In this document: positions 1-64,000 of the stretch, piece by piece
Position numbering within the stretch: position 1 is the stretch's first letter
Layout of the letters: each line of letters opens with the position of its first letter
Assembly (NCBI RefSeq): GCF_000969905.1
Contig: NZ_CP009520.1
Coordinates: 3,782,001-3,846,000, forward strand
Reading direction: 5' to 3'
Length of the DNA stretch: 64,000 bases
Source: Methanosarcina vacuolata Z-761
GTDB taxonomy: Archaea > Halobacteriota > Methanosarcinia > Methanosarcinales > Methanosarcinaceae
Notes under the pieces: generated by a model
Seen by the model: only the letters and a program-made list of their open reading frames with translations
Database searches by the model: none
What the model was told of the DNA's origin: nothing
Program-made: the position numbers and the translations under genes

Positions 1-719
1 AAGTTGAAAAGATCACTAAAGCCATCGAGCACAGAGAATACCTGCGGGAGATCGGCCTGCATGATATCGGAAAACTCCTGTTTGTCGGACCTCCCGGAAC
101 CGGAAAGACCTCAGTTGCCCGTGCACTTTCAGAACGGCTTTCAATCCCGTTTGTTGAGGTCAAACTCTCCATGATAACAGACCAGTATCTTGGTGAGACT
201 GCAAAGAATATTGACAGAGTCTTTTTGCTTGCAAAGAAACTGAATCCCTGCATCCTTTTCATAGATGAGCTCGATTTCGTAGCAAAAGCAAGGACGTCTG
301 ACGAGAACGCTGCCATCAAGCGAGCAGTAAATACCCTCCTAAAGGCCATAGATGAAATCAGCCTTGTGGACCACGGAGTTCTTCTGATTGCCGCGACCAA
401 CCACCCTCGCATGCTTGATAGTGCAGCCTGGAGACGTTTTGATGAGATTGTTCATTTCCCCCTCCCTGACCTTGAGATGCGTAAAGATATACTAAATATA
501 GTAACCCGACACATCGAAGGGGATTATGACACAGGAGAAATTGCAGAATTAACAGACGGCTATTCAGGTTCGGACCTGCGTGTAGTTATAAGGGAAGCCG
601 TCCTGGGTGCTCTTCTCGAAGAGCGTAAAAAACTTACACAGCAGGACCTGCTGGACGCTGTAGACTCTTTCAATGAGAGAGCTGGCCTCAAGTCTGAAGA
701 GTACGAAAGGAAGAAGTAA
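1..719 (+). CDS. AAA-family ATPase, C-terminal part (5' end outside window)
   Basis: The frame is open from base 3, so the N-terminus lies upstream of the window. The visible part starts inside the AAA module: Walker A GPPGTGKT is encoded near base 92, Walker B with ILFIDELD near base 256, then a sensor-1 region (IAATNHP) and an arginine-finger-like RRFD. The C-terminal helical lid contains GYSGSDLR, typical of classical AAA proteins of the FtsH, CDC48 or proteasomal-ATPase type. It hydrolyses ATP to remodel or unfold a protein; the substrate cannot be told. It ends one base before the next start codon, so the two genes are probably co-transcribed. It could be a CDC48-like or a stand-alone AAA protein; the missing N-terminus decides this. 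Confidence 0.9.
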   Translation, partial: VEKITKAIEHREYLREIGLHDIGKLLFVGPPGTGKTSVARALSERLSIPFVEVKLSMITDQYLGETAKNIDRVFLLAKKLNPCILFIDELDFVAKARTSDENAAIKRAVNTLLKAIDEISLVDHGVLLIAATNHPRMLDSAAWRRFDEIVHFPLPDLEMRKDILNIVTRHIEGDYDTGEIAELTDGYSGSDLRVVIREAVLGALLEERKKLTQQDLLDAVDSFNERAGLKSEEYERKK

Positions 720-720
720 G

Positions 721-1461
721 ATGAGGCTAACACTGCTTGGGACCGGCGATGCTGTCGGAACTCCTAAAATTGGATGTAAGTGCCCTGCCTGCGAAGACGC
801 CCGAAAAGGTGGAAAGAGCCAGCGCCTTCGTTTTTCTATCCTTGTAGAGTCCGAGAAGGGCAAGATCCTCATTGACACCAGCCCTGATCTAAGGCAACAA
901 TTTATCAAACAAAACCTGTCCTGTATAGATGGAGTGATCTGGACACACGGACATTATGACCATTACTCCGGATTTGGAGAGTTCTACAGGGTTCAAAATA
1001 AGGTTGATGTTTATGGGGTTCAGGAAAATATTGAATACATAAATCAGTTCGTTTACTTCCTGAAACCCAGGTATCATTATGTGAAGCTCTATGAGCCCTT
1101 CGAACTAATCGGGCTGCGGTTCACTCTTTTTAAGGTCACCCACCCTCCTGTAGAGGTTCCTACAGGGGTTATAATCCGTGAAGGTGATAAAAAAGTAGTG
1201 ATTACAGGAGATACAAACTCAGAAATTCCCGAAGCCAGCCTGGAGCTTATGAAAAATCCGGATCTTCTGATTGCCGATGCTATAGTGCCGCCAAATATTC
1301 ATATTAAAAAACACATGAACTCCGAAGAGGCCATGGCACTTGCAGAGCAGCTCAATGCAAAAAAAATAGCTTTGATCCATCTCAGTCATTTATTTCGTCC
1401 TCATCATATCGAATCCTTATTTTTACCCCTTGGATACGACGGGCAGGTTTTTGAGTTTTAA
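721..1461 (+). CDS. Metallo-beta-lactamase-fold hydrolase, PhnP-like
   Basis: I chose ATG 721 over an in-frame ATG at 673 because the protein then begins directly with the family opening MRLTLLGTGDAVGTP and has the purine-rich stretch AGGAAG just upstream, at the end of the ATPase gene. The zinc motif HGHYDH is at residues 76-81, and a CxCxxC cluster (C19, C21, C24) matches the structural zinc site of PhnP-type phosphodiesterases. Later ligands are seen in GDTN and in a C-terminal HLSH. PhnP family members cleave cyclic phosphodiesters such as phosphoribosyl 1,2-cyclic phosphate, but no phosphonate genes are near, so the substrate is unknown. 246 residues, normal for the family. Confidence 0.85.
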   Translation: MRLTLLGTGDAVGTPKIGCKCPACEDARKGGKSQRLRFSILVESEKGKILIDTSPDLRQQFIKQNLSCIDGVIWTHGHYDHYSGFGEFYRVQNKVDVYGVQENIEYINQFVYFLKPRYHYVKLYEPFELIGLRFTLFKVTHPPVEVPTGVIIREGDKKVVITGDTNSEIPEASLELMKNPDLLIADAIVPPNIHIKKHMNSEEAMALAEQLNAKKIALIHLSHLFRPHHIESLFLPLGYDGQVFEF

Positions 1462-1619
1462 AAATTTTTAAAACATTGTAATTATCACTTTATATTTTGT
1501 CTAAAATTCCTGTTTAAATTGATCCGGGATATTTCTTTAACACGATCTTTGTTTAACACGATCTTTCTTTTTATTATCCTTATGTTAGATCTATATATTC
1601 TGGATCCCAAAAACCATTA

Positions 1620-3008
1620 ATGAACACTAAACGTATTCGGCCTATCCTATCCGGGAAACCAGGTAAAGGACCGGTTGCTTACTGGATGAGCCGTGACCAG
1701 AGGGTGGAGGACAACTGGGCTCTTCTTTTTGCCCGAAAAATAGCATTTGAAGCCGATGTGCCTGTTTTTGTGGTCTTTTGTCTGGTAGATAGATTTCTGG
1801 GAGCTACAAGAAGAAAATATGAGTTTATGCTCAGAGGGCTGCAGGAAGTTGAAGCTACCCTTGCAAGAAAAAAAATTCCATTCTTTTTCCTTCGAGGAGA
1901 CCCTGAAGAAGAAATTCCAAATTTTATTGAAAAATATGAGATTGGAACTCTTGTTACGGATTTTAGTCCACTTAGAATTAAGAGGACATGGACAGAAAAA
2001 GTCGCATCAGGCATTAAGGTACCCTTCTTTGAGGCGGATGCTCATAACGTCGTTCCCTGCTGGGAAGCTTCTAAAAAGCAGGAATACGCTGCCCATACTT
2101 TCCGTCCTAAGCTCTTAAGGCTCCTTCCTGAATTCCTTACGGAGTATCCTGAGCTTGAAGCAAATACCGAATTTCCTGAAATTGCCGCAAGCTCCGGAAA
2201 ATCGGAAACCTTTTCAGAAGTTCAAAAAAACGGAATTGGAACTCTTATTCCAGGGGAGTTTCTTGAAGAAAAAACCGGTTTTTTACCTGACATCGCGCTT
2301 TTCGAAGCTGGAGAAACAGCTGCAAGAAAAATTATGGATGAATTTCTCACTAATAAGCTTGACTCTTACTCCACCCTGCGAAATGACCCAACTAAAGATG
2401 CCTTATCCAATCTCTCCCCTTATCTGCACTTTGGACAGGTCTCGGCTCAAAGGGTAGCTCTCGAAGTAGAAAAAACAAAAGCTGACCTGGAGTCAAAAAG
2501 AGTATTTCTCGATGAGCTCCTTGTGCGTAAAGAGCTCGCCGATAATTTCTGCTATTATAATCCTTTTTATGATAGTTTTGATGGCTTTCCTGAATGGGCA
2601 AAGAAAACCCTTAACTCTCACCGGCATGATCAAAGAAGTCATATCTTTACACTGGAAGAACTGGAAACAGGGAGGACATACGATCCCCTCTGGAACGCCA
2701 GCCAGATAGAACTCCTCAGAAGAGGGAAAATGCACAGCTATATGCGGATGTACTGGGCAAAGAAGATTCTCGAATGGAGCGAATCGCCCGAAAAAGCCCT
2801 TGAGACTGCAATCTATCTGAATGATAAATACGAACTGGATGGACGAGACCCGAATGGATATGCTGGAATCGCCTGGAGTATTGGAGGGGCTCATGACCGC
2901 GCCTGGCAGGAAAGAGAAATTTTTGGAAAAATCAGATACATGAGTTACGAGGGTAGTAAAAGAAAATTCGATGTTAAATTATATATTGCAAAATATTCGG
3001 CTCTGTAG
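1620..3008 (+). CDS. phr: Class II cyclobutane pyrimidine dimer photolyase
   Basis: The 462-residue protein is a light-dependent repair enzyme that uses reduced FAD to split cyclobutane pyrimidine dimers in DNA. The N-terminal Rossmann-like domain starts with [17 protein letters not shown], the class II photolyase signature, and the FAD-binding C-terminal half carries [17 protein letters not shown] and KIRYMSYEG. It is very similar to the crystallised M. mazei photolyase as I remember it (about 70 percent, estimated by eye). The spacer before it (1462-1619) contains a direct repeat of TTTAACACGATCTTT. It stands alone in orientation and spacing and is probably monocistronic. A second UV-repair enzyme is encoded at 24490-24819. 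Confidence 0.97.
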
Positions 3009-3303
3009 AAATTCTCAATTATATCTAAACAATTTATACAACTTTTTTGTTTACTTTGCAGTTAAGATTTTAACTTTTCTCGATAGGCCTACAAGCTTAT
3101 TGAAGCTTAAATTTACTTTTTCCTCTATGATTGAAGTGCTTCGTCTGATTCCAGAAGTAGAGCTTAAAATGAATCTATTTCTTTAGATAAACTGGCCTTC
3201 AAACCTACCAATCGGCGGGTAAACATAATTCGCATTAAAGCATTAAGTTAATATTTATCCTGATGTTTTTATTTTAGTGAAAGAATTTATAAGGTGTACA
3301 AGC

Positions 3304-3630
3304 ATGAATCAGAATTACTTTTCTCTGGATAATTATTATAAGTATTTCATAGGTCTTGACGGCATTATACTTACTTTCTTAATAATAAAAAGTTATCCAG
3401 CTGTTGTTAATTTAGCAACAAAAGATAGCTTTTTTATTCTGTTAGTAGGAGCATTTTGCATATTAATTGATAATTGGAATCGAAAATCGATAAAGTACAG
3501 ATTATACGTTGAGCTTTACGAAAACGAGTATCAAGCTATTTCTGACTATAAAGCTGGTAAAGTATTCATAAACTTAATTTTTTATGTAATTTCTATATAT
3601 TTAGTATCTGGCTTATTTGGCGCGCTCTGA
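3304..3630 (+). CDS. Small membrane protein of unknown function
   Basis: No family recognised. ATG 3304 is preferred over GTG 3277 because AAGGTG lies seven bases before it. The 108-residue product has about three hydrophobic segments: near the N-terminus (GLDGIILTFLIIKSY), in the middle (FILLVGAFCILI) and at the C-terminus (FINLIFYVISIYLVSGLFGAL), with a charged cytoplasmic-type loop RKSIKYRLYVELYENEYQ between the last two. Base composition is more AT-rich than the photolyase gene, which fits a small accessory gene. It has no clear operon partner. Confidence 0.55.
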   Translation: MNQNYFSLDNYYKYFIGLDGIILTFLIIKSYPAVVNLATKDSFFILLVGAFCILIDNWNRKSIKYRLYVELYENEYQAISDYKAGKVFINLIFYVISIYLVSGLFGAL

Positions 3631-3856
3631 CACTTGCCAGTGGGACTTTCATGAAGGAATTGATTCATTAGCCCGGGCTTGAGGACAAGGCTTTGATGAG
3701 ATTAAATTCCTTCTCTTCTATCTTTTTTCTTTAAGAAACTCTAATTTTTATATTAGTCACGTATAAATACAAGTACATCTGATTTTAATATAGGGGTTTT
3801 TATATTTCTCCCGGCTATAGAATATAGGAAAATAAAGCAAAAAGGGAGTGATATCT

Positions 3857-4090
3857 ATGGCAGTAAGAAATCCAGTAGATTTGCTCGCACTTATACTTGT
3901 TATAGTGGGCGGATTAAACTGGGGGCTTGTAGGGCTCTTCGACTTTAACCTTGTAGATTATATCTTCGGGGTGGGAAGTACACTTTCGAGAATTGTGTAC
4001 ATAATTGTTGGGCTTGCAGCACTTTATACGATTTATTTCGCTACAAGAGCTGACACGTATCACGCTCGTGAGGCCCCGGTACATCATTAA
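3857..4090 (+). CDS. DUF378 family membrane protein (YuzA-like)
   Basis: ATG 3857 follows GGGAG at good spacing; an upstream GTG at 3848 overlaps that site and is less likely. The 77-residue product reads MAVRNPVDLLALILVIVGG, then LNWGLVGLF and a second hydrophobic segment IVYIIVGLAALYTIYF, the two-helix pattern of DUF378. Members are small integral membrane proteins without known function. The hydrophilic tail ends in a His pair. It has its own upstream spacer and appears monocistronic. Confidence 0.8.
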   Translation: MAVRNPVDLLALILVIVGGLNWGLVGLFDFNLVDYIFGVGSTLSRIVYIIVGLAALYTIYFATRADTYHAREAPVHH

Positions 4091-4729
4091 GCAAAAAGAT
4101 TGGGAAAGCTCCTTTCCAGCGTAATACTGTGAAAGAGATCTTAACCAGCTATGTTTTTTTCAAAAGGCTGGATATGAAATTAAGATAAGGGGTTATTTTT
4201 GCTCCTTTAAAATACTTTATTTTATAAATTTATCCTCATTTCTTTTGTCTTCATAACAGGAGAGTCCAGAGGGCCACGAATACCCCGACCTTTACAGGCT
4301 GTCCGACAATGTAGATGAGATGGATTCTAGTAAATGAGATGATCTCAAAACTCAAAATTACTTTTCTTAATCCTGTATTCTTAATCCTGTATTCTTAACC
4401 CTGTAAAAGATGTTAAATGCAATTTTTTTAGCTAAAAAAGTAATTATAGGCCGTTTATCTGTGTTTAAAGCATTTTCGTTGATTTTGGCAAAACCTCAAA
4501 TTAAATAATTTTTTTACGATAAAAATATAAACCTATTTACGAAATAGATCTTATCGGTACTTCTTGTCAAGTAAATAAAAGTTGGGGGAACAGGAAGAAC
4601 GACTGCGAAAGTATTTGGAAGATTTCAATAACTTCTCGGAACCGATATGACCTTTTATGGCTTTTCGGAGCTAAGAAAAAGCTCAGGCTTTGAGTTATTT
4701 TTACGCATAAAAAGTACACTTTAGAGAGT
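4091..4729. other. Long AT-rich spacer
   Basis: 640 bases without a convincing gene. Only a short, acidic, coding-like tail at 4257-4337 (listed separately) stands out. The right end must contain the promoter of the DUF2298 gene. A short direct repeat of TTAATCCTGTATTC occurs near 4368-4395. Confidence 0.5.
4257..4337 (+). pseudogene. Possible 3' relic of a lost gene
   Basis: Between a TAA just before 4257 and TGA at 4335-4337 the frame reads QESPEGHEYPDLYRLSD and then NVDEMDSSK. This has an acidic, protein-like composition, unlike the AT-rich flanks. There is no start codon or ribosome site. I see it as a possible remnant of a gene tail; chance is not excluded. Confidence 0.2.
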
Positions 4730-6967
4730 GTGTATTTAGAAAGTGTACGTCAAACAACCGATTTTAAAGGGAAGAGTGCAGTGTTAGGTTATCTTCACGT
4801 AATTTTCTGGTTTCTATTTATAGAAATACTGGGCCTGGTTTCCATGCCTCTTGCTGGAATAGCGGGAAATCGGCTTGCTGACAAAGGTTATTCTGCAGCA
4901 AAGACTCTGGGAATAGTGCTCATTACGTACCTGACCTGGCTTTTTTCCTATGTATGGGGTTTTAACAGACATACGATCCTTATTTCAGTATTTCTGCTTT
5001 GCCTTATATCGGGAATTATCTATCGAAAACAAAGGAATTTACCGGAAAAGAAGATCCTGTTGTCAAATGAGTTCGTATTCGCTGCAAGCTTCTTTTTGTT
5101 TCTGCTTATACGTATTTATCTCTCTGAGATCTACAGGCATGAAAAGTTTATGGATTTTGCTTTTTTGAACGCAGTGATGAGAACCTCTTCATTTCCCCCG
5201 GCAGACCCCTGGTTTGCAAGCGGTTCCCTTGATTTTTATTACTATTTCGGATACCTTTCGGTGGGAGTGCCGGGAAAACTACTTTCTGTCGAACCGTCCA
5301 TGCTTTTCAACCTGGCTATTGCGCTCACCTTTGCTCTGTCCTTCAATCTCCTTTTCGGGTTTGGATATAATCTTACTCATGGAAAAATAAGGTATGGACT
5401 TCTTACTGCTTTATCCGTGATCCTGCTGGGAAACTTGCAGGGACTTAAAGAATTCATATCCATGTATCTTACCAGAGAAACTGCACCAATAGAATACTAC
5501 TGGAACAGTTCGAGAGTTATCCCATATACAATAAATGAATTTCCTTATTTCAGTTTCATACACGGAGACCTTCATTCTCACATGCTTGCAATTCCGTTCC
5601 AGCTTCTGGCACTTGCTTTTCTCCTGAACATATATCTCAGGAAAGACAGCAACCGGGTCTTTGAAAGTATACTGGAACTTCTGATTTTTTCAGTATCACT
5701 TGGTTTTTTATTTCCTTCCAATTCCTGGGATTTCCCGATATATCTCAGCCTAACATTTGCAGTTGTTTTTGCTTTTTACTACGGGAATTATATCCACAGT
5801 AGAAGCTTATATATCCACAATAAAAGCCTATCTAGATCCGTTACCGGTTTTCTGGGAACAGTTGTTTCAGTTTTCACTCTCAGCCTTCTTTCATATTTGC
5901 CCTTTTATCTATCATTTAAACCGCAAGCAGCCGGTGGATTTGACTTTGTTCCGCCAGAACTTCGCACAACAATTGGAGAATTCCTGGTCCTTTTCAGTCT
6001 CTTCCTTTTTTTGACCTTTTCTTTCCTCATGACCCGCCTGGAATCCAGAAAAAAAATACAATATTTCATCTTGTGGACTGGAATATCGGCATTTCTTGCC
6101 AGAGAACTGGCTATTTCCCTGCTTGTAATCCTCCTCCCACTACTTGCCCTTTCGCTCTATTCTTTCCTGAAAGACCTTCCTGAGAGAAGCAATGCAGGAT
6201 TCAGCTCGCTTCTGATAGCAATGGCGGCATTCATAGCGATTATCTGTGAAGTTCTCTTTCTCGATGACCCCATTTCCGGGAATTTTGCCCGCATGAATAC
6301 GGTTTTCAAATTTTACATGCATTTATGGGTTTTTCTGGCTATTGCAGCTTCTTATTCCTTCTATCAACTTTATTCCCGCTACAGGTCCTTTCCCGAGAAT
6401 GGTCTTCCTACGAACAGGGTTTATGGAAAAAAAGTCTGGATGTTCTCACTCGTGCTTCTGGTTCTCTCATGCAGTTTCTTTCCTGTAGTAGCTACCTTTA
6501 CGAGAATAGAAGATATGAATGCGAAACCTGCCCTTGACGGCATGGAATACATGAAAGAGCTGGATAGCGGAGATTATGCTGCCATAAAATGGATTCAGGA
6601 AAACCTCAGAGGAATTCCGGTAATACTTGAAGCTTCCTCAGACAACAGCAGTTATCATTATATCTCGCGTGTATCGGCAAATACCGGACTTCCTACGGTT
6701 ATTGGATGGACAAGCCATGAGAGGTTCTGGGGAAGAGACAACGAAGAAATCATGACAAGAATTGAAGACGTAAATGCCATTTACAGTACCGGCAGTATAA
6801 AAAAAGCTCTTGAGCTCATGAATAAATATAACGTAAACTATGTTTATATCGGTCAACTTGAACGGCAGACGTATGATATAAAGACGGATAAGTTCGAGGA
6901 CAAAACTTATTTTGAACCGGTTTACCAGGGTTCAGTCCGGATTTATAAAGTAAAAAAGGGGTTTTGA
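4730..6967 (+). CDS. DUF2298 (archaeal/Chloroflexus YYY) polytopic membrane protein
   Basis: A 745-residue protein with many hydrophobic helices and the diagnostic run DFYYYFGYLSVG (the YYY motif), followed by PYTINEFPYFSFIHGDLHSH, which is typical of DUF2298. The pattern resembles membrane glycosyltransferases of the GT-C fold, and a soluble C-terminal part (residues about 600-745) follows the last helix. GTG 4730 is the first start; GTG 4781, preceded by AAGGGAAG, is an alternative that would remove 17 residues. The next gene, 110 bases downstream on the same strand, is a glycosyltransferase with a flippase-like domain, so a shared role in making or attaching surface glycans is likely but inferred. 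Confidence 0.85.
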   Translation: MYLESVRQTTDFKGKSAVLGYLHVIFWFLFIEILGLVSMPLAGIAGNRLADKGYSAAKTLGIVLITYLTWLFSYVWGFNRHTILISVFLLCLISGIIYRKQRNLPEKKILLSNEFVFAASFFLFLLIRIYLSEIYRHEKFMDFAFLNAVMRTSSFPPADPWFASGSLDFYYYFGYLSVGVPGKLLSVEPSMLFNLAIALTFALSFNLLFGFGYNLTHGKIRYGLLTALSVILLGNLQGLKEFISMYLTRETAPIEYYWNSSRVIPYTINEFPYFSFIHGDLHSHMLAIPFQLLALAFLLNIYLRKDSNRVFESILELLIFSVSLGFLFPSNSWDFPIYLSLTFAVVFAFYYGNYIHSRSLYIHNKSLSRSVTGFLGTVVSVFTLSLLSYLPFYLSFKPQAAGGFDFVPPELRTTIGEFLVLFSLFLFLTFSFLMTRLESRKKIQYFILWTGISAFLARELAISLLVILLPLLALSLYSFLKDLPERSNAGFSSLLIAMAAFIAIICEVLFLDDPISGNFARMNTVFKFYMHLWVFLAIAASYSFYQLYSRYRSFPENGLPTNRVYGKKVWMFSLVLLVLSCSFFPVVATFTRIEDMNAKPALDGMEYMKELDSGDYAAIKWIQENLRGIPVILEASSDNSSYHYISRVSANTGLPTVIGWTSHERFWGRDNEEIMTRIEDVNAIYSTGSIKKALELMNKYNVNYVYIGQLERQTYDIKTDKFEDKTYFEPVYQGSVRIYKVKKGF

Positions 6968-7075
6968 GTTTTCGGTTTTTAGGGGGAACCTTAAACTCAG
7001 AGTTATATAAAAATCTATTTATACAAATCGTAGATTCGCTCCCAATAATGGAATGAAAATAGAGGGGTCTTATCC

Positions 7076-8815
7076 ATTACCAGCGTATCGGTGGTTTTAC
7101 CAGCTTATAACGAGGCAGCGAATATCGAGAAAGCGGTCTTAGTTACAGCAGAGACACTTTTTAAAACAACTGATCAGTTTGAGATTATCATAGCAGAAGA
7201 TGGCAGCACGGACGGTACAGACCGGATGGCTTCCGGGCTTGCGGAGCAGTATGCTTATGTTGTCCACCTGCATTCGGATAAACGGCAGGGCCGGGGAAAA
7301 GCTCTTAACCGGGCTTTTAAGGCCGCTTCAGGAGAAGTCCTCTGCTATATTGATGTGGACCTTGCGACAGATATGAGGCATCTGGAAAAACTTATCAGGG
7401 CTGTGAGCACGGAAGGCTATGATTTTGCTACAGGCTCAAGAATGATGCCTGAAAGCGATGCAAAAAGACCTTTTAAGCGGGAGTTTGCAAGCAAGGGATA
7501 TAATTTTCTTGTGAGGCTTTTTCTGCGTTCAAAACTCTATGACCACCAGTGTGGTTTTAAGGCTTTCAGGAGGGAAGCTCTCTTTGAACTTCTCGATGAG
7601 GTCGAGAATGACCACTGGTTCTGGGATACTGAAGTACTTGTCAGAGCCCAGCATAAAGGATATAGGGTAATAGAATTTCCGGTTTGCTGGAGACATGGAG
7701 GGTCAAGCAAGGTTAATCTGGCAAAAGATGTCAAAGGAATGGGGTCCGAGATATTCCGGCTCTGGAGGGAACTCTCATTCCCGCTCGAAGTTTCAGGAAA
7801 AGGAAAAGTCTTTTTAACAACTGCCCTTGCAATTCTGATCCTTGCATTTGTTGCAACCTTCCTGGGTGCATCCGATATTCTGGAAAATGTAAAGCAAGCG
7901 TCCTTCAGGACTCTGGTTCTAGCCTCTCTGGTGTACTGTGTTTCCTGGCCTTTAAGAGGAGTTCGCTTCCAGCAGATCCTTAAGAGACTTGGAAATCAAT
8001 ACGGGCTTGGATTTCTTACAGGCAGCATTTTTATCAGCCAATCTGCAAATGTAATTCTTCCGGCACGGATAGGAGACCTGAGCAGGATGTATATCCTGAA
8101 AAAAAGCAAGGACCTTGCCTTTACAACTAGCTTCTCCTCGATAACAGTAGAAAGAGTCTTTGATATAGTTGCAATAACTTCCATTGCAATACTTGCGTCT
8201 TCAGGTGCTGCATCCCATTTTGAACTTGCCCCCTGGATGGAATCCCTGATAAAGCTGTCCGGACTTGCAGTAGTGCTTTTTTTCTTAATTCTCTTTATTG
8301 TGTCTTTCCGAGAAGGCAACACAAGAAAAAGATTGGAAATGAAAAAATCCCAGAATGGGACCTCTGGAAAGATAAAGAGTTTTGCCTCTACTTTATTACA
8401 TCAGATGAGCGTCGTTGCCGTACGTCCGAGCTCGTTTCTGGCAGTAACCGTCTCTTCTCTTCTTATATGGGGAATAGATATATTCACCTGTTTCCTTGTC
8501 CTTAAATCTTTTCCGACAGTCGCCGAAAGCGTCTCGTCCACATATATGATATCCCTGATTTTTCTGGCTGTAGCCCTGGGAAATATTGCAAAAATCTTTC
8601 CGATAACACCTGGAGCCATAGGAACATATGAAGTTGCCCTTACTGCAGTTTTCGGGCTTGGAGGAATCGAACCGGAAATAGGATTTACGGTTGCCGTACT
8701 TGATCATATTATAAAAAATTCAATTACTTTGATAGGAGGCGGTCTCGCTCTCTCTGAGCTCGGACTCAGGTGGAGAGAAGTGCTTTGTACTGATAAAGAT
8801 GTTTTGAAAGGGTAA
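7076..8815 (+). CDS. GT2 glycosyltransferase fused to AglD/LPG-synthase-like membrane domain
   Basis: Residues up to about 230 form a GT-A fold dolichol-phosphate-sugar synthase: VLPAYNEA, EDGSTDGT, CYIDVDLATD (DxD) and GSRM. The rest carries about eight helices of the UPF0104 (lysylphosphatidylglycerol synthetase-like) type with SVTVERVFD-like and TPGAIGTYE motifs. Archaeal AglD has this same architecture. The start is a problem: the first ATG/GTG/TTG in frame is GTG 7091, which cuts into the first beta strand (SVSVVLP). The only ribosome site, AGAGGGG at 7061-7067, points to ATT 7076. ATG 7053 lies in another frame and would join the gene if the GGGG run had one more G. The function is probably a glycan-lipid step together with the DUF2298 protein. 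Confidence 0.85.
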   Translation: MTSVSVVLPAYNEAANIEKAVLVTAETLFKTTDQFEIIIAEDGSTDGTDRMASGLAEQYAYVVHLHSDKRQGRGKALNRAFKAASGEVLCYIDVDLATDMRHLEKLIRAVSTEGYDFATGSRMMPESDAKRPFKREFASKGYNFLVRLFLRSKLYDHQCGFKAFRREALFELLDEVENDHWFWDTEVLVRAQHKGYRVIEFPVCWRHGGSSKVNLAKDVKGMGSEIFRLWRELSFPLEVSGKGKVFLTTALAILILAFVATFLGASDILENVKQASFRTLVLASLVYCVSWPLRGVRFQQILKRLGNQYGLGFLTGSIFISQSANVILPARIGDLSRMYILKKSKDLAFTTSFSSITVERVFDIVAITSIAILASSGAASHFELAPWMESLIKLSGLAVVLFFLILFIVSFREGNTRKRLEMKKSQNGTSGKIKSFASTLLHQMSVVAVRPSSFLAVTVSSLLIWGIDIFTCFLVLKSFPTVAESVSSTYMISLIFLAVALGNIAKIFPITPGAIGTYEVALTAVFGLGGIEPEIGFTVAVLDHIIKNSITLIGGGLALSELGLRWREVLCTDKDVLKG

Positions 8816-9156
8816 CTACCACCTGGGTAAAGACCAGCTGGCTTCTTGATTCACATATGGCCATATGGCCATCTACACCTCCAAAGAGCTTTAGTTCGGA
8901 CCTCACTGGCCCTATTGAGCTATTTTTCCATTTGTCCGTTAAGGCTTTACACGAAAACAATCTGGTACAGCATATTTATAAAAAAATAACAAGAGTAAAC
9001 AGGATAATGTAAATCTGATCTGAATATTTAAACCAGAGAAACTAAGAAAAATCTGACACTTAAACTGGAGAATCTAAGAAATAAATGAAGCATTAAACAC
9101 AAGAAATTAAAATAATAACCACATGCTTTATTTGAACTAATGGTTAAGTGGAAGAA
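8816..9156. other. Spacer with overlapping CATATGGCC repeats
   Basis: 340 bases with no gene. At about 8855-8873 the short unit CATATGGC occurs twice in a row, making an almost palindromic patch (ATATGGCCATAT). The region near 9040-9120 is AT-rich and holds the arsR promoter, although I cannot place a clear TATA box. Confidence 0.4.
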
Positions 9157-9513
9157 ATGTCTGAGAAAAAAATAATTGAAGTAAAGGATGCATATTGTCT
9201 TCCGGAGGACGTGCTTGATGCCGTGCATGCGGCAATGAATGAGGATGTGGGAGAAATCGGTAGCCTGTTTAAGATACTTTCAGATCCCACCCGCCTCAGG
9301 ATTCTTAAAGCCCTTGAAGTCCAGAGTCTCTGTGTCTGTGTCCTTGTGGAATGTACGGACCAGCAGCATTCAGCTCTTTCCTATCATCTTAAACTGTTAA
9401 AAGAAGCGGGCCTGGTGAACTCGCGAAGAGAACGGAGTTTTCAGATTTATGAACTCACAGAGTTCGGAAACCTGCTCCTGAAGCATATTGAAAATCACTT
9501 TGAAAAAGCTTAA
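9157..9513 (+). CDS. ArsR/SmtB-family winged-helix repressor
   Basis: The 118-residue protein has the ArsR core LFKILSDPTRLRILKAL (residues 37-53) and the recognition-helix region HSALSYHLKLLKEAGLV. Cys59, Cys61 and Cys66 (SLCVCVLVEC) match the ELCVCD metal or metalloid sensor site, and Cys14 could be a further ligand. It most likely represses a promoter until it binds As(III), Cd or a similar soft metal, or responds to redox. ATG 9157 is chosen over GTG 9148 because GTGGAAG precedes it. No transporter gene is adjacent, so the target is unclear; the tandem array at 9549-9763 follows immediately. Confidence 0.9.
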   Translation: MSEKKIIEVKDAYCLPEDVLDAVHAAMNEDVGEIGSLFKILSDPTRLRILKALEVQSLCVCVLVECTDQQHSALSYHLKLLKEAGLVNSRRERSFQIYELTEFGNLLLKHIENHFEKA

Positions 9514-9548
9514 AAATAGAAATCAAGAGGAATTTAGTATCCTCTTTG

Positions 9549-9763
9549 AAATCTTTTCTATCTAGAAATCTTTTCTATCTAGAAATCTTTTCTATCTAGA
9601 AATCTTTTCTATCTAGAAATCTTTTCTATCTAGAAATCTTTTCTATCTAGAAATCTTTTCTATCTAGAAATCTTTTCTATCTAGAAATCTTTTCTATCTA
9701 GAAATCTTTTCTATCTAGAAATCTTTTCTATCTAGAAATCTTTTCTATCTAGAAATCTTTTCT
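9549..9763. repeat. 17-bp tandem repeat, 12.6 copies
   Basis: Twelve identical copies of AAATCTTTTCTATCTAG run from 9549 to 9752, followed by an 11-base partial copy. I see no mismatch between copies, so the array is young or is kept homogeneous. Each junction creates TCTAGA. It sits between the convergent arsR and nikR genes, so it may lie in both 3' untranslated regions. There are no spacers, so it is not a CRISPR array. Confidence 0.97.
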
Positions 9764-9820
9764 TTACTCCAGTCTTACTTTCTCATGGCTGTTCGAGAGA
9801 AACTTCTGCCTGGGGAAAAA

Positions 9821-10243
9821 TCAGATTTTATCGTTTGATGCTACGGTGGTGAGCTTTGAAAACTTTACCCCTTTGAGGGCCATTATAGCTTCGGCAAGCT
9901 CCTTTATCTCTTCACCTTCCCCGTCTAGAACAATCACTTCAAAGCAGTTGTCATGATCAAGGTGTATATGCACCGAAGATTTTATCAGGTGAGAATATTG
10001 GTGCTGAATATCTGCGAGAGCATTTGAGAGCCCCCTTTTTGTATGGTCGTAAATAACCGAAACGGTTCCAACACGGTAACCCTTAATATCACCCATCCAT
10101 TCGTAATAAGAAATATAACTCCTTATGGCATCTCTTATGCCTTCAGAGCGAGAAGAATAACCTCTTTTTTCGATAATCTCATCAAATTTATCTAGAAGGG
10201 TATCAGGAAGGGAAACTCCTATCCTCATAAGTTCTGTTTCCAT
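9821..10243 (-). CDS. nikR: Nickel-responsive regulator NikR
   Basis: This 140-residue protein has an N-terminal ribbon-helix-helix DNA-binding part ([19 protein letters not shown], then [14 protein letters not shown]) and a C-terminal ACT-like metal domain. The nickel ligands keep exactly the spacing of E. coli NikR (H76, H87, H89, C95): here H81, H92, H94 and C100 in HIHLDHDNC. It represses nickel uptake genes when nickel is sufficient. ATG 10243 has GGTGAT close upstream; M6 is an alternative start. No nickel transporter is adjacent in this window, but hypF (55943), needed for nickel hydrogenases, is present. Confidence 0.96.
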
Positions 10244-10729
10244 AATATCACCAAATAATCTTGGACTTGTTTACGAGTTAATACTTTAGTATATTATATG
10301 TAGCACTATATATGTTTTTTTCACATAGCCACTAATATAAAAGAGTTGATAACAAATATTCATTCTTTAATATTAATCTTTGGGAAAGCTCACATCTGCC
10401 ACCAAAAAATATATAGGCTTTTTTATGTTAGAAAAGGAACAATCCAGCCTGGAATTAATTAGAGATTAACGGATTAATATAGGAAGAAATAATATCAAAA
10501 TATGATAAAAGGTAGAAGAAAGTCTTAAAACAACTTATGTTTCAACAGGACTTTAATAAAATTGTATTGAAGATTGCTTTCAGGAATGAGTACATTTTCC
10601 AGGTAAACCATTTTTCCGCCATCAACAGTTTCACATTCTCTGTATCTTTTCATCATTTTCTGTGTCCTTGCTCTCTTCTCCTTGCTCTCTTCTCCTTGCT
10701 CTCTTCTCCTTGCTCTCTTCTTGTTCTCT
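10244..10729. other. nikR upstream region
   Basis: 486 bases with no supported gene. The left part, next to nikR, is AT-rich (10280-10400) and must hold its promoter. I see repeated ACTATATATG-like and TAGTATATTATATG elements near 10283-10313 but no clean NikR operator. The right end holds a pyrimidine-rich repeat at 10667-10722. Confidence 0.4.
10667..10722. repeat. 14-bp tandem repeat, 4 copies
   Basis: Four copies of CTTGCTCTCTTCTC (the last with a final T), in a pyrimidine-rich tract just beyond the stop codon of the F390 synthetase-like gene. It makes a spurious Leu/Ser-rich open frame on the plus strand. Confidence 0.9.
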
Positions 10730-12103
10730 TTATCGCCTGTCCACCAGCCTTTTAGGCCTGCCTTTTATCCTGTTAAGTTCGAGCCCCAGAGGGCCTGTGA
10801 AATTGAATACTATTTTGAAAGTGCCTTCGGCATAAGCCCTGGAAAGTGGAGGTTTATATCTGAGAAAAGTACGAAGAAAGTTCTCTTTTATAAGGTCCCG
10901 GTCGCACATCTCAGGATTTTCACATTCCATACTAACTCTGAGTACGGTTTCTCCCTCGTCTTCTGTGCCATAAAGAAAAGCCTCATATTCTCCGGTTAGA
11001 TAGTCCATGTTTTCGCGCTGAAAAACGCCCCTTTCCACATCTACGCGGTTAAAAGGAGTGCCTTCCACCCACGCGGTTTCAGCCTCCCGCTGAGGAGTCA
11101 GAATTTTCATGTGCGTCCTTCCACAGGGACACTGTTTGCGCGTAAGCACCACAGTCGTGTCTTCTGTATCATAATTTAAAAGAAGGGTTCCTGCTTTTGC
11201 CCCAACCGGCAGCAGCGTGCTCAGGATAACTCTTCCGCACTCTCCGTCAGGTACATAATTCTCGAGATGGGGATCATAAATATCAACATGGACAAGATCT
11301 TCAGGCACATGCAGCCCTGACACCTCATCACACTCGCCGCACATCGTGCCTTCCGTGCTTCCATAGATATTATACACAGGACAACCCCAGATTTCGGAAA
11401 GGTAATTCCTCGACTCGTCAGCAAAGGCTTCTCCTCCCACAACCAGTTTATCTATGCCTGACTCCCGAGGGTCGATGCCCTCTGCCCGTAACCTTCTGGC
11501 AAGGCTCAGGAGCTTGAATACGCTGCCTACTATGCCTGTAGGCCTGTAAGCTTCAATAACACGCAGGGGAAATGTGCACTTGCCCTCAGGAATAATGCTC
11601 ATACCAAGCTGCCTGGCCGCAAGGGTCATGGTGTTTGCTCCTACGTTCATCCCATAAGAAGCACAGACAACAACCCTGTCTCCAGGGCCGAAGCCCTGTG
11701 ACCTGAAAATACGAGCGTATTTTTCCGAATACCGTTCCCAGTCTTCCCATGTAAGGAAAAAACTCTTTGGGTTTCCGCTGGTTCCGCTGGTCTCATGAAC
11801 TGTGAAAACATCCTCCCAGCCCACACTCCTGAACATGAATTCGCTCGTTTCCGGAGGCTGGTTTTCGCGGATTGTATTTCCCGAGATTATTGGAAGGTCC
11901 AGAAGGTCTTCATGGGTTTTGATCTCAGCCGGGTCCACGCCATGCTTTTCAAACCATTTTCTGTAAAAAAGAGAATTTTCTGCCGCATATTTTACCGTGT
12001 ACCGTACCCGCTCCTCTATGAGAGCATCCAGTTCTCCCCTGTCCAGAGTCTCGATTTCAGGGTTGAAATAAGGTTTTGAGTTGTCTATAGAAAGCACCCC
12101 CAA
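10730..12103 (-). CDS. AMP-forming ligase, coenzyme F390 synthetase/PaaK type
   Basis: This 457-residue enzyme belongs to the ANL superfamily in the phenylacetate-CoA ligase branch. The adenylation P-loop is ETSGTSGNPKSF, the A5-like motif is YGSTEGTMCGE, and the C-terminal domain begins after CPCGRTHMKI. In methanogens this family includes coenzyme F390 synthetase, which adenylates F420 as a signal of redox stress; several paralogues exist, so the exact substrate is open. The start is uncertain: TTG 12103 is the first candidate and GTG 12097 the second, with the G-run GGGGGTG lying across both. The upstream region has a 15-bp triple repeat at 12112-12156. Confidence 0.85.
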   Translation of the reverse strand: MGVLSIDNSKPYFNPEIETLDRGELDALIEERVRYTVKYAAENSLFYRKWFEKHGVDPAEIKTHEDLLDLPIISGNTIRENQPPETSEFMFRSVGWEDVFTVHETSGTSGNPKSFFLTWEDWERYSEKYARIFRSQGFGPGDRVVVCASYGMNVGANTMTLAARQLGMSIIPEGKCTFPLRVIEAYRPTGIVGSVFKLLSLARRLRAEGIDPRESGIDKLVVGGEAFADESRNYLSEIWGCPVYNIYGSTEGTMCGECDEVSGLHVPEDLVHVDIYDPHLENYVPDGECGRVILSTLLPVGAKAGTLLLNYDTEDTTVVLTRKQCPCGRTHMKILTPQREAETAWVEGTPFNRVDVERGVFQRENMDYLTGEYEAFLYGTEDEGETVLRVSMECENPEMCDRDLIKENFLRTFLRYKPPLSRAYAEGTFKIVFNFTGPLGLELNRIKGRPKRLVDRR

Positions 12104-12111
12104 CTGGAATT

Positions 12112-12156
12112 ATAAGATATAGAAAGATAAGATATAGAAAGATAAGATATAGAAAG
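12112..12156. repeat. 15-bp tandem repeat, 3 copies
   Basis: Three perfect copies of ATAAGATATAGAAAG lie just upstream of the F390 synthetase-like gene (minus strand), where its promoter should be. On the minus strand the unit reads CTTTCTATATCTTAT, which contains TATA-like CTATAT. Confidence 0.9.
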
Positions 12157-12284
12157 TCTATTATTTATTGGCTTCAAAGATGAAACGTTTTCTGATGGCT
12201 TTTAAATTAATAGCCTCTTTAAACTTTAAAAATAGTAAGGTTGGACAGATAAAATCCGGACCTCTCCCCTTCCACTTTTTTTAT

Positions 12285-12410
12285 TTTTAAGCTACGTTTT
12301 ATGGTTCCATATTATGGCTCTGGTTTATGTTTCCATTTTATAGCTATGTTTTATGGCTCTGCTTTATGGTTCCATTTTATAGCTATGCTTTATGGCTACG
12401 CTTTTTTCCA
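12285..12410. repeat. Degenerate repeat of TTTTATGGTTCCATTTTATAG-like units
   Basis: In the spacer downstream of the ABC operon, short elements such as TTATGGCTCTG, TTTATGGTTCCAT and TTTTATAGCTATG recur several times with changes, giving a degenerate array. No gene is supported. It lies past the stop of the ATPase gene, on the 3' side of that operon. Confidence 0.6.
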
Positions 12411-12452
12411 CCGTATTTTTCTTAGACTTTTTAGATTTTTGTCAGATTCTGT

Positions 12453-13223
12453 TCATCTTCTTAAAGGTAAACACACTTTCCTTTTCATATCCTCAATTTC
12501 CCTGACAGCTACATTTACACCATAGACTGAAGACATCATCTTACTTGTTACAACGGTTTCAACCTTTCCTACGGCAACCAGTCTACCTCCAGACAGTGCT
12601 GCAGCCCTGTCACCTAACAGAAAAGCATGGTCTGGCATGTGTGTATTCATTACAATGGACATTCCAAGTGAAGCCAGTTTCTGGACAGTTTCCAGCACAA
12701 GGACCTGGTTTCCAAAATCAAGGTGAGAAGTTGGTTCGTCCAGCAAAAGCAAAGCAGGCTTCTGGACAAGAGCCCTGGCAATAAGCACCATTTGACTCTG
12801 TCCTCCACTGAGGTTAGCAACCGGCCTTTCTGCAAGATCAGAAATTCCCACCATTGCTAGCGATTCTTTTGCAAGTTTAATATCATCTGCACCAGGGGAT
12901 GAGAACATGGAAAGATGAGGGGCACGGCCCATGACTACAAAATCCAGCACAGTAAATGGAAAAACCACTTCATTTTGCTGAGGTACATAACCTATATGCC
13001 TTGCAATTCCCCTTACCCCAAGAGAAGCTGTATTCTCTCCCTGAATAAAGACAGACCCGGCAGCGGGTTTGAGAATTCCTGCAATACATTTGATAAGTGT
13101 AGATTTTCCTGCTCCGTTTGGGCCCAGGATACACATGATCTCGCCTTTTTTTAACGAAAAAGATACATTTTCAAATACTGGCCTTTTTCCATAAGAGAAA
13201 GCAAGGGACTTTACTTCCAGCAT
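12453..13223 (-). CDS. ABC transporter ATP-binding protein, FecE/BtuD type
   Basis: ATPase of a metal-chelate or corrinoid-type importer. Walker A GPNGAGKST is at about residues 34-42, the ABC signature LSGGQSQ near 140, Walker B LLLLDEPTSHLD near 160, and the switch His is in MNTHMPDH. The length (about 257) is normal. ATG 13223 gives a protein beginning MLEVKSLAF and has GGATGG upstream; ATG 13232, three codons earlier, is also possible. Either way the gene overlaps the permease stop codon, so translation is coupled. It is the last gene of the five-gene operon and pairs with the permease at 13223-14242. Confidence 0.93.
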   Translation of the reverse strand: MLEVKSLAFSYGKRPVFENVSFSLKKGEIMCILGPNGAGKSTLIKCIAGILKPAAGSVFIQGENTASLGVRGIARHIGYVPQQNEVVFPFTVLDFVVMGRAPHLSMFSSPGADDIKLAKESLAMVGISDLAERPVANLSGGQSQMVLIARALVQKPALLLLDEPTSHLDFGNQVLVLETVQKLASLGMSIVMNTHMPDHAFLLGDRAAALSGGRLVAVGKVETVVTSKMMSSVYGVNVAVREIEDMKRKVCLPLRR

Positions 13224-14242
13224 CAGTTCCATCCCATACGCCCCTTCTTGATAAGATATGCAAACAGCGGAGCTCCTACAAGAGAAGTGAGGATTCCAAG
13301 GGGAATTTCTGTAGCTACAATAGTCCTTGAAAGGTCATCCACAACCAGCATAAACGATGCTCCAATAACCATGCTCATAGGCAGGAGGCGGCTATAATTG
13401 GGACCGACGATCATTCTTGATATATGGGGCACAACCAGCCCGACCCAGCCAATGACACCGCTGATACTGACTGCTGCTGAAGTTACAAGGGTCGCACAAA
13501 CAATGATGACCAGGCGCATTTTTTCCACGTCCATCCCAAGAGCTTTAGCTTCCTCATCCCCCAGGGACAAAATATTGATGCGCCACCTGAAAAGAAGCAA
13601 GACGAGAGTCCCAATAAATATAGGCAATAATATGTAGAGCAGATCACCGTACCTGACAGTGGCAAGGCTTCCCATAAGCCAGAATACTATTGCAGGAAGT
13701 TGATCATAAGGATCTGCTACATACTTTGCCAGCGACGTAAGCGCCGTGAAAATAGAGCTCACAATAATTCCCGAAAGCACGAATACCAGAGTTCCAGTAC
13801 CTTTGCTGACTTTACCCATACTTATGGCAATAAACATCGCAAGGAGTCCGAAAGCAAAAGCCATCAACTGTATAATCAGATAATTGTTCCAGAGCAATAT
13901 TGCAAGGCATGCTCCAAAACCAGCTCCTGACCCCACTCCCAGGATATAAGGAGACACAAGTGGATTACGAAATATTCCCTGGAAAGAGGCTCCAGCTATG
14001 GAAAGAGCTGCACCTACCAGTAAAGCTGCAAGTATCCTCGGTAACCTTACATTGAACAGTACTGTGTGTTGAGTGGAAACCGAAGCAGGAGTGCCGAAAA
14101 AAAGAGATGAAAAAGCACTAATGCTTTCATCCGCAACTGCCGACAGTGGAGTCTGATATCTTCCGACAAAAAGGGAGATTACGAGTAATGCGATAGGTAA
14201 CAGGTACACCAGAGTAGTGCGATTAAACTTGTAATCAGGCAT
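13223..14242 (-). CDS. FecCD/BtuC-type ABC importer permease
   Basis: This 339-residue integral membrane protein has about ten helices and the conserved family elements RLPRILAALLVGAALSIAGA, FRNPLVSPYILGVGSGAG and GVIGWVGLVVPHISR, the last being the loop that contacts the ATPase. The family imports iron-siderophore, heme or cobalamin across the cytoplasmic membrane together with a binding protein. Its start overlaps the end of the radical SAM gene by eight bases (CATGCCTGA), and its stop overlaps the ATPase start. Substrate is unknown; the partner genes are unusual for an ordinary siderophore or B12 importer. Confidence 0.94.
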   Translation of the reverse strand: MPDYKFNRTTLVYLLPIALLVISLFVGRYQTPLSAVADESISAFSSLFFGTPASVSTQHTVLFNVRLPRILAALLVGAALSIAGASFQGIFRNPLVSPYILGVGSGAGFGACLAILLWNNYLIIQLMAFAFGLLAMFIAISMGKVSKGTGTLVFVLSGIIVSSIFTALTSLAKYVADPYDQLPAIVFWLMGSLATVRYGDLLYILLPIFIGTLVLLLFRWRINILSLGDEEAKALGMDVEKMRLVIIVCATLVTSAAVSISGVIGWVGLVVPHISRMIVGPNYSRLLPMSMVIGASFMLVVDDLSRTIVATEIPLGILTSLVGAPLFAYLIKKGRMGWN

Positions 14243-16007
14243 GAGTATACCTCATAACATGCCTGAGCCAGATACCGGAGGAAGGTCTGTGAAATGACCT
14301 GTTAGGTTTTGCTTCCTCAAAAGGTATACCGTAAAACCGTAGATAAAACTCATCTGCTTCCTTTTTCAGGTCGATTGCTGAGCTTCCTGGGTTCAGTTTG
14401 TCTGCTATGTACATGAGTCCCAGTATCCAGCGAGGGTTTCCGAAATCCCAGGACGGTGGGATTTCATAGACCCGGTGCTCTTTTACCGCATCTGCATATA
14501 TGCCGTATTGCTGGCACAGTCCATAAAACTCATCTATAGGTCGAGAAAGGAAACCTGAAATAAAAATTGTCTCAGGGTTCTGTTCATTTATAAAAGAAGG
14601 AGAAACATTTACCCCGGGTTTGCCTTCTTTTTGAATCTGTTTATTGATACTGACTCCCCCGGAAAATGTCACAAGGTTGTTTTCCATTCTCCCGGCGTTC
14701 AGAGCAAAAAGAGGAGAACCCATACAATAATACACCTTATGACCGCTATTTTCCGCTGCAAGAGATTTGACAAGTTCCAGGCGTTCACGGATAAAAGAAA
14801 TAAGTTCTTCTCCTTTTTCCGACTCATTTGCCTTCTCAGCAACAAGCCTGACAAATTCAAGGTAGGAATATGGTTGTTGTATCATATGATGTATTTGACT
14901 CAGGTTTTCGGGATTGGAGACCTTTACCCAGATTTCGATTACCCTGTGGTCGTCCAGTATTCCCAGGCATGTAAGTACTGCATGGACCATACTGAAAGCC
15001 CGGCTTATCCTGTAACCACCCATGAAGCCCTCTTCGTTGAAGCTTTCAGTTGCAGTTGTCCCTTTAACCGGAGTATTTTTACCACAAGTGCAGGTGTAAT
15101 TTATCCAGGGTTTTAGAGGTTTGGAACCCATGGGCCCGTAAAACTCCCTTTCTGCAAGAAGACTACCGCATTCAGGACAGTACGTGTTTAATGATTCCGT
15201 ACCTGGAGAATTGAAAAGATAGGCATAGTCTACATGCTCCCGCAGAGAGGCACACAGGCTCTCGGCTTCTCCAATAGAGGGTTCAAGCTCAATCGGGGCA
15301 TCCCCAAAAGGAATGAATCTCATTACCTGAACCGGAATGGTGGGGGAGATATTAGACAATGTTTTTGCAACATTTATTACGTCGTCCTCATTTCCCCTTG
15401 AGTATACGACCGAAGTTTCAACATGCACACCCAGGTCGAAAAGCCGGGAAATATTGCGGAAAACAGGTGCAGAGGATGGAACTCCACAGTTTATGTAACT
15501 CTGATCAGAATAGCCTTTAATTCCGATATTCATGAAATCTACAAGCTTTCCAAGCTCCTCAAGTGTCTCATCTGTGAAATAACAGTTAGTAGAACAGCCT
15601 GCAAGTAAACCTTTTTCTTTTGCCTGTAATGCAAGTTCCCTGAAAAGATAATAGTTTGCAGCAGGCTCATTGAGTGTAGAAACTACACCAAGGCATTCCT
15701 GCTGCAATGCCTTTTCCACCACCTGAGACGGGGTAAGCGCAGGAAGGTCAAGCGATTTCCCTGAAGCTAACAGGCGAGCTACGCAGCCTGAACACTGGAA
15801 GTTGCATCCGGTACTGAAAACCTGAAGGAATTTACCTGAGGGATAATAGTGAAGTAAGGGAATGGTTTCTATAGAAACAGGATATGCTCCAAGATATCCT
15901 ATATCAGGGTCTTGGATGATAGTATCACCATCACATACGTAGTTCCCGCACCTTCCCCTGCTCCATTCATCGATTTCACACCTGAATTCACACACATTGC
16001 ACTTCAT
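14235..16007 (-). CDS. Radical SAM protein fused to a periplasmic-binding-protein-like domain
   Basis: Residues 1-25 carry a Cys-rich start (C3, C6, C10, C20, C25) like that of AmmeMemoRadiSam/PflA-type proteins. The SAM [4Fe-4S] motif is C68xxxC72xxC75, followed by STLNEPAANYY (110-120). A ribbon with C277, C280, C306 and C308 follows. Residues about 330-565 look like a substrate-binding-protein lobe: VYYCMG (425-430), GGVSIN, NPETIFISG, DAVKEHRVYEIP (507-518), NPRWILG and EADEFYLRFYG. The same elements occur in the same order in the lipoprotein of this operon. There is no signal peptide, so this domain should be cytosolic. The start ATG has GGAAGG upstream, inside the end of the methyltransferase gene. 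It may modify or strip the imported ligand; this is inference. Confidence 0.88.
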   Translation of the reverse strand: MKCNVCEFRCEIDEWSRGRCGNYVCDGDTIIQDPDIGYLGAYPVSIETIPLLHYYPSGKFLQVFSTGCNFQCSGCVARLLASGKSLDLPALTPSQVVEKALQQECLGVVSTLNEPAANYYLFRELALQAKEKGLLAGCSTNCYFTDETLEELGKLVDFMNIGIKGYSDQSYINCGVPSSAPVFRNISRLFDLGVHVETSVVYSRGNEDDVINVAKTLSNISPTIPVQVMRFIPFGDAPIELEPSIGEAESLCASLREHVDYAYLFNSPGTESLNTYCPECGSLLAEREFYGPMGSKPLKPWINYTCTCGKNTPVKGTTATESFNEEGFMGGYRISRAFSMVHAVLTCLGILDDHRVIEIWVKVSNPENLSQIHHMIQQPYSYLEFVRLVAEKANESEKGEELISFIRERLELVKSLAAENSGHKVYYCMGSPLFALNAGRMENNLVTFSGGVSINKQIQKEGKPGVNVSPSFINEQNPETIFISGFLSRPIDEFYGLCQQYGIYADAVKEHRVYEIPPSWDFGNPRWILGLMYIADKLNPGSSAIDLKKEADEFYLRFYGIPFEEAKPNRSFHRPSSGIWLRHVMRYTHA

Positions 16008-16009
16008 TT

Positions 16010-16633
16010 TTAACCTTCCTTGCTTAATACCATCCAGAACCCAGAGTCATCCTGAACTACATGACAGGGAACCTCTGTCTGCCTTCCAGCTTCCTTTATA
16101 GCCTGAAGGTTTTCAGGACTGAGACGTTCTTTTGAACTTGTATGCCAGTCCGGATCTATTTCGACCATTTTTTCAGAGATCTGTGCTCTCAACTCTTTTG
16201 TGCCGAAGCCACCTCCTACCCATGCCTGACCACCCGGAGCAAGAACGCGAGAGATCTCATTAAAGGCAACAGGCAGGTCATTCCAGAAAAATACGGAACC
16301 ACGGCTTACTATGAGGTCGGCACAATTATTCCTGAAAGGGAGCAGGTGTACATCAGACTGCACAGGAGAAACTTTACCTGAAATGCAATGGCGTAAAGCT
16401 TTGTTTCTTGAAAGCCTGCACATCTCAGTTGAAATATCGACTCCATATACCTGCATATCCGTTATTTCCGCAACAGCAATTCCGAGGGATGCTATACCGC
16501 ATCCCAGGTCAAGGCATATACCTTTCTCTATCCCGCTTTGCTTGACAATATTAGCGGCTATTACAGGGTAGATGGGGGCAAAGATATTCTCTGCGATATA
16601 GGGAAAGCCCGGAGATTTGTCCTTCTCGCTCAC
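16010..16633 (-). CDS. Class I SAM-dependent methyltransferase
   Basis: 207 residues with motif I LDLGCG at 41-46, an acidic loop VYGVDIS, motif DLIVSRGSVFFW and a post-motif RVLAPGG. The fold is the UbiE/COQ5-like class I methyltransferase. It starts with GTG, and that GTG overlaps the TGA of the lipoprotein gene (GTGA), so the two are translationally coupled. It ends two bases before the radical SAM start. Being between a binding protein and a radical SAM enzyme, it probably methylates a small molecule handled by this operon, such as an imported or secreted metal ligand. No substrate residues can be read from sequence. Confidence 0.88.
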   Translation of the reverse strand: MSEKDKSPGFPYIAENIFAPIYPVIAANIVKQSGIEKGICLDLGCGIASLGIAVAEITDMQVYGVDISTEMCRLSRNKALRHCISGKVSPVQSDVHLLPFRNNCADLIVSRGSVFFWNDLPVAFNEISRVLAPGGQAWVGGGFGTKELRAQISEKMVEIDPDWHTSSKERLSPENLQAIKEAGRQTEVPCHVVQDDSGFWMVLSKEG

Positions 16634-17727
16634 GTCTTGGCCTCTGCTGAAGGGTTAAGTAGTGTATCAAGTTCTTTATCTGTTAGATCATAGTGGAAGA
16701 ATTCCGAGTAGAACTCACGGGTCAGTTCGGAGAGGTCCATATCTGTGAAAAGATCAGGATACAGCATTTTTGAAGTCCAGGCAGTTCCGAGAATAAGGTG
16801 AGGACCCTGTGGCCTGTCAATCCAGCAGAAAGGATTCTGAGGAGCAAGGTACACTCTTTTATTTTTCACAGCATCTACACTTGACCAGAGAGAATCAGAG
16901 TAAACTGTCGAATAGAACTGTGGATTTGAAGTGATGATTACCTCAGGGTTCCAGTTCATAACCTGTTCGATTGAAACCTGCGTCATGCCATTCCCTGGCG
17001 TAAGCTGACAGTCTGCAACGTTAATGCCACCGCAGATATCAATGACCTGGGAGTGCTGAGAACCTGAAGGATCGGTCATTAGCCCTTTTGGACCTTCCGC
17101 ATAATAGACACGTACTTTCTGGCCTTCAGGAAGGTCTTTTACAGTGTTATTTATCTCACTAAGGACTGAACTGCGGAAATCAATCAGTTTTTGCGCCTGG
17201 TCTTCACAGTTAAGAAGTTTACCCACATATTGTATGGTAGGATCGGATTTGTTGACGAAGATAATAGAATCATTAACAGCCACTACAGGAATGCTTCCAA
17301 AATTTTCCTGTCTGCGCTCTATAGCCTCATGGATTTCCCCATCAGTGGTGTATCCTTCAATTACAATGTCAGGATGCATGTTGATTATAGTTTCATAGTT
17401 CCCGGTCTGTGTTCCGAACCAGCCCCCTATTACAGGCAGGTTTGAATAGTTTTCAGCCATGAAAGGTTGAGTAAAATTATTTTTGAAGTTCCACCCTGCA
17501 AGTTTGTCCGGAGCAAGCATATACACGAGGATGGTAGACGGCGGAGAAGTGGCTACAACTGAAGAGATTTCCGTTGGCACGGTTAACTGCCTGCCCAACA
17601 TGTCGGTGATCTGTATCGTGCTTGAGTTTTGAACATCCTGCTGATTCGCATTTTCTGCACATCCACAGAATGCAACAGCCAGAACCAGAATAGAGAGTAG
17701 TAGTATTGTACTTATTTTTCCACGCAT
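16630..17727 (-). CDS. ABC transporter substrate-binding lipoprotein, FecB/BtuF-like
   Basis: The N-terminus is a lipoprotein signal: charged MRGK, a hydrophobic run and a Cys box ending in CGC, with lipidation probably at C23. The mature part is a two-lobe metal-chelate binding protein: ITDMLGRQLTVP, VVATSPPSTILVYMLAPDKLAGWNF, then lobe 2 with CGGINVA, NPEVIITS, DAVKNKRVYLAP and REFYSEFFHY. It is the first gene of the minus-strand operon and should capture the ligand outside the membrane. AGGT lies at modest spacing before the ATG. An inverted repeat at 17761-17780 lies in its promoter. Confidence 0.93.
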   Translation of the reverse strand: MRGKISTILLLSILVLAVAFCGCAENANQQDVQNSSTIQITDMLGRQLTVPTEISSVVATSPPSTILVYMLAPDKLAGWNFKNNFTQPFMAENYSNLPVIGGWFGTQTGNYETIINMHPDIVIEGYTTDGEIHEAIERRQENFGSIPVVAVNDSIIFVNKSDPTIQYVGKLLNCEDQAQKLIDFRSSVLSEINNTVKDLPEGQKVRVYYAEGPKGLMTDPSGSQHSQVIDICGGINVADCQLTPGNGMTQVSIEQVMNWNPEVIITSNPQFYSTVYSDSLWSSVDAVKNKRVYLAPQNPFCWIDRPQGPHLILGTAWTSKMLYPDLFTDMDLSELTREFYSEFFHYDLTDKELDTLLNPSAEAKT

Positions 17728-17760
17728 AGAAATACCTGACCGACTTTTATAGTTTAATCG

Positions 17761-17780
17761 TTATGTTTGCATGAACATAA
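17761..17780 (-). promoter_or_regulatory. Operator-like inverted repeat before the ABC/radical SAM operon
   Basis: TTATGTT and AACATAA form 7-bp perfect arms around TGCATG. The element begins 33 bases upstream of the lipoprotein start codon. On the minus strand it lies just downstream of an AT-rich stretch (ATATATATTTATAA), so it probably overlaps the transcription start, as a repressor operator would. Confidence 0.5.
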
Positions 17781-17919
17781 TGTTATAAATATATATTCTT
17801 ACATGTGGAAACTGGAAAAACGCTCTTGAACACGCTTTTTACAAAGTTTCTTCGATTTCACGGCCGACTGATAGTTTTCAGCATGTTTGCTATATCAGTT
17901 GATTGTTTTCATGGCAGAT

Positions 17920-17950
17920 TAATAGGAAAACGGTAACCTATTTCCTATTA
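17920..17950. promoter_or_regulatory. Inverted repeat TAATAGGAAA / TTTCCTATTA
   Basis: Perfect 10-bp arms separated by 11 bases (ACGGTAACCTA). It lies in the middle of the divergent region, just upstream of a plus-strand TATA-like CTATATATAA. It could be a regulator site for a plus-strand transcript or a structured RNA element. Confidence 0.4.
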
Positions 17951-18378
17951 CTATCTATATATAAGTTTGCGTTTAACGATTTATAGATTACTCAGCCCAC
18001 TTTCCGCAGAAAAAGTGTAGCATATTTATAATCGTTTCTGTTATCGATTTTTAATTTAACACGACTTTATTGGATTTCTGTGCAGGAGTTAAAAATAGCG
18101 AGATGGCCATGTTTAAGACGGTTAACAGTTCGATGCTGTTGATTTTTCAGTTCAACTGCGTAAGTCCTATAGACATCACCAAAATCACAGTTATGTCTTT
18201 TTCACACAATGAATATCGTCATAAGACGCTGAATTAAAACAAAAAACAACTATAGATTGGCTTATTACTGGACTCATTATAAGACGGGAAAAGAAAATTG
18301 AGAATTACTTTGCTATTCTTCATTTCGCGTGTTCATGGATTGCATTTAGAGCAGCAAGACTTTTTGGATAGGTTCTAA

Positions 18379-18397
18379 GCGAATCAGCAGGATTCGC
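18379..18397 (+). promoter_or_regulatory. Inverted repeat and TATA-like box before the DUF134 operon
   Basis: GCGAATC and GATTCGC flank AGCAG. Five bases later comes TTTATAATAA (about 18403-18412). With usual archaeal spacing transcription would start near 18430, close to ATG 18433, suggesting a leaderless message and an upstream regulator site. Confidence 0.4.
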
Positions 18398-18420
18398 AAG
18401 TTATTTATAATAAATCGCAT

Positions 18421-18972
18421 ATGAGTAATTTGATGGTGAATAGAGTTAAACGCAGGGTATCGTGCCTTCCAAAAGCCACATATTATAAACCCAGGAAGGC
18501 TTCTCTCTGCGATCTCGAAATTATTAACTTATCCATAGGAGAGCTTGAAGCTATCCGCCTTTGCGATCTCATTCACGTTGATCAGAACGAGGCCGCAGAT
18601 ATGATGGGTATCTCCAGAAAAACCTTCTGGAATGATCTGCAAAAGGCCCGACAGAAAGTGACTGATGCCCTTGTAAATGGAAAAGCAATAGAGATCTCCG
18701 GAGGAGAGTATATAAATAAAGGGGAGTGTAAAGTCGAATTCCTCTGCAGCGGGTGTGAGTATAGATGGGAATTACAGTGCAATACTGAGCGCCCAGCTAG
18801 CTGTCCAAAATGCGGCTCCGAAATCGTTTATCAAGTAGGCGGCAACGGAAGAGGAAATAATTTCATTGAGAACGATTACTGCTGCTCCAAAAGCAAGGGG
18901 AAAACAGCAGCGTTAAACGTTAAAGCAGGAAGTGTGAAAAGTGACAAAAATTGCTATACCATCGATGAATGA
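18421..18972 (+). CDS. DUF134 (UPF0251) HTH protein with C-terminal zinc ribbon
   Basis: The N-terminal part contains the DUF134 core: VSCLPKATYYKPR, then a sigma-like helix-turn-helix EAADMMGISRKTFWNDLQKAR. A ribbon follows with two CxxC pairs, CSGC and CPKC, and the tail is poorly conserved. DUF134 proteins are putative transcription regulators usually found beside NifX/NifB-type proteins, as here. ATG 18421 is the first start; ATG 18433 is equally good by family and would suit a leaderless transcript. The 3' end overlaps the NifX-like gene by 32 bases, which ties the two together. Confidence 0.85.
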   Translation: MSNLMVNRVKRRVSCLPKATYYKPRKASLCDLEIINLSIGELEAIRLCDLIHVDQNEAADMMGISRKTFWNDLQKARQKVTDALVNGKAIEISGGEYINKGECKVEFLCSGCEYRWELQCNTERPASCPKCGSEIVYQVGGNGRGNNFIENDYCCSKSKGKTAALNVKAGSVKSDKNCYTIDE

Positions 18973-19315
18973 CAGTGGATTGGAATCTGACGTTTGTTAT
19001 CATTATGGTTCATGTGAATATTTTACTATCGTGGATGTAAAAGAGAAAGATATTGAAAGTGTTAAAACAATAAGTAACCTGTCTCCTGAGATCGAGCATA
19101 ATTGCGCTGCTCCGTCAAAAATTTTGGAATCAAATAATGTTAATGCTGTGCTCGTCGCGGGTATTGGCGGAAGGCCGTTAATGTCACTGGCGGAAAAGAA
19201 CATCAAAGTATTTGCAGGAATAACGGGTAAGGTTTCCAATGCAGTTGAAGACTATAATAATGGATTGTTGCAAGAAATATCTATGAACGGCACCTGTAAT
19301 TGTTCTCATCACTAA
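18941..19315 (+). CDS. Dinitrogenase iron-molybdenum cofactor biosynthesis (NifX/NifB C-terminal-like) protein
   Basis: 124 residues with the NifX-like fold: MTKIAIPSMND, the ligand region HYGSCEYFTIVD, AVLVAGIGGRPLMSL, and a C-terminal CNCSHH that may hold metal. The family binds iron-sulfur or FeMo-type clusters; stand-alone archaeal members often act outside nitrogen fixation. It starts with GTG 18941 (AGGAAG eight bases before), inside the end of the DUF134 gene. No nif structural gene is in the window, so a general cluster-carrier or sensor role is more likely than nitrogenase assembly. Confidence 0.85.
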   Translation: MTKIAIPSMNDSGLESDVCYHYGSCEYFTIVDVKEKDIESVKTISNLSPEIEHNCAAPSKILESNNVNAVLVAGIGGRPLMSLAEKNIKVFAGITGKVSNAVEDYNNGLLQEISMNGTCNCSHH

Positions 19316-19377
19316 ACTACTTAATTAACAATGCTTGAATTGGGGCTTGAATCAGAGCTATCTAAAGAGGTGAAACC

Positions 19378-19695
19378 GTAAGCCGACAAGAAACCAATTA
19401 CTTAATTGACCTTATTCTGACAACTTTATTTTTTATTGTTGCAGGTACAGGTTTAGTTATGTATTTTTTAATACCTTCAGGAATTCCAAGAGGACAATAT
19501 ATAGTATATATGGGATTAACGAAAGCTACCTGGATTTGGATACACAGCAAAGCAGGGATCTTGATAGTTATTCTTATAGTTGTCCATCTTATCCTGCATG
19601 GTCAATGGATTCTATGTACCACAAAGAGATTTTTCAGAATAGGAAAGAAAAACGCTGTTTGTGAGACTAATACAGTGACTGATAAAGTCCGATAA
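19378..19695 (+). CDS. DUF4405-like small membrane protein, start codon unclear
   Basis: The frame is open from 19366 and reads SRQETNYLIDLILTTLFFIVAGTGLVMYFLIPSG, then WIWIHSKAGILIVILIVVHLILHGQWI. That is a two-helix DUF4405-type membrane protein with His residues able to bind heme. The first ATG, at 19459, would delete most of helix 1. AAGAGGTG at 19365-19372 points to a start near GTA 19378, which is not a normal start; GTG 19370 would be in frame only if one base were added before GTA. The gene is therefore either mis-assembled, mutated, or begins at an unusual codon. The tail is hydrophilic. Confidence 0.6.
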   Translation, partial: VSRQETNYLIDLILTTLFFIVAGTGLVMYFLIPSGIPRGQYIVYMGLTKATWIWIHSKAGILIVILIVVHLILHGQWILCTTKRFFRIGKKNAVCETNTVTDKVR

Positions 19696-19736
19696 GAAAA
19701 TTTTTCAAAGAGAATTTAAAAGTCGGAGTTGAGAGA

Positions 19737-20426
19737 ATGGATATTAAAGAAATAAACAGATACGGGCAAGAACTTGTAGACTGTCTGAAACTGAAAACGT
19801 CTCCTGTTGCAGTAAAGCTGATCCCAAAAGGAGGAGAAGTTCCCGAAGGAATGAAAGAAGTAGATGAGACTATGAGGCACTGCCAGCTGGTTGATAGGGT
19901 TAGAAGAACAGGTGAAGAGTTCTACACCCTTGGGGAAGACCAGATGTGCAAAGGCGGAGCCGGTGCAATGGGCCTTGGCGAAATGCCCCCAAAAGTCGCA
20001 AGTGGAGAATTTTATTTTAATAAACTCAAACAGTTCAGCACCCAGGGCGCTGCAAGGCGTACCCTTGAAAGAGTTCCAAAGCTTCCCCCAAACTCAACAG
20101 AAGCTATCCTGTATTCTCCTCTGGAAAAAGCAACGTTTATCCCTGATGTTGTTGTGGTTATCGGTTATCCTAAACAAATAATGTTACTTACACAGGCTGC
20201 AATGTATAAAGCAGGCGGCAGGGTCGAAGCAAGTTTTGCAGGAAAGCAGAGCCTGTGCTCAGACGGGGTTGTGAATGTATACAAAGAAGGCAAAATTGGA
20301 GTCACAGTCGGTTGCAGCGGCAGCAGGACATACACCAAAATCGCAGACGAAGAAATGATTATGGGAATTCCCATCGAACTTCTGGCTGATGTAGCCGCTG
20401 GCCTCAAAGAAATTTGTCCGAAGTAA
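19737..20426 (+). CDS. DUF169 family protein
   Basis: 229 residues with typical DUF169 features: an N-terminal LKLKTSPVAVKLIPKG, a Cys in MRHCQLV, DQMCKGGAGAMGL, and near the end CSDGVVNVY and GCSGSRTYTKI. Conserved cysteines suggest binding of a metal or a cluster, but the function of the family is not established. ATG 19737 follows GGAGTTGAGAGA. It is the last gene of the plus-strand group that starts with DUF134; DUF169, NifX-like and DUF134 together suggest a metal or redox-cofactor theme. Confidence 0.85.
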   Translation: MDIKEINRYGQELVDCLKLKTSPVAVKLIPKGGEVPEGMKEVDETMRHCQLVDRVRRTGEEFYTLGEDQMCKGGAGAMGLGEMPPKVASGEFYFNKLKQFSTQGAARRTLERVPKLPPNSTEAILYSPLEKATFIPDVVVVIGYPKQIMLLTQAAMYKAGGRVEASFAGKQSLCSDGVVNVYKEGKIGVTVGCSGSRTYTKIADEEMIMGIPIELLADVAAGLKEICPK

Positions 20427-20985
20427 GTTTCGAAAAGAGTATCTTCAGGTTTATAGAGTTCGCTGAAATCACAAACTCCACAACCTGAGTGAATAATCGG
20501 ATACATTTTGTTTGTTTCATCATCTTGGAGCGGATCTAGATAGGTTTTCCACAAACCTATCTAACCTTCAAGTAAATAACTGTCACAAAATAATTTTTGT
20601 TCTGATTAGTAAAATAAATAAGATTCTGTATTTGAGAGATTCAGCAAATAAAATAAGATTCTGTTTTTAAGAGATTCAGCAAATAAAATAAGATTCTGTT
20701 TTTGAGAAAGTCAGTAAATAAAATAAGATTCTGTTTTTGAGAGATACAGTAAATAAAATAAGATTTTGTATTTGAGAGATTCAGTAAATAAAATAAGATT
20801 CTGTTTTTGAGAAAGTCAGTAAATAAAAATGTTATATGGCCATGAGGTATATTATAAAAGGAAAAGAGGTTAATTAATCACTATTAAGTAACTTTTCTGG
20901 TTACACATATCAATTTTTGCCTATTTTGGGAGAAAATTTGCTTCTATTTTGTGACTTGAACTAAAATGAAGTCTTTTTGGAGTTA
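20427..20985. other. Spacer between convergent genes
   Basis: 560 bases. The first part (20446-20554) reads open on the minus strand with a protein-like piece (MYPIIHSGCGVCDF), but it continues antisense into the DUF169 gene and has no supported start, so I do not call it. The rest is the 35-bp repeat array and an AT-rich tail. Confidence 0.4.
20611..20820. repeat. 35-bp tandem repeat, 6 copies
   Basis: Six consecutive units of 35 bases, each containing AATAAGATTCTGTTTTTGAG and ending TCAGT or TCAGC with a few substitutions. There are no unique spacers, so this is not CRISPR. It lies between the convergent DUF169 and zinc-finger/HTH genes. Confidence 0.95.
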
Positions 20986-21381
20986 TTAACTCTCAAAAGG
21001 TACAAGATACACGCCATCTGCTCTTTTTTGCCCTTTTAACAGCTCACAATGCCTCAGAATAGCAAACTGGTTCTCGGTTTCCAGAAGGGATATTTGAAAC
21101 TTTTTTGCAATTTCTTCCTTTTTTACCCCACCACTGGAGACGATAAATTCATAGATGGCTTTTTGTAATTCAGTCAGGCCCTCTGTACCTTCAAGCCCGG
21201 CCTCCTTTCTGAAGGCTTTCTTGGAATAAGCTGCCCAGGGATCACAGACCTGAATCTTATGGTGAGCTTCTATGAAACAATCTTCACAGAAAACCTTGCC
21301 TTCCTCTTCTATACAATCTTCTTTTTCCATTTCACGCCCACAAATGTGGCATTTGACAGGATTGGTTATCTCTTCAGTCAA
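20986..21381 (-). CDS. Zinc-finger plus winged-helix protein, short paralogue
   Basis: 131 residues. An N-terminal treble-clef-like finger uses CHIC and CEDC, followed by HHKI; then comes EGTEGLTELQKAIYEFI and a winged-helix-like segment ending AILRHCELLK. The last 90 residues match the C-terminal part of the gene at 21779-22375 nearly position by position, so the two are paralogues. It is probably a transcription factor or adaptor; no known family name. It follows the carboxymuconolactone-decarboxylase-like gene by 17 bases and is the last gene of a three-gene minus-strand operon. Confidence 0.75.
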   Translation of the reverse strand: MTEEITNPVKCHICGREMEKEDCIEEEGKVFCEDCFIEAHHKIQVCDPWAAYSKKAFRKEAGLEGTEGLTELQKAIYEFIVSSGGVKKEEIAKKFQISLLETENQFAILRHCELLKGQKRADGVYLVPFES

Positions 21382-21398
21382 TTTTTCACCTCATTTTT

Positions 21399-21725
21399 TC
21401 AAACGTTCAATTCATCCAGAATTGTAAGAACCACCACAGATCCATATGCTACTGCAGGCCCGCCAGCCATTACTATGGCAGTACTGACAGCCTCCATAAT
21501 CTCTTCACGGGTAGCTCCCAGGTTTACAGCCTCCGGAACATGCTTCCACAGGCAGGGTTCACAGCGAAGGGCAACTGCAATCCCTACCATCATCAGCTCT
21601 TTTGTCCTGGCGCTTAAAGCCCCGTCTTTGACGACTTCGGAATGAAGTCCCATTACAGCGTTCATCACTCCCGGGAGTTCCCCGGCCATTTCTTTCATCC
21701 TTTCATTCATCTCGGTTTTATCCAT
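21399..21725 (-). CDS. Carboxymuconolactone decarboxylase/AhpD-like protein
   Basis: 108 residues with the family core LSARTKELMMVGIAVALRCEPCLWKHVPEA; the CxxC and the following His form the AhpD-type redox centre. GATREEIMEAVSTAIVMAGGPAV completes the helical bundle. The enzyme is a probable thiol peroxidase or peroxide-reducing partner rather than a true decarboxylase. ATG 21725 is preceded by GAGGTGA with seven bases between; a TTG directly before it is not needed. It is sandwiched between two paralogous zinc-finger/HTH genes, suggesting redox control. Confidence 0.88.
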   Translation of the reverse strand: MDKTEMNERMKEMAGELPGVMNAVMGLHSEVVKDGALSARTKELMMVGIAVALRCEPCLWKHVPEAVNLGATREEIMEAVSTAIVMAGGPAVAYGSVVVLTILDELNV

Positions 21726-21778
21726 CAACCACTCACCTCAGTATGCTTCAGAGTACACACATACACTGCATAAGAAAT

Positions 21779-22375
21779 TCAAGAGTCAAAAGGCACCATA
21801 TACATTTCTTCTCCCATTTTTCTCCACTTCAAAAGCTCGCAGTGCCGCAATATTGCAAGCTGGTTCATTGTTTCCTGAAGGGTGAGTCCAAAAAGCTTCG
21901 AGATCTTTTCGGGGGTTGCTCCTCCTTCTTCCAGGATAAATTCATAGATCTCTTTTTGCAGTTCGGTCAGTCCGTCTGTCCCTTCAAATCCGTGCTGTTT
22001 TCGGAAGAGTTTTTTAGAACGCACTGCCACAGGGTCTGCAAACTTTATTTTCTGGTGCCCTTCCAGATAACAGTCCTCACACGTCGGCCTTCCGTTTTCT
22101 TTGACATATTCACTTCCCGGGATATTCTTTCCGCACCCCTGACACGTTACAAAGTAAGCTACAGATTCGTCAATTTCTCTGTTTCCGGCTTTATTCGTAT
22201 TTATAAGGCCGTGAAACTCCAGATAACCTACTATTTCGTAAACTGTCGACCTTGATAACCCATATCCGGCTTTTGCTTTTTTTATAACGTCTCGAATATG
22301 GAATCCACGCTCGATTTGGACTTCTTTAATGCATTCAAGGACTCCAATTTCTTCTTCATCCAGCACAAGCATCAT
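21779..22375 (-). CDS. Winged-helix/zinc-finger regulator, long paralogue
   Basis: 198 residues. The N-terminal 70 form a winged helix (GYGLSRSTVYEIVGYLEFHGLI). A finger with CQGC and CEDC follows, then LTELQKEIYEFIL and AILRHCELLK, shared with the shorter gene at 20986. The layout is HTH, zinc finger, HTH-like. It is the first gene of the operon with the AhpD-like gene 53 bases downstream. A likely role is a redox- or metal-sensing transcription factor; this is inferred from Cys pairs and neighbours. Its real start may be the second Met. Confidence 0.75.
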   Translation of the reverse strand: MMLVLDEEEIGVLECIKEVQIERGFHIRDVIKKAKAGYGLSRSTVYEIVGYLEFHGLINTNKAGNREIDESVAYFVTCQGCGKNIPGSEYVKENGRPTCEDCYLEGHQKIKFADPVAVRSKKLFRKQHGFEGTDGLTELQKEIYEFILEEGGATPEKISKLFGLTLQETMNQLAILRHCELLKWRKMGEEMYMVPFDS

Positions 22376-22842
22376 TACAATCTCCGGAGCCAGAACCCAT
22401 TCAGATTCAGTCTTATAAAGTAACGTTATAAAGGGGGACTAAGATCCCGACCAGCTCCAAAAACTGGACCTTAAAACGAGCTTTTACACTGAACTTTTTT
22501 CTATATCCATCAAATCAGATTTTAGAACAGTGTTATTCCCATAAGTCAGTTTCTCTATCTATTTAATGTTAATAGTATATAATGATTACGATATATTTAT
22601 ATATAAAAATTAGATTTCCGAAAAGAAAGAATGGTCAAAGAAGGAAGTCCTGTTCACACCGGAAACTATATATGTGAAATTCATGATAATGTTATTTGTA
22701 TATTGGTGTGTTTTACACTAAGATGTAAATATCATCTATATAAGTAAAACACATATTGAAAGATTCCCGCCGCATAACATTGACATTTCAATTATATCCA
22801 CACTCCAGTTACACCGGCGAATATCATAAAACAGTGATCATA
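22376..22842. other. Divergent promoter region
   Basis: 467 bases between the minus-strand zinc-finger/HTH operon and the plus-strand PadR gene. It holds the nested inverted repeat at 22708-22752. The piece that reads open upstream of ATG 22843 has no ribosome site and is not called. Confidence 0.4.
22708..22752 (+). promoter_or_regulatory. Nested inverted repeat upstream of the PadR gene
   Basis: GTGTTTTAC (22708-22716) is mirrored by GTAAAACAC (22744-22752); inside it AGATG (22721) is mirrored by CATCT (22733). The two dyads have nearly the same centre. TATATAAG (22737-22744) lies inside, so a protein bound here would cover the TATA box. Autoregulation by the PadR protein is likely. Confidence 0.5.
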
Positions 22843-23172
22843 ATGTCCAGAAACAAATACGGGCGACATATCCCTGCATTTATATTACTGTTCCTTGCAA
22901 AGGAACCCGCCTACGGATCTCTCTTGCTCAACAAAATGGAAGAAGAGCTGCCTTTCAATCTAATCGATGGGCCTTCCCTTTATAGGTCTCTTCAGGATCT
23001 GGAAAAAGAAGGGGCTGTTGAGTCCTACTGGGACACATCAGAACCCGGGCCTGCTAAAAAGTGGTATAGGATAAGCCCGAAAGGGATGGAAAAACTGGAG
23101 GAGTTCCGGCAGGACATAGAAATGAGAAAGAAAAACCTGGAATATTTCCTCAACGCATTCAGGAAACTGTGA
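22843..23172 (+). CDS. PadR-family transcription regulator
   Basis: ATG 22843 gives MSRNKYGRHIPAFILLFLAKEPAYGSLLLNKME, a standard PadR start; the longer frame from 22756 has no support. The winged helix continues with GPSLYRSLQDLEKEGAVESYWD and GPAKKWYRISPKG, and a dimerisation helix ends the 109-residue protein. PadR proteins repress transporter or stress genes and often their own gene. The next genes on the strand are a DUF318 permease pair, its probable target. Confidence 0.9.
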   Translation: MSRNKYGRHIPAFILLFLAKEPAYGSLLLNKMEEELPFNLIDGPSLYRSLQDLEKEGAVESYWDTSEPGPAKKWYRISPKGMEKLEEFRQDIEMRKKNLEYFLNAFRKL

Positions 23173-23227
23173 ACCCTGGTTACTCAAAAATAATAAGTTC
23201 ATCCTGAAATTAAAAAACTCTCCTGGA

Positions 23228-23332
23228 ATTCAAAAAATGGACATGAGATTCAAAAAAAGGATATGAAATTCAAAAAAAGGATATGAAATTCAAAAAAAGG
23301 ATATGAAATTCAAAAAAATGGACATGAAATTC
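23228..23332. repeat. 20-21-bp tandem repeat, 5 copies
   Basis: Five units of the form ATTCAAAAAAAGGATATGAA, the outer ones reading ATTCAAAAAATGGACATGAG/A. The last unit runs into the dispersed hairpin element at 23322. Confidence 0.92.
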
Positions 23333-23390
23333 TTTGAATAACAGGCGCAAAGAAATGAAAGCACCTGAAAGTACTTTCATGCCAAATAAA
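23322..23390. repeat. Dispersed hairpin element, copy 1
   Basis: It starts ACATGAAATTCTTTGAATAA, contains arms ATGAAAG and CTTTCAT and ends CATGCCAAATA. A related sequence lies at 61876-61950 with the same flanks and a different, longer stem. It is found in the leader of the permease gene. Confidence 0.6.
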
Positions 23391-23409
23391 ATATCCCTTG
23401 AATTAAAAA

Positions 23410-23908
23410 ATGGAAAAAATGTGGTGGTCCCCTGAGTGGTATAATTCTTTACGCCCTGGCTTTTATTTTTTTGGTCTTTTCCTTTTTCAAAGACCGGAAA
23501 AAAACGAAAATAGCTATCCTCAAAGCCTGTAAATCCTTCTCATCCCTTCTGCCGGAGGTTCTCTCAATTATGATGTTTGTGGGAATTTCTCTGGCAATCC
23601 TGAGCCCGGAAACGATCTCAAGACTGATTGGAGCGGAGTCCGGCCCATTCGGGATTGCAGTTGCCCTGATTGCAGGATCGGTTACCCTTATCCCCAGTTT
23701 TGTTACTTTCCCTCTGGGAGCTGCCCTTCTTAAAGATGGGGCAGGGTATGCCCAGATTGCTGCTTTTGTCTCCACTCTTATGGCTGTTGGAGTTATGACC
23801 CTTCCTGTGGAAATAAAATATTTCAACAGATACACGGCAGTCCTCAGGAACATCTCGGCACTTCTGGTGTCCATAATTTTTACGGTCGTAATCTGGAGGC
23901 TTATGTGA
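23410..23908 (+). CDS. DUF318 (ArsP-like) permease, N-terminal half, frameshifted near its start
   Basis: ATG 23410 starts MEKMWWS, then the frame shifts by one base in the CCCC run at 23429-23432. Skipping one C gives MEKMWWSLSGIILYALAFIF, then VFSFFKDRKKTKIA, a natural opening for this permease family. Without the shift the only start in the second frame is TTG 23471, which removes helix 1. The remainder contains LIAGSVTLIPSFVTFPLGAALLKDGAGY and VGVMTLPVEIKYF, motifs of DUF318 permeases. It is followed at TGATG overlap by the second half (23908-24483). The pair forms a split permease, perhaps for an arsenical or a metal; substrate unknown. Confidence 0.75.
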
Positions 23909-24483
23909 TGATAAGCAATGAAAACAATGCCATGAACCCCGGAATCTCCACCATGTTGAAGAAGTACAGGTTTGCGATAGGTCTTGCTCTTGTAATTGCA
24001 GCCATATATTTTACAAACAGGTCAGTTGGAACAGAAGCCTTTGGCATATCCGTTTCGAATACAAAAGAAATGCTCAGCCTTCTCCCTCCGGTTTTCATCC
24101 TTGTGGGGCTGCTGGACGTCTGGGTCCCGAAGGAGACAATCATTCGAGACATGGGAGAAGATTCCGGCTGGAAAGGAATACTTATGGCTCTTTTCCTGGG
24201 ATCCGCAGCTGCAGGCCCTCTCTATGTCGCTTTCCCTATTACGGCTCTCCTCCTGAGAAAGAGAGCAAGGCTGGCATACATATTGTTTTTCTTGGGAGTC
24301 TGGTCCACCACAAAGCTCCCCATCTTACTTTATGAAATCTCATATATGGGACTAAAGTTCACAGCAATCCATGCAGCCGTTGGGCTCCCTTTTTTCCTGT
24401 TGTTCTCAATAATAATCGAAAAGGTGATGCCGGAAGATTCCAGAGAATCCCTGTACAGGAAAGCCGAAATGGAGTTGCCCTGA
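23908..24483 (+). CDS. DUF318 (ArsP-like) permease, C-terminal half
   Basis: 191 residues with about five helices. ATG 23908 overlaps the stop of the preceding gene (TGATG), with GGAGG at 23895-23899. MLSLLPPVFILVGLLDVWVP and ILMALFLGSAAAGPLYVAFPIT, followed by GVWSTTKLPILLYEISYMG, match the DUF318 pattern, which in many organisms is one long protein with two such repeats. Here the halves are separate but coupled, so they probably assemble. Regulation by the PadR gene 240 bases upstream is plausible. Confidence 0.82.
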   Translation: MISNENNAMNPGISTMLKKYRFAIGLALVIAAIYFTNRSVGTEAFGISVSNTKEMLSLLPPVFILVGLLDVWVPKETIIRDMGEDSGWKGILMALFLGSAAAGPLYVAFPITALLLRKRARLAYILFFLGVWSTTKLPILLYEISYMGLKFTAIHAAVGLPFFLLFSIIIEKVMPEDSRESLYRKAEMELP

Positions 24484-24489
24484 AGAAAG

Positions 24490-24819
24490 TCATACCCTGC
24501 ACTCGCACCCTCTTTCTTTCAGGATCTGAACCTGTTTGTCATAGGAATCTACAAACTCATCCTGCACAGCTTTTCCTGTAGCAAGAGCAGGATCAAGAGG
24601 GGTATGATGTTTATAACCCCTTTCAGTCATTTCCCTGACAAGCGCTTCGTGCCGCAGATAAAGAGCTTTTAGCTTTCCTTTCCATCGAAGGGTCTCGGGG
24701 TGGTGGGCATAAGCTTTCTTGTTATTGGTGATTATAGACCATAGAGCATGTAACTCACGGTGTTCCCCTAGAAGGTGCTGCCTGCACATTTTCTCAGGAG
24801 GTATGTCCCAGATTCTCAT
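24490..24819 (-). CDS. Pyrimidine dimer DNA glycosylase (T4 endonuclease V-like)
   Basis: ATG 24819 gives MRIWDIPPEKMCRQHLLGEHREL; six residues upstream is an alternative ATG. The QHLLGEHREL segment lines up with QHLMAEYREL of T4 endonuclease V, so the catalytic Glu23 is conserved. Further along LKALYLRHEALVREMTERGY resembles KLEFLRKRQIELIAE. The family cuts the glycosidic bond at UV dimers and nicks the strand. Together with the photolyase at 1620-3008 the window holds two UV-dimer repair routes. It is transcribed opposite to the permease genes and ends 6 bases from them. Confidence 0.85.
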   Translation of the reverse strand: MRIWDIPPEKMCRQHLLGEHRELHALWSIITNNKKAYAHHPETLRWKGKLKALYLRHEALVREMTERGYKHHTPLDPALATGKAVQDEFVDSYDKQVQILKERGCECRV

Positions 24820-24959
24820 AAGATGAATTCCTGGCACATATAAGAAAGGGTTTTCGGAGATGGAGAAAAGTTTACTTAATCTAAAAATTAAAACCCATGT
24901 TCTGCGTCTGATTCTTTATTCTTATACATATTTACATACTATTTGAGAAAATATAGTCC

Positions 24960-26054
24960 ATGAGACAGGGCATCCTCTGGTATTCTGGAATTTTTCTGCT
25001 GGTTATTATATTGGTTATTATATCCTTTTTATCCGCTCCTGCGTTTGCCCACGTGCCGGTCTTCGGGGGGGACGGGAAAAGTCCCGAAGCAGCAATCCAT
25101 ATTGAAGACCCTTCGAAATCAAGGGTGCTTTACGGAGAGCTTGCTTCAGGAGATCTTCGGTATTACAGTTTTAATGTGGAGAAAGGAGAGAGAATAGTAC
25201 TCGGCCTCACTATTCCCGTTGAAGATGGACATAAGGGTTTTACCCCGAGCCTGATTCTTATCGGACCAGGACTTACGGACGAAGAAAAAATATCCGAGAA
25301 ATTAGAAGTCCCCGAAAGATACGGTGCAAAAGTGCTTTCCTACAGCCTGCCTGAAAGCCCTGTATATGAGGGATTTACTCCAAGTGCCTTTTACTCACTT
25401 GTTAAGCTCGATATCAAAGCTCCGGAAAGTGGAACATATTACGTTGCAGTAGGTGCAATACAGAAAGCAGGTTCGAGAAAAGGAGAAGATGAAATACAGG
25501 AAAAAGGTTTGCAGGAAAGAGAAATCCCAGGAGAAGGAAATTATGGGCTAATTCTGGGATACAGAGAAACCTTTACCTTGAGAGAATGGGTATCTGTACC
25601 CCTGAGCCAGATAAAGATTTATCGTTGGGAGGGGCAGGGACTGTTTTTGATCTCTACTCCACTTGTGCTAACTCTTGCAGCCGGGCTTCTAGCAATTTTC
25701 TTAAAAAGAGAGTCTGTAGTCGGGTTTAATCCTGCACGCATTTCAGGAATACTTGCAGGCTTCTTCTTTCTTGGCACAGGAATGTCATATATATTTCAGA
25801 TGTTGATCTCACTGAGTAAAAGTTCATTTTCCTCAGAAGTTTTTATTACTTTCATTCTGATTTTTGCCAGTATAGGACTTGGAGTTATTGCAATAGCCTT
25901 AAGCCTCAAAGATGAAAGCTACGGCACTGGGTTCGCAAGAAAACGGCTTTACTTCTCTGGTCTGGGAATAGCTGGGCTTCTGTTCTGGGCAGGGTTGTTC
26001 ATTGGGCCTCTTCTGGCATTTGAAGCTGCAATATTACCCTGGAAGCGCAAATGA
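24960..26054 (+). CDS. Secreted-domain membrane protein of unknown function
   Basis: 364 residues. It starts with a signal peptide (MRQGILWYSG then a hydrophobic run and APAFA), followed by an extracytoplasmic beta domain to about residue 220: GDLRYYSFNVEKGERIVLGLTIP and GTYYVAVGA resemble the pre-peptidase PPC fold. The C-terminal part has four hydrophobic helices, and the tail is Lys-rich (WKRK). No enzyme motif is seen. Topology suggests a sensor or a protein that presents a surface domain. It stands alone. Confidence 0.7.
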   Translation: MRQGILWYSGIFLLVIILVIISFLSAPAFAHVPVFGGDGKSPEAAIHIEDPSKSRVLYGELASGDLRYYSFNVEKGERIVLGLTIPVEDGHKGFTPSLILIGPGLTDEEKISEKLEVPERYGAKVLSYSLPESPVYEGFTPSAFYSLVKLDIKAPESGTYYVAVGAIQKAGSRKGEDEIQEKGLQEREIPGEGNYGLILGYRETFTLREWVSVPLSQIKIYRWEGQGLFLISTPLVLTLAAGLLAIFLKRESVVGFNPARISGILAGFFFLGTGMSYIFQMLISLSKSSFSSEVFITFILIFASIGLGVIAIALSLKDESYGTGFARKRLYFSGLGIAGLLFWAGLFIGPLLAFEAAILPWKRK

Positions 26055-26866
26055 TAAAGTTTAAACTCGAAAAATAATTTATTTAATGAGATCATCCCAA
26101 AACCGATTTTATCATATCCTCTTCAAAGTGTACGAATAAAAGCAGTAATATATTTTCAACCGAATAATGTTTTATCCCAAAATTATTTCGCTTTTTAAAC
26201 ATCTTTTATTACAGTTGTATATCGTATACAGATGACACATTATTTTACTTAAACTTTGAATTTGTTTCATTTTACGCAATCATTTCACAATACCAAAATG
26301 AAATTGGAATTTATTCAACATTTAACCTTTTGCGTCTCCTGCGATTGTATTATGAATTAGACTTCCAAATGGTTGTAAGTCTGCGAAATCATTTCAGGAT
26401 ACAACAAATTCGCATCCAATTTGATTTCATTAGTAACTAATATATACATTAAAAATGTATAAAGATCAAATTATTTTCATAATGTAACTAATTCAAACAT
26501 AGTACTTCTAGAATAATTCTCTGAGAACAGTTATAGTCACTCCTGTAATTGTTGCAACAAAAATTTCATCGTATCTCATTTGAGCAGTTGCATTATTTAG
26601 CCTCGTGACTATATCTGAGAATAGTTGTTCGAGAATAGTTATCCGAGAATAGTTATCCGAGAATAGTTATCCGAGAATAGTTCAACATATGAAAAAAGGC
26701 TAGACCGAAACAGCCTCTGGTCTAGTCTGCCACCAAACAGATACGGTAAACCTGTATGCTAGCTTTCCGAATTCGATTATGGCTTTTTTAAATACACAAA
26801 AAGTAGCACGTTTTACTAATCTTAAGAGATCTCCAAAAGAAAAAGAGACATAACGAGACATAATAT
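26055..26866. other. 812-base AT-rich spacer
   Basis: No gene supported. It contains an inverted repeat TTTCATTTT (26265-26273) / AAAATGAAA (26295-26303) and the 14-bp array at 26616-26683. The piece directly before 26867 holds the promoter of the MFS gene. Confidence 0.5.
26616..26683. repeat. 14-bp tandem repeat, about 5 copies
   Basis: Three perfect copies of CGAGAATAGTTATC (26630-26671), one degenerate copy before and one partial after. It lies about 180 bases upstream of the MFS start. Confidence 0.9.
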
Positions 26867-28069
26867 ATGAATTCAAAAAAATCAAGATTATGGACTAACG
26901 ATTTTGTAGTCATTTTCGTTGAAAATTTTATAGCTGCTTTAAGTTTTTACTTATTGATGATAGTCATATCTGGATATGCGATGGGTAAATTTAATTCATC
27001 ACCAGGTGAAGCGGGCTTTTCTGCCAGCATATTCATAATTGGCGGACTTATCGCACGTCTGTTTGTCGGAAAATGGATCGGACAACTCGGTCATAAGAAG
27101 ACCCTTTACGCGGGAGTTATTTTAAGCTTAATTATGACGCTATTATATTTTAGGATTAATAATATTTTTCTTCTGTTTACTGTCCGCTTTCTTCATGGCA
27201 TGGGATTTGGCATTACTACTACAGCAACGGCTACAATAGTTGCAAATATTATTCCTATGGAGAGGAAGGGTGAAGGGATTGCCTATTTCGGATTAAGTCA
27301 GATACTCGCAACCGCTATCGGCCCCTTTTTAGGTATGTTCATTAGCCAGCACGGCAGTTTCGTCATGATTTTTGCTACATGTGCAGTTGCCTCAGCAATC
27401 AGTCTTGTGATTCTGCCATTTTTATCACCCTTACATAAAATGGAATTAACAAAAGAACAGCTTGAGAAAATGAAGGGATTCAAATTTAACAACTTCTTTG
27501 AACCCAGTGTAATTCCAATTTCAGTTGTTTGTATGTTTATTTTCAGCTGTTATTCGAGTGTTGTGTCCTTCCTTGAAGTGTATTCCAAGGAAATTCATCT
27601 CGTGTATGCAGCCAGCTTCTTTTTCATAGTATATGCCGCAGTAATTTTAGTTTCGAGGCCGATTATTGGTCGACTGTTTGACTCCAAAGGTGAAAATGCA
27701 ATCATGTACCCGGCAATTCTGATATTTACGGCTGGAATGATATTGTTTAGCCAAACTCATCACAGTTATACAATTTTGTTAGCTGCAGCTTTGATAGGGC
27801 TTGGATTTGGAGCTATACAGTCCAGTACTCAGGCCATTTCTGTTAAAATAACTCCACAACACCGTATGGGATTGGCGAATTCAACCTATTTTGCGTTTTC
27901 AGACATCGGAATGGGAATTGGGCCTTTGATGGTTGGATTTATCATTCCTTTTACTGGTTACAGAGGAATATACATGCTCATGGCAGTTTTTGCGGTGGTG
28001 TGCCTGCTATTGTATTATTTATTACATGGGAAAAAAGCTATGCGCAGCAAAGGTGTTGGACATTTCTAA
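26867..28069 (+). CDS. Major facilitator superfamily transporter
   Basis: 400 residues, about twelve helices. Motif A-like GKWIGQLGHKKTLY follows helix 2, and VRFLHGMGFGITTTATATIVANIIP is typical of drug exporters; RPIIGRLFDSKG repeats the motif in the second half. It probably exports a small hydrophobic molecule. A MarR-family gene follows 130 bases downstream on the same strand, the usual arrangement of a regulator with its efflux pump. Codon use is more AT-rich than in the core genes. Confidence 0.9.
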   Translation: MNSKKSRLWTNDFVVIFVENFIAALSFYLLMIVISGYAMGKFNSSPGEAGFSASIFIIGGLIARLFVGKWIGQLGHKKTLYAGVILSLIMTLLYFRINNIFLLFTVRFLHGMGFGITTTATATIVANIIPMERKGEGIAYFGLSQILATAIGPFLGMFISQHGSFVMIFATCAVASAISLVILPFLSPLHKMELTKEQLEKMKGFKFNNFFEPSVIPISVVCMFIFSCYSSVVSFLEVYSKEIHLVYAASFFFIVYAAVILVSRPIIGRLFDSKGENAIMYPAILIFTAGMILFSQTHHSYTILLAAALIGLGFGAIQSSTQAISVKITPQHRMGLANSTYFAFSDIGMGIGPLMVGFIIPFTGYRGIYMLMAVFAVVCLLLYYLLHGKKAMRSKGVGHF

Positions 28070-28217
28070 ATAGTGCCTGAAAGAAAATATAAACCTAAAA
28101 ATCTACGAAACCTAAAAATCTACGATTGTAATCTCAAATTAGTTTCATCCGTTATTAATTCTTAACTAACTTATTCCAAAGCAAACTTTCCGGTGTTATA
28201 AAATGGAGGATAAAATC

Positions 28218-28683
28218 ATGGCAGATCCAAGAGAAATTCTCGGTTCGATCGCCATCATCTACCGGAGCCATCTAGCTTGTATGGCAAAAGAATTCGAAGC
28301 TTACAGGATCGGAAGCGGACAATTTGATTTTTTTAATGGTTTTATACATCAAGGATGGCATATCGCAGGAAATTCTTGCAAAAACGCTTAAAGTTAGCAA
28401 AGCAACAAGTACAAGATCGATCAAGAGCCTGGAAAAAGAAGGTTACGTGTACAGACAAAGAGATAAAAATGACCTTCGGGCTTACAGGGTTTATCTAACT
28501 GAAGAAGGAAAGGAAGTAAGAAAGGTGATTCTGGAAAAATTGGTTTTTTTTGCCGATATGCTCCTTTCGGATTTCACACTTGAAGAAAGAGAACTTCTCA
28601 GGCGGTTGATTCGTAAGGCTTCATTTAAATTTCATGAATCGGAATTCAAGCTCCTTATTTTTGACAGGCTGATCGATGAATAA
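28218..28683 (+). CDS. MarR-family regulator, frameshifted in a T run
   Basis: ATG 28218 has GGAGG eight bases upstream; an earlier ATG at 28203 is less likely. The first frame gives MADPREILGSIAIIYRSH, then IGSGQFDF. At the run of seven T (28328-28334) the frame must skip one base to continue LMVLYIKDGISQEILAKTL, then VSKATSTRSIKSLEKEGYVYRQRD, the DNA-binding winged helix of MarR with its basic beta-wing. The C-terminal helix is complete (ends DRLIDE). As written the gene is broken in the middle of the first helix. An error in the homopolymer, a real mutation or slippage could explain it. The likely target is the adjacent MFS gene. Confidence 0.8.
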
Positions 28684-28812
28684 GCGCGATAAGAAGTTAG
28701 TGGATTTGTTCTATTATCATCGACTATCTGTTATAGCAAGGATGATCTGATTTTCAAATAATCTCCGTACCTCTTGTTATCTTAAAATAGGTCTTTATGA
28801 ATACTGATAGAT

Positions 28813-30243
28813 ATGAAAATGCAGATTGGCGGAAAAGCTGTGGACGCCTGCAGCGGCGAATTTTTTGATATCATAAACCCGGCAACAGGTGAACTTATTG
28901 ACCGGGTCCCAAAAGGCACTGAAGATGATGCGGCAATAGCCGTTGAGTCGGCATCGTCAGCTTTTAATGGCTGGGCTTCCACGTCTCCACAGCAAAGAGC
29001 CAGGATTCTTTACACAGCTTCGGGAATTGTAAGACAGAGACAGGATGAACTTGCCTTCCTGCTTACTCGGGAACAGGGTAAACCTCTTGCCGAATCTAAA
29101 AACGAGATAGAAGGTTTTGCACATGTCCTTGAGTATTATTGCGGGCTTGCAAGCAGTTTTCACGGAGATTTTGTTCCAGTTCATCAAAATGGATACGCTT
29201 TTACTGTAAAGAAGCCTCTAGGAGTCTGTACAGCCATAATTCCCTGGAATATGCCTGCACTTATTATGGCATGGAAAATAGGCCCTGCTCTGATCTCAGG
29301 AAATACACTTGTCCTGAAACCTGCAAGCAATACCCCTCTTACTAACCTTACCCTGGCTTCTATCCTCAGCGAGGCAGGGCTTCCTCCAGGTGTGCTCAAT
29401 ATCGTTACAGGCCCTGGTGAGGTTGTGGGAGAAAGCCTGGTTAAGAGCCCGAAGGTTAAAAAAATCTCCTTTACCGGAGAAGCGAGAACAGGGAAACGTA
29501 TAGCCGAACTTGCAGCCGGCGGGATGAAAAGAGTAACCCTTGAGCTAGGGGGAAGTGATCCCATGCTGGTCTGTGATGATGCTGACCTTGAAGCTGCAGT
29601 CGCAGGAGCCTTAAGGGGAAGATTTTACAATTGTGGGCAGGCCTGTACTGCTGTAAAGAGGCTTTTTGTTTTTGAATCCGTAGCAGAAAGATTCATAAAA
29701 AAGCTTGAAGCAGGCGTCCGAAATTTAAGGGTTGGAAACGGGCTGCATGAAAACGTTGATATGGGACCCCTTAACAACCGCAGGCAATGGGAATATATAA
29801 AAGAGCTTGTCGCAGACGTCGAAGAAAAGGATGAGGGCAGGATAATTACAGGAGGCAGAGTTCCAGAAGTTAGCACCTGCAGTAAGGGATATTTTTTCGA
29901 GCCTACGCTTATTGTAGATGTTCCCAGGGAATCCAGGCTTCTGAAAGAAGAAGTATTCGGCCCTGTCCTGCCTGTAGGCCAGGTAAAAGACCTTGATGAA
30001 GCAATTGAAGAATCCAATAACACCTGCTATGGGCTTGGCGCCTCTATATGGACAAAAAACCTAGATAAAGCTCGTGCAGGATGCGAACAGTTGAATGCAG
30101 GAATTGTCTGGCTTAATCAGCACCTTAAGGTTGCTCCTGAAGTTCCTTTTGGGGGTACCAAGGAGAGTGGGATTGGAAGAGAAAACGGGCCTGATGCTCT
30201 TTCTGAATATCTTGATCTGAAAACAATAATGCTAAAAATCTAA
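28813..30243 (+). CDS. NAD(P)-dependent aldehyde dehydrogenase
   Basis: 476 residues of the ALDH superfamily. PWNMPALIMAWKIGPALISGNT and KPASNTPL form the cofactor site; catalytic Cys278 is in NCGQACTA and the general base Glu244 in LELGG, 34 residues apart as usual. The C-terminal oligomerisation segment FGGTKESGIGREN is complete. The class resembles succinate-semialdehyde or lactaldehyde dehydrogenases. In methanogens a homologue (CofA) oxidises lactaldehyde for F420 side-chain supply; I offer this only as one candidate. It ends in a clear terminator at 30351 and stands alone. Confidence 0.92.
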   Translation: MKMQIGGKAVDACSGEFFDIINPATGELIDRVPKGTEDDAAIAVESASSAFNGWASTSPQQRARILYTASGIVRQRQDELAFLLTREQGKPLAESKNEIEGFAHVLEYYCGLASSFHGDFVPVHQNGYAFTVKKPLGVCTAIIPWNMPALIMAWKIGPALISGNTLVLKPASNTPLTNLTLASILSEAGLPPGVLNIVTGPGEVVGESLVKSPKVKKISFTGEARTGKRIAELAAGGMKRVTLELGGSDPMLVCDDADLEAAVAGALRGRFYNCGQACTAVKRLFVFESVAERFIKKLEAGVRNLRVGNGLHENVDMGPLNNRRQWEYIKELVADVEEKDEGRIITGGRVPEVSTCSKGYFFEPTLIVDVPRESRLLKEEVFGPVLPVGQVKDLDEAIEESNNTCYGLGASIWTKNLDKARAGCEQLNAGIVWLNQHLKVAPEVPFGGTKESGIGRENGPDALSEYLDLKTIMLKI

Positions 30244-30350
30244 AACAGTAATGCTGAAATCTAAAGTAGTACTGCTAAAAACTTGATATACTCAGTAAAA
30301 AAGGCTTCAAGAAAGCCATGACATTCAAGACTGATAAAATAAAGATTTTT

Positions 30351-30390
30351 CGATGAGCCAGTTAACATGTAGCTCATCGGACCTTTTTCT
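30351..30390 (+). terminator. Hairpin terminator after the aldehyde dehydrogenase
   Basis: CGATGAGC (30351-30358) pairs perfectly with GCTCATCG (30372-30379), and ACCTTTTTCT follows. It is about 110 bases after the stop codon and also lies past the 3' end of the opposing DUF3303 gene. Confidence 0.6.
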
Positions 30391-30435
30391 GAAAAACCGT
30401 ATCAATAAATTATAAAATTTATTGAATCATAAAAT

Positions 30436-30708
30436 TTATTTTTTCTGATATTTGGGCAGAAGTTGCATAAATTCGGAAGCTTCCATAACCGGCACGCTGT
30501 CAATTACGCAAACATCCGACCATGGCAAGTTGAAAGCTCCATAAGCTTCGGCACTTTCGGCTTCGTAAAGGATGTAATAGCGATTTCCGGAAAGGTCAAC
30601 CCACTGGTTAATGATATCGATTCCTTCTGGAATCTCCAGTTTCTTAAAATGCTCAAGGATCTTATCGCGGTTCGAAGGGTCCCAGGTACTAACGTCCATG
30701 AATAACAT
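30436..30708 (-). CDS. DUF3303 family protein
   Basis: 90 residues: MLFMDVSTWDPSNRDKILEHF, then INQWVDLSGNRYYILYEAESAEAY and MEASEFMQLLPKY. This is the ferredoxin-like, dimeric alpha/beta-barrel type seen in DUF3303; function is unknown. ATG 30708 has AGGAG at about nine bases upstream. It stands alone between the aldehyde dehydrogenase terminator and an AT-rich spacer. Confidence 0.8.
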   Translation of the reverse strand: MLFMDVSTWDPSNRDKILEHFKKLEIPEGIDIINQWVDLSGNRYYILYEAESAEAYGAFNLPWSDVCVIDSVPVMEASEFMQLLPKYQKK

Positions 30709-31202
30709 CTTTTACCACTCCTCTTATTTTATGCTGCCAATACCCCTTCCCGGAAGCCAGGGCAGCTTTTTACAGCATCCGGGATCTCTTTTGAGAGCAA
30801 AGCTCAAGGGAAAACAAGTATATTCTCCTATGCCATCTCCACAAATGCGGATTTGACCAGCAAGCCCCCAAATGCCGACTAACGGCAGAAGTCCAGATTT
30901 TTTAGAGTTTTACTGTCTTTTCCTAATTCATCATTGCTTAAATCCCCATAAATGATAAATCCGAAAGGACAGGTAATCATGCAGAACTTCTTTCTGCACG
31001 CAGATACAGACAATATATTATCATCCCTTAGCCTATATAATAGTTAGTCCTAAAAGACTATATTAAGTCAGGGGACTTCATCAGGTGCACAAAACTTTTA
31101 ATGAAAATACAGGAAATGAAAAACATAGGAAATGAAAAACATAGGAAATGAAAAACATAGGAAATAAAAACATAGGAAATAAAAACACAGGGGGCAGGTT
31201 TC
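30709..31202. other. Spacer with repeat array
   Basis: 494 bases without a supported gene. It contains the promoter of the DUF3303 gene at the left and the 15-16-bp tandem array (31111-31188) at the right, downstream of the FAD oxidoreductase gene. Confidence 0.4.
31111..31188. repeat. 15-16-bp tandem repeat, 5 copies
   Basis: Three copies of AGGAAATGAAAAACAT and two shorter AGGAAATAAAAACAT/C units. It ends 15 bases past the stop codon of the FAD oxidoreductase gene. Confidence 0.92.
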
Positions 31203-32537
31203 TCAGTCAAGCCAGCAAACCTCGCACTTTTCTTCTTTTTTCGTGAAGAATTTTGCAGCTTCAAACCCGGCTTTTACAGAGCCGTTCATGCTTCTTTCCG
31301 GATAATTGGTTGATGAGAACATTCCTGCCAGGTAAAGTCCGGATGGGCCTGGCGCAAACGGCAGAACCTTTTCAAGGTACCCCTGTTCATATACAGGTGC
31401 AGTATCCATTCTTCGGAAGAGTTTCGTCCAGTGGATATCGTTTCTTGAGAAATCAGGAAACATATTTTCCAGGCCATTCAGGTAAGAATCCAGAACTTCG
31501 TCTTCCGTCTTCAGCCAGAGAGCATCGTTTTCATCCTGGAAATAGGAGGTTACATAAACGAGGTGTTCTCCATAGTCCTCAAAAGGCATAAAATTGGTGT
31601 GCTCAATTACGGCTCCAAAAGGCACGTCAGCCTTTATGTTCAACCAGTAATTCCCATCTTTCATAAGCCCTTTCTCAAGTCCTATGAGGGCACACGCAGT
31701 TCCTTGATACCAAATATCCTGCAGGGTCGCGTGAAGTGTCCCAAGTTTGCCTTTCGTAAGGATATCCAGTACTCGGGGTTCAACAGTTGAAATCACCGCA
31801 TCGCAGGGTATGAAATCCCCGTTTGCCATCACTCCCTGCACTGTATTGTCTTTGATTATGATTTCCTTTACTGCTTCATTCTGTAAGATCCGGCCTCCCT
31901 TTGCAGTGATTTCCTTTGCCAGAGCTTCTATAAGAGAATTAAAACCTCCTCTCAGGTACCCCAGTTTTTCTCCTTCTTTTCCCCTATCTGACCTTATTTT
32001 CACACGCCCTATAAGCCAGGCTGCAGAAACGTTTTCAGCATTTTCACCGAATTTGCTTTTCATGAGAGGAGCAAAAAAGTTTTCGTATACGGATTGTCCC
32101 GCAGTGTCAAGAATCCAGGTTTTTGCCTTTATTCTGTCGTAGGAAGTCGTATCATTTATTAGCTTTATTCTGAGCACCAGCAGCCCAAGTTTTACCAGAT
32201 CAGTAAAAGAAAGAGGTTTAAACCTTGAAATTTCAGCAGGGGTATTCATGGGATAGTTTTTACCGTCTACAAAATAGGCGTTTTTTCCCTTAAGCCACAA
32301 CATTTGACCTTCAAGCCCCAATTCTCTTATCATGTCAAGAAGTTCCGAATCACTCCTGAATATGTGGTGATAATATTTCTCTATAAAGTACTTCTTTCCA
32401 GCAAAATCCTGACAATAACTTGCAGCCATCCCCCCGATTTCCGCATCTTTTTCAAAAATAACAATCTCATTCGATTTGCAAAGCTTATACCCGGCTGACA
32501 GTCCTGCGAGCCCACTTCCTACTATTACGATTTTCAT
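31203..32537 (-). CDS. FAD-dependent amine oxidase/phytoene-dehydrogenase-like oxidoreductase
   Basis: 444 residues. The start MKIVIVGSGLAGLSAGYKL is the FAD Rossmann motif, followed by EIVIFEKDAEIGGMA; a second GG doublet motif is YLRGGFNSLIEALA. The C-terminal FAD contact GLYLAGMFSSTNYPERSMNGSV-like region is also seen. The protein belongs with protoporphyrinogen-oxidase/carotenoid-desaturase or related flavin oxidoreductases. A glycan or isoprenoid role is possible; nothing next to it decides. ATG 32537 is preferred over TTG 32543 because the family begins with MKIVIVG. Confidence 0.88.
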   Translation of the reverse strand: MKIVIVGSGLAGLSAGYKLCKSNEIVIFEKDAEIGGMAASYCQDFAGKKYFIEKYYHHIFRSDSELLDMIRELGLEGQMLWLKGKNAYFVDGKNYPMNTPAEISRFKPLSFTDLVKLGLLVLRIKLINDTTSYDRIKAKTWILDTAGQSVYENFFAPLMKSKFGENAENVSAAWLIGRVKIRSDRGKEGEKLGYLRGGFNSLIEALAKEITAKGGRILQNEAVKEIIIKDNTVQGVMANGDFIPCDAVISTVEPRVLDILTKGKLGTLHATLQDIWYQGTACALIGLEKGLMKDGNYWLNIKADVPFGAVIEHTNFMPFEDYGEHLVYVTSYFQDENDALWLKTEDEVLDSYLNGLENMFPDFSRNDIHWTKLFRRMDTAPVYEQGYLEKVLPFAPGPSGLYLAGMFSSTNYPERSMNGSVKAGFEAAKFFTKKEEKCEVCWLD

Positions 32538-32596
32538 ACCCAACTTTTCCCTTATCTGTTACTTTTAAACAGAATCTTAATGCCCCTTAAGAAATC

Positions 32597-32706
32597 AAAC
32601 AGATTTCAAACAGATTTCAAACAGATTTCAAACAGATCCCAAACAGATTTCAAACAGATCCCAAACAGATTTCAAACAGATCCCAAACAGATTTCAAACA
32701 GATTTC
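32597..32706. repeat. 11-bp tandem repeat, 10 copies
   Basis: Ten exact-length units of AAACAGATTTC, three of which read AAACAGATCCC, in a regular alternation at copies 4, 6 and 8. The unit is one base longer than a DNA turn. It lies 60 bases upstream of the FAD oxidoreductase start, inside or beyond its promoter. Confidence 0.95.
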
Positions 32707-32779
32707 AAACCCCGATCTTAATATAAAAAATGCTAAAGTTTTATATCTCTTTTTCCACAAAAGTTCTTATACAATAGTT

Positions 32780-32869
32780 CTTTGAAAACCCCTTAACCCA
32801 TCGATGGATTTTACCACATACATACTTTGAAAACCCCTTACCCTGTCGATGGGCTTTACCACTATATAT
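32780..32869. repeat. 45-bp direct repeat, two copies
   Basis: Two consecutive copies starting CTTTGAAAACCCCTTA, each with a central ATCGATGG or GTCGATGG and TTTACCAC. A third copy begins (CTTTGAAACT) and stops. Confidence 0.85.
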
Positions 32870-33106
32870 CCTTTGAAACTTATATTAGATAAACAGATAT
32901 ATTATAGTCGAGGACCAAAATTTCGTCACCAATCTGAAGTAAAAGGTTAACCACGAAAATCACGGAAACCACAGAAAAGGAAATATGGGTCCAATTCTTC
33001 CGTGTTTTCCACGTTTCCCATAGCTAGAAAGTAAGTGCAAATACTTACGTTAAGGACTATAGTTGAGAATCTCTCCAGATAATCTGGAGGCTTGAGGGGT
33101 AAAGGG

Positions 33107-35830
33107 GTGTATTACGACCAGGAAATAAACTCCGTTTTTGAAGAGTTTGGAGTCTCAGAAGCAGGTTTGAGTTCTGAGGAAGCCGAAAAAAGGCTTGAGG
33201 AGTATGGTGAAAATGAGCTTAAAGAAAAAGAAAAAGTTTCGGTCCTGAACCTCTTTGTCTCACAGTTCAAAAGTATCTTGATCATTATTTTGATAACGGC
33301 CTCTATTGTTTCGGCTCTTCTCGGGGAGTTCGTTGATGCAATAGTCATTATTTTTACGGTATTTCTTGCAGGTATTCTCAGCTTTGTGCAGGAATATCGA
33401 GCCGAAAAAGCAATTGAGCTTCTAAGGTCCCTTACCTCGCCGGAAGCGACTGTTATAAGGGACGGGGTTGAAAATAAAATTCCCTCAAAGAATCTCGTTC
33501 CTGGAGATCTTATCCTTATTCAGACCGGAGACCGCATTCCAGCCGATGCCAGGATAATCAAAGGGTTCAATCTTAAAACTGACGAGTCCTCCCTTACAGG
33601 AGAATCCGTGCCGGTTCAGAAAAGCATCGAAGCCCTTCCTTCCGAAACTCCTGAAGCTGACCGGACAAACATGGTCTACACAGGAACTGCAGTTGCTTAC
33701 GGAAGAGGCAGTGCGATTGTTACTGCAACCGGAATGAATACGGCTTTTGGGGAACTTGCCGGGCTTCTGGGGACAATAGAGAGGTCCAGGACGCCTTTAC
33801 AGGAAAGCCTTGACAAGTTCGGCAGATGGATTGGTACTGCGACTCTTGTAATTGTAGCTTTTGTTGCAATGCTTGGGGTTTTTTACGGATTTCCTCTCCT
33901 TGATATGTTTTTATGGGGTGTTGCTCTTGCAGTTGCTGCTATCCCTGAAGCTCTCCCTGCAGTTGTTACAGTAGGGCTTGGGCTCGGGGTGAGGCGTATG
34001 GTCAAAAGGCACGCCCTTGTAAGAAAACTGCCATCCATAGAAACGCTTGGAGCCACAAATGTTATCTGTTCGGATAAGACAGGCACGCTTACACAGAACA
34101 AAATGACAGTTGAAAAAATTTGTGTCAATAAGCAGGTTTTGAAAGTTACTGGAGCAGGATATTCTCCTGAAGGAGAGTTCTTTAAGGGAGATGAAAAAGT
34201 TTCTACAGATGATCCCCATCTTCAGATTCTCTTGCTGGGAGCTGTTCTCTGTAACGATGCTGGTCTTTTTAAGAAAAGTGATAAATGGGAGATCAAAGGA
34301 GACCCTACGGAGGCAGCTCTTGTGGTTGTTGCTGCAAAGTCAGGGTTTCATAAAGTTGAGCTTGATCAAAAATATCCTCGCCTTGGAGAAATACCCTTTT
34401 CCTCTGAAAGAAAAAGAATGACTACCTTCAATAAACTGGAAGCCGATTCTGGCAGCTTACCTGTAAAAGGACTTACTGCTTTCTCAAAGGGAGCTCCTGA
34501 AGTGATTCTTGGCTCATGTACGAAGATTTTTCTTGACGGTGAAATCAAATCCTTATCTTCCGAAATGAAGCAGTTGATTGAAGGAAAAATTAAGGAAATG
34601 GCTGATCAGGCCCTCAGGGTCATGGCTCTTTCATTTCGTCTTCTGGATGAGGAACTCGATATCGAAAAATCTTCTTCAAAAGATCCCCCTTCAGAGAGAA
34701 TAGAAGAAGATATGGTCTTTTCAGGTTTAATGGGCATGAGAGATCCCCCAAGAGAGGAAGTAAAGGTTGCAATCCAGAAATGTGAAGATGCAGGCATTAA
34801 AACCGTAATGATAACAGGAGACCATAAGATTACGGCGTCTGCAATTGCAAAGGAACTGGGGATTTTAAAGGAAAACGATCTTACTCTTACAGGCTCGGAG
34901 CTTGATAATCTTGGGGATGCCGAGTTCGAAGACAAGGTCGAGAGGGTTTCGGTTTATGCCAGGGTATATCCTATCCATAAGTTGAGAGTAATAGACGCCC
35001 TCAAGAAAAAGGGCTATGTCGTAGCAATGACCGGGGACGGGGTAAACGATGCTCCTGCCCTTAAAGCTGCAGATATGGGAATAGCTATGGGGATTACTGG
35101 CACGGATGTCAGCAAAGAAGCCTCAAGCATGATCCTTACGGATGATAATTTTGCGTCGATTGTTGCAGCGGTTGAGGAAGGACGAAATATATTCAAAAAT
35201 ATTAGAAACTTCATCACTTACGGGCTCTCAGCCCATATCGGTGAGGTTCTCATAGTTCTCATTTCTATCCTGGGATGGCAAATCCTGCCTCTTATTGCTG
35301 TTCAGATCCTCTGGATTAACCTGATTACGGACGGGCTTCCTCCTATGGCTCTATCAGTTGAGCCTCCTGACAATGGTATTATGAAACAGAAGCCAAGAAA
35401 CGTTGAGGAAGGGCTCATCACCCGTCGGGAAATCTCAGCCAGTCTGGGAATTGGAGGGTTGATTGCGCTTCAGGCTCTTCTCGTTTTAAACTGGGCTCTT
35501 GACAGAAATTTCTCTATTGAGAAACTCCAGACCCTGATCTTTACGCTGGTAGTTTTCTCAGAGATGTTTAACGCCTTTAACTGGCGGTCTGACCGATACT
35601 CGATCTTTTCCCTGGGGCTTTTTACAAACAAACCTCTGGTTTATGCAGTCCTGACAACAATAGTTCTGCAACTCGTGGTAATTTATGTTCCTTTTTTCCA
35701 GACTGCTTTTCGGACCGTTCCACTTTCTCTCTTTGAATGGGGAGTGGTGCTGTCTCTTGCCTCTACCACGCTGATCTCAATGGAACTCGTAAAATATTTC
35801 TCAGGGAAAAGTTCTCAGAAAAAAAATTAA
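33107..35830 (+). CDS. P-type cation-transporting ATPase (P2A, calcium type)
   Basis: 907 residues. The N-terminal cation ATPase domain (GLSSEEAEKRLEEYGENEL) is followed by the actuator TGES loop (SLTGESVPV), the phosphorylation site DKTGTLT with Asp323, KGAPEVIL, TGDH and TGDGVNDAPAL. The membrane motif VAAIPEALPAVV contains the Glu-Ala-Leu-Pro of Ca and related pumps, and NLITDGLP occurs in M6. It most likely exports Ca or Mn. I chose GTG 33107 (GAGGGG upstream) over TTG 33092 because GGAGG lies too close to the latter. It stands alone. Confidence 0.93.
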   Translation: MYYDQEINSVFEEFGVSEAGLSSEEAEKRLEEYGENELKEKEKVSVLNLFVSQFKSILIIILITASIVSALLGEFVDAIVIIFTVFLAGILSFVQEYRAEKAIELLRSLTSPEATVIRDGVENKIPSKNLVPGDLILIQTGDRIPADARIIKGFNLKTDESSLTGESVPVQKSIEALPSETPEADRTNMVYTGTAVAYGRGSAIVTATGMNTAFGELAGLLGTIERSRTPLQESLDKFGRWIGTATLVIVAFVAMLGVFYGFPLLDMFLWGVALAVAAIPEALPAVVTVGLGLGVRRMVKRHALVRKLPSIETLGATNVICSDKTGTLTQNKMTVEKICVNKQVLKVTGAGYSPEGEFFKGDEKVSTDDPHLQILLLGAVLCNDAGLFKKSDKWEIKGDPTEAALVVVAAKSGFHKVELDQKYPRLGEIPFSSERKRMTTFNKLEADSGSLPVKGLTAFSKGAPEVILGSCTKIFLDGEIKSLSSEMKQLIEGKIKEMADQALRVMALSFRLLDEELDIEKSSSKDPPSERIEEDMVFSGLMGMRDPPREEVKVAIQKCEDAGIKTVMITGDHKITASAIAKELGILKENDLTLTGSELDNLGDAEFEDKVERVSVYARVYPIHKLRVIDALKKKGYVVAMTGDGVNDAPALKAADMGIAMGITGTDVSKEASSMILTDDNFASIVAAVEEGRNIFKNIRNFITYGLSAHIGEVLIVLISILGWQILPLIAVQILWINLITDGLPPMALSVEPPDNGIMKQKPRNVEEGLITRREISASLGIGGLIALQALLVLNWALDRNFSIEKLQTLIFTLVVFSEMFNAFNWRSDRYSIFSLGLFTNKPLVYAVLTTIVLQLVVIYVPFFQTAFRTVPLSLFEWGVVLSLASTTLISMELVKYFSGKSSQKKN

Positions 35831-35998
35831 GAGACTTTTTATTATTTTCTTGTTTTTTTAGCGATGTTTGCCAACTGTCATTGAAATAAATACCATATTT
35901 TGATGATCCCGGAAGATATCAAAAGTCTCTATTTTAAAACTGGGTTTCTAAAACCAGTACTTTGCACAGTTAGGGCTGCGTCTTTCTTTTTAAGGTGT

Positions 35999-36781
35999 TT
36001 ACGTATACGTGTTAATGTAAGAGTCCTGCAACTGCCGGATATATTTTTCAATATGGGGTTTATATATAGGATTTATTTTGTAGATTATGCTTCTTCCTTC
36101 TTTTATCTCTATTATAAGGTCATTTTCTTTGAGATTCTTCATATACCAGCTAATTGTTGGCCTGGAAACTCCAAATTCTTGTGCAAGAGCTACATTAGTG
36201 TTACAATTTCCATTTATTATCTCTATAATTATTTTTTGGTTAGTTAAGTTTTGAAGAACAGAAATAACTTTTTTTTCATCCTCATTGTAAACAAGAAGGT
36301 TTTCAAAATACCTTGTCTTCACACCGTCTTTATAGGATTCAATCTTTTTATTAGCTTTAAGGGTTTTAATGTGATATTTTACTATTTCTCTATCTAAACC
36401 AACCTGTTCTACAATTTCACCAATATATGCTCCAGGTTTGGTTTTTATATATCTATAAACTCTAAAACGGCTGGAATTTTCAAGTACATTCCCAGGATTT
36501 ACAATTCGATATCCAACTATTGAGAAAAAAAGTTTCTTAGGGTAGAAAAGGTCAACTGTGGCTAAAATATACATCATACCAAGCCATAACAGAAACTGCC
36601 AGTAGGATATTTCAGTGACCTCAAGCTCTGTTACTTCTTCTCCGTTAATTGGGACTCCTACCTGGTCGCTTGAAATGGGTTGTACTATATACTCATGAGC
36701 CTCAGATGTTGATATTAAAAGAACAAATGAAAAAAATAATAAACAGAAGATGAGCTTTTTTTGAAGCTCAATGATGCGCAT
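35999..36781 (-). CDS. Membrane-anchored protein with two winged helices
   Basis: About 260 residues. The start MRIIELQKKLIFCLLFF is a signal or anchor; a second hydrophobic helix is at YWQFLLWLGMMYILATV. The cytoplasmic part has a first winged helix (GAYIGEIVEQVGLDREIVKYHIKTLKANKKIES) and a second (NTNVALAQEFGVSRPTISWYMKNLKEN). This looks like the membrane-tethered regulators found in Methanosarcina. ATG 36781 overlaps the end of the PPC-like gene by 14 bases; the longer start at 36823 overlaps it more deeply and is unlikely. It could sense an extracellular signal or redox state and act on transcription. Confidence 0.78.
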   Translation of the reverse strand: MRIIELQKKLIFCLLFFSFVLLISTSEAHEYIVQPISSDQVGVPINGEEVTELEVTEISYWQFLLWLGMMYILATVDLFYPKKLFFSIVGYRIVNPGNVLENSSRFRVYRYIKTKPGAYIGEIVEQVGLDREIVKYHIKTLKANKKIESYKDGVKTRYFENLLVYNEDEKKVISVLQNLTNQKIIIEIINGNCNTNVALAQEFGVSRPTISWYMKNLKENDLIIEIKEGRSIIYKINPIYKPHIEKYIRQLQDSYINTYT

Positions 36782-37076
36782 AGACTTTAAATGTGTAATC
36801 CTCATTTCCATGGACAGATACACCTTTTACCTTGAACCTCCAGACTCCCGATTCCATACCATATCGAGAGGATATCTTGAGGCTTATTTTACCGTCTACT
36901 CCTTTTGGATCATCCTTATCATAGTAGGTCCTAAGAATGTGTCCTTCAGGGTCATAGGGACTAAGGGACAGTTTACTTTGTGTATTTCCCCAATTCAACA
37001 TCAAGGTAAAAGCAGTTGTTCCTGAAGGTACAGTTGCTTTGTGAACTTTACTCTGTCCCTGCTTTATGTATGTCAT
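36768..37076 (-). CDS. PPC-like beta-sandwich protein without signal peptide
   Basis: 102 residues: ATVPSGTTAFTLMLNWGNTQSKLSLSPYDPEGH, then GVWRFKVKGVSVHGNEDYTFKVY, a pattern of the bacterial pre-peptidase C-terminal domain, usually found in secreted proteins. No signal peptide is visible, so it may be a secreted domain whose leader was separated, or a cytoplasmic version. ATG 37076 overlaps the TAA of the small acidic gene (TTA on the plus strand at 37076-37078). It lies between that gene and the membrane HTH gene in an overlapping three-gene set. Confidence 0.7.
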   Translation of the reverse strand: MTYIKQGQSKVHKATVPSGTTAFTLMLNWGNTQSKLSLSPYDPEGHILRTYYDKDDPKGVDGKISLKISSRYGMESGVWRFKVKGVSVHGNEDYTFKVYAHH

Positions 37077-37237
37077 TATGGCACCTCTTCTTCATCTTCT
37101 TCTTCCTCTACCAAAATAGGAGAAAGTGAGATTTCAGAACCAGGAGACATTTCGTTCAAGCGTTCGACAATGTATTCTTTTCCGGTAGAAGTCAAAATAA
37201 CTTCCCCATGTGAGTCTACTAAGTTCGAAGTTGTCAA
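37076..37237 (-). CDS. Small acidic protein, 53 residues
   Basis: This gene is too short for routine gene finding. TTG 37237 is preceded by GGTGAT and gives MTTSNLVDSHGEVILTSTGK, then YIVERLNEMSPGSEISLSP and an acidic tail of seven Glu/Asp. Its TAA overlaps the ATG of the PPC-like gene (TAATG), and a TATA-like TTTATATACC (minus strand, about 37267-37276) lies 30 bases upstream at correct spacing. The context strongly supports translation, though the family is unknown. A possible alternative is that it is the leader part of the PPC-like protein, with the two frames having been split. Confidence 0.6.
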   Translation of the reverse strand: MTTSNLVDSHGEVILTSTGKEYIVERLNEMSPGSEISLSPILVEEEEDEEEVP

Positions 37238-38485
37238 AGTATCACCAAAAAAAAGGTGAAAAGAACGGTATATAAATCTTTTGATTAAGTATTAAATAAA
37301 TTAAATCACAAGATTTTTAAAAATTGTATTTTATATTTAGTCTACTATTTAATGTACAATTTTTAACCATAAAGTTGATTATACCTGATTGATACTATTC
37401 AGGCACCTTGAATCTGCATCGAAAGCCGTAATTAAAAATGTTTGGCATTTACAATACACTTCCGTCTTTTTTTTAAACTGATGCCAAATGATGCCATTTT
37501 TTAATTTTGCGATGAGTCCCTTATTAGAGAAAGATCCGTATAGCCAAAATCGATATCATTTGACGTATTTATGGTATCTATATAGTAACACATGGTTTTA
37601 TTTATAATGTATACGAGTCATATTTTTTCATAAATGAAATTTTTCGATATATTTATTAAGTATACTAACATAACGCATCCTCTTTTTCTATATATTGGAA
37701 GGGATCACTATATATATTCAAATTATTTAACAGTTTTATTGTTAACCTCTGTAAAATCCCTGGTAATCCATGAAACATATCCCTGTCGCACTACAGATTT
37801 TTTGGTACATTGCCAAATTTTCTGGCAATATCCAGAATTTGCGAGTACCAAACATCCCCCACATAGGCATTTCCACATATTGGTTTCTTTTCTGAATTCT
37901 CGATATCCTCATTACACTGAACCCAACCAAAATCTCTCATGAGCCTAAAGCTCTCCTCCAGTTGTTTTGCACCGCACTCTATTGCATGGTCAACTGCGTA
38001 GACAAACTCTGCCCGGTGCGGATAGGAAACAGCAAATAAAAAGAAATGGATAAAGAAGAATGAATATTTTCGATGAAAGTGCCTCCAAAAATTGAAGAGT
38101 TTTTTGAAAGTGAAAAATTTTGCGCTGAAATTTTTTGATGGCTAAACATTAGCTACTTTTATGACTATCTCAAAATAAGTATAAAGATAAATTCAACTTT
38201 ATTTGTGATTAGTTCAGGTTTTAAGTTCAGGTTTAAATAATTCATGAGAAAACAAGCATATTGTGGGGCAATCTACTACAATTGCAGCATGCATTTTGTG
38301 ATCATAAAAAGAGTTCATCCCAAAACAAGTCTCATTTTCACATTAACAAGAGTCAGGATTAATTTCATATTCTAACTGGTTGATCATTTAGAGTTTGAAA
38401 ATTTGGAGACCCATTCTAAATTTTGTTGGGATACACTCATACATTATAAAAGCCGTAATCAGGAGAGAGGTATAGGATCGAAAAA
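37238..38485. other. 1.2-kb spacer
   Basis: Apart from the TATA-like box at 37267-37276 and the relic at 37791-38030, I see only AT-rich sequence and no complete gene. The promoter of the ADP-ribosylglycohydrolase gene is in the last 150 bases. Confidence 0.5.
37791..38030 (-). pseudogene. Possible gene relic (C-terminal piece)
   Basis: Reading the minus strand to TAG 37791, the frame gives PHRAEFVYAVDHAIECGAKQ, LEESFRLMRDFGWVQCNED and GNAYVGDVWYSQILDIARKF, a very protein-like amphipathic composition in an AT-rich spacer. No start codon with a ribosome site is present at its N-terminal end; the first Met (MRDFGW) would leave only 50 residues. Another frame upstream has IFGGTFIENIHSS, so a broken gene is more likely than an intact small one. 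No family recognised. Confidence 0.4.
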
Positions 38486-39454
38486 ATGAGAACCAGAGAT
38501 ATTAATAATGCTTCAAATATCGAAAAAAAACTTTGCGGATACCTTTACGGCACCGCCTGCGCGGATGCCCTCGGACGTCCGGTAGAACATCTAACCCTTG
38601 AGCAAATCCAAAAGAAGTATGGGGAGGAAGGAATCCTTGAGCTCCCATCCAATTCTCCCTGGACCGATGATACCCAGTTAATGCTTGTACTTGCTAGGGC
38701 TCTGCTTCGAGGAGCAGAACTTGAACTTCCCGAGCTTATGGACAAGATTGCAGAGGAACTTGTACTCTGGCTGGATGAGCCTGATCTTGGTGCAGGAGCA
38801 ACTACTAGAGGCGCAGCCCTGAACCTTAGGGACGGAATTCACTGGAGCAATTCCGGACTAAATTCAAAAACCTGCGGAAGCCTGATGCGAGCCGGAATCC
38901 TCGGTTTCATTTACAGAAATGATCCAAAGAAACTGGTTAAAGTTGCCCTGGCTTCAGGCCGGATTACTCACTCTCATCCAGTTGCAGAAGCTGCTTCTCT
39001 TGCAGGAGCATATGCAGTGAAACTGGCCCTTGATAGGATAGAACCCATGGAAATGTTTGAACCGCTTCTTGAGGTAACTCAGGGAATTTCTCCGGAATTC
39101 ACTCAGGCACTGAAAAGTTCCTATATCACGGCTTATAGTGACATCGAAGACGAAGAAGGTTTGAAGAAACTCGGGCAGGGATGGTATGCAGACGAAACTT
39201 TTGCCCTGGCATACTTTTGCATATTACGTTATCCGAATGATTATAAAAAAGCAATTAAGACCGCAGTGAATATTACCGGAGACTCGGATTCGGTTGCTAG
39301 CGTAGCAGGAGGTATTTTTGGAGCCAGACTGGGAGTTGACGCAGTGCCTATTTCCTGGATTGAAGCGCTTAAGGAGAAAGAAATACTGGAGGAAATGGTC
39401 GGGCCTTTGCTTGAAAAATATTTTCAGCTTTCAGGAAGTAAATTGAGGTCTTGA
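38486..39454 (+). CDS. ADP-ribosylglycohydrolase-family protein
   Basis: 322 residues of the DraG/ADP-ribosylhydrolase fold. The metal-binding motif TDDTQ occurs near residue 60, a helical core carries GSLMRAGILGF and THSHPVAEAASLAGAYAVK, and the second metal motif GDSDSVASVAGGIFGA is near the C-terminus. Members remove ADP-ribose from protein Arg or hydrolyse related compounds with two Mg ions. Without nitrogenase regulator genes near, the target is unknown. The TGA stop lies inside the first unit of the 19-bp repeat, which leads into the next gene. Confidence 0.9.
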   Translation: MRTRDINNASNIEKKLCGYLYGTACADALGRPVEHLTLEQIQKKYGEEGILELPSNSPWTDDTQLMLVLARALLRGAELELPELMDKIAEELVLWLDEPDLGAGATTRGAALNLRDGIHWSNSGLNSKTCGSLMRAGILGFIYRNDPKKLVKVALASGRITHSHPVAEAASLAGAYAVKLALDRIEPMEMFEPLLEVTQGISPEFTQALKSSYITAYSDIEDEEGLKKLGQGWYADETFALAYFCILRYPNDYKKAIKTAVNITGDSDSVASVAGGIFGARLGVDAVPISWIEALKEKEILEEMVGPLLEKYFQLSGSKLRS

Positions 39455-39550
39455 AGTTAAATTGAGGTTTTGAAGTTAAATTGAGGTCTTGAAGTTAAAT
39501 TGAGGTCTTGAAGTTAAATTGAGGTCTTGAAGTTAAATTGAGGTCTTGAA
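39443..39550. repeat. 19-bp tandem repeat spanning a stop-start junction
   Basis: Five full units of TTGAGGTCTTGAAGTTAAA (one with TTTT in place of TCTT) plus a partial sixth. The first unit includes the stop codon of the ADP-ribosylglycohydrolase gene and the last ends right at ATG 39551, so GAGGT serves as the ribosome site of the next gene in the last unit and is repeated upstream five times. Confidence 0.95.
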
Positions 39551-40075
39551 ATGGATTTTTCCGAAAAAAATGGTTCTCCAAGAAGAAATGTTTACTCTGA
39601 AAAAAATGACTGTTTTGAAAAAGATTCTCCTGAAAAAGATCTTTTTTCCGGAAAAGGTGTCTACTGTTTGATATTCGAAAACCGAGCCTGCAAGATTGAG
39701 GTAGGTAAAAAGGGCGAGTTCTCTTTCAGCCCAGGGTTTCATATCTATGTGGGGTCTGCTCTGGGGCCAGGTGGCCTTAAAAGATTACAGAGGCACATCA
39801 AACTTTCCAGAAATCATGACCGAAATCCCAAATGGCATGTGGATTATCTTCATCTGAATCCTGCTTTCAGGCTAGTTTCAGCGGTTTATGCTTTTACTTC
39901 TGAGCGGCTTGAATGTGAAATTGCCAGCAGGATCGGAGGTGATTCGGTGTCTGGCTTTGGGTGTACAGACTGTAAGTGTAGTTCTCATCTTTTTTACCGA
40001 AGCAAAAATCCTCTATCAGAGATTACTGAAGCTTTTGAAGCCTCTGGACTTTCTGCTTTTGTGCTGGAACTTTAA
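39551..40075 (+). CDS. DUF123 (GIY-YIG-like) protein
   Basis: 174 residues. The N-terminal 35 are low-complexity and charged (EKNDCFEKDSPEKD). The DUF123 domain follows: GKGVYCLIFE, FSFSPGFHIYVGSALGPGGLKRLQRH, and KWHVDYLH. Its YVGSA matches the GIY-YIG-type nuclease fold. Cysteines GCTDCKCSSH near the end may bind a metal. Function is unknown; a structure-specific nuclease is plausible. The stretch before the domain may be unneeded; the ATG nearest to the repeat is used because GAGGT is at the right distance. Confidence 0.85.
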   Translation: MDFSEKNGSPRRNVYSEKNDCFEKDSPEKDLFSGKGVYCLIFENRACKIEVGKKGEFSFSPGFHIYVGSALGPGGLKRLQRHIKLSRNHDRNPKWHVDYLHLNPAFRLVSAVYAFTSERLECEIASRIGGDSVSGFGCTDCKCSSHLFYRSKNPLSEITEAFEASGLSAFVLEL

Positions 40076-40177
40076 CCCTGGATCTTCTTTTTTCTGTACT
40101 GGTAGGAAAGTTTAAGGTAAAGCAGGATTTATTTATATTATCAAAAAAATAGAGTTGTTTTAATCAGGGGATGTCCA

Positions 40178-41725
40178 ATGGAACAATTCTCTTTTATTGC
40201 CTGCATGCCTGATATACCAGGAGCACTGCACAGGGCAGCCGAAATTATCACGCGGTACGAGGGAAATATTAACAGGATTCAGTACGACCGCAGGATAGAT
40301 ACACATACTGTTTTCTTTGAAGTGACTGCTCTTCCTCAGGCTTATGAAAAAATTCGTGAAGAACTGGAAAAAATAGGCTATCTCCAGACTTCCCTTCACC
40401 TTGTAGCTTTTGTGAAGTTCCATGTCTATCTCCCGAACTGCCCTGGCGCTTTATTTGACCTCCTGAACTATATCACTTCATCGAAATCAAACATTACTTT
40501 TCTTGATTTTGATGATCGGGGACAGCATCCTGAAAGGCTTGTCGTAGGTCTTCACATTGAGGACCCTAATATGATAGATGCCCTCCTGAATCAGCTTAAG
40601 TCCAGATACAGGCTAGATATTTTAGAATATGATACAACCGGGGAAAAACTTGATGACACGGTATTTTATCTCAGGCTGGCACAGAAGCTCAGGTCGTTTA
40701 TCGGGAGTGCTGAAGATGCTTTTTTGATGAGGTTCTTGCAGGACATTAATCATATTACTCAGGAACTCTCAAACCTTCAGAAAGATCCAATTGAGATTTT
40801 TGAGAACATCCTGAAAGTTGGGGAGTACCTTAACCGGACTTCAGGAGACAATTTTTATGCCGATGTACAGAGGGTCAGAATAAAGGACGATATCAAACTT
40901 TTCTGTTTTCAACCTCCCTGTGGGGGAAACATCTATCTTTTTGATACCCCTTCCGAAAGGGTTATGATTGACACAGGGTATGGAATTTATTACCCGGATC
41001 TCGTGAATATGCTCCAGCACTACGAGCTTGGAGATCTGAGCCGGCTTAAAAGGATTTACATTACTCATGCCGATGCCGACCATTGTGGGGCAGCCGGTTG
41101 TTTTCCCGTACCTTCCTACCTCAATCACGAAACTTTTCTGATCACAAGAGAAACCAGCAGAGCCTATGGGTCAAGTAACCAGGACTGTATTCTGGAAGAG
41201 GTTTATACAAAGATAATTAACCTTTTTTCCAGATATACTCCCCCTTCAAATACGGTTCTCTTTCCCGAAGTCTCCTTCTCAGACAAAACAACCGAAAAGC
41301 GAGGTGCATTTCCTGTTATCGCTCGGTTCCGGATCGGCGACATGGATTTCGAAGCTCTTGAAGGGATGGGCGGGCATATGCATGGAGAAGTCTTCTACCT
41401 CTGCCCCGAAGAAGGGCTGCTCTTTCCTGAAGATGCGGTGATTAATTTCAGAAGCCTGAGCCCTGATAGAACTGCATATAATGTTCTGGCTGATTATCTT
41501 ATGACATCGGTGAATGTTGACAGCAAGCTTGCACGGGAAGAACGACATGCCCTTCTTTCCCTCATTTCCGAGATTGATGAACAGCTCGCCGGGAAAAACA
41601 AAAAATGCCTTATCTGCTGCGGCCACGGTTCAGTATCCGTACTGGACAATGGAAAACTTGTCGAATACACAGGTTCTGAGAGATATATGGCAGGGCAGAA
41701 ATGCATCTCTAAAGAAAATTTGTGA
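40178..41725 (+). CDS. Two ACT domains fused to a metallo-beta-lactamase domain
   Basis: 515 residues. The first ACT domain is FSFIACMPDIPGALHRAAEIITRYEGNINRI and the second FHVYLPNCPGALFDLLNYITSSKSNITFLDF. A linker of about 70 residues follows, then a metallo-beta-lactamase fold with THADADHCGA as the metal motif, GGHMHGEVF and CGHGSVSVL. ACT domains bind amino acids as effectors, so the hydrolase may be allosterically controlled by one. The substrate is unknown. The start ATG follows GGGGAT in ATCAGGGGATGTCC. It stands alone in a gap of 100 bases on each side. Confidence 0.88.
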   Translation: MEQFSFIACMPDIPGALHRAAEIITRYEGNINRIQYDRRIDTHTVFFEVTALPQAYEKIREELEKIGYLQTSLHLVAFVKFHVYLPNCPGALFDLLNYITSSKSNITFLDFDDRGQHPERLVVGLHIEDPNMIDALLNQLKSRYRLDILEYDTTGEKLDDTVFYLRLAQKLRSFIGSAEDAFLMRFLQDINHITQELSNLQKDPIEIFENILKVGEYLNRTSGDNFYADVQRVRIKDDIKLFCFQPPCGGNIYLFDTPSERVMIDTGYGIYYPDLVNMLQHYELGDLSRLKRIYITHADADHCGAAGCFPVPSYLNHETFLITRETSRAYGSSNQDCILEEVYTKIINLFSRYTPPSNTVLFPEVSFSDKTTEKRGAFPVIARFRIGDMDFEALEGMGGHMHGEVFYLCPEEGLLFPEDAVINFRSLSPDRTAYNVLADYLMTSVNVDSKLAREERHALLSLISEIDEQLAGKNKKCLICCGHGSVSVLDNGKLVEYTGSERYMAGQKCISKENL

Positions 41726-42095
41726 AAATTTAAACAAAAAGGGGCAAAAAATCTCAAAATCAAATCTCAAAATCAAAAGAAACAAGATTCATAGGCTGCA
41801 GACCACAGATCACAGATCCACAGACCACAGATCACAGATCCACAGACCATAGATCACAGATCCACAGACCACAGATCCACATTTCCGTTGTTTTCTTTTC
41901 AGGGTCCATTCGGATTTTTCTAACTTTAGAAACTCAGTCGTTATAATCTATAAAGGGTAAATTCGATCTCTTCTACGCCCAAAATCAATGTATTTCCCGC
42001 GGCTGAAAATATTTCTCAAGAGTGATATTGCTTTGTCTAAAAGGCACTACAAAAATCCGGCCTGAAGAGTTTCGAAAAATATTGGGTAAAAGAGA
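41726..42095. other. Spacer before the tRNA genes
   Basis: 370 bases without a gene. Short direct repeats AAATCTCAAAATC are near 41750, and the 22-bp array is at 41799-41880. The remainder is AT-rich and close to the 3' end of tRNA-Leu. Confidence 0.4.
41799..41880. repeat. 22-bp tandem repeat, 3.7 copies
   Basis: Units of CAGACCACAGATCACAGATCCA, the third with CCATAG; a partial copy follows. It lies past the end of the ACT-MBL gene. Confidence 0.92.
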
Positions 42096-42180
42096 TGCGA
42101 GGGGTGCGATTCGAACGCACGAATTCCTACGAAAATGGGTCCTAAGCCCATCGCCTTTGACCTAGCTGGGCAACCCTCGC
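42096..42180 (-). tRNA. tRNA-Leu (anticodon UAG)
   Basis: The 85-base gene folds into a cloverleaf with acceptor GCGAGGG/CCCTCGC and discriminator A, T-arm GTTCGAATC, and an anticodon loop CTTAGGA within GGGCTTAGGACCC. The long variable arm marks a class II tRNA, as expected for leucine. No intron is seen and CCA is not encoded. Confidence 0.96.
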
Positions 42181-42276
42181 ACTGATGTCTGATTTTAGTA
42201 TTTCATTTAATATGTTTAAATTTATACAAAATAGGAAAAAGAGCAGTTCAGATTTTCTAATTCGAGAATTATTTAA

Positions 42277-42348
42277 TGCGCCGACCGGGATTCGAACCCG
42301 GGTTTTGGGCTTGGAAGGCCCAAGTCATAGCCGCTAGACCATCAACGC
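42277..42348 (-). tRNA. tRNA-Gly (anticodon UCC)
   Basis: A 72-base gene. Acceptor GCGTTGA/TCGGCGC pairs with two G-U pairs and discriminator A; the anticodon loop CTTCCAA lies between GGGC and GCCC; T-arm GTTCGAATC is standard. It lies 96 bases upstream (on the minus strand) of tRNA-Leu, so they may be co-transcribed. Confidence 0.96.
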
Positions 42349-43375
42349 AAACTGCAACACATCTAGAGGTATTTGTCATATATATTCTTTTCGCTACCAG
42401 AGTCCCGTCTTGAGAGATTAGGGGTGTCTGCGTCGAGAAACTCTAAAAAACATTTTTCTACGCGTGTATTTTTGTGATATAGTAACTGGATGAGTTAAGT
42501 ACATATATTCGTTTGAGACTGTCCAGGGGGGTTAAAACTGGATATTATGTACAATCTATCATTAATGAGTAAGCTCATTTCAACACCAATTTTATCCCCA
42601 AATCCATAAAGTTTTCATAACTATTTTCATGATTCAAAGATCTATTGATTGTTTGGAATTCGGGGTTCTAAGAAATGATTTTGATTTTTGGGATCCGCTC
42701 GATGTGAAAATTTTCCACGTATGCTGGCGTTCCGCTATATCTCTTAATATTATATAGATAGTTTTATCTTATTGTCAACCTTGGATATTGAGACGAAAAT
42801 ATTTTTCGAACACATATATTTAAGAGTATATTGTAGAAAATATACTCTCAATAAGTATATTTTATTACACTGTTAAAACCAGATTTTTTCATTGATTTCT
42901 CTATATTTTTATTAATTTTTTAATAAAAATACCTTTTTTTCTGTACCAATCTCTCAAAATATTATTATTTAACATCCAAAGCGATATAACACTTTAAATG
43001 TAACAATAATTTCTCCCTGATGAGGGGGTAACAAATGTTATTTATTTGTGCTGTAATAAGCAAATATCTAATCTTCCTGGCCTATTGTCATCTTAATTTC
43101 TTATTTTCTTGCTCCCTTACTCTTACTCCCTTACTCTTACTCTTGCCCCCTTACTCTTACTCTTTCTCCCTCACTCTTGTTCTCTTACTCTTGTTCTCAA
43201 CTCTTGCTCTCTTACTCTTGCTCTCTCATCCTCTGAGTCTCTTGTTTTTGTTTTCTATCGGTGTATCTCTATGATGTAGGATATATATCTCGTTTACTAA
43301 CCTTAATATAAATTTCAAAAGAGACTTTCACTTTCTAACGATCTGGTTCCAGACTTGACATAAAAATTGTTCTAT

Positions 43376-43585
43376 TCTGGGGTTTGTTTCCCTGGGGTTT
43401 TTTATTCCTGAATTCTTTACTCCTGAGTTATTCGCTTCTAAGTTTTTTATTCATGAGTTCCTTACATATGAGTTCTTTAATTCCAATTCCCCCACTTATA
43501 AGTCCCCTAATCCTGAGATACTCACGTTTAAGTCCTTTAATTTTAAGTTTCTCACTTTTGAGTTCTTCGTTCCTAAGTTATTTAT
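43376..43585. repeat. Degenerate 13-16-bp repeat array
   Basis: Units such as TTCCTGAATTCTTTAC, TCCTGAGTTATTCGC, TTCTAAGTTTTTTA, TTCATGAGTTCCTTAC, ATATGAGTTCTTTAA follow one another with drift. Each keeps a GAGTT or AAGTT core after a short pyrimidine stretch. Confidence 0.7.
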
Positions 43586-43867
43586 CCCGAATTTTCGGTC
43601 AAGCAATTTCCTATAACTTGCATATTCTTTTGTATAACTGACAAAATATCCAGAGCTTAACAAAAAGTTAATGTAATGATCGTGTTATACGGAGTTTAAA
43701 CGAACACAAAAGAGAATACTGCTCGCACTTTTTCTTACTGCTGGTCTGTTCTAGCGTGTGCGCTTTGGAGTGTTCTTTATAAGGCTGCACGATATTGAGT
43801 CTGCAGATAGGCGTTTTGTAATAGCTTAGGTTCTATCTAATCTCCCAGCTCATATCGAGCAAAAGGT

Positions 43868-43975
43868 AAAATTTCAAAAATAATTATAAAATTTCAGGAA
43901 ATAATTATAAAATTTCAGGAAATAATGGGAAATTCCAGAAAATAATGGGAAATTCCAGAAAATTATTCAATATGG
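43868..43975. repeat. Tandem repeat before the small ORF
   Basis: Two copies of TAATTATAAAATTTCAGGAAA-type units (about 21 bases) are followed by two copies of TAATGGGAAATTCCAGAAAA (20 bases) and a partial one. Confidence 0.85.
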
Positions 43976-43985
43976 AAATCTTAAG

Positions 43986-44180
43986 ATGGCCCCCAAAATG
44001 ACAGTTTTTGAACTAAGGGACGAAAATAATGAGAACTTGAAGGTTCATCTAGAATATACAGGCAGCTCTCCTTCTAACCTTGCCGAAGGAAACAATAAGT
44101 ATTTACGAGACTGTGTTTCTGAACTTAAGCTTGAGGCGAATAAGATCGTTACCAGATGCCCGTTCAAGTACACGGAGTAA
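43986..44180 (+). CDS. Small protein of unknown function upstream of the prenyl synthase
   Basis: 64 residues: MAPKMTVFELRDENNENLKVHLEYTG, then LAEGNNKYLRDCVSELKLEANKIV and a C-terminal RCPFKYTE. No family recognised; one beta hairpin and one helix are likely. Its stop is six bases before ATG 44186 of the polyprenyl synthase gene. A start at ATG 43998 is possible because no strong ribosome site is present. The tight spacing suggests a small partner or leader of the isoprenoid gene. Confidence 0.6.
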   Translation: MAPKMTVFELRDENNENLKVHLEYTGSSPSNLAEGNNKYLRDCVSELKLEANKIVTRCPFKYTE

Positions 44181-44185
44181 TATTG

Positions 44186-45043
44186 ATGAATATTGAAGAG
44201 TGGGAAGAATACAGATATGTTGAATCAGGAATAAATAACTTCATTGATCAAATGAACGAGTCCAGCTTAAAAAAAATGGTAGAACATGTCTGTAATACCG
44301 GAGGAAAACGAATTAGACCAATAATCCTCCTTCTCTCCAGTGAGATCTGTTCAGGTTCATACCAGCAGAGCCTCAATGCAGCTCTTGCTATCGAAATAAT
44401 GCACTCGGCTTCCCTCATCCATGATGACTTGCTGGATCAGGGGCTTGTTAGAAGAAACCTGCCTTCAGCCCCTGAAAAATTTGGCCCTTCCAGGGCTCTT
44501 CTTTGTGGCGATTATCTGATTGCAAAATGCTTTGAGTTTATTTCTCCATATGGGGAACAAGTGGTCCGAGACTTCGGGAAAGCCGGGATGGATATGGCTG
44601 AAGGAGAAGTCCTTGATCTGAAGCTCGATAAGGACAATTTTGGAGAAAACAACTATTTCGAATGCATTTACAAGAAAACGGCTTCTTTATTTGCCATCAG
44701 TGCTTCCATAGGGGCATACACTGGAGGGGCTGACGAAACTCTGGCCAGGCGTTTTAATGTCTTTGGAAATTGCCTGGGAACTGCATACCAGATTGTTGAC
44801 GATATTCTTGAGTTTCTTGAAGTGGTCGAAGGCAAGGAATCGAAATTCACATCTGAAACTCTGCCGCATGTTTACATGAAGAATATGTCAAAAGAAGAAG
44901 CAATAGAAAAATCTATAGAAGCTGTAAAACTGCGTGTTAATGCCGCAAAAGAGACACTGTTGACATTTAATGAATGTCCGGCAAGGGACAAACTCTTTCA
45001 GATTACCGATTATATAACTGTTGATATGCTTGAGATTGTTTAA
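44186..45043 (+). CDS. Polyprenyl diphosphate synthase (geranylgeranyl/geranylfarnesyl type)
   Basis: 285 residues. ATG 44186 follows GGAG and avoids overlap with the preceding gene; an earlier ATG at 44156 is unlikely. GGKRIRP (39-45), first Asp motif DDLLD (80-84) and second DDILE (205-209) are the catalytic signatures of trans-prenyl elongation. In Methanosarcina such enzymes supply C20/C25 chains for lipids and for the side chain of methanophenazine; the fifth residue before the first motif, which helps set chain length, is small-to-medium (A/S region MHSASLIH). The exact chain length cannot be read here. It is followed by a radical SAM gene 150 bases on. Confidence 0.85.
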   Translation: MNIEEWEEYRYVESGINNFIDQMNESSLKKMVEHVCNTGGKRIRPIILLLSSEICSGSYQQSLNAALAIEIMHSASLIHDDLLDQGLVRRNLPSAPEKFGPSRALLCGDYLIAKCFEFISPYGEQVVRDFGKAGMDMAEGEVLDLKLDKDNFGENNYFECIYKKTASLFAISASIGAYTGGADETLARRFNVFGNCLGTAYQIVDDILEFLEVVEGKESKFTSETLPHVYMKNMSKEEAIEKSIEAVKLRVNAAKETLLTFNECPARDKLFQITDYITVDMLEIV

Positions 45044-45194
45044 TGCTCAGCTTTTCCTGAAAAATGAACTGTGACACTGCCAAATTTTCAGTATCTAAAA
45101 TGGAAAATAATATTATTTAATTATCTAGTTTAATAAGTTCTCTAACTTCTAATAAGTCTTCCAACTTTTGCCAACAACTTTACCAGGTGTATCC

Positions 45195-46376
45195 ATGCGA
45201 GTATATGATAGTCCGGTGCTTAAGGTAAATGCCAGTACAGAAAACGAAAAAATTGTGCTTGATACAGAAGGTCCTCTTTCCCAGCTTGCAAAGCCTTTCC
45301 TCAAACGCATAAACAACATTTTTGCAGAAGAAAAACCCATTTCAGTGGATGAAAATGAGATTATTTTTTCTACATGGATCCCACCTATTCCGGGGCCTGT
45401 TTTCAGCCGGGTGATAGGTGCTGAGATCGCAGCTATCCGGAAAAAAAGGGTTCCTGACCAGTTCTCAATAGGAATTACGGCTCGTTGTCCTAACCGCTGT
45501 ATCCACTGTGGGGCAGCCGGTATCAAGCCAGAAAAGGAGCTTACCCTGGATGAAATTTCCAGAGCTGTAAACCAGAGCCTGGAGCTTGGGTCTTATCTTA
45601 TTTCTTTCGACGGCGGGGAGACCATGCTTCGAGATGATCTTGTAGAGATGGTAGCCAGAGTAGATAAATCCAGGGCAATTACTACCTGTCTCACCTCAGG
45701 TTTCAAGCTTTCCGAAGAAAGGGCAAAGGATCTGAAAGCCGCAGGGTTATATGCATCAAGAATTAGTCTGGACAGCCCATATGAAGCCGAACACGACCGT
45801 ATTCGGGGCCGAGAAGGTGCATACAAAGATTCAATCACCGGAATCAAAAATTCAATCAACGCCGGGATCCTGACTGATATGTTTGTGGTTGTTTCTCCTC
45901 ACAATATCGATGACCTTGAAGAATTTTACAACCTTGCATTTAACCTTGGAATGCATGAACTTTCAATATATGAAATTATTGCAGTCGGGCGCTGGCTTGA
46001 GCACGAAGATGAGGTAATAGGGGAAAACGATGTCTCAAGGCTTGAGAAATTCCAGAAAAAAATGAACTCTAAACCTGAAGGCCCCAGGGTAACCGCGTTT
46101 CCTTATTTCCTGGGCCCGAGTCTTTTTGGGTGCTTTGCAGGAAGACGGTGGGTGCACATTGCTTCGGACGGGGAAGTAATGCCGTGTGCCTACACTCCTC
46201 TCTCCTTTGGAAATATCTGTGAAGAGCCCCTGGAAACTATCTGGAAGCGTATGGGTAAGCACAAAGCCTACAAAAAAGATGATGCCGCATATTGCATGAT
46301 GCGCAACCCTGATTTCAGGAAAGAATATATTCATACAATACCCCAGGGCGCAAAGATCCCTTACCGAGTTAAATAA
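45195..46376 (+). CDS. Radical SAM protein
   Basis: 393 residues. ATG 45195 follows AGGTG; ATG 45168 is not supported by a ribosome site. An N-terminal extension of about 90 residues precedes the cluster motif C98xxxC102xxC105 (CPNRCIHC). SFDGGETMLRDDL is the SAM-binding GGE region. A C-terminal CFAGRRWVHIASDGEVMPC followed by CMMRN suggests a SPASM/twitch-like second cluster site. The substrate is unknown. Being on the same strand just after a polyprenyl synthase, it may modify a prenylated cofactor such as methanophenazine; this is a guess from position. Confidence 0.85.
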   Translation: MRVYDSPVLKVNASTENEKIVLDTEGPLSQLAKPFLKRINNIFAEEKPISVDENEIIFSTWIPPIPGPVFSRVIGAEIAAIRKKRVPDQFSIGITARCPNRCIHCGAAGIKPEKELTLDEISRAVNQSLELGSYLISFDGGETMLRDDLVEMVARVDKSRAITTCLTSGFKLSEERAKDLKAAGLYASRISLDSPYEAEHDRIRGREGAYKDSITGIKNSINAGILTDMFVVVSPHNIDDLEEFYNLAFNLGMHELSIYEIIAVGRWLEHEDEVIGENDVSRLEKFQKKMNSKPEGPRVTAFPYFLGPSLFGCFAGRRWVHIASDGEVMPCAYTPLSFGNICEEPLETIWKRMGKHKAYKKDDAAYCMMRNPDFRKEYIHTIPQGAKIPYRVK

Positions 46377-47131
46377 CATTTTTTATGTTATTTTTTAACT
46401 TTATTTTTTCGATTGTTGACTTTAGTAATAAGTATTTTTAGAGCTTTTTTTATGAAATAACCCTTTTTCCTTTGAAAAATGGTTAATTTTCTAATTTAAA
46501 TTTTGAATACTGATGCTTGCATACTGGATCTATCTGTCTTCTGAGCCCGGACAAAAGTCCATTTTTCAAAAGTTAACTTTTGATGGTTTGATTTTCTCGA
46601 AAATGGACTTGACTAGATAAAAATTTTCACAGTTTTGGTGGAATAAAGCAACTTATTATAAGTACTTAAAAACACCATTAAAAGCGTTTATTTTAAAAAA
46701 AAGAGGCTAAAATTCCTTGAATAAATTGATTCATTTATAATTTTTTAACTGACTTTAATAGAGTTTTGAATATATTCTCCATATTTTATTTGACTTATTC
46801 AGGTTACGCTTCACACTTTTTTTTCAGCACTTTATTTGATAATTTTTCGATACTTAATTATATTTCACTGTCAGTATTCAATTATTTTTTACTGTTATAT
46901 TTAATCTTTTTCATTTTAACCTTATATTTTGCTATTTATATTATTAATTTTCTTAAAAATATCTTATAACTTGTATATGTAATGATTTTTCATTATAGTT
47001 CTTCGGCTCTTCTTTGATAAAACCGAAGCTGTTATATAGTTCTTTCGCGAAGGATTTGTTAACTACCTCCATTGGAGTAGGGATTTTTAATTATTAATTT
47101 ATATATTAAATTTTGAGAGACGGAGATTCAC
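46377..47131. other. Spacer before the ATP synthase operon
   Basis: 755 bases with no supported gene; the only open frame (46766-46969) is hydrophobic low-complexity and lies in AT-rich DNA. It holds the inverted repeat at 46555-46610. The aha promoter is in the last 100 bases: TTTATATATTA at about 47099-47108, then GGAG before ATG 47132. A short hairpin CTCC-ATT-GGAG is at about 47067-47077. Confidence 0.5.
46555..46610. repeat. Large inverted repeat with an 18-bp palindrome inside
   Basis: AAGTCCATTTT (46555-46565) is mirrored perfectly by AAAATGGACTT (46600-46610). Inside, at 46566-46583, TCAAAAGTTAACTTTTGA is a perfect palindrome. No protein frame and no known family; it may be an RNA hairpin or a mobile-element remnant. 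Confidence 0.7.
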
Positions 47132-47461
47132 ATGGCTAAAAATGAAATCTTATCTGAAATCAAAAAAGCAGAGGAAAGCGCTAAAACAATGGTTGACGAG
47201 GCCATTGAAGCTAAAAACAGGCGTATCTCCGAAGCTCGGGCTGAAGCCAGGGAAATCCTGAAACAGTCCGAAATCGATGCACATAAAGCTGCACAAGACT
47301 CTTTTAAAGAGGGTGAAAAAAAGATCCTGGAGGAAAAAGATAAGATCATAAACGATGGTGAGAAAAACGCATTAGCCATGTCCCAAAAAGCTCAAGCTAA
47401 CATCGACAAATCCGTCAATTACCTTGTACAGGAGTTTGAGAGGGCGGTCCTTAATGAGTAG
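47132..47461 (+). CDS. ahaH: A1AO ATP synthase subunit H (peripheral stalk)
   Basis: 109 residues, almost entirely a coiled coil: [20 protein letters not shown] then long runs of [11 protein letters not shown] and [10 protein letters not shown]. Subunit H pairs with E as the peripheral stalk. It is the first gene of the operon; GGAG lies upstream of ATG 47132. Its end overlaps the start of ahaI (ATGAGTAG), so the two are coupled. Confidence 0.95.
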
Positions 47462-49388
47462 ACCTAAAGAGATGACAAGGGCCGTTATTGTCGGGCATAA
47501 AAGCATTCTAAAAGAAACCATCGATGCATTACATGATACAAATCTTTTTCACGTCGAAGACTTTGTCGAAGACGAGTCTGGTTTTAAGATCAGCAAGCCA
47601 TTTAAAAACGCAGAAGAAGTCTCTAAAAAGCTTGTGAAGATCCGCTCTATCGCCAATTATTTGGGGATTGAAAGCAAAAAACCGGTAGTTCAGAAATCTG
47701 ATGCTGTTCTGCGTGAACTTGACTCGAAGTTAAATGAACTGGACAGGACAATTTCAGCTAAAACGGAATCAATTTCCCAGCTTGAAAATGAATTAAAAGA
47801 TATGGACTCCCAGAAAAGGGAAATCATGCCTTATCTGCCCATTGATCTTGACTTTGAATATTATCGTGGTTATGAAAACCTCAAGGTTTTCGCAGGCACT
47901 TTAAAAAATAATGTAGAAACAAGTCAGATTTCAAGTATCACCCAGGCTTACGAACTGTACTTTGATTCCCAATCAAAAACAGCGGTACTGTTTGTAGCTA
48001 AAAATGATGCCGATAAAGTTTACGAATTACTTCAGGGTCTTGGATTCAAAGAGCTTAGAGTTCCAGAAAGAGGTGGTGTCCCAAGCGAACTTTTGAGATC
48101 CATTGAACAGAGAGAAGCCGACGTCACTAGAAGGATTGAATCCTTAAAGGGCGAGATCGAGTCCTTGAAAACAAGGTATGCCGATTTTATCCTTGCAAGC
48201 GACGAAGTCCTGAGTATCGAGAGTCAGAAAGCAGAGCTGCCTCTTAGAATAGCTACATCTGAAAACGCATTCATAATCGATGGATGGACTCCCACCGAGA
48301 GTTATGACAAGGTTGTCAGTGTAGTTAACAGTGCCACTAAAGGCAAGGCATACATCACCAGCCTCGAAGTCCATCATGAGGAAGAAGATGATGCTCCTGT
48401 CGAGTACAATAATTCAAAAGTTGTGGCACCGTTGCAGCAGGTTATGGATCTGTATTCTAGACCTAGATATTTCGAAATTGATCCATCTTCAGCGATATTC
48501 ATTACTTTCCCGCTGATCTATGGAATGATTCTTGGAGACATCGGATATGCACTGATACTGGGCACGATTGCACTGGCTATTAAAAAAGCAATGAAGTCAG
48601 ATGCAGTTAGTGATCTCATGAATATTCTTATCTATTGTCAGATTTGGTCTATAGTCTTTGGACTTATTTATGGTGAGTTCCTTGGGTTCCCTCTGGCGAG
48701 TACGCATGAAGAACAAGGTTTAATTCCGTTCTGGCATACAATAACCCTGTTCAATTCAATCGGAGGAGAGGCATTTACTTTCCCAATTCACAGGGCTCAC
48801 ATGGTAATGAGTATGATTGCACTAAGCGTCTTCGTCGGACTGATTCACTTAAATCTCGGGTTCTTGTTCGGATTTTCAAACATTGCAAGACACCACGGGA
48901 TGAAACACGCTATTCTTGAAAAAGGCAGTTGGATGATTATTGAGCTTGGTGTACTTCTTGCAGCTGTTGGTTATTTTGGCGGTTCAGCATTGATGTATGT
49001 CGGTGCTATTGTTCTTGTTCTTGGAATTGCGATGCTCGCTATGGGTGAGGGTATCGCCGGTGTGGTCGAATTGCCGTCTCTGATGGGTAACGCTCTTTCG
49101 TATGCCCGTATTATTGCAGTCGGTCTTTCTTCGATTTATATCGCAGGTACAGTAAATGATATCGCCTTTGAAATGATCTGGGCTGATCATTCTCAGATTG
49201 GTTTCGCGGCAATAGCTGCAATTATCGTATTTATACTCGGACACGCTCTTAACACCGTTCTGAGTATCATCGCTCCCGGACTGCATGCACTCAGGTTGCA
49301 GTATGTAGAATTCTTTGGAAAATTCTATCAAGGCGGGGGCAGAAAATTCAACCCATTCGGATATATAAGAAAATACACGGAGGAATAA
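47454..49388 (+). CDS. ahaI: A1AO ATP synthase subunit I (a-subunit homologue)
   Basis: About 644 residues. ATG 47454 overlaps the last codons of ahaH. The soluble N-terminal half is coiled-coil rich ([38 protein letters not shown]), and from about residue 345 there are eight hydrophobic helices with [41 protein letters not shown] and [13 protein letters not shown]. The Arg in [11 protein letters not shown] is the family's essential arginine of the ion channel. It forms the ion path with the K ring. Confidence 0.97.
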
Positions 49389-49392
49389 AAAC

Positions 49393-49638
49393 ATGGTAGA
49401 TGGAGCAACAGCAGGTCTTTTTCTGGACGCAGCAGGAATGAAAGCACTCGGTGCAGCAATCGCAATCGCAATTACTGGGTATGCATCTGCAATCGCTGAA
49501 AAAGATATCGGTACAGCAGCAATCGGCGCAATGGCAGAAAACGAAGGATTATTCGGTAAGGGCCTGATCCTTACTGTCATTCCAGAAACCATTGTTATCT
49601 TCGGTCTCGTCGTCGCACTGCTTATCAATTCTGCTTAA
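49393..49638 (+). CDS. ahaK: A1AO ATP synthase subunit K (c ring)
   Basis: 81 residues in one hairpin of two hydrophobic helices: MKALGAAIAIAITGYASAIAEKDIG and LILTVIPETIVIFGLVVALLI. The ion-binding carboxylate is Glu65 in helix 2 (PETIVIFG). It is a standard single-hairpin proteolipid; methanosarcinal enzymes of this type are reported to couple to Na and H ions, but I cannot infer the ion from these residues alone. Its stop codon is inside the first hairpin of the following 195-base structured spacer. Confidence 0.96.
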   Translation: MVDGATAGLFLDAAGMKALGAAIAIAITGYASAIAEKDIGTAAIGAMAENEGLFGKGLILTVIPETIVIFGLVVALLINSA

Positions 49639-49813
49639 ATTTAAGAGCTCTGCTCTTAAATTTCTTAGAGCATTGCTTTAGCTTACCTGGGCCTTTTTCC
49701 TTGCCAGGTAGGCCTGAAGCTGTTATAATGCTCTAAGTTTTCTTTAGGTATCGTTGCACTCTAAGCAGCTTAGAGTTTTTGCTCTAGGCTTTAGAGCACT
49801 TTTTTGCTCTAAA
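49637..49813 (+). promoter_or_regulatory. Cluster of four to five hairpins between ahaK and ahaE
   Basis: Hairpin 1: AAATTTAAGAGC (49637-49648) / GCTCTTAAATTT (49652-49663), 12 bp perfect with a 3-base loop, overlapping the ahaK stop. Hairpin 2: CTTAGAGCATT (49664-49674) / AATGCTCTAAG (49727-49737), with inner TACCTGG/CCAGGTA. Hairpin 3: CTCTAAGC/GCTTAGAG (49759-49775). Hairpins 4 and 5 exclude one another: GCTCTA/TAGAGC (49781-49797) and TTTAGAGCA/TGCTCTAAA (49790-49813). All share AGAGC/GCTCT. The ahaE ribosome site GGAGGTG follows at 49821. The block may stop or process the message so that the K-ring gene is expressed more than the rest. Confidence 0.8.
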
Positions 49814-49832
49814 TTTATTTGGAGGTGTAAGC

Positions 49833-50384
49833 ATGGGACTAGAGATTGTTGTAAAAGACATCCAAGAGGGTGCAAGAGCTGAGGTTTCCCGTATAAAAGC
49901 CGAAGGCGATGCAAAGGCCTCCGAGATTCTAAATGAAGCTAAGGAAGTACAGAAAAAGACACTCGGAGACAGTCTTGCCAAGGCAGAAGAGGACCTCCAA
50001 AATCTGCACCAGCAGGTCATATCAAGTGCAAATCTGGAAGTGAAAAGAATTACGCTTAATAAGCGTAAGGATCTTCTAGATAAAGTTTATGTCCAGACAG
50101 TTGAAAAAATCAAGTCAATGCCGGCATCCAAAAAAGAAGAGCTGTTGAAAACTATTCTCAGCAAGTACGAAGCTAGCGGTGCTAGAGTTTACTCTTCTAA
50201 AGATTCAGAAGATATCGTCAAAAAGTTGACTTCTTTATCTTATGCTGGCAATATTGGTTCTATCGGCGGAGTTATTCTGGAAAACGAGGACGGGACGGTC
50301 AGGTTAGATTTCACATATGATTCAATCCTGAAAAACGTGTATGAGCGTTCACTGAAGCAGATATCTGATATATTATACGGGTGA
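49833..50384 (+). CDS. ahaE: A1AO ATP synthase subunit E (peripheral stalk)
   Basis: 183 residues. The N-terminal helix is a coiled coil (ISVDIQEGAR-like start GLEIVVKDIQEGARAEVSRIK and AEEDLQNLHQQVI). The C-terminal globular part (GNIGSIGGVILENEDGTVRLDFTYDS) contacts A/B subunits. GGAGGTG gives a strong ribosome site six bases before ATG 49833. It forms a stalk with subunit H. Confidence 0.95.
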   Translation: MGLEIVVKDIQEGARAEVSRIKAEGDAKASEILNEAKEVQKKTLGDSLAKAEEDLQNLHQQVISSANLEVKRITLNKRKDLLDKVYVQTVEKIKSMPASKKEELLKTILSKYEASGARVYSSKDSEDIVKKLTSLSYAGNIGSIGGVILENEDGTVRLDFTYDSILKNVYERSLKQISDILYG

Positions 50385-50390
50385 TGTTCG

Positions 50391-51473
50391 ATGCGGCTTT
50401 TGGAGAGACTCTGGGGACAAAAACCCTCACGAAAATCCGATAAGAAGAAAAATGGCACTTCAAATTATCCCTACGCCGTAACCCGTGTCCGCGCTATGAA
50501 GAGCAAGCTGCTCCCAAAAGAATCGTATCCCCGGCTTCTCAATATGGGGATTGATGAAATTACCCGCTTTATCCAAGAGTCTGAATACAAAAACGACATT
50601 GATGAACTGGCAATGAAATATAGTGGTGGCGATCTGGCAGAACACGCATTGAACAGAAATCTTGCGCTCACCTATGATAAATTGGTACGAATCACCTCAG
50701 GAGAATTGAATTACCTGGTTGTCGCATATCTCAAAAAATATGACATCTGGAACATAAAAACACTTCTCCGTGGTAAAATTTACAACGCGCCTGTTGAAGA
50801 AATTGTCGAGTCTTTGATTGCTGCCGGTGAGTTTACTTACACTTCAATGTCAGAGCTTGCAGCCAAGGCCACATATAAAGAAATAATTGAATCCCTGAAA
50901 TATTCCGAGTATTACCCCTTGCTGCAAAAGTTTGACGGAACTAACCTGGCATACATCGAAAACGAACTCGACAAGGTATACTATACAGGCTTGTTTGAAG
51001 CAATCGGAAAACCAAGATCCAAGGACCGCAAGCTCTTTGTTAAAATTGTCAGATTGGAAGTAGACGTTAAGAATCTAATTAACCTCTTCAGGCTGAAAAA
51101 AGCAGGAGTTGTGCAGCTTGATGAAATCATGCCTCTCATGATTGAAGGCGGTCTCGAGCTAAAACTTGAGAAACTGGCGACTCTCCCATATGACGAGTTT
51201 GTCAATGAGCTTCAAAGGACTCAATACTGGGATATAATTTCAAGTGTTACGGGTTCAGATATGAATTCTTTGACTACTCTTGAAAGCAGGCTCACAAGAT
51301 ATTATCTTGAATCTTCAACCATTCTTTCGCATGTATCCCCGATCTCAGTTGCACCTATTCTGGATTATATCATTCATAAACATAATGAGGTAGTTAATCT
51401 CCGGATTATCTTCAGGGGTAAGGAGACTGGCCTCAGTGATGAGTTAATCAAAGACCAGTTGGTGGTTATCTAA
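50391..51473 (+). CDS. ahaC: A1AO ATP synthase subunit C (central-stalk adapter)
   Basis: 360 residues, mostly helical in three repeats, with [35 protein letters not shown]-like [13 protein letters not shown] and [13 protein letters not shown]. It links the central stalk to the K ring. The start ATG 50391 lies seven bases after the ahaE stop. It ends with TAATG at the next gene, which starts on the last base of its stop. Confidence 0.95.
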
Positions 51474-51775
51474 TGGAATTAGCAGTGATCGGAAAGAGCG
51501 AGTTTGTTACAGGATTCAGACTGGCGGGTGTCAGGAAGGTTTATGAAGCCGCGGACACCACAGCTACCGAATCCATTGTAAAATCGGTGCTTGAAGATAA
51601 AAGTGTCGGGATTCTTATAATGCATAATGATGACATTAGTGATCTGCCGGAAATTCTAAGGAAAAACTTGAATGAGTCAGTCCAGCCTACAGTGGTAGCC
51701 CTGGGAGGCAGCGGATCAGGCTCGAGTTTAAGAGATAAGATAAAACAAGCGGTAGGTGTTGATCTGTGGAAGTAA
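51473..51775 (+). CDS. ahaF: A1AO ATP synthase subunit F
   Basis: 100 residues: [20 protein letters not shown], then [14 protein letters not shown] and QPTVVALGG, a Rossmann-like small subunit that sits on the central stalk with D. The ATG overlaps the stop of ahaC and the 3' end overlaps ahaA by ten bases. Confidence 0.95.
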
Positions 51776-53502
51776 AAGGTGTAATTTATCGTGTGTCTGG
51801 GCCTGTCGTCACCGTTACCGGCTTGCAGGCAAAAATGTATGACCTGGTCAAAGTCGGTAATGAAGGTCTAATGGGTGAAGTCATCCAGATATTAGGGCCC
51901 AAGACCATCATCCAGGTATACGAAGAGACCGCAGGCATCAAGCCAGGGGAACCCTGTTATACTACAGGATCGTCTCTGTCCGTGGAACTTGGTCCGGGTC
52001 TTCTTTCCAGTATTTATGATGGGGTTCAGAGACCACTGCATGTCCTGCTCGAAAGGACGGGCGGTTTCATTGGCAGAGGTGTCACTGCAGATGGACTTGA
52101 CCACCAGAAACTCTGGGATTTCAAACCCATTGTCAAGAAAGGCGATGTCGTAAAAGGTGGAGAAATAATCGGTGTTGTACAGGAAACCGTGAATATCGAA
52201 CATAAAATCATGGTGCCACCTGATATCTCAGGCACAATTGCCGATATAAAGAGCGGAAACTTTACGGTAATGGACACAATCTGTACCCTGACTGATGGGA
52301 CCGAATTGCAGATGATGCAAAAGTGGCCTGTCAGAAGGCCCAGACCTGTTAGAGAGAAACGCACTCCAACCAGGCCTCTGGTTACAGGAATGAGAATCCT
52401 TGATGGGCTTTTCCCTGTTGCAAAAGGCGGAACGGCTGCAATTCCAGGACCTTTCGGGTCGGGAAAGACCGTTACTCAGCAGTCGCTTGCAAAGTGGAGT
52501 GACACCGAAATTGTGGTCTACATCGGTTGTGGTGAACGCGGAAACGAAATGGCAGATGTTCTGAGTGAATTCCCTGAACTCGAAGACCCGCAGACCGGGC
52601 GCCCACTGATGGAACGTACTGTTCTTATTGCTAACACTTCAAACATGCCTGTGGCCGCAAGAGAAGCATCTGTGTACACCGGGATCACCATTGCAGAATA
52701 CTACCGTGACATGGGATTAGACGTATCCCTTATGGCAGACTCCACTTCCAGGTGGGCAGAAGCTATGAGAGAAATCTCCTCCCGTCTGGAAGAAATGCCT
52801 GGTGAAGAAGGTTATCCTGCATACCTGTCTGCAAGGCTTGCTGAATTCTACGAGCGTTCCGGGGTTGCGGAGAGTCTCTGCGGTGAGAACGGTTCCATTA
52901 CTGTTATTGGAGCAGTATCTCCACCTGGTGGTGACTTCTCAGAACCTGTTACACAGAACACCCTGCGTATCGTAAAAGTGTTCTGGGCTCTCGATGCCAA
53001 ACTGTCTCAGAGGCGTCACTTCCCGGCTATCAACTGGCTGAACAGTTACAGTCTGTACAAGGACAGTCTTAATGACTGGTTTGGAGAAAACGTGGCTCCT
53101 GATTTTGTGGCTTTGAGAGAAAGAGCAATGGAAATGCTCCAGACAGAATCCGAACTGCAGGAAATCGTGCAGCTTGTAGGTTCCGACGCTCTGCCAGAAG
53201 ATCAGCAGCTTCTGCTTGAAATCACCCGTATGATCAGGGAAATTTTCCTGCAGCAGAATGCATTCCACCCAATAGATGCCTACAGCCCGTTCTCTGAACA
53301 GTACGAGATCCTGAAGGCTATCATGAAATGGGGAGACGCTGCGATGGATGCCTTGAAATCAGGTGTTTCAGTACCTGAAATTCTCAAGCTTGAATCCAAA
53401 AATGTGCTTGCTAAGGTCAAGTATGAGGAGAAGTTTACTGAGTCTATGAACGTTGTCCTGGCACAGATGGATAAAGAGTTTGCATCCCTGAGAGGTAGGT
53501 AA
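51766..53502 (+). CDS. ahaA: A1AO ATP synthase catalytic subunit A
   Basis: 578 residues starting at GTG 51766. The P-loop is GPFGSGKTV, preceded by the A-type bulge segment. [15 protein letters not shown] and [31 protein letters not shown] (catalytic Glu and Walker B region) follow. The protein makes or hydrolyses ATP at the A/B interface. There is no sign of an intein, which often invades this gene in archaea. Confidence 0.98.
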
Positions 53503-53504
53503 GC

Positions 53505-54887
53505 ATGGTAAAAGAATACAAGACAATCACTCAGATTGCGGGGCCACTTATCTTTGTTGAAAAAACAGAGCCTGTAGGCTATAAAGAAATAGTTACTGTC
53601 AATCTGCCTGATGGAACCAGCCGCAGAGGTGAGGTGCTGGACTCGTCTTCAGACATAGTCGTTATCCAGATTTTTGAAGGTACTACTGGTCTGGACAAGG
53701 AGTGCGGTGTAGTTTTCACAGGGGAAACCCTGAAGCTCCCTGCATCCATTGACCTTCTCGGAAGGATCCTTTCAGGTTCAGGAGAACCACTTGACGGTGG
53801 GCCCAGGATTGTGCCTGACCAGCTTCTGGACATCAACGGAGCTGCAATGAACCCATATGCCAGGCTGCCTCCAAAGGATTTCATCCAGACAGGTATCTCC
53901 ACAATAGACGGGACAAACACCCTTGTCCGTGGACAGAAACTGCCTATTTTCTCAGCTTCAGGTCTCCCACACAACGAAATTGCTCTGCAGATCGCAAGGC
54001 AGGCTGCTGTGCCAGGATCTGAGTCTGCTTTCGCAGTAGTTTTTGCAGCAATGGGTATTACCAATGAAGAAGCCCAGTACTTCATGAGCGACTTTGAAAA
54101 GACCGGAGCTCTTGAAAGGGCTGTTGTGTTTCTGAACCTGGCAGATGACCCTGCTGTCGAACGTATAGTCACTCCGCGTATGGCTCTGACTGCAGCTGAA
54201 TATCTGGCATACGAACACGGCATGCACGTACTTGTCATTCTGACTGACATTACCAACTATGCAGAAGCTCTTCGTCAGATGGGTGCCGCCCGTAACGAAA
54301 TTCCTGGTCGTCGTGGGTATCCTGGTTACATGTATACTGACCTTGCAACCCTCTATGAGCGCGCAGGTATTGTAAAGGGCGCAAAGGGATCAGTTACCCA
54401 GATTCCGATTCTTTCGATGCCTGGTGACGATATTACCCACCCGATTCCTGACCTGTCCGGGTATATTACCGAAGGGCAGATTGTGGTTTCAAGGGAACTG
54501 CACAGGAAAGGTATCTACCCGCCAATTAATGTGCTTCCATCTCTGTCAAGGCTGATGAACTCCGGTATTGGAGCAGGCAAGACAAGGGAAGACCACAAAG
54601 CAGTTTCTGACCAGATGTATGCAGGTTATGCAGAAGGTCGTGACCTGAGAGGTCTAGTGGCTATCGTCGGTAAAGAAGCTCTATCTGAGAGAGATGTCAA
54701 GTTCCTTGAGTTTGCTGACCTTTTCGAACAGAATTTCGTTACACAGGGCAGAAACGAAAACAGGACAATTGCAGACACCCTGGACATTGGATGGAAAATC
54801 CTTGCACACCTGCCTGAAAACCAGCTGGGTAGGATTGACAACAAATACATCCAGAAATACCATCCTGCACACAGAAAGGGTCAGTGA
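53505..54887 (+). CDS. ahaB: A1AO ATP synthase regulatory subunit B
   Basis: 460 residues; it has the same fold as subunit A but no canonical P-loop ([17 protein letters not shown] replaces GxxGxGKT), as in all B subunits. [21 protein letters not shown] and [20 protein letters not shown] are family signatures. It forms the alternating hexamer with A. The gap to ahaA is two bases. Confidence 0.98.
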
Positions 54888-54892
54888 TTACC

Positions 54893-55516
54893 ATGGCTCA
54901 AGACGTAAAACCAACTCGGTCGGAGCTGATTGAGCTCAAGAAAAAAATCAAGCTCTCTGAAAGTGGGCACAAGCTCCTTAAGATGAAGAGAGATGGTCTT
55001 ATTCTTGAGTTCTTTAAGATTCTTAACGAGGCAAGGAACGTCAGAACCGAACTAGACGCTGCCTATCTAAACGCTGCAGAAAAAATCAATCTTGCCTCTG
55101 CTGTAAATGGAATGGTTGCAGTCAAGTCAACAGCCTTTACAGCAAAGGAATCTCCCGAAATTCAGCTTTCAGGTCACAACATCATGGGTGTTGTGGTGCC
55201 ACAAATCAGCTCTACTGGTGTCCGCAAATCTCTTGTTGAGAGAGGTTATGGTATCGTTGGGACAAATTCATATATTGATGAGTCTGCAGATGCCTATGAG
55301 ATCCTGGTAGAAAAGATTATTACGGCAGCAGAGCTGGAAACAACGATGAAAAGACTTCTTGATGAAATTGAGAAGACTAAGAGACGTGTAAACGCTCTCG
55401 AATTCAAAGTTATTCCGGACCTCATTGCAACCATGAAGTACATTCGTTTTACCCTCGAAGAGATGGAAAGGGAAGGTACTTCCAGGTTGAAGAGAGTCAA
55501 GGCGAGAATGAAATAA
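54893..55516 (+). CDS. ahaD: A1AO ATP synthase subunit D (rotor shaft)
   Basis: 207 residues. It begins MAQDVKPTRSELIELKKKIKLSESGHKLLKMKRDGL, a long helix, and ends with a second long helix carrying TKRRVNALEFKVIPDLIATMKYI. These two helices form the rotor shaft. ATG 54893 is used; GTG 54884 would overlap the ahaB stop but is also possible. Confidence 0.96.
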   Translation: MAQDVKPTRSELIELKKKIKLSESGHKLLKMKRDGLILEFFKILNEARNVRTELDAAYLNAAEKINLASAVNGMVAVKSTAFTAKESPEIQLSGHNIMGVVVPQISSTGVRKSLVERGYGIVGTNSYIDESADAYEILVEKIITAAELETTMKRLLDEIEKTKRRVNALEFKVIPDLIATMKYIRFTLEEMEREGTSRLKRVKARMK

Positions 55517-55532
55517 TCAAGCTTGATTTAAA

Positions 55533-55697
55533 ATGGCTGCATGTGACGATCGACCTAATTTGGTTGAAAGAGCAGTATTCAAGTTGGGTGAACCCAAAAA
55601 CCAGGCCCGCCTGTTGCAGGTGGCCTGGAGAATTTCCCTTTTGATGATGGTTTTGGGGTTCATCATTATGATAAGAACAATTTCTCCGCTTATATGA
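55533..55697 (+). CDS. ahaG: Small membrane protein AhaG of the ATP synthase operon
   Basis: 54 residues, below normal gene-finding limits. ATG 55533 to TGA 55697 reads MAACDDRPNLVERAVFKLGE, then RLLQVAWRISLLMMVLGFIIMIRTISPLI: a basic amphipathic part and one membrane helix. It follows ahaD by 16 bases. The Methanosarcina operons end with a similar small gene called ahaG, whose role is unknown; it may help assembly. Identification is by position, size and topology. Confidence 0.75.
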   Translation: MAACDDRPNLVERAVFKLGEPKNQARLLQVAWRISLLMMVLGFIIMIRTISPLI

Positions 55698-55942
55698 CCT
55701 GAATTTCAGGATGATTCTGATCCTGAATTCAGTCATAGATTTTTGAATCTGTCCAAATTTATTTTGGATTAATATATCATTTTTATGCCTGTTTTAAAAA
55801 TGTTATTGTTTACCTGGATTGAAACATGACTTTTCTGTTTTTACAATCTGTGTAGTTGAGGTTTGAATTTATTTCCCATGCTGTCGGACACTTTTATTAT
55901 TTAGAAAGCTATTTTAACGACAAACAGTAATTTCTATTTTAT

Positions 55943-58246
55943 ATGCAAAACGAAGCAAGGCTTCTTCATATTACCGGTACTGTTCAGGGGGTAGGTTTTC
56001 GCCCTTTTATATATCAGCTTGCAAAAGCCCATAGGCTTTTTGGGTACGTGAAAAATCTCGGAAACTATGTGGAAATCCTCATAGAGGGAAATAAGGAAAG
56101 CCTTGATAATTTCATAAAAGAACTCCCGGAAAAAAAACCTCCTCTGGCTAAAGTTAAGGAATTAAAAACAAAAAATGTCCCTTTTTCCGGGTATTCAAAA
56201 TTTATTATCGTGCCCAGTGAATCCGGGGTTTTTGAAAATTCCATAATTCCTCCTGATACGGCTATTTGCGAACAGTGCAGGTCTGAGATGTTTGATCCTT
56301 CTTCCAGGTATTTCCATTACCCATTTACAGTCTGCACAAACTGCGGGCCCAGATATACAACCGTCCGAACCCTTCCTTATGACCGGGAAAATACCACGAT
56401 GGTAGATTTTCCTCTTTGCCCGGAATGTGAAACCGAATATACCGACCCTCTCAACCGAAGATATCATGCCCAGCCTGTCTGCTGCCCAAAATGCGGGCCC
56501 GAAATCTGGCTTTCGGACCCCGAAGGAAATGTCCTGGTAAAAGGTTATGAAGCAATTGCACATGCTTCGGATCTCCTTCAACAGGGCTCAATTCTTGCTG
56601 TAAAAGGATTTGGGGGTTTTCATATAGCCTGCAATGCGAGAAAGGAGGAGCCTGTAAACGAGCTTAGAAGACGGTTAAGGCGCCCGGAACAACCTTTTGC
56701 GGTCATGGCAAAAACTGCTGCAGTTACGGAAACCTTTGCAGAACTTGAAGGTGCAGGCAGGGAATATTTAACTTCTTACCGCCGGCCTATTACCGTGCTC
56801 CCCAAGTCAAAGGAATCAAACCTGGCAGAATCAGTTACTTCTGGCCTGCACAATATAGGGGTTATGCTTCCCTATACAGGCACTCAGAATCTGCTTTTTG
56901 ATCTCGTGCCTGATGCAGTATACGTTATGACCTCGGCAAACCTTCCAGGAAGGCCCATGGTCGTTGAGAATAAAGAGGCGCTTGAGAAACTTAAAGGGAT
57001 TGTCGATTATTATCTGCTGCACAACAGGGTTATCGCAAACCGGAATGATGATACGGTTATCAGGGTTGTAAATGAAAGGGCGGCCTTTATTCGCCGTTCC
57101 CGTGGTTTTGTGCCTGAGCCCGTAGAATTGCCTTTCGAAATCCAGGCTTCTGTAGGCGTGGGGGCTGAAATGAATTCTACGGTTACTGTAGCAAAAGGAA
57201 AACTTGCCTATGTTTCTCAGTATATAGGAAATACCAGTCATGTAGAAACCTTCAGGTACCACTCCGAAGTTGTCAGGCATCTGATCCAACTTACCGGAAT
57301 CGAGCCCCTTTACTGGGGCTGTGACCTTCATCCTGCATTTAACACAACACGTTTCGCGCTAAAGATGGGAGGGGAGGACACTCTTCAGGTTCAGCATCAT
57401 CACGCTCACATGTTAGCGCTTATGGCTGATAACTCTCTTCCCCTGGATTCCCGAATTCTCGGAATCGCGCTTGACGGCGTAGGATATGGCACTGACGGTA
57501 CAGTATGGGGAGGGGAACTCTTTGAATCCTCTTACTTTGGATACGAACGTATTGGGCACTTACTCCCTCAACCAATGCCAGGTGGAGACCTTGCCTCGAG
57601 GATACCTTCAAGAATGGTTCTGGGGATTCTTTTTGAGAAGCTTGGGAGAGCAGAATTGGAAAAACTTCCCCTTTCTTTTCCGAAAGGAGCTATGGAGTTT
57701 TCAACTGTGATGAAACAGCTTGAAACCGGGATAAATATTGCTCAAAGCAGCAGCACAGGACGAGTACTGGATGCAGCAGCTGCCCTGCTCGGGATCTGCA
57801 AGATGAGAACCTATGACGGGGAGCCATCAATGAAACTCGAATCTGCCGCAACAAAGAGTACCCATTTCGTAGATCTTCCCATAATATTCAGGAAAGATCA
57901 ATTCTCCGGAGTTCCTCTGCTTGACACCACCGAGCTTCTTCTGGGAGTATATGAACTTTCCGGAAAGTATTCCCCTGCTGATCTTGCTTTTGCGGTTGAG
58001 GAAAACCTTGCAAAGGGAATTTCGGAACTTGCCATATCTCTTGCCGCAAAAAGAGGGCTTGAGAAGATAGGCTTTAGTGGAGGAGTTGCCTATAACAATC
58101 ATATCACTTCGTGCATTGCAAGAACTGTTACAGAAGCAGGTTTTGAATTCCTGGCTCACCGCCAGGTTCCCTGTGGAGACGGATGCATCTCATTCGGGCA
58201 AGCTCTTGCGGCAGGGTTGAGCATAAATCCTGAGAATAAATTTTAA
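55943..58246 (+). CDS. hypF: Carbamoyltransferase HypF for NiFe hydrogenase maturation
   Basis: 767 residues in four parts. An acylphosphatase domain comes first (TGTVQGVGFRPFIYQLAK, NLGNYVEI). Then two zinc fingers: CEQCRSEMF with CTNCGPRYT, and CPECETEY with CCPKCGPE. A YrdC-like domain follows (GFGGFHIACNA, ALRRPEQPF-like RRPEQPFAVMAK). Last is a Kae1-like carbamoyltransferase with the metal motif HHHAH and FSGGVAYNN. It makes the CN ligands of the hydrogenase NiFe site from carbamoyl phosphate. ATG 55943 has no evident ribosome site. No other hyp gene is adjacent, although NikR occurs at 9821. Confidence 0.97.
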   Translation: MQNEARLLHITGTVQGVGFRPFIYQLAKAHRLFGYVKNLGNYVEILIEGNKESLDNFIKELPEKKPPLAKVKELKTKNVPFSGYSKFIIVPSESGVFENSIIPPDTAICEQCRSEMFDPSSRYFHYPFTVCTNCGPRYTTVRTLPYDRENTTMVDFPLCPECETEYTDPLNRRYHAQPVCCPKCGPEIWLSDPEGNVLVKGYEAIAHASDLLQQGSILAVKGFGGFHIACNARKEEPVNELRRRLRRPEQPFAVMAKTAAVTETFAELEGAGREYLTSYRRPITVLPKSKESNLAESVTSGLHNIGVMLPYTGTQNLLFDLVPDAVYVMTSANLPGRPMVVENKEALEKLKGIVDYYLLHNRVIANRNDDTVIRVVNERAAFIRRSRGFVPEPVELPFEIQASVGVGAEMNSTVTVAKGKLAYVSQYIGNTSHVETFRYHSEVVRHLIQLTGIEPLYWGCDLHPAFNTTRFALKMGGEDTLQVQHHHAHMLALMADNSLPLDSRILGIALDGVGYGTDGTVWGGELFESSYFGYERIGHLLPQPMPGGDLASRIPSRMVLGILFEKLGRAELEKLPLSFPKGAMEFSTVMKQLETGINIAQSSSTGRVLDAAAALLGICKMRTYDGEPSMKLESAATKSTHFVDLPIIFRKDQFSGVPLLDTTELLLGVYELSGKYSPADLAFAVEENLAKGISELAISLAAKRGLEKIGFSGGVAYNNHITSCIARTVTEAGFEFLAHRQVPCGDGCISFGQALAAGLSINPENKF

Positions 58247-58254
58247 AAACTTTT

Positions 58255-58269
58255 CTGTCCGTCGGGCAG
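58255..58269 (+). terminator. Short hairpin after hypF
   Basis: CTGTCC (58255-58260) pairs with GGGCAG (58264-58269), with one G-U pair and a 3-base loop; a weak T-rich stretch follows. It starts nine bases after the hypF stop. Confidence 0.4.
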
Positions 58270-58463
58270 GCTATTTCTTATAAAATATGATTATATCTCC
58301 TCTTAAACGATGGGATTTAGTAAGATTTCGGCATTCTCTTACGCATTTACTTTTTTTTCGAAAAATTTGAGTATTCATAATACAATTGTACGGAAATTTG
58401 ATTAGAAAGACTAAAATACAAAATTAAATAAATGATACATACTTAGTAGAAAAGGGAGCATAA

Positions 58464-58919
58464 ATGGGGCTAGGTAGTGTACGCATCAGAGTTGTAACAA
58501 ACAGGGATGAGATTTCCAGCCTGGAAGCCGAGGAGAAGGCAGTACATCTTGCTTTTAGACCTTCGGACCGAGACCTTTTCAGTCTGGTTAAGGCATGTCC
58601 TGAGATTGAGTTACTTCAGCTTCCCGCGTCTTCCTACGAAGGACTCTCTAAATTTATCAAGATGTATCTTTCTTCTTCAGGTATTCATCTGGTAAAAGGG
58701 GATGTCAGCGGGCACTGGCATGATCTTAACAATTACTTTGTAATACCCGCTTATGTGCTTGAAAAAATAAATGAACTTAAAGTCCAGGGAAGATCTGAAG
58801 AAGAAATAATATGTGAGATTACACATATAAGAAAAATTAGCCCTGATATGATTCTTCACTTACTTCACAGCTCTTTTCTGACATCAGGCCCTGAGCGGCC
58901 GCGAATGAACAAAGTTTAA
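58464..58919 (+). CDS. DUF1699 family protein, first copy
   Basis: 151 residues. VRIRVVTNRDEI, HLAFRPSDRDLFSLVKACPEIELLQLP and the later GHWHDLNNYFVIP match the second copy at 60608-61015, which I align by eye. DUF1699 is known almost only from Methanosarcina relatives and has no function. ATG 58464 has GGGAG upstream. The C-terminal helical tail resembles an HTH-like bundle (RSEEEIICEITHIRK). It is separated from hypF by 217 bases. Confidence 0.8.
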   Translation: MGLGSVRIRVVTNRDEISSLEAEEKAVHLAFRPSDRDLFSLVKACPEIELLQLPASSYEGLSKFIKMYLSSSGIHLVKGDVSGHWHDLNNYFVIPAYVLEKINELKVQGRSEEEIICEITHIRKISPDMILHLLHSSFLTSGPERPRMNKV

Positions 58920-58950
58920 ATAGAAGAATTCTGGCTTTTCTTCAGTGGGT

Positions 58951-60204
58951 TTACAGGCGTTTCCACCACTTTTTTGAGGCTTTTTGTTCTTCTATCTGCC
59001 TTAACCCCTCGGATGCTAGTTTTTGCTGCATTTTATATTTCCGGTTTTCCTCACTAACCCTCGAAAAAGCTTCTTCTTTACTTGCAAGGGTTCCTTTTAA
59101 CTGTTTTATAAACTCTTCTTTTTCTCTGAGCTGAATTGCCAGTTTTTCTTCTCCTTCAAAGGCCGAGAGCTGTTTCTCAAGTTTTTTTACTTTTTCTTCT
59201 GCTGTTGTAAGCATAGTTTCCATAGTGCTTATTTTTCTTTCTTTCAAGGTAAGTTTCTCTTCAATTTTTTTCATCTCTTCAACCCTTGTAATAACCTCTT
59301 CAGCCAGGGTCTTAAGATCTTTATCTTTTATGGAAATGCTTTCCTCGAGTTTTTCAATCTCTCTTTCTTTCGCTGAAAGTTTCTCTGTAAGGATCTTTAC
59401 GTTTTCTACTTTTTCCCGGAGTTCCTTAGTAAGACCTTCAATCTCATCTTCTTTTTCTGTAATTCTGGACTCAAGGTGTTTTTCGTCTTCACTTTTTTCC
59501 GTAAACTTTTCCTGAAGGGCTTGCAGTTCCGAATCCTTCTCAAGGAGAAGTTTTTCACGTGCTTCAATTTCTGTTCTCAGACTGCCGATTTCTTCTTCCC
59601 TGTCTATAACCTGTTCGTCAAGCTCTTTTATTTTCTGGCTTTTTTCCTTAAGTTCGGCTTCCAGGTCTCTCGTTTCTATCGGCTTGCTGTCAGGCTGAGT
59701 ATAAACAGTATTTATTTCTGAGCTCTCTTTGTCCTCTTCTACAATAAAAGCTGGAGACATTTCATTTTCACTCTCAGAAGTATGCAGCTCTTTTTCCTCG
59801 GAAAGGAGCACGATCTGTCCCCGGGTGTTTTCACAAATTTCAGCCCAGGCAAGGATGGAAGCTACAGGGACAGTTCTCTTAAGTACGAGATCGCCTATCC
59901 TGCAGCCGTAAACTTTACTGGCAATGTAACCTTCCAGGGTATCAAGACCAAGATTTTGATCCCCCAACCTTGAGTTTGTTGCGTTTCCTTTCTTTACTTT
60001 CCCGCCATTTTCCTTTATACAATTGACAGCTTCGGTAAAGATTTCCCAGGGGAGAAATGGTTCTTTTTTCAGGTTGTCAACATAGACTCCATCCATTTCG
60101 GATCGGGCTTCAAAGAATTTTTTCCCGCTCATCAGCGGAATCTTTGCCGGATTTCCTTTCTTATCGAATTGACTCTTTATTTTTGAGATAACAGGATCTT
60201 CCAT
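58951..60204 (-). CDS. Coiled-coil protein between two DUF1699 genes
   Basis: 417 residues. The N-terminal 140 are globular with PLMSGKKFFEARSEMDGVYVD, KEPFLPWEIFTEAV and LDTLEGYIASKVYGCRIGDLVLKR; a transition of about 40 acidic residues follows. From about residue 180 to 400 there is an uninterrupted coiled coil of Glu/Lys/Leu heptads (EIEGLTKELREKVENV). The end is WWKRL, basic and aromatic. No family name. It lies opposite to both DUF1699 genes and may act as a scaffold or tether, but this is only a structural guess. Confidence 0.75.
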   Translation of the reverse strand: MEDPVISKIKSQFDKKGNPAKIPLMSGKKFFEARSEMDGVYVDNLKKEPFLPWEIFTEAVNCIKENGGKVKKGNATNSRLGDQNLGLDTLEGYIASKVYGCRIGDLVLKRTVPVASILAWAEICENTRGQIVLLSEEKELHTSESENEMSPAFIVEEDKESSEINTVYTQPDSKPIETRDLEAELKEKSQKIKELDEQVIDREEEIGSLRTEIEAREKLLLEKDSELQALQEKFTEKSEDEKHLESRITEKEDEIEGLTKELREKVENVKILTEKLSAKEREIEKLEESISIKDKDLKTLAEEVITRVEEMKKIEEKLTLKERKISTMETMLTTAEEKVKKLEKQLSAFEGEEKLAIQLREKEEFIKQLKGTLASKEEAFSRVSEENRKYKMQQKLASEGLRQIEEQKASKKWWKRL

Positions 60205-60607
60205 GCATGAGCCTCTTCAAATGATATCTGAAGTATATTGAACATGGCATTTTATAAAAGTTGTGTGATTTTGCCGGGAACCTGGATTAATTTAATTTCA
60301 TAAACGTTTAAAATATATTAAAATTGCCCTGACCTGACGAAAATGAAATTATCTCCAACAAAATTCGGGATTTTTTATGGATTTTGTTCTTGAGGCAGCC
60401 ACAAAATTTCTCAAATATTTCTTTAAGTTTTTCTAAAAACACTGTTACACATATTGATTTTTATTATTTAGATGGAGTTTTTGCAAAAACGCCTGATAAA
60501 ACACAAATAAAAATATCTTTTAAATGAGTTCAGTAATTATAGAAAAATATTTAATGAAGAATTTTTTACTATCAAGTGAAAAAATAGATACATCTGGAGG
60601 TTAAACT
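60205..60607. other. Divergent spacer before the second DUF1699 gene
   Basis: 403 AT-rich bases. I see a weak hairpin GTTTTTGCAAAAAC near 60476-60489 and CTGGAGG before TTG 60608; no gene. Promoters of the coiled-coil gene and the second DUF1699 gene must lie here. Confidence 0.4.
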
Positions 60608-61015
60608 TTGAAAATAAGGGTTGTGAGTTCAAGAGAAGAAATCTTTACACTGAATCCAAATGAGAGAATAGTACATCTGGCTTTTAGGCCTTCAAACAAG
60701 GATATATTTTCATTGGTTGAGAACTGTCCAAAGATTGAAGTTATACAGCTTCCTAAATCTTACAGGCGTACAGTCTCAAAATCCATAGAAATGTTCCTTG
60801 AAATGCAGCGTATCCAGCTTATCGAAGGCGATGTCTGGGGCCACAGGAAGGACATAAACGAGTATTATCGTATTCCTTCATCAATAATTGAGGAAATCAG
60901 AGAGCTGAAAACTGAAGGTAAATCTACTGAAGCCATCGAGGAAAAGGTCTCAAGAGAAAGCAAACTTAATCCTGAGATGGTTGCTTACATCCTTAGAAAA
61001 GATGTTACAGCCTGA
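60608..61015 (+). CDS. DUF1699 family protein, second copy
   Basis: 135 residues starting at TTG 60608 with GGAGG seven bases upstream. MKIRVVSSREEIFTL, HLAFRPSNKDIFSLVENCPKIEVIQLP and GHRKDINEYYRIP correspond to the first copy; ELKTEGKSTEAIEEKVSRES also aligns. The pair flanks the coiled-coil gene. A duplication is likely; function is unknown. Confidence 0.8.
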   Translation: MKIRVVSSREEIFTLNPNERIVHLAFRPSNKDIFSLVENCPKIEVIQLPKSYRRTVSKSIEMFLEMQRIQLIEGDVWGHRKDINEYYRIPSSIIEEIRELKTEGKSTEAIEEKVSRESKLNPEMVAYILRKDVTA

Positions 61016-61519
61016 GAGGCTGAAGCAGTAGCTTTAACTTCTCCTCATTTTTCTTTCTTTTTTATATTTTGTTTACTATTGTTTTACGATTTGTATTCTT
61101 TTTATAAGCTCATTATTTCTTCAAAATATGCTTTTTTTATAATTTGAGGCTCTTATAATTATGATCTTTTTTACTTTTTTACTTCCCAAACATATTTAAT
61201 TTTATTATTCCATAACTTTTAATACTTATAAAATTTTATTTTCTTTTTATTTGTTATACTCTTCTATTTTATCTAACAGTGCTTTCGAATCTTTTGTAGA
61301 CCTTAATGGTATAACTTATTTAATAGAAAAAGCGTAATTTTCTGCTGAATTAGCAAGTTCTCATTGGTGTTTTTGATTAATGCAAATAGTTCCAGTGCCG
61401 AGACAAACTAAATTTCTTTTGAATAAGCGAAAGGAAAAATTCTCATGAACATTTTCTCAATTATAGAGACTTTTTAATATCTTCTGAGATCCTCAATTTG
61501 ATAGTGATTCTACTGGCAG

Positions 61520-61672
61520 TTGACAGCCATCATTCAAAAACCAGAAAATAATGAAAAGTCTCTAAAATATACAGAACTTTATGCCATAGCATATGAAAAT
61601 GGATTGACATTACAAGATGCGGTCTTGATTGAAACTCATCTTATCCATAGGGAATGGAGAAGATACGAATAA
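61520..61672 (+). CDS. Possible small protein or gene tail
   Basis: From TTG 61520 the frame reads LTAIIQKPENNEKSLKYTEL, then YAIAYENGLTLQDAVLIETH and WRRYE to TAA 61670-61672: 50 residues of protein-like composition in an AT-rich spacer. No ribosome site precedes TTG and a TGA is in frame 15 bases upstream. It is either a true small gene or the tail of a decayed one; no family recognised. Confidence 0.3.
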   Translation: MTAIIQKPENNEKSLKYTELYAIAYENGLTLQDAVLIETHLIHREWRRYE

Positions 61673-61875
61673 ATTTATGAGTCTGATTATTGGATCTTTC
61701 CGAATTTCAGATTCTTCTAAAATTGTTGGTTGCCTACTAAACAGCTAATATTTGGGATATTTTTTTTCTACAATCCGAGTTGAAATTTCATTTTTTGCTT
61801 GAAACCGATGGATTCCAGTTATACGGGGGTGGGATCAGGGACAAAGGATGCTATCAAGCTTTCCCTGAAAAACAA

Positions 61876-61950
61876 ACATGATATTCTTTGAATAACATGC
61901 ACAACCAATGAAAATGCTTGCGGATGGCAGCATTTTCATGCTAAATATAA
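61876..61950. repeat. Dispersed hairpin element, copy 2
   Basis: Starts ACATGATATTCTTTGAATAA, carries perfect 11-bp arms ATGAAAATGCT / AGCATTTTCAT, and ends CATGCTAAATA. The flanks match copy 1 at 23322-23390. It sits just past the 3' end of the minus-strand glycosyltransferase gene and could act as its terminator. Confidence 0.65.
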
Positions 61951-61955
61951 ATTGA

Positions 61956-63128
61956 TCAATTTTCATCATCAATTTTCTGCAATATTGAAATATACTCATT
62001 TTCTATATTTTCCCATGAGTAATTTTGCAAAACGAACTCCATCCCATTTTTACCCATAGCATTCCTCATATCATCACTTGCCAGGAGAATGTCCAGGCAC
62101 GCCTTAAATTCCTCATAGTTTTCATAGTACAGGCCGGCATTGCCTCTGATACATTGACCTTTTAACACGTCACACTTCCCATTTACAAGTACAGGAGTTT
62201 TACAGAGCCAGGATTCCAGCAGGACCATGGACAAACTTTCGTACTTTGAGGGCATTACTAACAGTTTTGCCGCTTTGATTCCTTCAAACTTGTCCTGCTC
62301 AGAGACAAAACCTAAGGAAAGGATATCAGGGTTTTGAGGGATCTCCATAGTTTGTTTTCCCAGCAATACGAGTTTAACAGAAGATTTCTTTTCCTTATTA
62401 TATCGAAGAAAATACTCAAATAGTTCATGGCAACCTTTAGACTCGTCTACTCTGCCGACAAAGATAATGAAATTATCCAGGTTATATTTTCGGGCAAACA
62501 AAGCTGCAGTAGTTCTATCCGGAATATCTATACCTACACCCACAACATCAGAAGGTATATTAGAAACTCTGAATTTTGAAGTGACAAAATTCTTCTCTTC
62601 TTCGGTATTAAAAATAAACCGGCTGGGGGATTTGAAGAGCGAATCAAATATCGACAAATAGATCGGAGGTTCGTCATGTGCCGTAGGAACAAGCAGAGCT
62701 TTTTCTTTCACCTGTGGGAGGCCGAAAAAGGTAGTACAGTAAAGATAGGTAAAAAAGATAAAGCAAGTATAATCATCTTTAGCATTTTTTATATAATTTA
62801 AAAGATGGGTTGAGTACGGGCCCTGCATTTTCATCCATTTAATTTCATCTTCGTAGGTGTGAGTATCCCCAAAAATTTTCTCCGAGAATTTATTAAATGC
62901 CAGTAAATCTCTTTCATAATCAACACGAAATCTCCTGACCCGCACTCCATTTAAGGTTTCGATCCCTGCAGGGTATTCATTCTTCCAGGTTGTGTAATCT
63001 ACTGCACAGGTAGTTAACACTTCTACCTTAAAGTATTTTGATAAATGTTCAGCAACGAGCCTGCAGTGGAATTCGGCACCTCCGTTAACTTCCAGGCCAT
63101 ATCGCTGGACGACTAAGGCGATTTTCAT
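61956..63128 (-). CDS. GT4-type glycosyltransferase
   Basis: 390 residues of the GT-B fold. The N-terminus is MKIALVVQRYGLEVNGGAEFH, typical of GT4; the donor half has FIIFVGRVDESKGCHELFEYF and PSKYESLSMVLLESWLCKTPVLV, with the E-x7-E pair. It should transfer a sugar from a nucleotide donor to a surface glycan. Its ATG overlaps the TGA of the upstream gene (ATGA), so the two glycosyltransferases are coupled. Confidence 0.92.
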   Translation of the reverse strand: MKIALVVQRYGLEVNGGAEFHCRLVAEHLSKYFKVEVLTTCAVDYTTWKNEYPAGIETLNGVRVRRFRVDYERDLLAFNKFSEKIFGDTHTYEDEIKWMKMQGPYSTHLLNYIKNAKDDYTCFIFFTYLYCTTFFGLPQVKEKALLVPTAHDEPPIYLSIFDSLFKSPSRFIFNTEEEKNFVTSKFRVSNIPSDVVGVGIDIPDRTTAALFARKYNLDNFIIFVGRVDESKGCHELFEYFLRYNKEKKSSVKLVLLGKQTMEIPQNPDILSLGFVSEQDKFEGIKAAKLLVMPSKYESLSMVLLESWLCKTPVLVNGKCDVLKGQCIRGNAGLYYENYEEFKACLDILLASDDMRNAMGKNGMEFVLQNYSWENIENEYISILQKIDDEN

Positions 63129-64000
63129 TCGATCACCTTTTGAATATACTCTTTTAGTAAATTTTCCATAGTCGGTCTTTCAAAATATTTTAGTCTTTCT
63201 CTTTGTTTCCGGATGATTTTATTTCTGAAAACTTCATCCTGTACTACAAGATTAATCATTTCTGCAATCTCATCACTTTTAAGTTTGTTAATCAGAATTC
63301 CCGAGTTTCCGAGAGTATCCGGGATTGCAGTACAATTATAAGCAAGAATAGGCGTGTCAAAGTACATGCTCTCAACAAGAGGAACACAAAAGGTTTCCCA
63401 TTCGCTCACGCACAGGAACACATCAGCCAGTTTATAGTAAGAAATTAGATCATCCATTGAGACTTTGCCAGGAATATAAACGTCTTTTAACTTTAGCTTC
63501 CGAATGATCTCCTGCAATTGATCAAGATAACTTTCGCAACCTTCATAATTCCCTATCAAAAACAAACGCGATTTTGGATTTATAAGCTTATAATATGAGA
63601 AAATTTTGAGAATAAGATGCTGATTCTTTTGAGGAATAATTCTTCCAACAAAAAGAAGATTCACGTAATCATCATCAAATCTCGACAAGATACTTTTATT
63701 CGGACTCTTATTGTAAATATTGAGGTCCAGTAAAAGTGGAAAAATCTCAGTATTTTTAAATCCCAGGTTATTCAACTCTAGCTGGGTATATCGAGAATTT
63801 GCCAGTGCCAGGTTTGTTATCTCTGGGTATGAATTGAGCTCTTCTCTTCCCCATGCCAGTAAATACTGGATGTAATTATTTATTCCATAAAGATATTTTT
63901 CGGGCACAATCCCATGAAACCTTATTATTTTCTTGTCTGGCAACGTTCTTACATAATGAGATACATTGGAGCCTATTGAGAAATGAAATATTAACACGTT
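63125..64000 (-). CDS. GT4-type glycosyltransferase, partial (5' end outside window)
   Basis: The minus-strand frame is open to the window end. It contains IIRFHGIVPEKYLYGIN, LLFVGRIIPQKNQHLI and SEWETFCVPLVESMYFDTPILAYNC with the E-x7-E pair. GTG at 63997 is probably not the true start because the piece LIFHFSIGSNVSHYV usually follows an N-terminal Rossmann strand. It and the next gene look like part of a larger glycan cluster that continues beyond the window. Confidence 0.88.
   Translation of the reverse strand, partial: NVLIFHFSIGSNVSHYVRTLPDKKIIRFHGIVPEKYLYGINNYIQYLLAWGREELNSYPEITNLALANSRYTQLELNNLGFKNTEIFPLLLDLNIYNKSPNKSILSRFDDDYVNLLFVGRIIPQKNQHLILKIFSYYKLINPKSRLFLIGNYEGCESYLDQLQEIIRKLKLKDVYIPGKVSMDDLISYYKLADVFLCVSEWETFCVPLVESMYFDTPILAYNCTAIPDTLGNSGILINKLKSDEIAEMINLVVQDEVFRNKIIRKQRERLKYFERPTMENLLKEYIQKVIE

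Follow-up and report, generated by a model that had tools for sequence, protein, structure and literature searches.

A probably molybdenum-responsive importer operon with a methyltransferase and a radical SAM/half-binding-protein fusion in Methanosarcina vacuolata

What an importer of Methanosarcina vacuolata Z-761 might carry, and why its genes should be packed together with those of two SAM enzymes, is the question raised by a gene cluster within the analysed stretch of 64,000 nt from contig NZ_CP009520.1 (the window). The ORF analysis placed five minus-strand frames at positions 12453-17727 (Table 1), whereby neighbours overlap or almost touch: the spacing in gene order is an overlap of 4 nt, a gap of 2 nt, and overlaps of 8 and 10 nt. 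The ORF coordinates confirmed the five-gene cluster of the first-pass annotation with its overlaps and gap, and its view of an importer operon with two SAM enzymes in the cytosol was borne out by the domains and the recurring gene order. The permease and the ATPase make up a type II importer set, as in MolABC. The F390 synthetase gene located downstream (10730-12103) is a separate gene, and its place beside the operon is restricted to one Methanosarcina subclade. The F390 synthetase, NikR, DUF134 and FeMo-co domain genes were considered as parts of the system and rejected since they are syntenic only in one Methanosarcina subclade.

Table 1. Operon genes and promoter elements, with their positions in the window and the supporting evidence.
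Feature	Position	Strand	Evidence
Substrate-binding protein, lipoprotein-like signal, MolA-like branch	16630..17727	-	Peripla_BP_2 PF01497, 82.9 bits
Class I SAM methyltransferase, GTG start	16010..16633	-	Methyltransf_11, 69.6 bits
Radical SAM/half-binding-protein fusion, 590 aa	14235..16007	-	Radical_SAM PF04055, 47.7 bits; Peripla_BP_2 match at residues 380-518
FecCD-type type II importer permease	13223..14242	-	PF01032, 304 bits
Importer ATPase	12453..13232	-	ABC_tran PF00005, 123 bits
ModE-type 24-bp inverted repeat CATTATGT-N8-ACATAACG (minus-strand reading), abutting the TATA-like box	17759..17782	.	12-base core matched exactly at 17761-17780
TATA-like box ATTTATAA, directly upstream of the operator	17783..17790	-	Sequence and conservation in the alignment

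The first half of the fusion, about residues 1-320, is an AmrS-like radical SAM domain with a CxxxCxxC motif at C68-C75 and invariant extra cysteine pairs at its N- and C-terminal ends. Its best-scoring family model was TIGR04337 (AmrS) with 81.7 bits, under the cut-off of 220, and no signal peptide was visible in the protein. The binding-protein-like C-terminus proposed earlier was confirmed by hhalign and refined to half a binding protein. The Peripla_BP_2 match scored 25.5 bits, just short of the 27.5 cut-off, and the profile-profile comparison aligned residues 382-564 to residues 161-349 of the binding protein encoded in the same operon (98.8% probability, E 7e-17). The aligned part thus covers only the C-terminal half of the binding protein, and solved binding proteins match it from the middle helix onward; no first binding-protein lobe was seen in the fusion, whose residues 320-381 carry no domain assignment. 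Modelling of the whole fusion gave a poor structure (pLDDT 44.6 from 8 sequences), which was left out of the argument. The best Foldseek matches of the model of the C-terminal half alone (pLDDT 61.6, pTM 0.68) were 4hn9, 2etv and MolA, only one of them with E < 0.001, which would give weak support to the kinship with binding proteins.

Matches to the fusion occurred in 38 of the 295 genomes sampled across the phylum (E < 1e-40), a few of them being radical SAM-only matches. According to the first-pass annotation, finding the genes apart in other genomes would refute the proposed system. Inside Methanosarcinaceae its expectation of unity held, the order binding protein, methyltransferase, fusion, permease and ATPase being kept in all examined carriers from Methanosarcina and four other genera. 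It failed in part in other families, where the methyltransferase and the fusion were mostly adjacent, but the transporter genes were often moved, reversed or absent. An unfused version was found in four genomes. In one genus, the radical SAM gene is unfused, and the operon still holds, in this order, the binding protein, the radical SAM protein, a ~387-aa protein, the methyltransferase, the permease and the ATPase; among these copies, one was partly decayed and one was without a recognised methyltransferase. In the tree, all fused proteins formed one clade, the unfused operon proteins were adjacent to it, and AmrS stood separately. Judging from this topology and the kept gene order, the fusion seems to have had a single origin and the module is a selected unit, the recurring five-gene arrangement not being a matter of chance. 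No relatives were found on viral contigs, and plasmids carried separate AmrS or binding proteins only, with no fusion.

The binding protein gave a first indication of the ligand class. Against the PDB, its profile scored 263 bits with 4pag, 148 with 4ovk, 140.6 with MolA (3psa) and 101 with YiuA, followed by IsdE (42), the heme-binding 2r7a (40) and BtuF (23); no closeness to BtuF or heme-binding proteins was therefore found (23-42 bits vs 140.6 for MolA), and ferric-siderophore proteins also ranked far lower than MolA. The top-ranked 4pag and 4ovk are uncharacterised proteins; MolA, a protein for molybdate/tungstate, is the best characterised solved relative, with homology spanning both lobes (profile 40-345 on MolA 3-320) at ~25% identity. 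YiuA, whose PDB entries contain iron with a catecholate-type ligand, falls in the same branch. A MolA-like cargo would be consistent with these scores, homology as such not fixing the ligand of a binding protein.

The promoter also bears on the metal. An alignment of the upstream regions of 16 Methanosarcina copies uncovered the inverted repeat TTATGT-N8-ACATAA, which throughout Methanosarcina sits 43-45 bp ahead of the first gene and which occurs, exactly or with one mismatch, before the first gene in every examined main operon of Methanosarcinaceae (five genera). In 1.63 Mb of DNA, 36 exact matches were counted vs 0 for the reversed control. The repeat resembles the operator of ModE in E. 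coli and has the look of a ModE site. Strong sites in four Methanosarcina genomes defined 25 promoter regions: 13 were no more than 8 kb away from genes for ModA or molybdopterin oxidoreductases (p 1e-16, with 0.46 expected), and 6 belonged to the five-gene system or to the paralogue of its fusion (p 7e-9, with 0.15 expected). By direct inspection, sites were seen at modA, the fmd operons, both alternative nitrogenase operons and further FecCD importer operons. A candidate ModE-like gene was present in all eight Methanosarcinaceae genomes tested, with TIGR00637 scores of 62-70 bits, below the curated 98.5-bit cut-off; none was found in the 3 genomes tested outside the family. In Methanosarcinales, ModE controls modABC and affects nitrogenases, and a conserved archaeal ModE element is cited in the same work (PMC9765008). 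Placed right against the TATA-like box, the site would span the transcription start, and repression in the presence of molybdenum is therefore likely the sense of control. Genes regulated by ModE need not themselves handle molybdenum. The operon promoter had no NrpR nitrogen operator site (GGAA-N6-TTCC), and no riboswitch was matched by Rfam in 9000-24000.

Gene neighbourhoods outside Methanosarcinaceae pointed to the same class of metals. ModA, DUF364 or PF00384 was encoded within 10 kb of 12 of the 27 loci (1.55 expected, p 6e-9) or, counted per genus, in 7 of 13 (p 1.5e-4), these p-values being optimistic because part of the loci had already been viewed when the families were chosen. Examples are ModABC at locus L104, MoeA at L105 and FmdBD at L131. 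Near the 17 Methanosarcinaceae loci, the same search gave none. Taken singly over all 44 loci, DUF364 was near 8 (0.28 expected) and ModA near 4 (0.63 expected), and PF00384 alone was not enriched. The enrichment rests largely on DUF364 (PF04016), a family of unproven function. In several of the genomes with these loci, DUF364 genes in turn lie close to ModA or Fmd genes, and the literature places the family in the context of transporters for Mo, W, V and Fe (PMC2954201); it occurs near several of our loci, but it is a different protein family and is absent from the Methanosarcina operon. The ModE-type promoter element and the Mo/W gene neighbours both make molybdenum or a related metal the proposed object of transport. 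The operon is very probably Mo-responsive and in the service of Mo/W/V homeostasis, and probably it imports a Mo, W or V species.

The same evidence bears on the cargo first suggested for this operon, a metal chelate or a tetrapyrrole. FecCD/BtuCD-type transporters do carry tetrapyrroles and ChuW-type radical SAM methyltransferases exist, both of which would favour a heme, corrinoid or F430-like compound being imported and broken down in the cytosol. However, tetrapyrrole methylase genes were near 0 of the 44 loci (0.72 expected), the heme-degradation models ChuW and HutW had no match among the NCBIfam hits of the operon proteins, BtuF and the heme-binding proteins score far under MolA, and the promoter carries a Mo-type operator. 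The anaerobic heme degradation by ChuW/HutW likewise ties a radical SAM enzyme to the uptake of a metal complex, but the enzyme of the operon belongs to a different family and is differently regulated. A tetrapyrrole is thus highly improbable, and we rejected heme, corrinoid or another tetrapyrrole as the main cargo on the NCBIfam results, binding-protein scores and neighbour counts; of the original suggestion, a metal chelate is possible.

The paralogue and the methyltransferase bear on the metal as well. In six Methanosarcina genomes, a fusion paralogue (69-72% identical) is divergent to an alternative nitrogenase operon, marked by AnfG/VnfG PF03139 and AnfO PF09582, with the ModE-type element between them, and this counts among the evidence for molybdenum. 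The family profile of the methyltransferase scored 315.7 bits with PDB 3dlc (MMP1179 of Methanococcus maripaludis), placing both in the same family; the 3dlc structure contains SAM together with a large cavity (PMC5289526). In M. maripaludis, the genes around MMP1176-1181 carry an annotation as iron transport/binding proteins (PMC8479958); as such binding-protein genes adjoin the 3dlc-family gene, Methanococci probably have a related locus. The importer could accordingly carry a chelate of another metal (an iron siderophore, nickel or vanadium) needed under Mo shortage, as iron or vanadium would be by alternative nitrogenases, with the enzymes releasing the metal. The paralogue beside the V/Fe-type nitrogenase, the iron-linked YiuA among the related binding proteins, the iron-transport annotation of the Methanococcus relatives and the NikR gene close to the operon in the window would all agree with this. 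Nevertheless, MolA outscores YiuA, the loci outside Methanosarcinaceae are near Mo/W transporters and enzymes, and the NikR neighbourhood is limited to one Methanosarcina subclade, so that a chelate of another metal is considered unlikely.

At L151, L152 and L154, the methyltransferase gene was also found next to ModABC and Fmd genes with no radical SAM fusion present. Together with the homology of the binding protein to MolA and the weak resemblance (~20 bits) of the radical SAM half to NifB, MoaA and PFL activase, this would suit a plain molybdate/tungstate importer of the MolABC kind, in which the cargo is left alone and the two enzymes modify either a protein or a Mo/W cofactor. We give this explanation a low probability too: the half binding protein fused to the radical SAM domain points to contact with the ligand that the importer carries, and the enzymes share an operon with the importer even in the unfused version.

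To our knowledge, ModABC and MolABC import plain oxyanions without needing SAM enzymes of this kind, and for this reason a complexed cargo, either an organic chelate or thiolated molybdenum, is more likely than free molybdate. The explanation that we favour with moderate confidence is a Mo-starvation importer whose cytosolic enzymes process the imported complex. When molybdenum is scarce, the ModE-type regulator would come off the operator, which overlaps the expected start of transcription, and allow expression of the five genes. The membrane-anchored MolA-like lipoprotein would capture an extracellular species of molybdenum, or possibly of tungsten or vanadium, which the FecCD permease and the ATPase would bring into the cell. 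There, the half binding-protein domain may dock the incoming complex close to the radical SAM centre, and the radical SAM fusion and/or the methyltransferase may alter its ligand, freeing the metal for molybdopterin or nitrogenase cofactors. The action of the enzymes on the cargo is argued from the unity of the operon, the fused half binding protein and the import of plain oxyanions without SAM enzymes, and taken by itself this part of the mechanism is somewhat doubtful. A narrower version, a dedicated route for taking up molybdenum complexed as an organic molybdophore or as a thiomolybdate-type species in sulfidic water, from which the fusion and the methyltransferase strip the metal enzymatically after import, is more tentative still; a metallophore is hypothetical here because no biosynthesis gene or known chelator gene was found. 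Overall, the regulation and the class of metal are well supported; the direction of the regulation, the particular metal, the cargo with its ligand, and the chemistry are what we infer.

The importer itself is of a known kind (MolABC/FecCD). MolABC of Haemophilus influenzae (HI1470-HI1472) shares the FecCD permease, the ATPase, a homologous binding protein and Mo/W as the likely metal (PMC4031551), whereas the Methanosarcina operon adds the methyltransferase, the radical SAM/half-binding-protein fusion and the archaeal ModE-type site. AmrS of the AmmeMemoRadiSam system is the nearest family of the radical SAM half by model score and has similar N- and C-terminal cysteine pairs; unlike AmrS, the fusion is far under the family cut-off, forms a separate clade, has a fused binding-protein half and lies in an operon with an importer, and no gene for the AmrS partners AMMECR1 and MEMO was recognised close to the operon. 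The MMP1176-MMP1181 region of Methanococcus maripaludis shares the methyltransferase family and iron-transport-annotated neighbours, its function being unproven. The literature searched, which left an older ModE-site survey outside its scope, held no description of the operon as a unit, nor of SAM enzymes, a fusion and Mo-type control as one system.

Methanogens need molybdenum or tungsten for formylmethanofuran dehydrogenase, and molybdenum for the common nitrogenase. In the sulfidic water where they live, molybdate turns into thiomolybdate and minerals (PMC10390477). For the 3dlc methyltransferase family, the operon supplies a metal context. It also represents a concrete, genetically testable candidate for the acquisition of molybdenum by methanogens in sulfidic water and, if the proposed mechanism is true, a radical SAM enzyme would be at work in metal uptake.

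In the window, the operon is flanked by NikR, F390 synthetase and the DUF134 and FeMo-co-domain genes, an arrangement found in one Methanosarcina subclade. The radical SAM/binding-protein fusion gene is divided over two reading frames in the compared loci L020/L127 and L116, a split possibly resulting from a frameshift or an assembly error. Operons of the unfused version (L145, also L146 and L148) encode, between the radical SAM and methyltransferase genes, a protein of ~387 aa without a Pfam match; in L147 its gene is decayed. A methyltransferase of the 3dlc family also occurs in a Mo/W locus of genome G086 (L151).

Strong ModE-type sites were present at two loci with no evident Mo gene close by, and in two genomes a conserved ModE-type site lies within one of the nitrogenase genes in the Mo-type nif operon. 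The same type of site was found at other Methanosarcina FecCD importer operons (L183, L194 and L189), one of which adjoins FmdB and ModABC genes. It is possible that this genus possesses more than one or two type II importers under Mo control, perhaps several.

Positions of the features described
Feature	Locus	Position
NikR	window	9821-10243
F390 synthetase	window	10730-12103
DUF134 and FeMo-co-domain genes	window	18421-19315
~387-aa protein gene	L145	8720-9880
Mo/W locus: FdhD-like; FmdDB; FmdE-like; sulfate-permease-like protein; 3dlc-family methyltransferase; two TrmO-like genes; two ModABC sets	L151	2917-15975
ModE-type site, no evident Mo gene	L186	6800
ModE-type site, no evident Mo gene	L190	5877
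ModE-type site, nitrogenase gene	L187	6891
ModE-type site, nitrogenase gene	L191	8147
ModE-type site, FecCD operon	L183	6112-6131
ModE-type site, FecCD operon	L194	5379
ModE-type site, FecCD operon	L189	5173

Follow-up and report, generated by a model that had tools for sequence, protein, structure and literature searches.

A radical SAM protein joined to a class III substrate-binding-protein lobe in Methanosarcina vacuolata and its probable link to molybdenum

The first step of CO2-based methanogenesis depends on molybdenum and tungsten, and Mo nitrogenase on molybdenum; in sulfidic settings, either metal can be in short supply. A precedent for enzymes that act on an imported metal ligand is given by ChuW and HutW, anaerobic haem-opening radical SAM enzymes that are encoded with a class III importer. 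The archaeal ModE element probably goes back to work by Studholme and Pau in 2003. ModE governs modABC and the nitrogenases in Methanosarcinales (PMC9765008), and the class III binding protein MolA binds molybdate and tungstate (PMC4031551).

In the window, the whole 64,000-nt stretch of Methanosarcina vacuolata Z-761 analysed here (NZ_CP009520.1, positions 3,782,001 to 3,846,000), an operon of five genes is encoded on the minus strand, with the start and stop codons of adjoining genes overlapping or abutting. It comprises a MolA-like substrate-binding lipoprotein (SBP, 16630..17727; PF01497, 82.9 bits), a SAM-dependent methyltransferase (MT, 16010..16633; Methyltransf_11, E 4e-19), a radical SAM/substrate-binding-lobe fusion of 590 aa (FUS, 14235..16007), a FecCD-type permease (13223..14242; PF01032, E 1e-90) and an ABC ATPase (12453..13232; PF00005, E 2e-35). 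The FUS reading frame runs from 16007 to 14235, and the plus strand is not open at these coordinates. A profile search of SBP against the PDB identified MolA HI_1472 (E 9e-50), which we take to be its best PDB relative with a known ligand. As the first-pass annotation had proposed, a signal peptide is present in the lipoprotein, with the lipobox MRGKISTILLLSILVLAVAFCGC, and absent from FUS, whose N-terminus is MKCNVCEF; the family members shown all start with a Cys knuckle. Divergent from the operon, positions 18421-20426 encode a DUF134 HTH protein, a Nitro_FeMo-Co protein (PF02579) and a DUF169 protein. On the other side, NikR and coenzyme F390 synthetase (9821-12103) lie downstream of the operon in some Methanosarcina; we discarded them as members of the system because they follow it in only some of these genomes.

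FUS begins with an N-terminal Cys knuckle (C3-C6-C10-C20; residues 1-36, 15900..16007, minus strand as for all segments of the protein), followed by a radical SAM barrel (residues ~34-265, 15213..15906) with the motif C68xxxC72xxC75, and a zinc-ribbon-like segment with C277-C280-C306-C308 (residues ~273-312, 15072..15191). The radical SAM domain matches PF04055 (residues 64-215, 47.7 bits). In the predicted full-length model (pTM 0.75), which gave two separate structure matches, residues 34-264 resemble the pyruvate-formate-lyase activase 3c8f (Z 18.4, 217 aa). Motif and predicted barrel fold thus place FUS in the radical SAM superfamily, as a predicted enzyme with a fold of the pyruvate-formate-lyase-activase type. 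The nearest radical SAM model is TIGR04337 (AmmeMemoRadiSam), which FUS matches over residues 1-291 with 81.7 bits, well below the curated cut-off of 220 bits; the true AmmeMemo-type enzyme of the same genome is a separate protein that scores 380.9 bits. The extra Cys clusters pointed out at first pass are real insofar as C3/C6/C10/C20 and C277/C280/C306/C308, like the CxxxCxxC cysteines, are kept in at least 95% of 37 FUS family members, but C25, which had been counted with them, is not conserved. Nor are they unusual, as had been thought, because the genome's own AmmeMemo-type radical SAM enzyme has corresponding sets.

The remainder of the protein is a class III substrate-binding-protein domain (residues ~331-567). 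Residues 331-420 (14748..15017) form a helical segment in the place of lobe 1 plus the inter-lobe helix, and residues 421-567 (14307..14747) form lobe 2, with the loops YYCMGSPLFALN-R-EN, GG-S-N, FISGFLSRP and WDFGxPRW. By BLASTP, residues ~380-565 are 26% identical to SBP (17727 to 16630) over 187 aa (E 1e-8), and an hhalign profile-profile comparison of both proteins, spanning the inter-lobe helix and lobe 2, gave 99.1% probability (E 9e-19). The Pfam profile Peripla_BP_2 (PF01497) aligned with residues 380-518 (E 1e-5), in the region for which the first pass had proposed this comparison, with 25.5 bits, just short of the gathering score of 27.5. A profile of the domain matched PDB entries 4hn9 (E 6e-14), 4pag (E 2e-12) and MolA/HI_1472 (E 2e-8). 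The predicted model of the C-terminal part (pTM 0.79) resembled class III binding proteins in Foldseek (E 4e-9) and aligned to 4hn9 by VIA-align with Z 19.6 (217 residues, 2.7 A), as did residues 338-564 of the full-length model (Z 19.9). The structural match on which the first-pass annotation had staked its claim is therefore present, and the resemblance to binding proteins, as judged from profiles and predicted models, is far beyond chance. In the predicted models, nothing is missing from lobe 2 or from the inter-lobe helix. In residues 331-420, both models have helices only and no strands, and lobe 1 is therefore reduced; neither model contains two full lobes around a cleft. These results bear out the proposal of a binding-protein lobe, homologous to that of the neighbouring lipoprotein, on a predicted cytosolic radical SAM enzyme, with lobe 2 of the class III fold.

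In a contig search that covered close relatives, full-length fusions came from Methanosarcinaceae, from a single Methanothrix-like genome (G202) and from five more families of the same phylum (f9, f13, f17, f27 and f28). MCR alpha is present in 27 of the 30 carriers, indicating that these are methanogens or their close kin. Matches to FUS were obtained in 38 of 100 Methanosarcinaceae, some of them through ordinary binding proteins only, and many methanogens lack FUS, which is therefore accessory. In family f9, two FUS genes of different clades stand tail to tail (L107 8690-12142; L153 8157-11749). In a tree of 93 lobes, the 39 fusion lobes formed a single clade (100/100) apart from 54 lobes of secreted binding proteins. 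This argues for one old fusion and rules out that the lobe was copied locally from the neighbouring lipoprotein in recent times; of the kinship with this neighbour noted at first pass, nothing beyond that of the superfamily is supported.

The comparison of ligand pockets proposed by the first-pass annotation gave a divided answer. The scaffold residues VYY, GG, P478, AV, W, P and FY are common to FUS and the partner lipoproteins, but each clade has its own set of conserved residues in the pocket loops: M429, P432, F434, R440, E442, N455, D521-F-G and P525-R-W in the fusions, and E211, T218-D, S223, H225, N236 and D304-R-P in the lipoproteins. A shared pocket, and with it a shared ligand, is thus not supported. 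Within the main FUS clade, R440, E442, W520-D-F-G and P525-R-W are invariant, and three of the four loop segments have a conservation of 0.72-0.82, versus 0.62 for the whole lobe and 0.63 for the radical SAM domain. That conservation in most loops exceeds that in the remainder of the lobe argues that the lobe is functional, without implying the same ligand as for SBP.

The gene order SBP-MT-FUS-FecCD permease-ATPase is kept across Methanosarcinaceae and in the Methanothrix-like genome. No other gene accompanies FUS as constantly as MT, which adjoins it in most loci, including those in which the transporter is missing or different; no AMMECR1 or Memo gene was present beside FUS among the seven genes scanned. 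A distinct methyltransferase of ~290 aa is encoded repeatedly near FUS genes in other methanogen families (L099, L106, L111, L112, L113, L114, L148, L153, L154 and L158). The genome of the window and five other Methanosarcina contain a second FUS copy, ~70% identical to that of the window, situated upstream of vnfH and divergent from it (L016 5651-7765, L038 12838-14631, L040, L041, L064 and L065), with operator-like sites (0-1 mismatch) between the two genes. In the window's genome, this copy is preceded by the tail of a methyltransferase gene and therefore probably derives from the five-gene operon.

The operator in question is the palindrome TATGTT-N6-AACATA, which is conspicuous when the upstream regions of the Methanosarcina operons are aligned. 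It is situated at 17762..17779 in the window, 34 bp before the start of SBP, and is a putative ModE-type site. Of the 26 operons examined, 24 have it, with at most one mismatch, in the 125 bp upstream, at 33-36 bp in most; it was not found at the Methanothrix-like FUS copy or in the 12 loci scanned from other families. Genome-wide, four Methanosarcina have 4-16 sites per genome, versus 0-1 for a reversed-pattern control. In the window's genome (G000), about 10 of 16 sites share one sequence; TATGTTTCTGCCAACATA repeats about 10 times there (e.g., at C2:254961 and C2:477373), and these repeated operator-like sites are probably copies of a mobile element. The operator also precedes fmdE-FACDB, for the Mo formylmethanofuran dehydrogenase, as well as a second lipoprotein of the same kind adjoining fmd, and occurs between modBC and fmdE, between the second FUS copy and vnfH, and in the anf/vnf region, containing V/Fe-nitrogenase genes; a few sites are at unrelated genes. 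A ModE homologue was detected in all six Methanosarcinaceae genomes tested (62-66 bits, E about 1e-17, below the TIGR00637 family cut-off of 98.5 bits) and in none of four FUS carriers outside this family. No known riboswitch was detected at Rfam gathering thresholds. Since it shares its operator with known molybdenum genes, in genomes that contain a homologue of the regulator, the FUS operon is a putative member of the ModE regulon; ModE would be its regulator, and the operator is presumably the same element as that of Studholme and Pau. Beside a Mo/W formylmethanofuran dehydrogenase operon there are also genes for a peptide/nickel-type ABC importer and yet another methyltransferase (L137 3469-7720, L139 1888-7465 and L144 4896-7431; NikA/CntA-like where scanned), which suggests a recurrent association of methyltransferases with metal importers in the operator regulon.

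Molybdenum genes accompany FUS in some loci of other families as well. In G338 (L098 5378-10752), MT and FUS come after modA-modB-modC in the same orientation; FUS is near modA in L113, and moeA, fmd or mod genes lie near it in L099, L110 and L114. Overall, modA occurs within 12 kb of FUS in 5 of 34 loci versus 0.7 expected (P 0.001, related genomes not being independent), and most FUS loci outside Methanosarcinaceae have no visible molybdenum gene. The first-pass annotation had put forward no function; regulation and neighbourhood together make it very probable that the FUS system is linked to molybdenum. Because the MT-FUS pair also occurs beside plain modABC or without a nearby transporter, an organic chelate need not be imported everywhere.

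We propose that FUS works in the cytosol as a radical SAM enzyme and has its substrate holder built in, in the form of a class III lobe from which most of lobe 1 would have disappeared. Together with the neighbouring MT, it would constitute an accessory pathway for molybdenum or tungsten acquisition, switched on when molybdenum is scarce and, in Methanosarcinaceae, under ModE-type control. The MolA-like SBP, the FecCD permease and the ATPase of the window operon would import a ligand containing molybdenum or tungsten; inside the cell, the FUS lobe would bind this ligand or its organic part and hand it over to the [4Fe-4S]/SAM centre; a radical reaction, along with methylation by MT, would then convert it so that the metal enters cofactor synthesis. 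The substrate bound by the lobe may be related to molybdenum or tungsten. For the lobe itself, we lean towards a ligand-presenting role. Processing of an imported Mo/W ligand by FUS and MT, as opposed to cofactor modification or chelator synthesis, is the explanation that we prefer, and its probability comes close to an even chance without reaching it.

Among the alternatives, the one that survives best, although we consider it unlikely, is that FUS and MT modify or load a Mo/W pterin cofactor or else one of the Mo/W enzymes (formylmethanofuran dehydrogenase, for example), with the lobe binding the pterin or the metallated cofactor. This would fit the loci in which pairs of moeA or fmd/fwd genes lie near FUS, namely L099 (two moeA with fmdA/fmdDB), L114 (two moeA with modBC) and L110 (modA with fmdE and fmdB), as well as the occurrence of the MT-FUS pair without a transporter of its own. 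Against it, many relatives lack FUS although CO2-pathway methanogens require formylmethanofuran dehydrogenase, and FUS shares its operon with a transporter in Methanosarcinaceae. Somewhat less probable still is that FUS and MT are a biosynthetic pair whose product, an organic Mo/W chelator, would be exported, loaded and re-imported through SBP, the FecCD permease and the ATPase, the lobe binding the finished product. A radical SAM enzyme and a methyltransferase do adjoin a class III importer, chelates are the usual cargo of such importers, and second methyltransferases recur in these loci; however, the FUS loci contain no evident exporter, synthetase or peptide precursor, the modABC-linked copy lies beside an oxyanion importer, and the loops of the FUS lobe are unlike those of SBP.

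We regard as improbable that the system handles another metal chelate or a tetrapyrrole (of iron, nickel, cobalt or vanadium), with molybdenum control being secondary. Class III relatives bind siderophores, haem, cobalamin and Ni-His, NikR and F390 synthetase are downstream in the window, the second FUS copy is beside vnfH, and the haem-opening ChuW, working beside a haem importer, offers an analogy; nevertheless, the operator also precedes Mo-fmd and mod genes, MolA is the nearest relative of SBP with a known ligand in the PDB list, and the order modABC-MT-FUS points to molybdenum. That the lobe is a relic that binds no ligand and now serves in dimerisation, in docking to the transporter or in regulating the radical SAM domain would agree with the all-helical lobe 1 and the missing two-lobe cleft, but the heightened conservation of three of the four loops and the residues fixed in the main clade make this equally improbable.

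Returning to the processing of an imported ligand, it is possible, if rather doubtful, that methanogens scavenge molybdenum and tungsten by an undescribed route, with an organic Mo/W ligand sitting in a captured lobe as the substrate of a radical SAM enzyme and a methyltransferase; as tentatively, the processing of siderophores or haem would then have its molybdenum equivalent, with an enzyme that has an importer lobe built in. If so, these archaea would process Mo/W ligands chemically, beyond the import of oxyanions alone. FUS offers a single-protein handle on the ligand, as the lobe could be expressed alone and the bound molecule identified. The parts are each of a known kind, and their combination, a captured importer lobe with molybdenum-type control, is absent from the literature searched: no paper joining radical SAM, Peripla_BP_2 and fusion was found, and none naming AmmeMemoRadiSam or TrsS looked relevant by title and abstract.

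Compared with described systems, FUS has in common with AmmeMemoRadiSam (TIGR04337) the N-terminal Cys knuckle and the C-terminal Cys ribbon, but it scores far below that family's cut-off, has a binding-protein domain of ~250 aa and lacks AMMECR1 or Memo in its operon. Like class III binding proteins (Peripla_BP_2, MolA HI_1472), it has the lobe 2 fold and the inter-lobe helix in its predicted models; unlike them, it is predicted to be intracellular and fused to an enzyme, with helices for lobe 1, instead of being secreted or lipid-anchored. The window operon contains the components of the MolABC importer of Haemophilus, a FecCD/BtuC-type permease, an ATPase and a MolA-like SBP, to which it adds a methyltransferase and the radical SAM fusion, and would carry a ligand containing molybdenum or tungsten. 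With the ModE regulon of Methanosarcinales it shares the operator that precedes the fmd, mod and vnf/anf genes and the presence of a ModE homologue, although we did not find it described as a member in the literature searched. Finally, ChuW and HutW, like FUS, are radical SAM enzymes encoded with a class III importer, but they belong to another radical SAM subfamily and are without a binding-protein lobe.

Follow-up and report, generated by a model that had tools for sequence, protein, structure and literature searches.

A split locus of Methanosarcina vacuolata probably derived from a two-gene sensing cassette found in methane-cycling archaea

We report here that a locus of Methanosarcina vacuolata Z-761 probably represents, in derived form, a sensing cassette of two genes that occurs in methane-cycling archaea. 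Taken as a whole, this explanation accounts best for our observations, and we hold it with reasonable confidence. The locus lies within a stretch of 64,000 nucleotides that is termed the window. In the usual form of the cassette, the first gene is predicted to encode an exported protein composed of a leader, a short linker with a Y-x-V-x-P motif and a jelly roll of the subtilase/PPC type. The second gene is predicted to encode a membrane-held regulator that carries a matching Y-x-V-x-P peptide at its mature N terminus outside the cell and two winged helices inside; this architecture is taken from sequence and models, and its sidedness is deduced. The jelly roll would most likely bind a surface ligand as well as the external segment of the regulator, and ligand binding would then alter the action of the regulator on DNA. 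In the window copy, the first gene appears to have lost its leader and then to have been cut between linker and domain. The cut would leave the domain free and yield a separate peptide of 53 residues, both presumably co-translated by means of a TAATG join and an internal ribosome-binding site.

Layout of the locus and origin of the 53-residue ORF

Three overlapping ORFs had been described for this locus, and reading the sequence bears them out on the minus strand (37237..37076, 37076..36768 and 36823..35999). The TTG start of the first ORF and the GGTGAT and TATA-like box ahead of it are likewise present. The features are as follows, with regulator residues counted from the farthest GTG.

37269..37286, minus strand: BRE/TATA-like promoter element AATCAAAAGATTTATATA, read from the sequence
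37241..37246, minus strand: GGTGAT, ribosome-binding-type site ahead of the TTG, read from the sequence; identical string in G023
37076..37237, minus strand: 53-residue acidic ORF with TTG start, corresponding to the N-terminal linker now detached from the PPC gene
37163..37177, minus strand: EYIVE peptide, which corresponds to the Y-x-V-x-P motif seen in relatives
37082..37087, minus strand: GAGGTG, ribosome-binding-type site for the PPC ORF, within the end of the 53-residue ORF
36768..37076, minus strand: PPC-like jelly-roll domain protein of 102 amino acids, without leader
35999..36823, minus strand: predicted membrane-anchored regulator, 274 amino acids from the farthest GTG
36698..36754, minus strand: N-terminal hydrophobic segment of the regulator with a signal-peptidase-like end, residues 24-42
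36605..36697, minus strand: presumed external segment of the regulator, HEYIVQPISSDQVGVPINGEEV.., bearing the matched peptide, residues 43-73
36542..36604, minus strand: predicted transmembrane segment of the regulator, residues 74-94 (helix 74-93 in the model)
36299..36484, minus strand: winged helix 1 of the regulator, residues 114-175 (Pfam HTH_20; pLDDT blocks 85-96 from residue 121)
36074..36283, minus strand: winged helix 2 of the regulator, residues 181-250 (Pfam HTH_24; pLDDT blocks 92-95)

The stop of the first ORF and the ATG of the PPC ORF overlap by one base (TAATG), and GAGGTG is located five bases upstream of this ATG; the matching site reads GAGGTGCCCTAATGACA in G023, a second Methanosarcina genome. 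For the regulator, ATG 36811 or ATG 36781 is at least as likely a start as the farthest GTG. The PPC gene and the regulator overlap by 44 nt with the former and by 14 nt with the latter, the range across all starts being 14 to 56 nt. A promoter string of the form AATCANAANATTTATAT stands at the same position in seven of the nine leaderless copies described below. The element is degenerate in a further one (L027), and none was seen at the corresponding place in the leaderless copy L080.

The original prediction considered the 53-residue ORF to be an independent small acidic gene, a view that our comparison does not sustain. The usual PPC protein is encoded by one ORF of about 150-190 codons comprising a leader, a linker that contains, for instance, the peptide YIVSP, and a jelly-roll domain, and this one-ORF form was seen in nearly all intact copies that we read. 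The 53-residue ORF corresponds to the linker of such relatives, EVILTSTGKEYIVER resembling EVILNSTGENYIVSP of L032. The apparent trio is therefore a pair with a split first gene, and we reject an independent acidic third component. When the same arrangement was sought in other Methanosarcina, as had been suggested, we found the split in G023 with a sequence of its own; an acidic ORF is present there too, so that the ORF is not confined to the window and the lack of conservation that would have spoken against the original prediction was not observed. Because the window and G023 share the split yet differ in sequence, a sequencing error is rejected as its origin. Since the TTG start, GGTGAT, TATA box, TAATG join and regulator all recur in G023, the three-ORF arrangement is not a product of chance.

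Two other readings of the split were considered. In the first, programmed -1 frameshifting joins the 53-residue and PPC ORFs into a single protein; relatives do have one ORF, and the PPC frame is -1 to the first ORF. However, by eye there is no slippery heptamer ahead of the stop, the PPC frame of the window is closed five codons ahead of its ATG, and the position of GAGGTG, five bases before the stop-sharing ATG, suits a restart. We thus consider frameshifting very unlikely. The second reading is a toxin-antitoxin type module, in which an acidic small protein overlaps a basic partner. The 53-residue part has 14 D/E and 2 K/R and directly precedes, with the TAATG overlap, a 102-residue protein that has 9 D/E and 14 K/R. 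However, both match parts of one exported protein that precedes a membrane regulator across the phylum, and neither matches a toxin or antitoxin family of Pfam or NCBIfam at E<=1. Pfam returned no family for either protein, and NCBIfam a single irrelevant row (E 0.28) for the 102-residue protein. A module of this type is hardly credible.

Leader loss and the state of the split copies

That the PPC-like protein has no signal peptide, as initially stated, is confirmed here: the maximum hydrophobicity of the 53-residue part is 0.59. Nine Methanosarcina copies, among them that of the window, have no PPC leader, and only the window and G023 copies of the nine are also cut. Maximum hydrophobicity of the N-terminal parts is 0.37-1.18 in the nine, as opposed to 2.2 or more in 47 of the 50 others; the three low exceptions have a disrupted start (L012), a frameshift (L023) or a position at a contig end (L049). 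In a tree of 65 regulators, the partners of the nine leaderless PPC copies form one clade (100/100), inside which the window and G023 regulators are sisters (100/99). The simplest reading is that the leader was lost once and that the gene was split once afterwards. As a derived state within one nine-member clade, leader loss implies that a plain extracellular-sensor version cannot be assumed for the window copy. Judging from the sequence, the peptide and domain of this copy, if translated, should be cytosolic, and the peptide of the regulator should be outside, so that the two should not meet, a conflict that speaks against our explanation for this copy. Most likely, if we may speculate, the free peptide and domain would bind each other and act inside the cell, for example on regulator that has been made but is not yet inserted into the membrane.

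At the start position, the nine leaderless copies read TTG, TTG, ATG, ATG, GTG, ATA, ATA, ATA and ATG. The three with ATA, where relatives carry ATG, GTG or TTG, are L037, L038 and L039. These three therefore have no standard start codon at that position, and ATA may either be an unusual start or mark inactive copies.

The split copy could be a decaying pseudogene, with its leader lost, its frame broken, the 53-residue ORF a relic and only the regulator in use. PPC copies do break often, and a frame-by-frame reading showed four of them to be disrupted. Two of the broken copies, L009 (in-frame stop) and L077 (frameshift), are interrupted at the same junction of linker and domain without an evident restart; the TAATG restart sets the window and G023 copies apart from them. 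Among 12 loci picked for a broken or short PPC part (L158-L169), where the PPC partner is broken, truncated or, in five, reduced to the last ~36-40 codons, the regulator is still open in 11. The regulator can therefore do without its partner, and of the two, the sensor is apparently the one lost more readily. Decay would also fit ATA at the start position in three of nine leaderless copies, as well as dN/dS between the window and G023 for the 53-residue ORF, which at 0.83 (95% 0.36-2.44) is not distinguishable from neutral.

By contrast, dN/dS between the same two copies is 0.34 (95% 0.19-0.59) for the PPC ORF, which argues against decay; the regulator has 0.30 (0.19-0.46). The 53-residue ORF and its G023 counterpart differ by an in-frame gap of three codons and share 16 consecutive codons around EYIV without an amino-acid change, a run equalled in 275 of 20,000 shuffles. 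Moreover, the split, TTG, GGTGAT and TAATG recur in G023, and none of four neighbor proteins from the window was found in the 12 kb around the G023 cassette, where only ~1.3 kb of contig lies on the 5' side. A conserved neighborhood of the cassette is rejected on the same count (0/4). Overall, we judge a pseudogene to be unlikely and favor a derived copy of the cassette.

Occurrence of the pair and the peptide shared by its partners

The host genome contains two further PPC-regulator pairs. Within the genus, the window PPC protein was matched in 23 of 30 genomes. When PPC matches are counted regardless of length, a regulator match is located 3' of 64 of 73; for those of at least 280 nt the figure is 48 of 54. 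In the reverse direction, a PPC match lies 5' of 58 of 68 regulator matches. These counts refer to matches on the same strand within 400 nt in the 3' direction, with E<=1e-6 for PPC and E<=1e-15 for the regulator. Gaps from match to match are negative in 29 of 49 cases. For other families of the phylum, we chose by hand 40 loci in related genomes from among the phylum-wide PPC-profile matches. In 38 of them a membrane regulator or a match to the regulator profile lies 3' (20/20 high-scoring and 18/20 lower-scoring loci). Both genes are found, for example, in Methanosarcina sp. DH2, Methanolobus psychrotolerans and Candidatus Methanoperedens nitroreducens. PPC-profile matches are present in 79 of the 185 genomes from the order and in 114 of the 392 from the phylum, with up to nine matches per genome and with fragments and domains of giant proteins counted in. 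The original suggestion of a signal cassette, with a beta-sandwich protein as binder and a membrane regulator as reporter, is thus compatible with the family and with a pair conserved across the phylum; the acidic gene, by contrast, is not independent, and the export signal is lost in the window copy. In our view, how methane-cycling archaea sense surfaces and their surroundings is poorly understood, and the distribution of the PPC part makes the cassette a candidate for a main sensing route.

Several observations accompany this survey. When viral contigs were scanned with the PPC protein of the window, a single query that reaches close relatives only, no relative was found, and we reject a viral origin at this level. 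L003 (205-1422), L012 and L019 represent a second cassette type in Methanosarcina, and the genes beside it resemble M24-type peptidases. L073 is a cassette on a contig labelled Bacteroidaceae; because its regulator falls within Methanosarcina in the tree, the label is probably a binning error. In G035, G037, G072, G088, G114 and G158, PPC-profile matches lie inside open frames of 889-1861 codons, which are probably large surface proteins.

Both partners carry a similar short peptide. The pattern [GEDN]-Y-x-[VI] occurs in 50 of 55 PPC linkers and in the segment of 51 of 55 regulators, where shuffled sequences average 2.4 and 1.5, respectively, and in both partners of 49 of the 55 pairs. These pairs remained from 73 distinct PPC ORFs after rows without a full linker or segment had been dropped, and the split window and G023 pairs stand outside them. 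Among the six misses, L003, L029 and L126 differ at the residue ahead of Y, the peptide of L027 and L037 lies beyond the searched stretch, and both partners of L062 read VKPA. Across the 52 pairs that could be aligned, similarity is greater between own partners than after re-pairing (0/5000 globally and 3/5000 within clades), the clades being drawn by hand and the relatedness of pairs remaining in the tests. Where the partners share a residue, they use the same codon in 81 of 212 cases, with 81.8 expected. Given this chance-level identity, gene conversion or a DNA operator behind the shared peptide is rejected, and the match between partners is read as one at the protein level.

The peptide stands shortly behind the presumed leader in both proteins and might thus be a general export or processing signal for the cell machinery rather than a partner contact. 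Such a role would also agree with the weak position-wise match of own partners within clades (1560, 1757, 203 and 1803 of 5000 for positions 1-4). Against it, own partners agree at the fourth residue in 30 of 52 pairs, compared to 9.9 upon global re-pairing and 26.8 within clades (203/5000), and L027 has CIIEP in both partners. Furthermore, the leaderless clade keeps the peptide, still matching between partners (YIVE/YTVE, CIIEP/CIIEP), so that some contact with the regulator or with a common third partner probably persists there. We regard a general signal as rather doubtful and prefer a contact between partners.

In our reading, both shared peptides would fit a single site. Tentatively, and as a possibility that we would not expect to prevail, this could amount to co-component signaling by peptide mimicry throughout the phylum in archaea. 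Pair-specific Y-x-V-x-P strands would compete for one jelly-roll groove, the ligand would decide whose strand occupies it, and in the window the strand would now be a separate 53-residue gene. If this is true, then the separate strand gene of the window lineage is a natural dissection of the switch. In any case, the matched peptide makes partner choice directly testable, and the split copy provides peptide and domain as separate units with no need for engineering.

Fold, regulator and comparison with known systems

The label PPC-like probably suits the family: in our alignment A2, PF04151 is matched at E<=1 by 13 of 17 members (best 2.7e-7). The 102-residue window protein itself matches no Pfam family at E<=1. 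The first member of A2 scores 23.5 bits, below the cut-off of 25.9. A model of a one-ORF relative has a mean pLDDT of 63, with 66-86 in the domain blocks and under 50 in the linker, and its Y-x-V-x-P motif is disordered (pLDDT under 50) and undocked from the domain (17 rows), a point against our explanation. The best Foldseek rows for this relative are the jelly roll of subtilisin Tk-SP (E 1.6e-5, TM-score 0.42 by query length), and a profile search retrieved the same entries as weak matches of some 60 residues (E 0.42 and 0.5). With VIA-align, Tk-SP reaches Z 8.2 (rmsd 2.6, 94 residues). Several carbohydrate-binding and many unrelated jelly rolls score higher, up to Z 9.4 (rmsd 2.5, 100 residues), and the ligand is therefore not readable from the fold. 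The PPC domain of the cassette thus resembles the subtilase/PPC jelly roll of Tk-SP, but here the protein is small, stands alone and has no protease. In PMC3599501, the Tk-SP jelly roll is reported to bind two Ca2+ ions. By its sequence, the conserved acidic loop of the PPC family (D118, D121) could bind Ca2+ likewise.

A regulator with two winged helices and membrane anchors had been predicted, and Pfam, model and hydrophobicity agree with it. Pfam matches HTH_20 at residues 114-156 and HTH_24 at 193-237 (E 1e-11), and pLDDT is mostly above 90 across the winged-helix part. The N-terminal hydrophobic segment forms a helix (13-39) in the model, with a hydrophobicity of 2.95 and an Ala42 that is invariant in 19 rows. 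Conservation in the protein is especially high in the stretch behind this presumed leader, A42, E44, Y45, V47, G56, G61 and E62 being invariant in the 19 rows. The external peptide is doubled in the regulators of L078 (3400-4293; EYIIFPAPGRQAEATEYIVTP), L055 and L132 (GYEVVIG..GYEIVLTP).

By its transmembrane region and DNA-binding domain, the regulator is predicted to be a transmembrane transcription regulator (TTR), the combination by which PMC10269533 describes this group. TTRs are reported there to be enriched in Methanomicrobia. That paper names ToxS and TcpH among such partners; its sections considered here do not describe the PPC-regulator pair. Our search of the open PubMed Central literature found no treatment of the pair.

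The closest comparison is with the bacterial co-component systems VtrA/VtrC, ToxR/ToxS and TcpP/TcpH. According to the sections of PMC9214523 considered here, in which archaea are not mentioned, these consist of adjacent, often overlapping genes for a membrane-tethered DNA-binding regulator and an extracytoplasmic sensor partner. Similarly, the archaeal cassette is an adjacent, commonly overlapping gene pair (48/54, 58/68 and 38/40 loci; 29/49 negative gaps), and its winged-helix regulator is, as predicted from sequence and model, membrane-tethered. The sensor partner of co-component systems is extracytoplasmic; here, the PPC leader is present in 47 of 50 other copies and absent from nine including that of the window. 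There are also differences. Co-component regulators have the order winged helix, transmembrane segment and external domain, whereas the order here is leader, external peptide, transmembrane segment and two winged helices; the sensor gene is downstream there and upstream here. VtrC is lipocalin-like, whereas the partner here, usually with a leader, is probably a jelly roll, judging by the best fold rows, and a peptide shared by both partners distinguishes the archaeal cassette. Because domain and gene order are reversed, we do not classify the cassette as a homologue of VtrA/VtrC. By analogy, ordinary copies of the cassette most likely work as a co-component receptor that is like VtrA/VtrC in principle.
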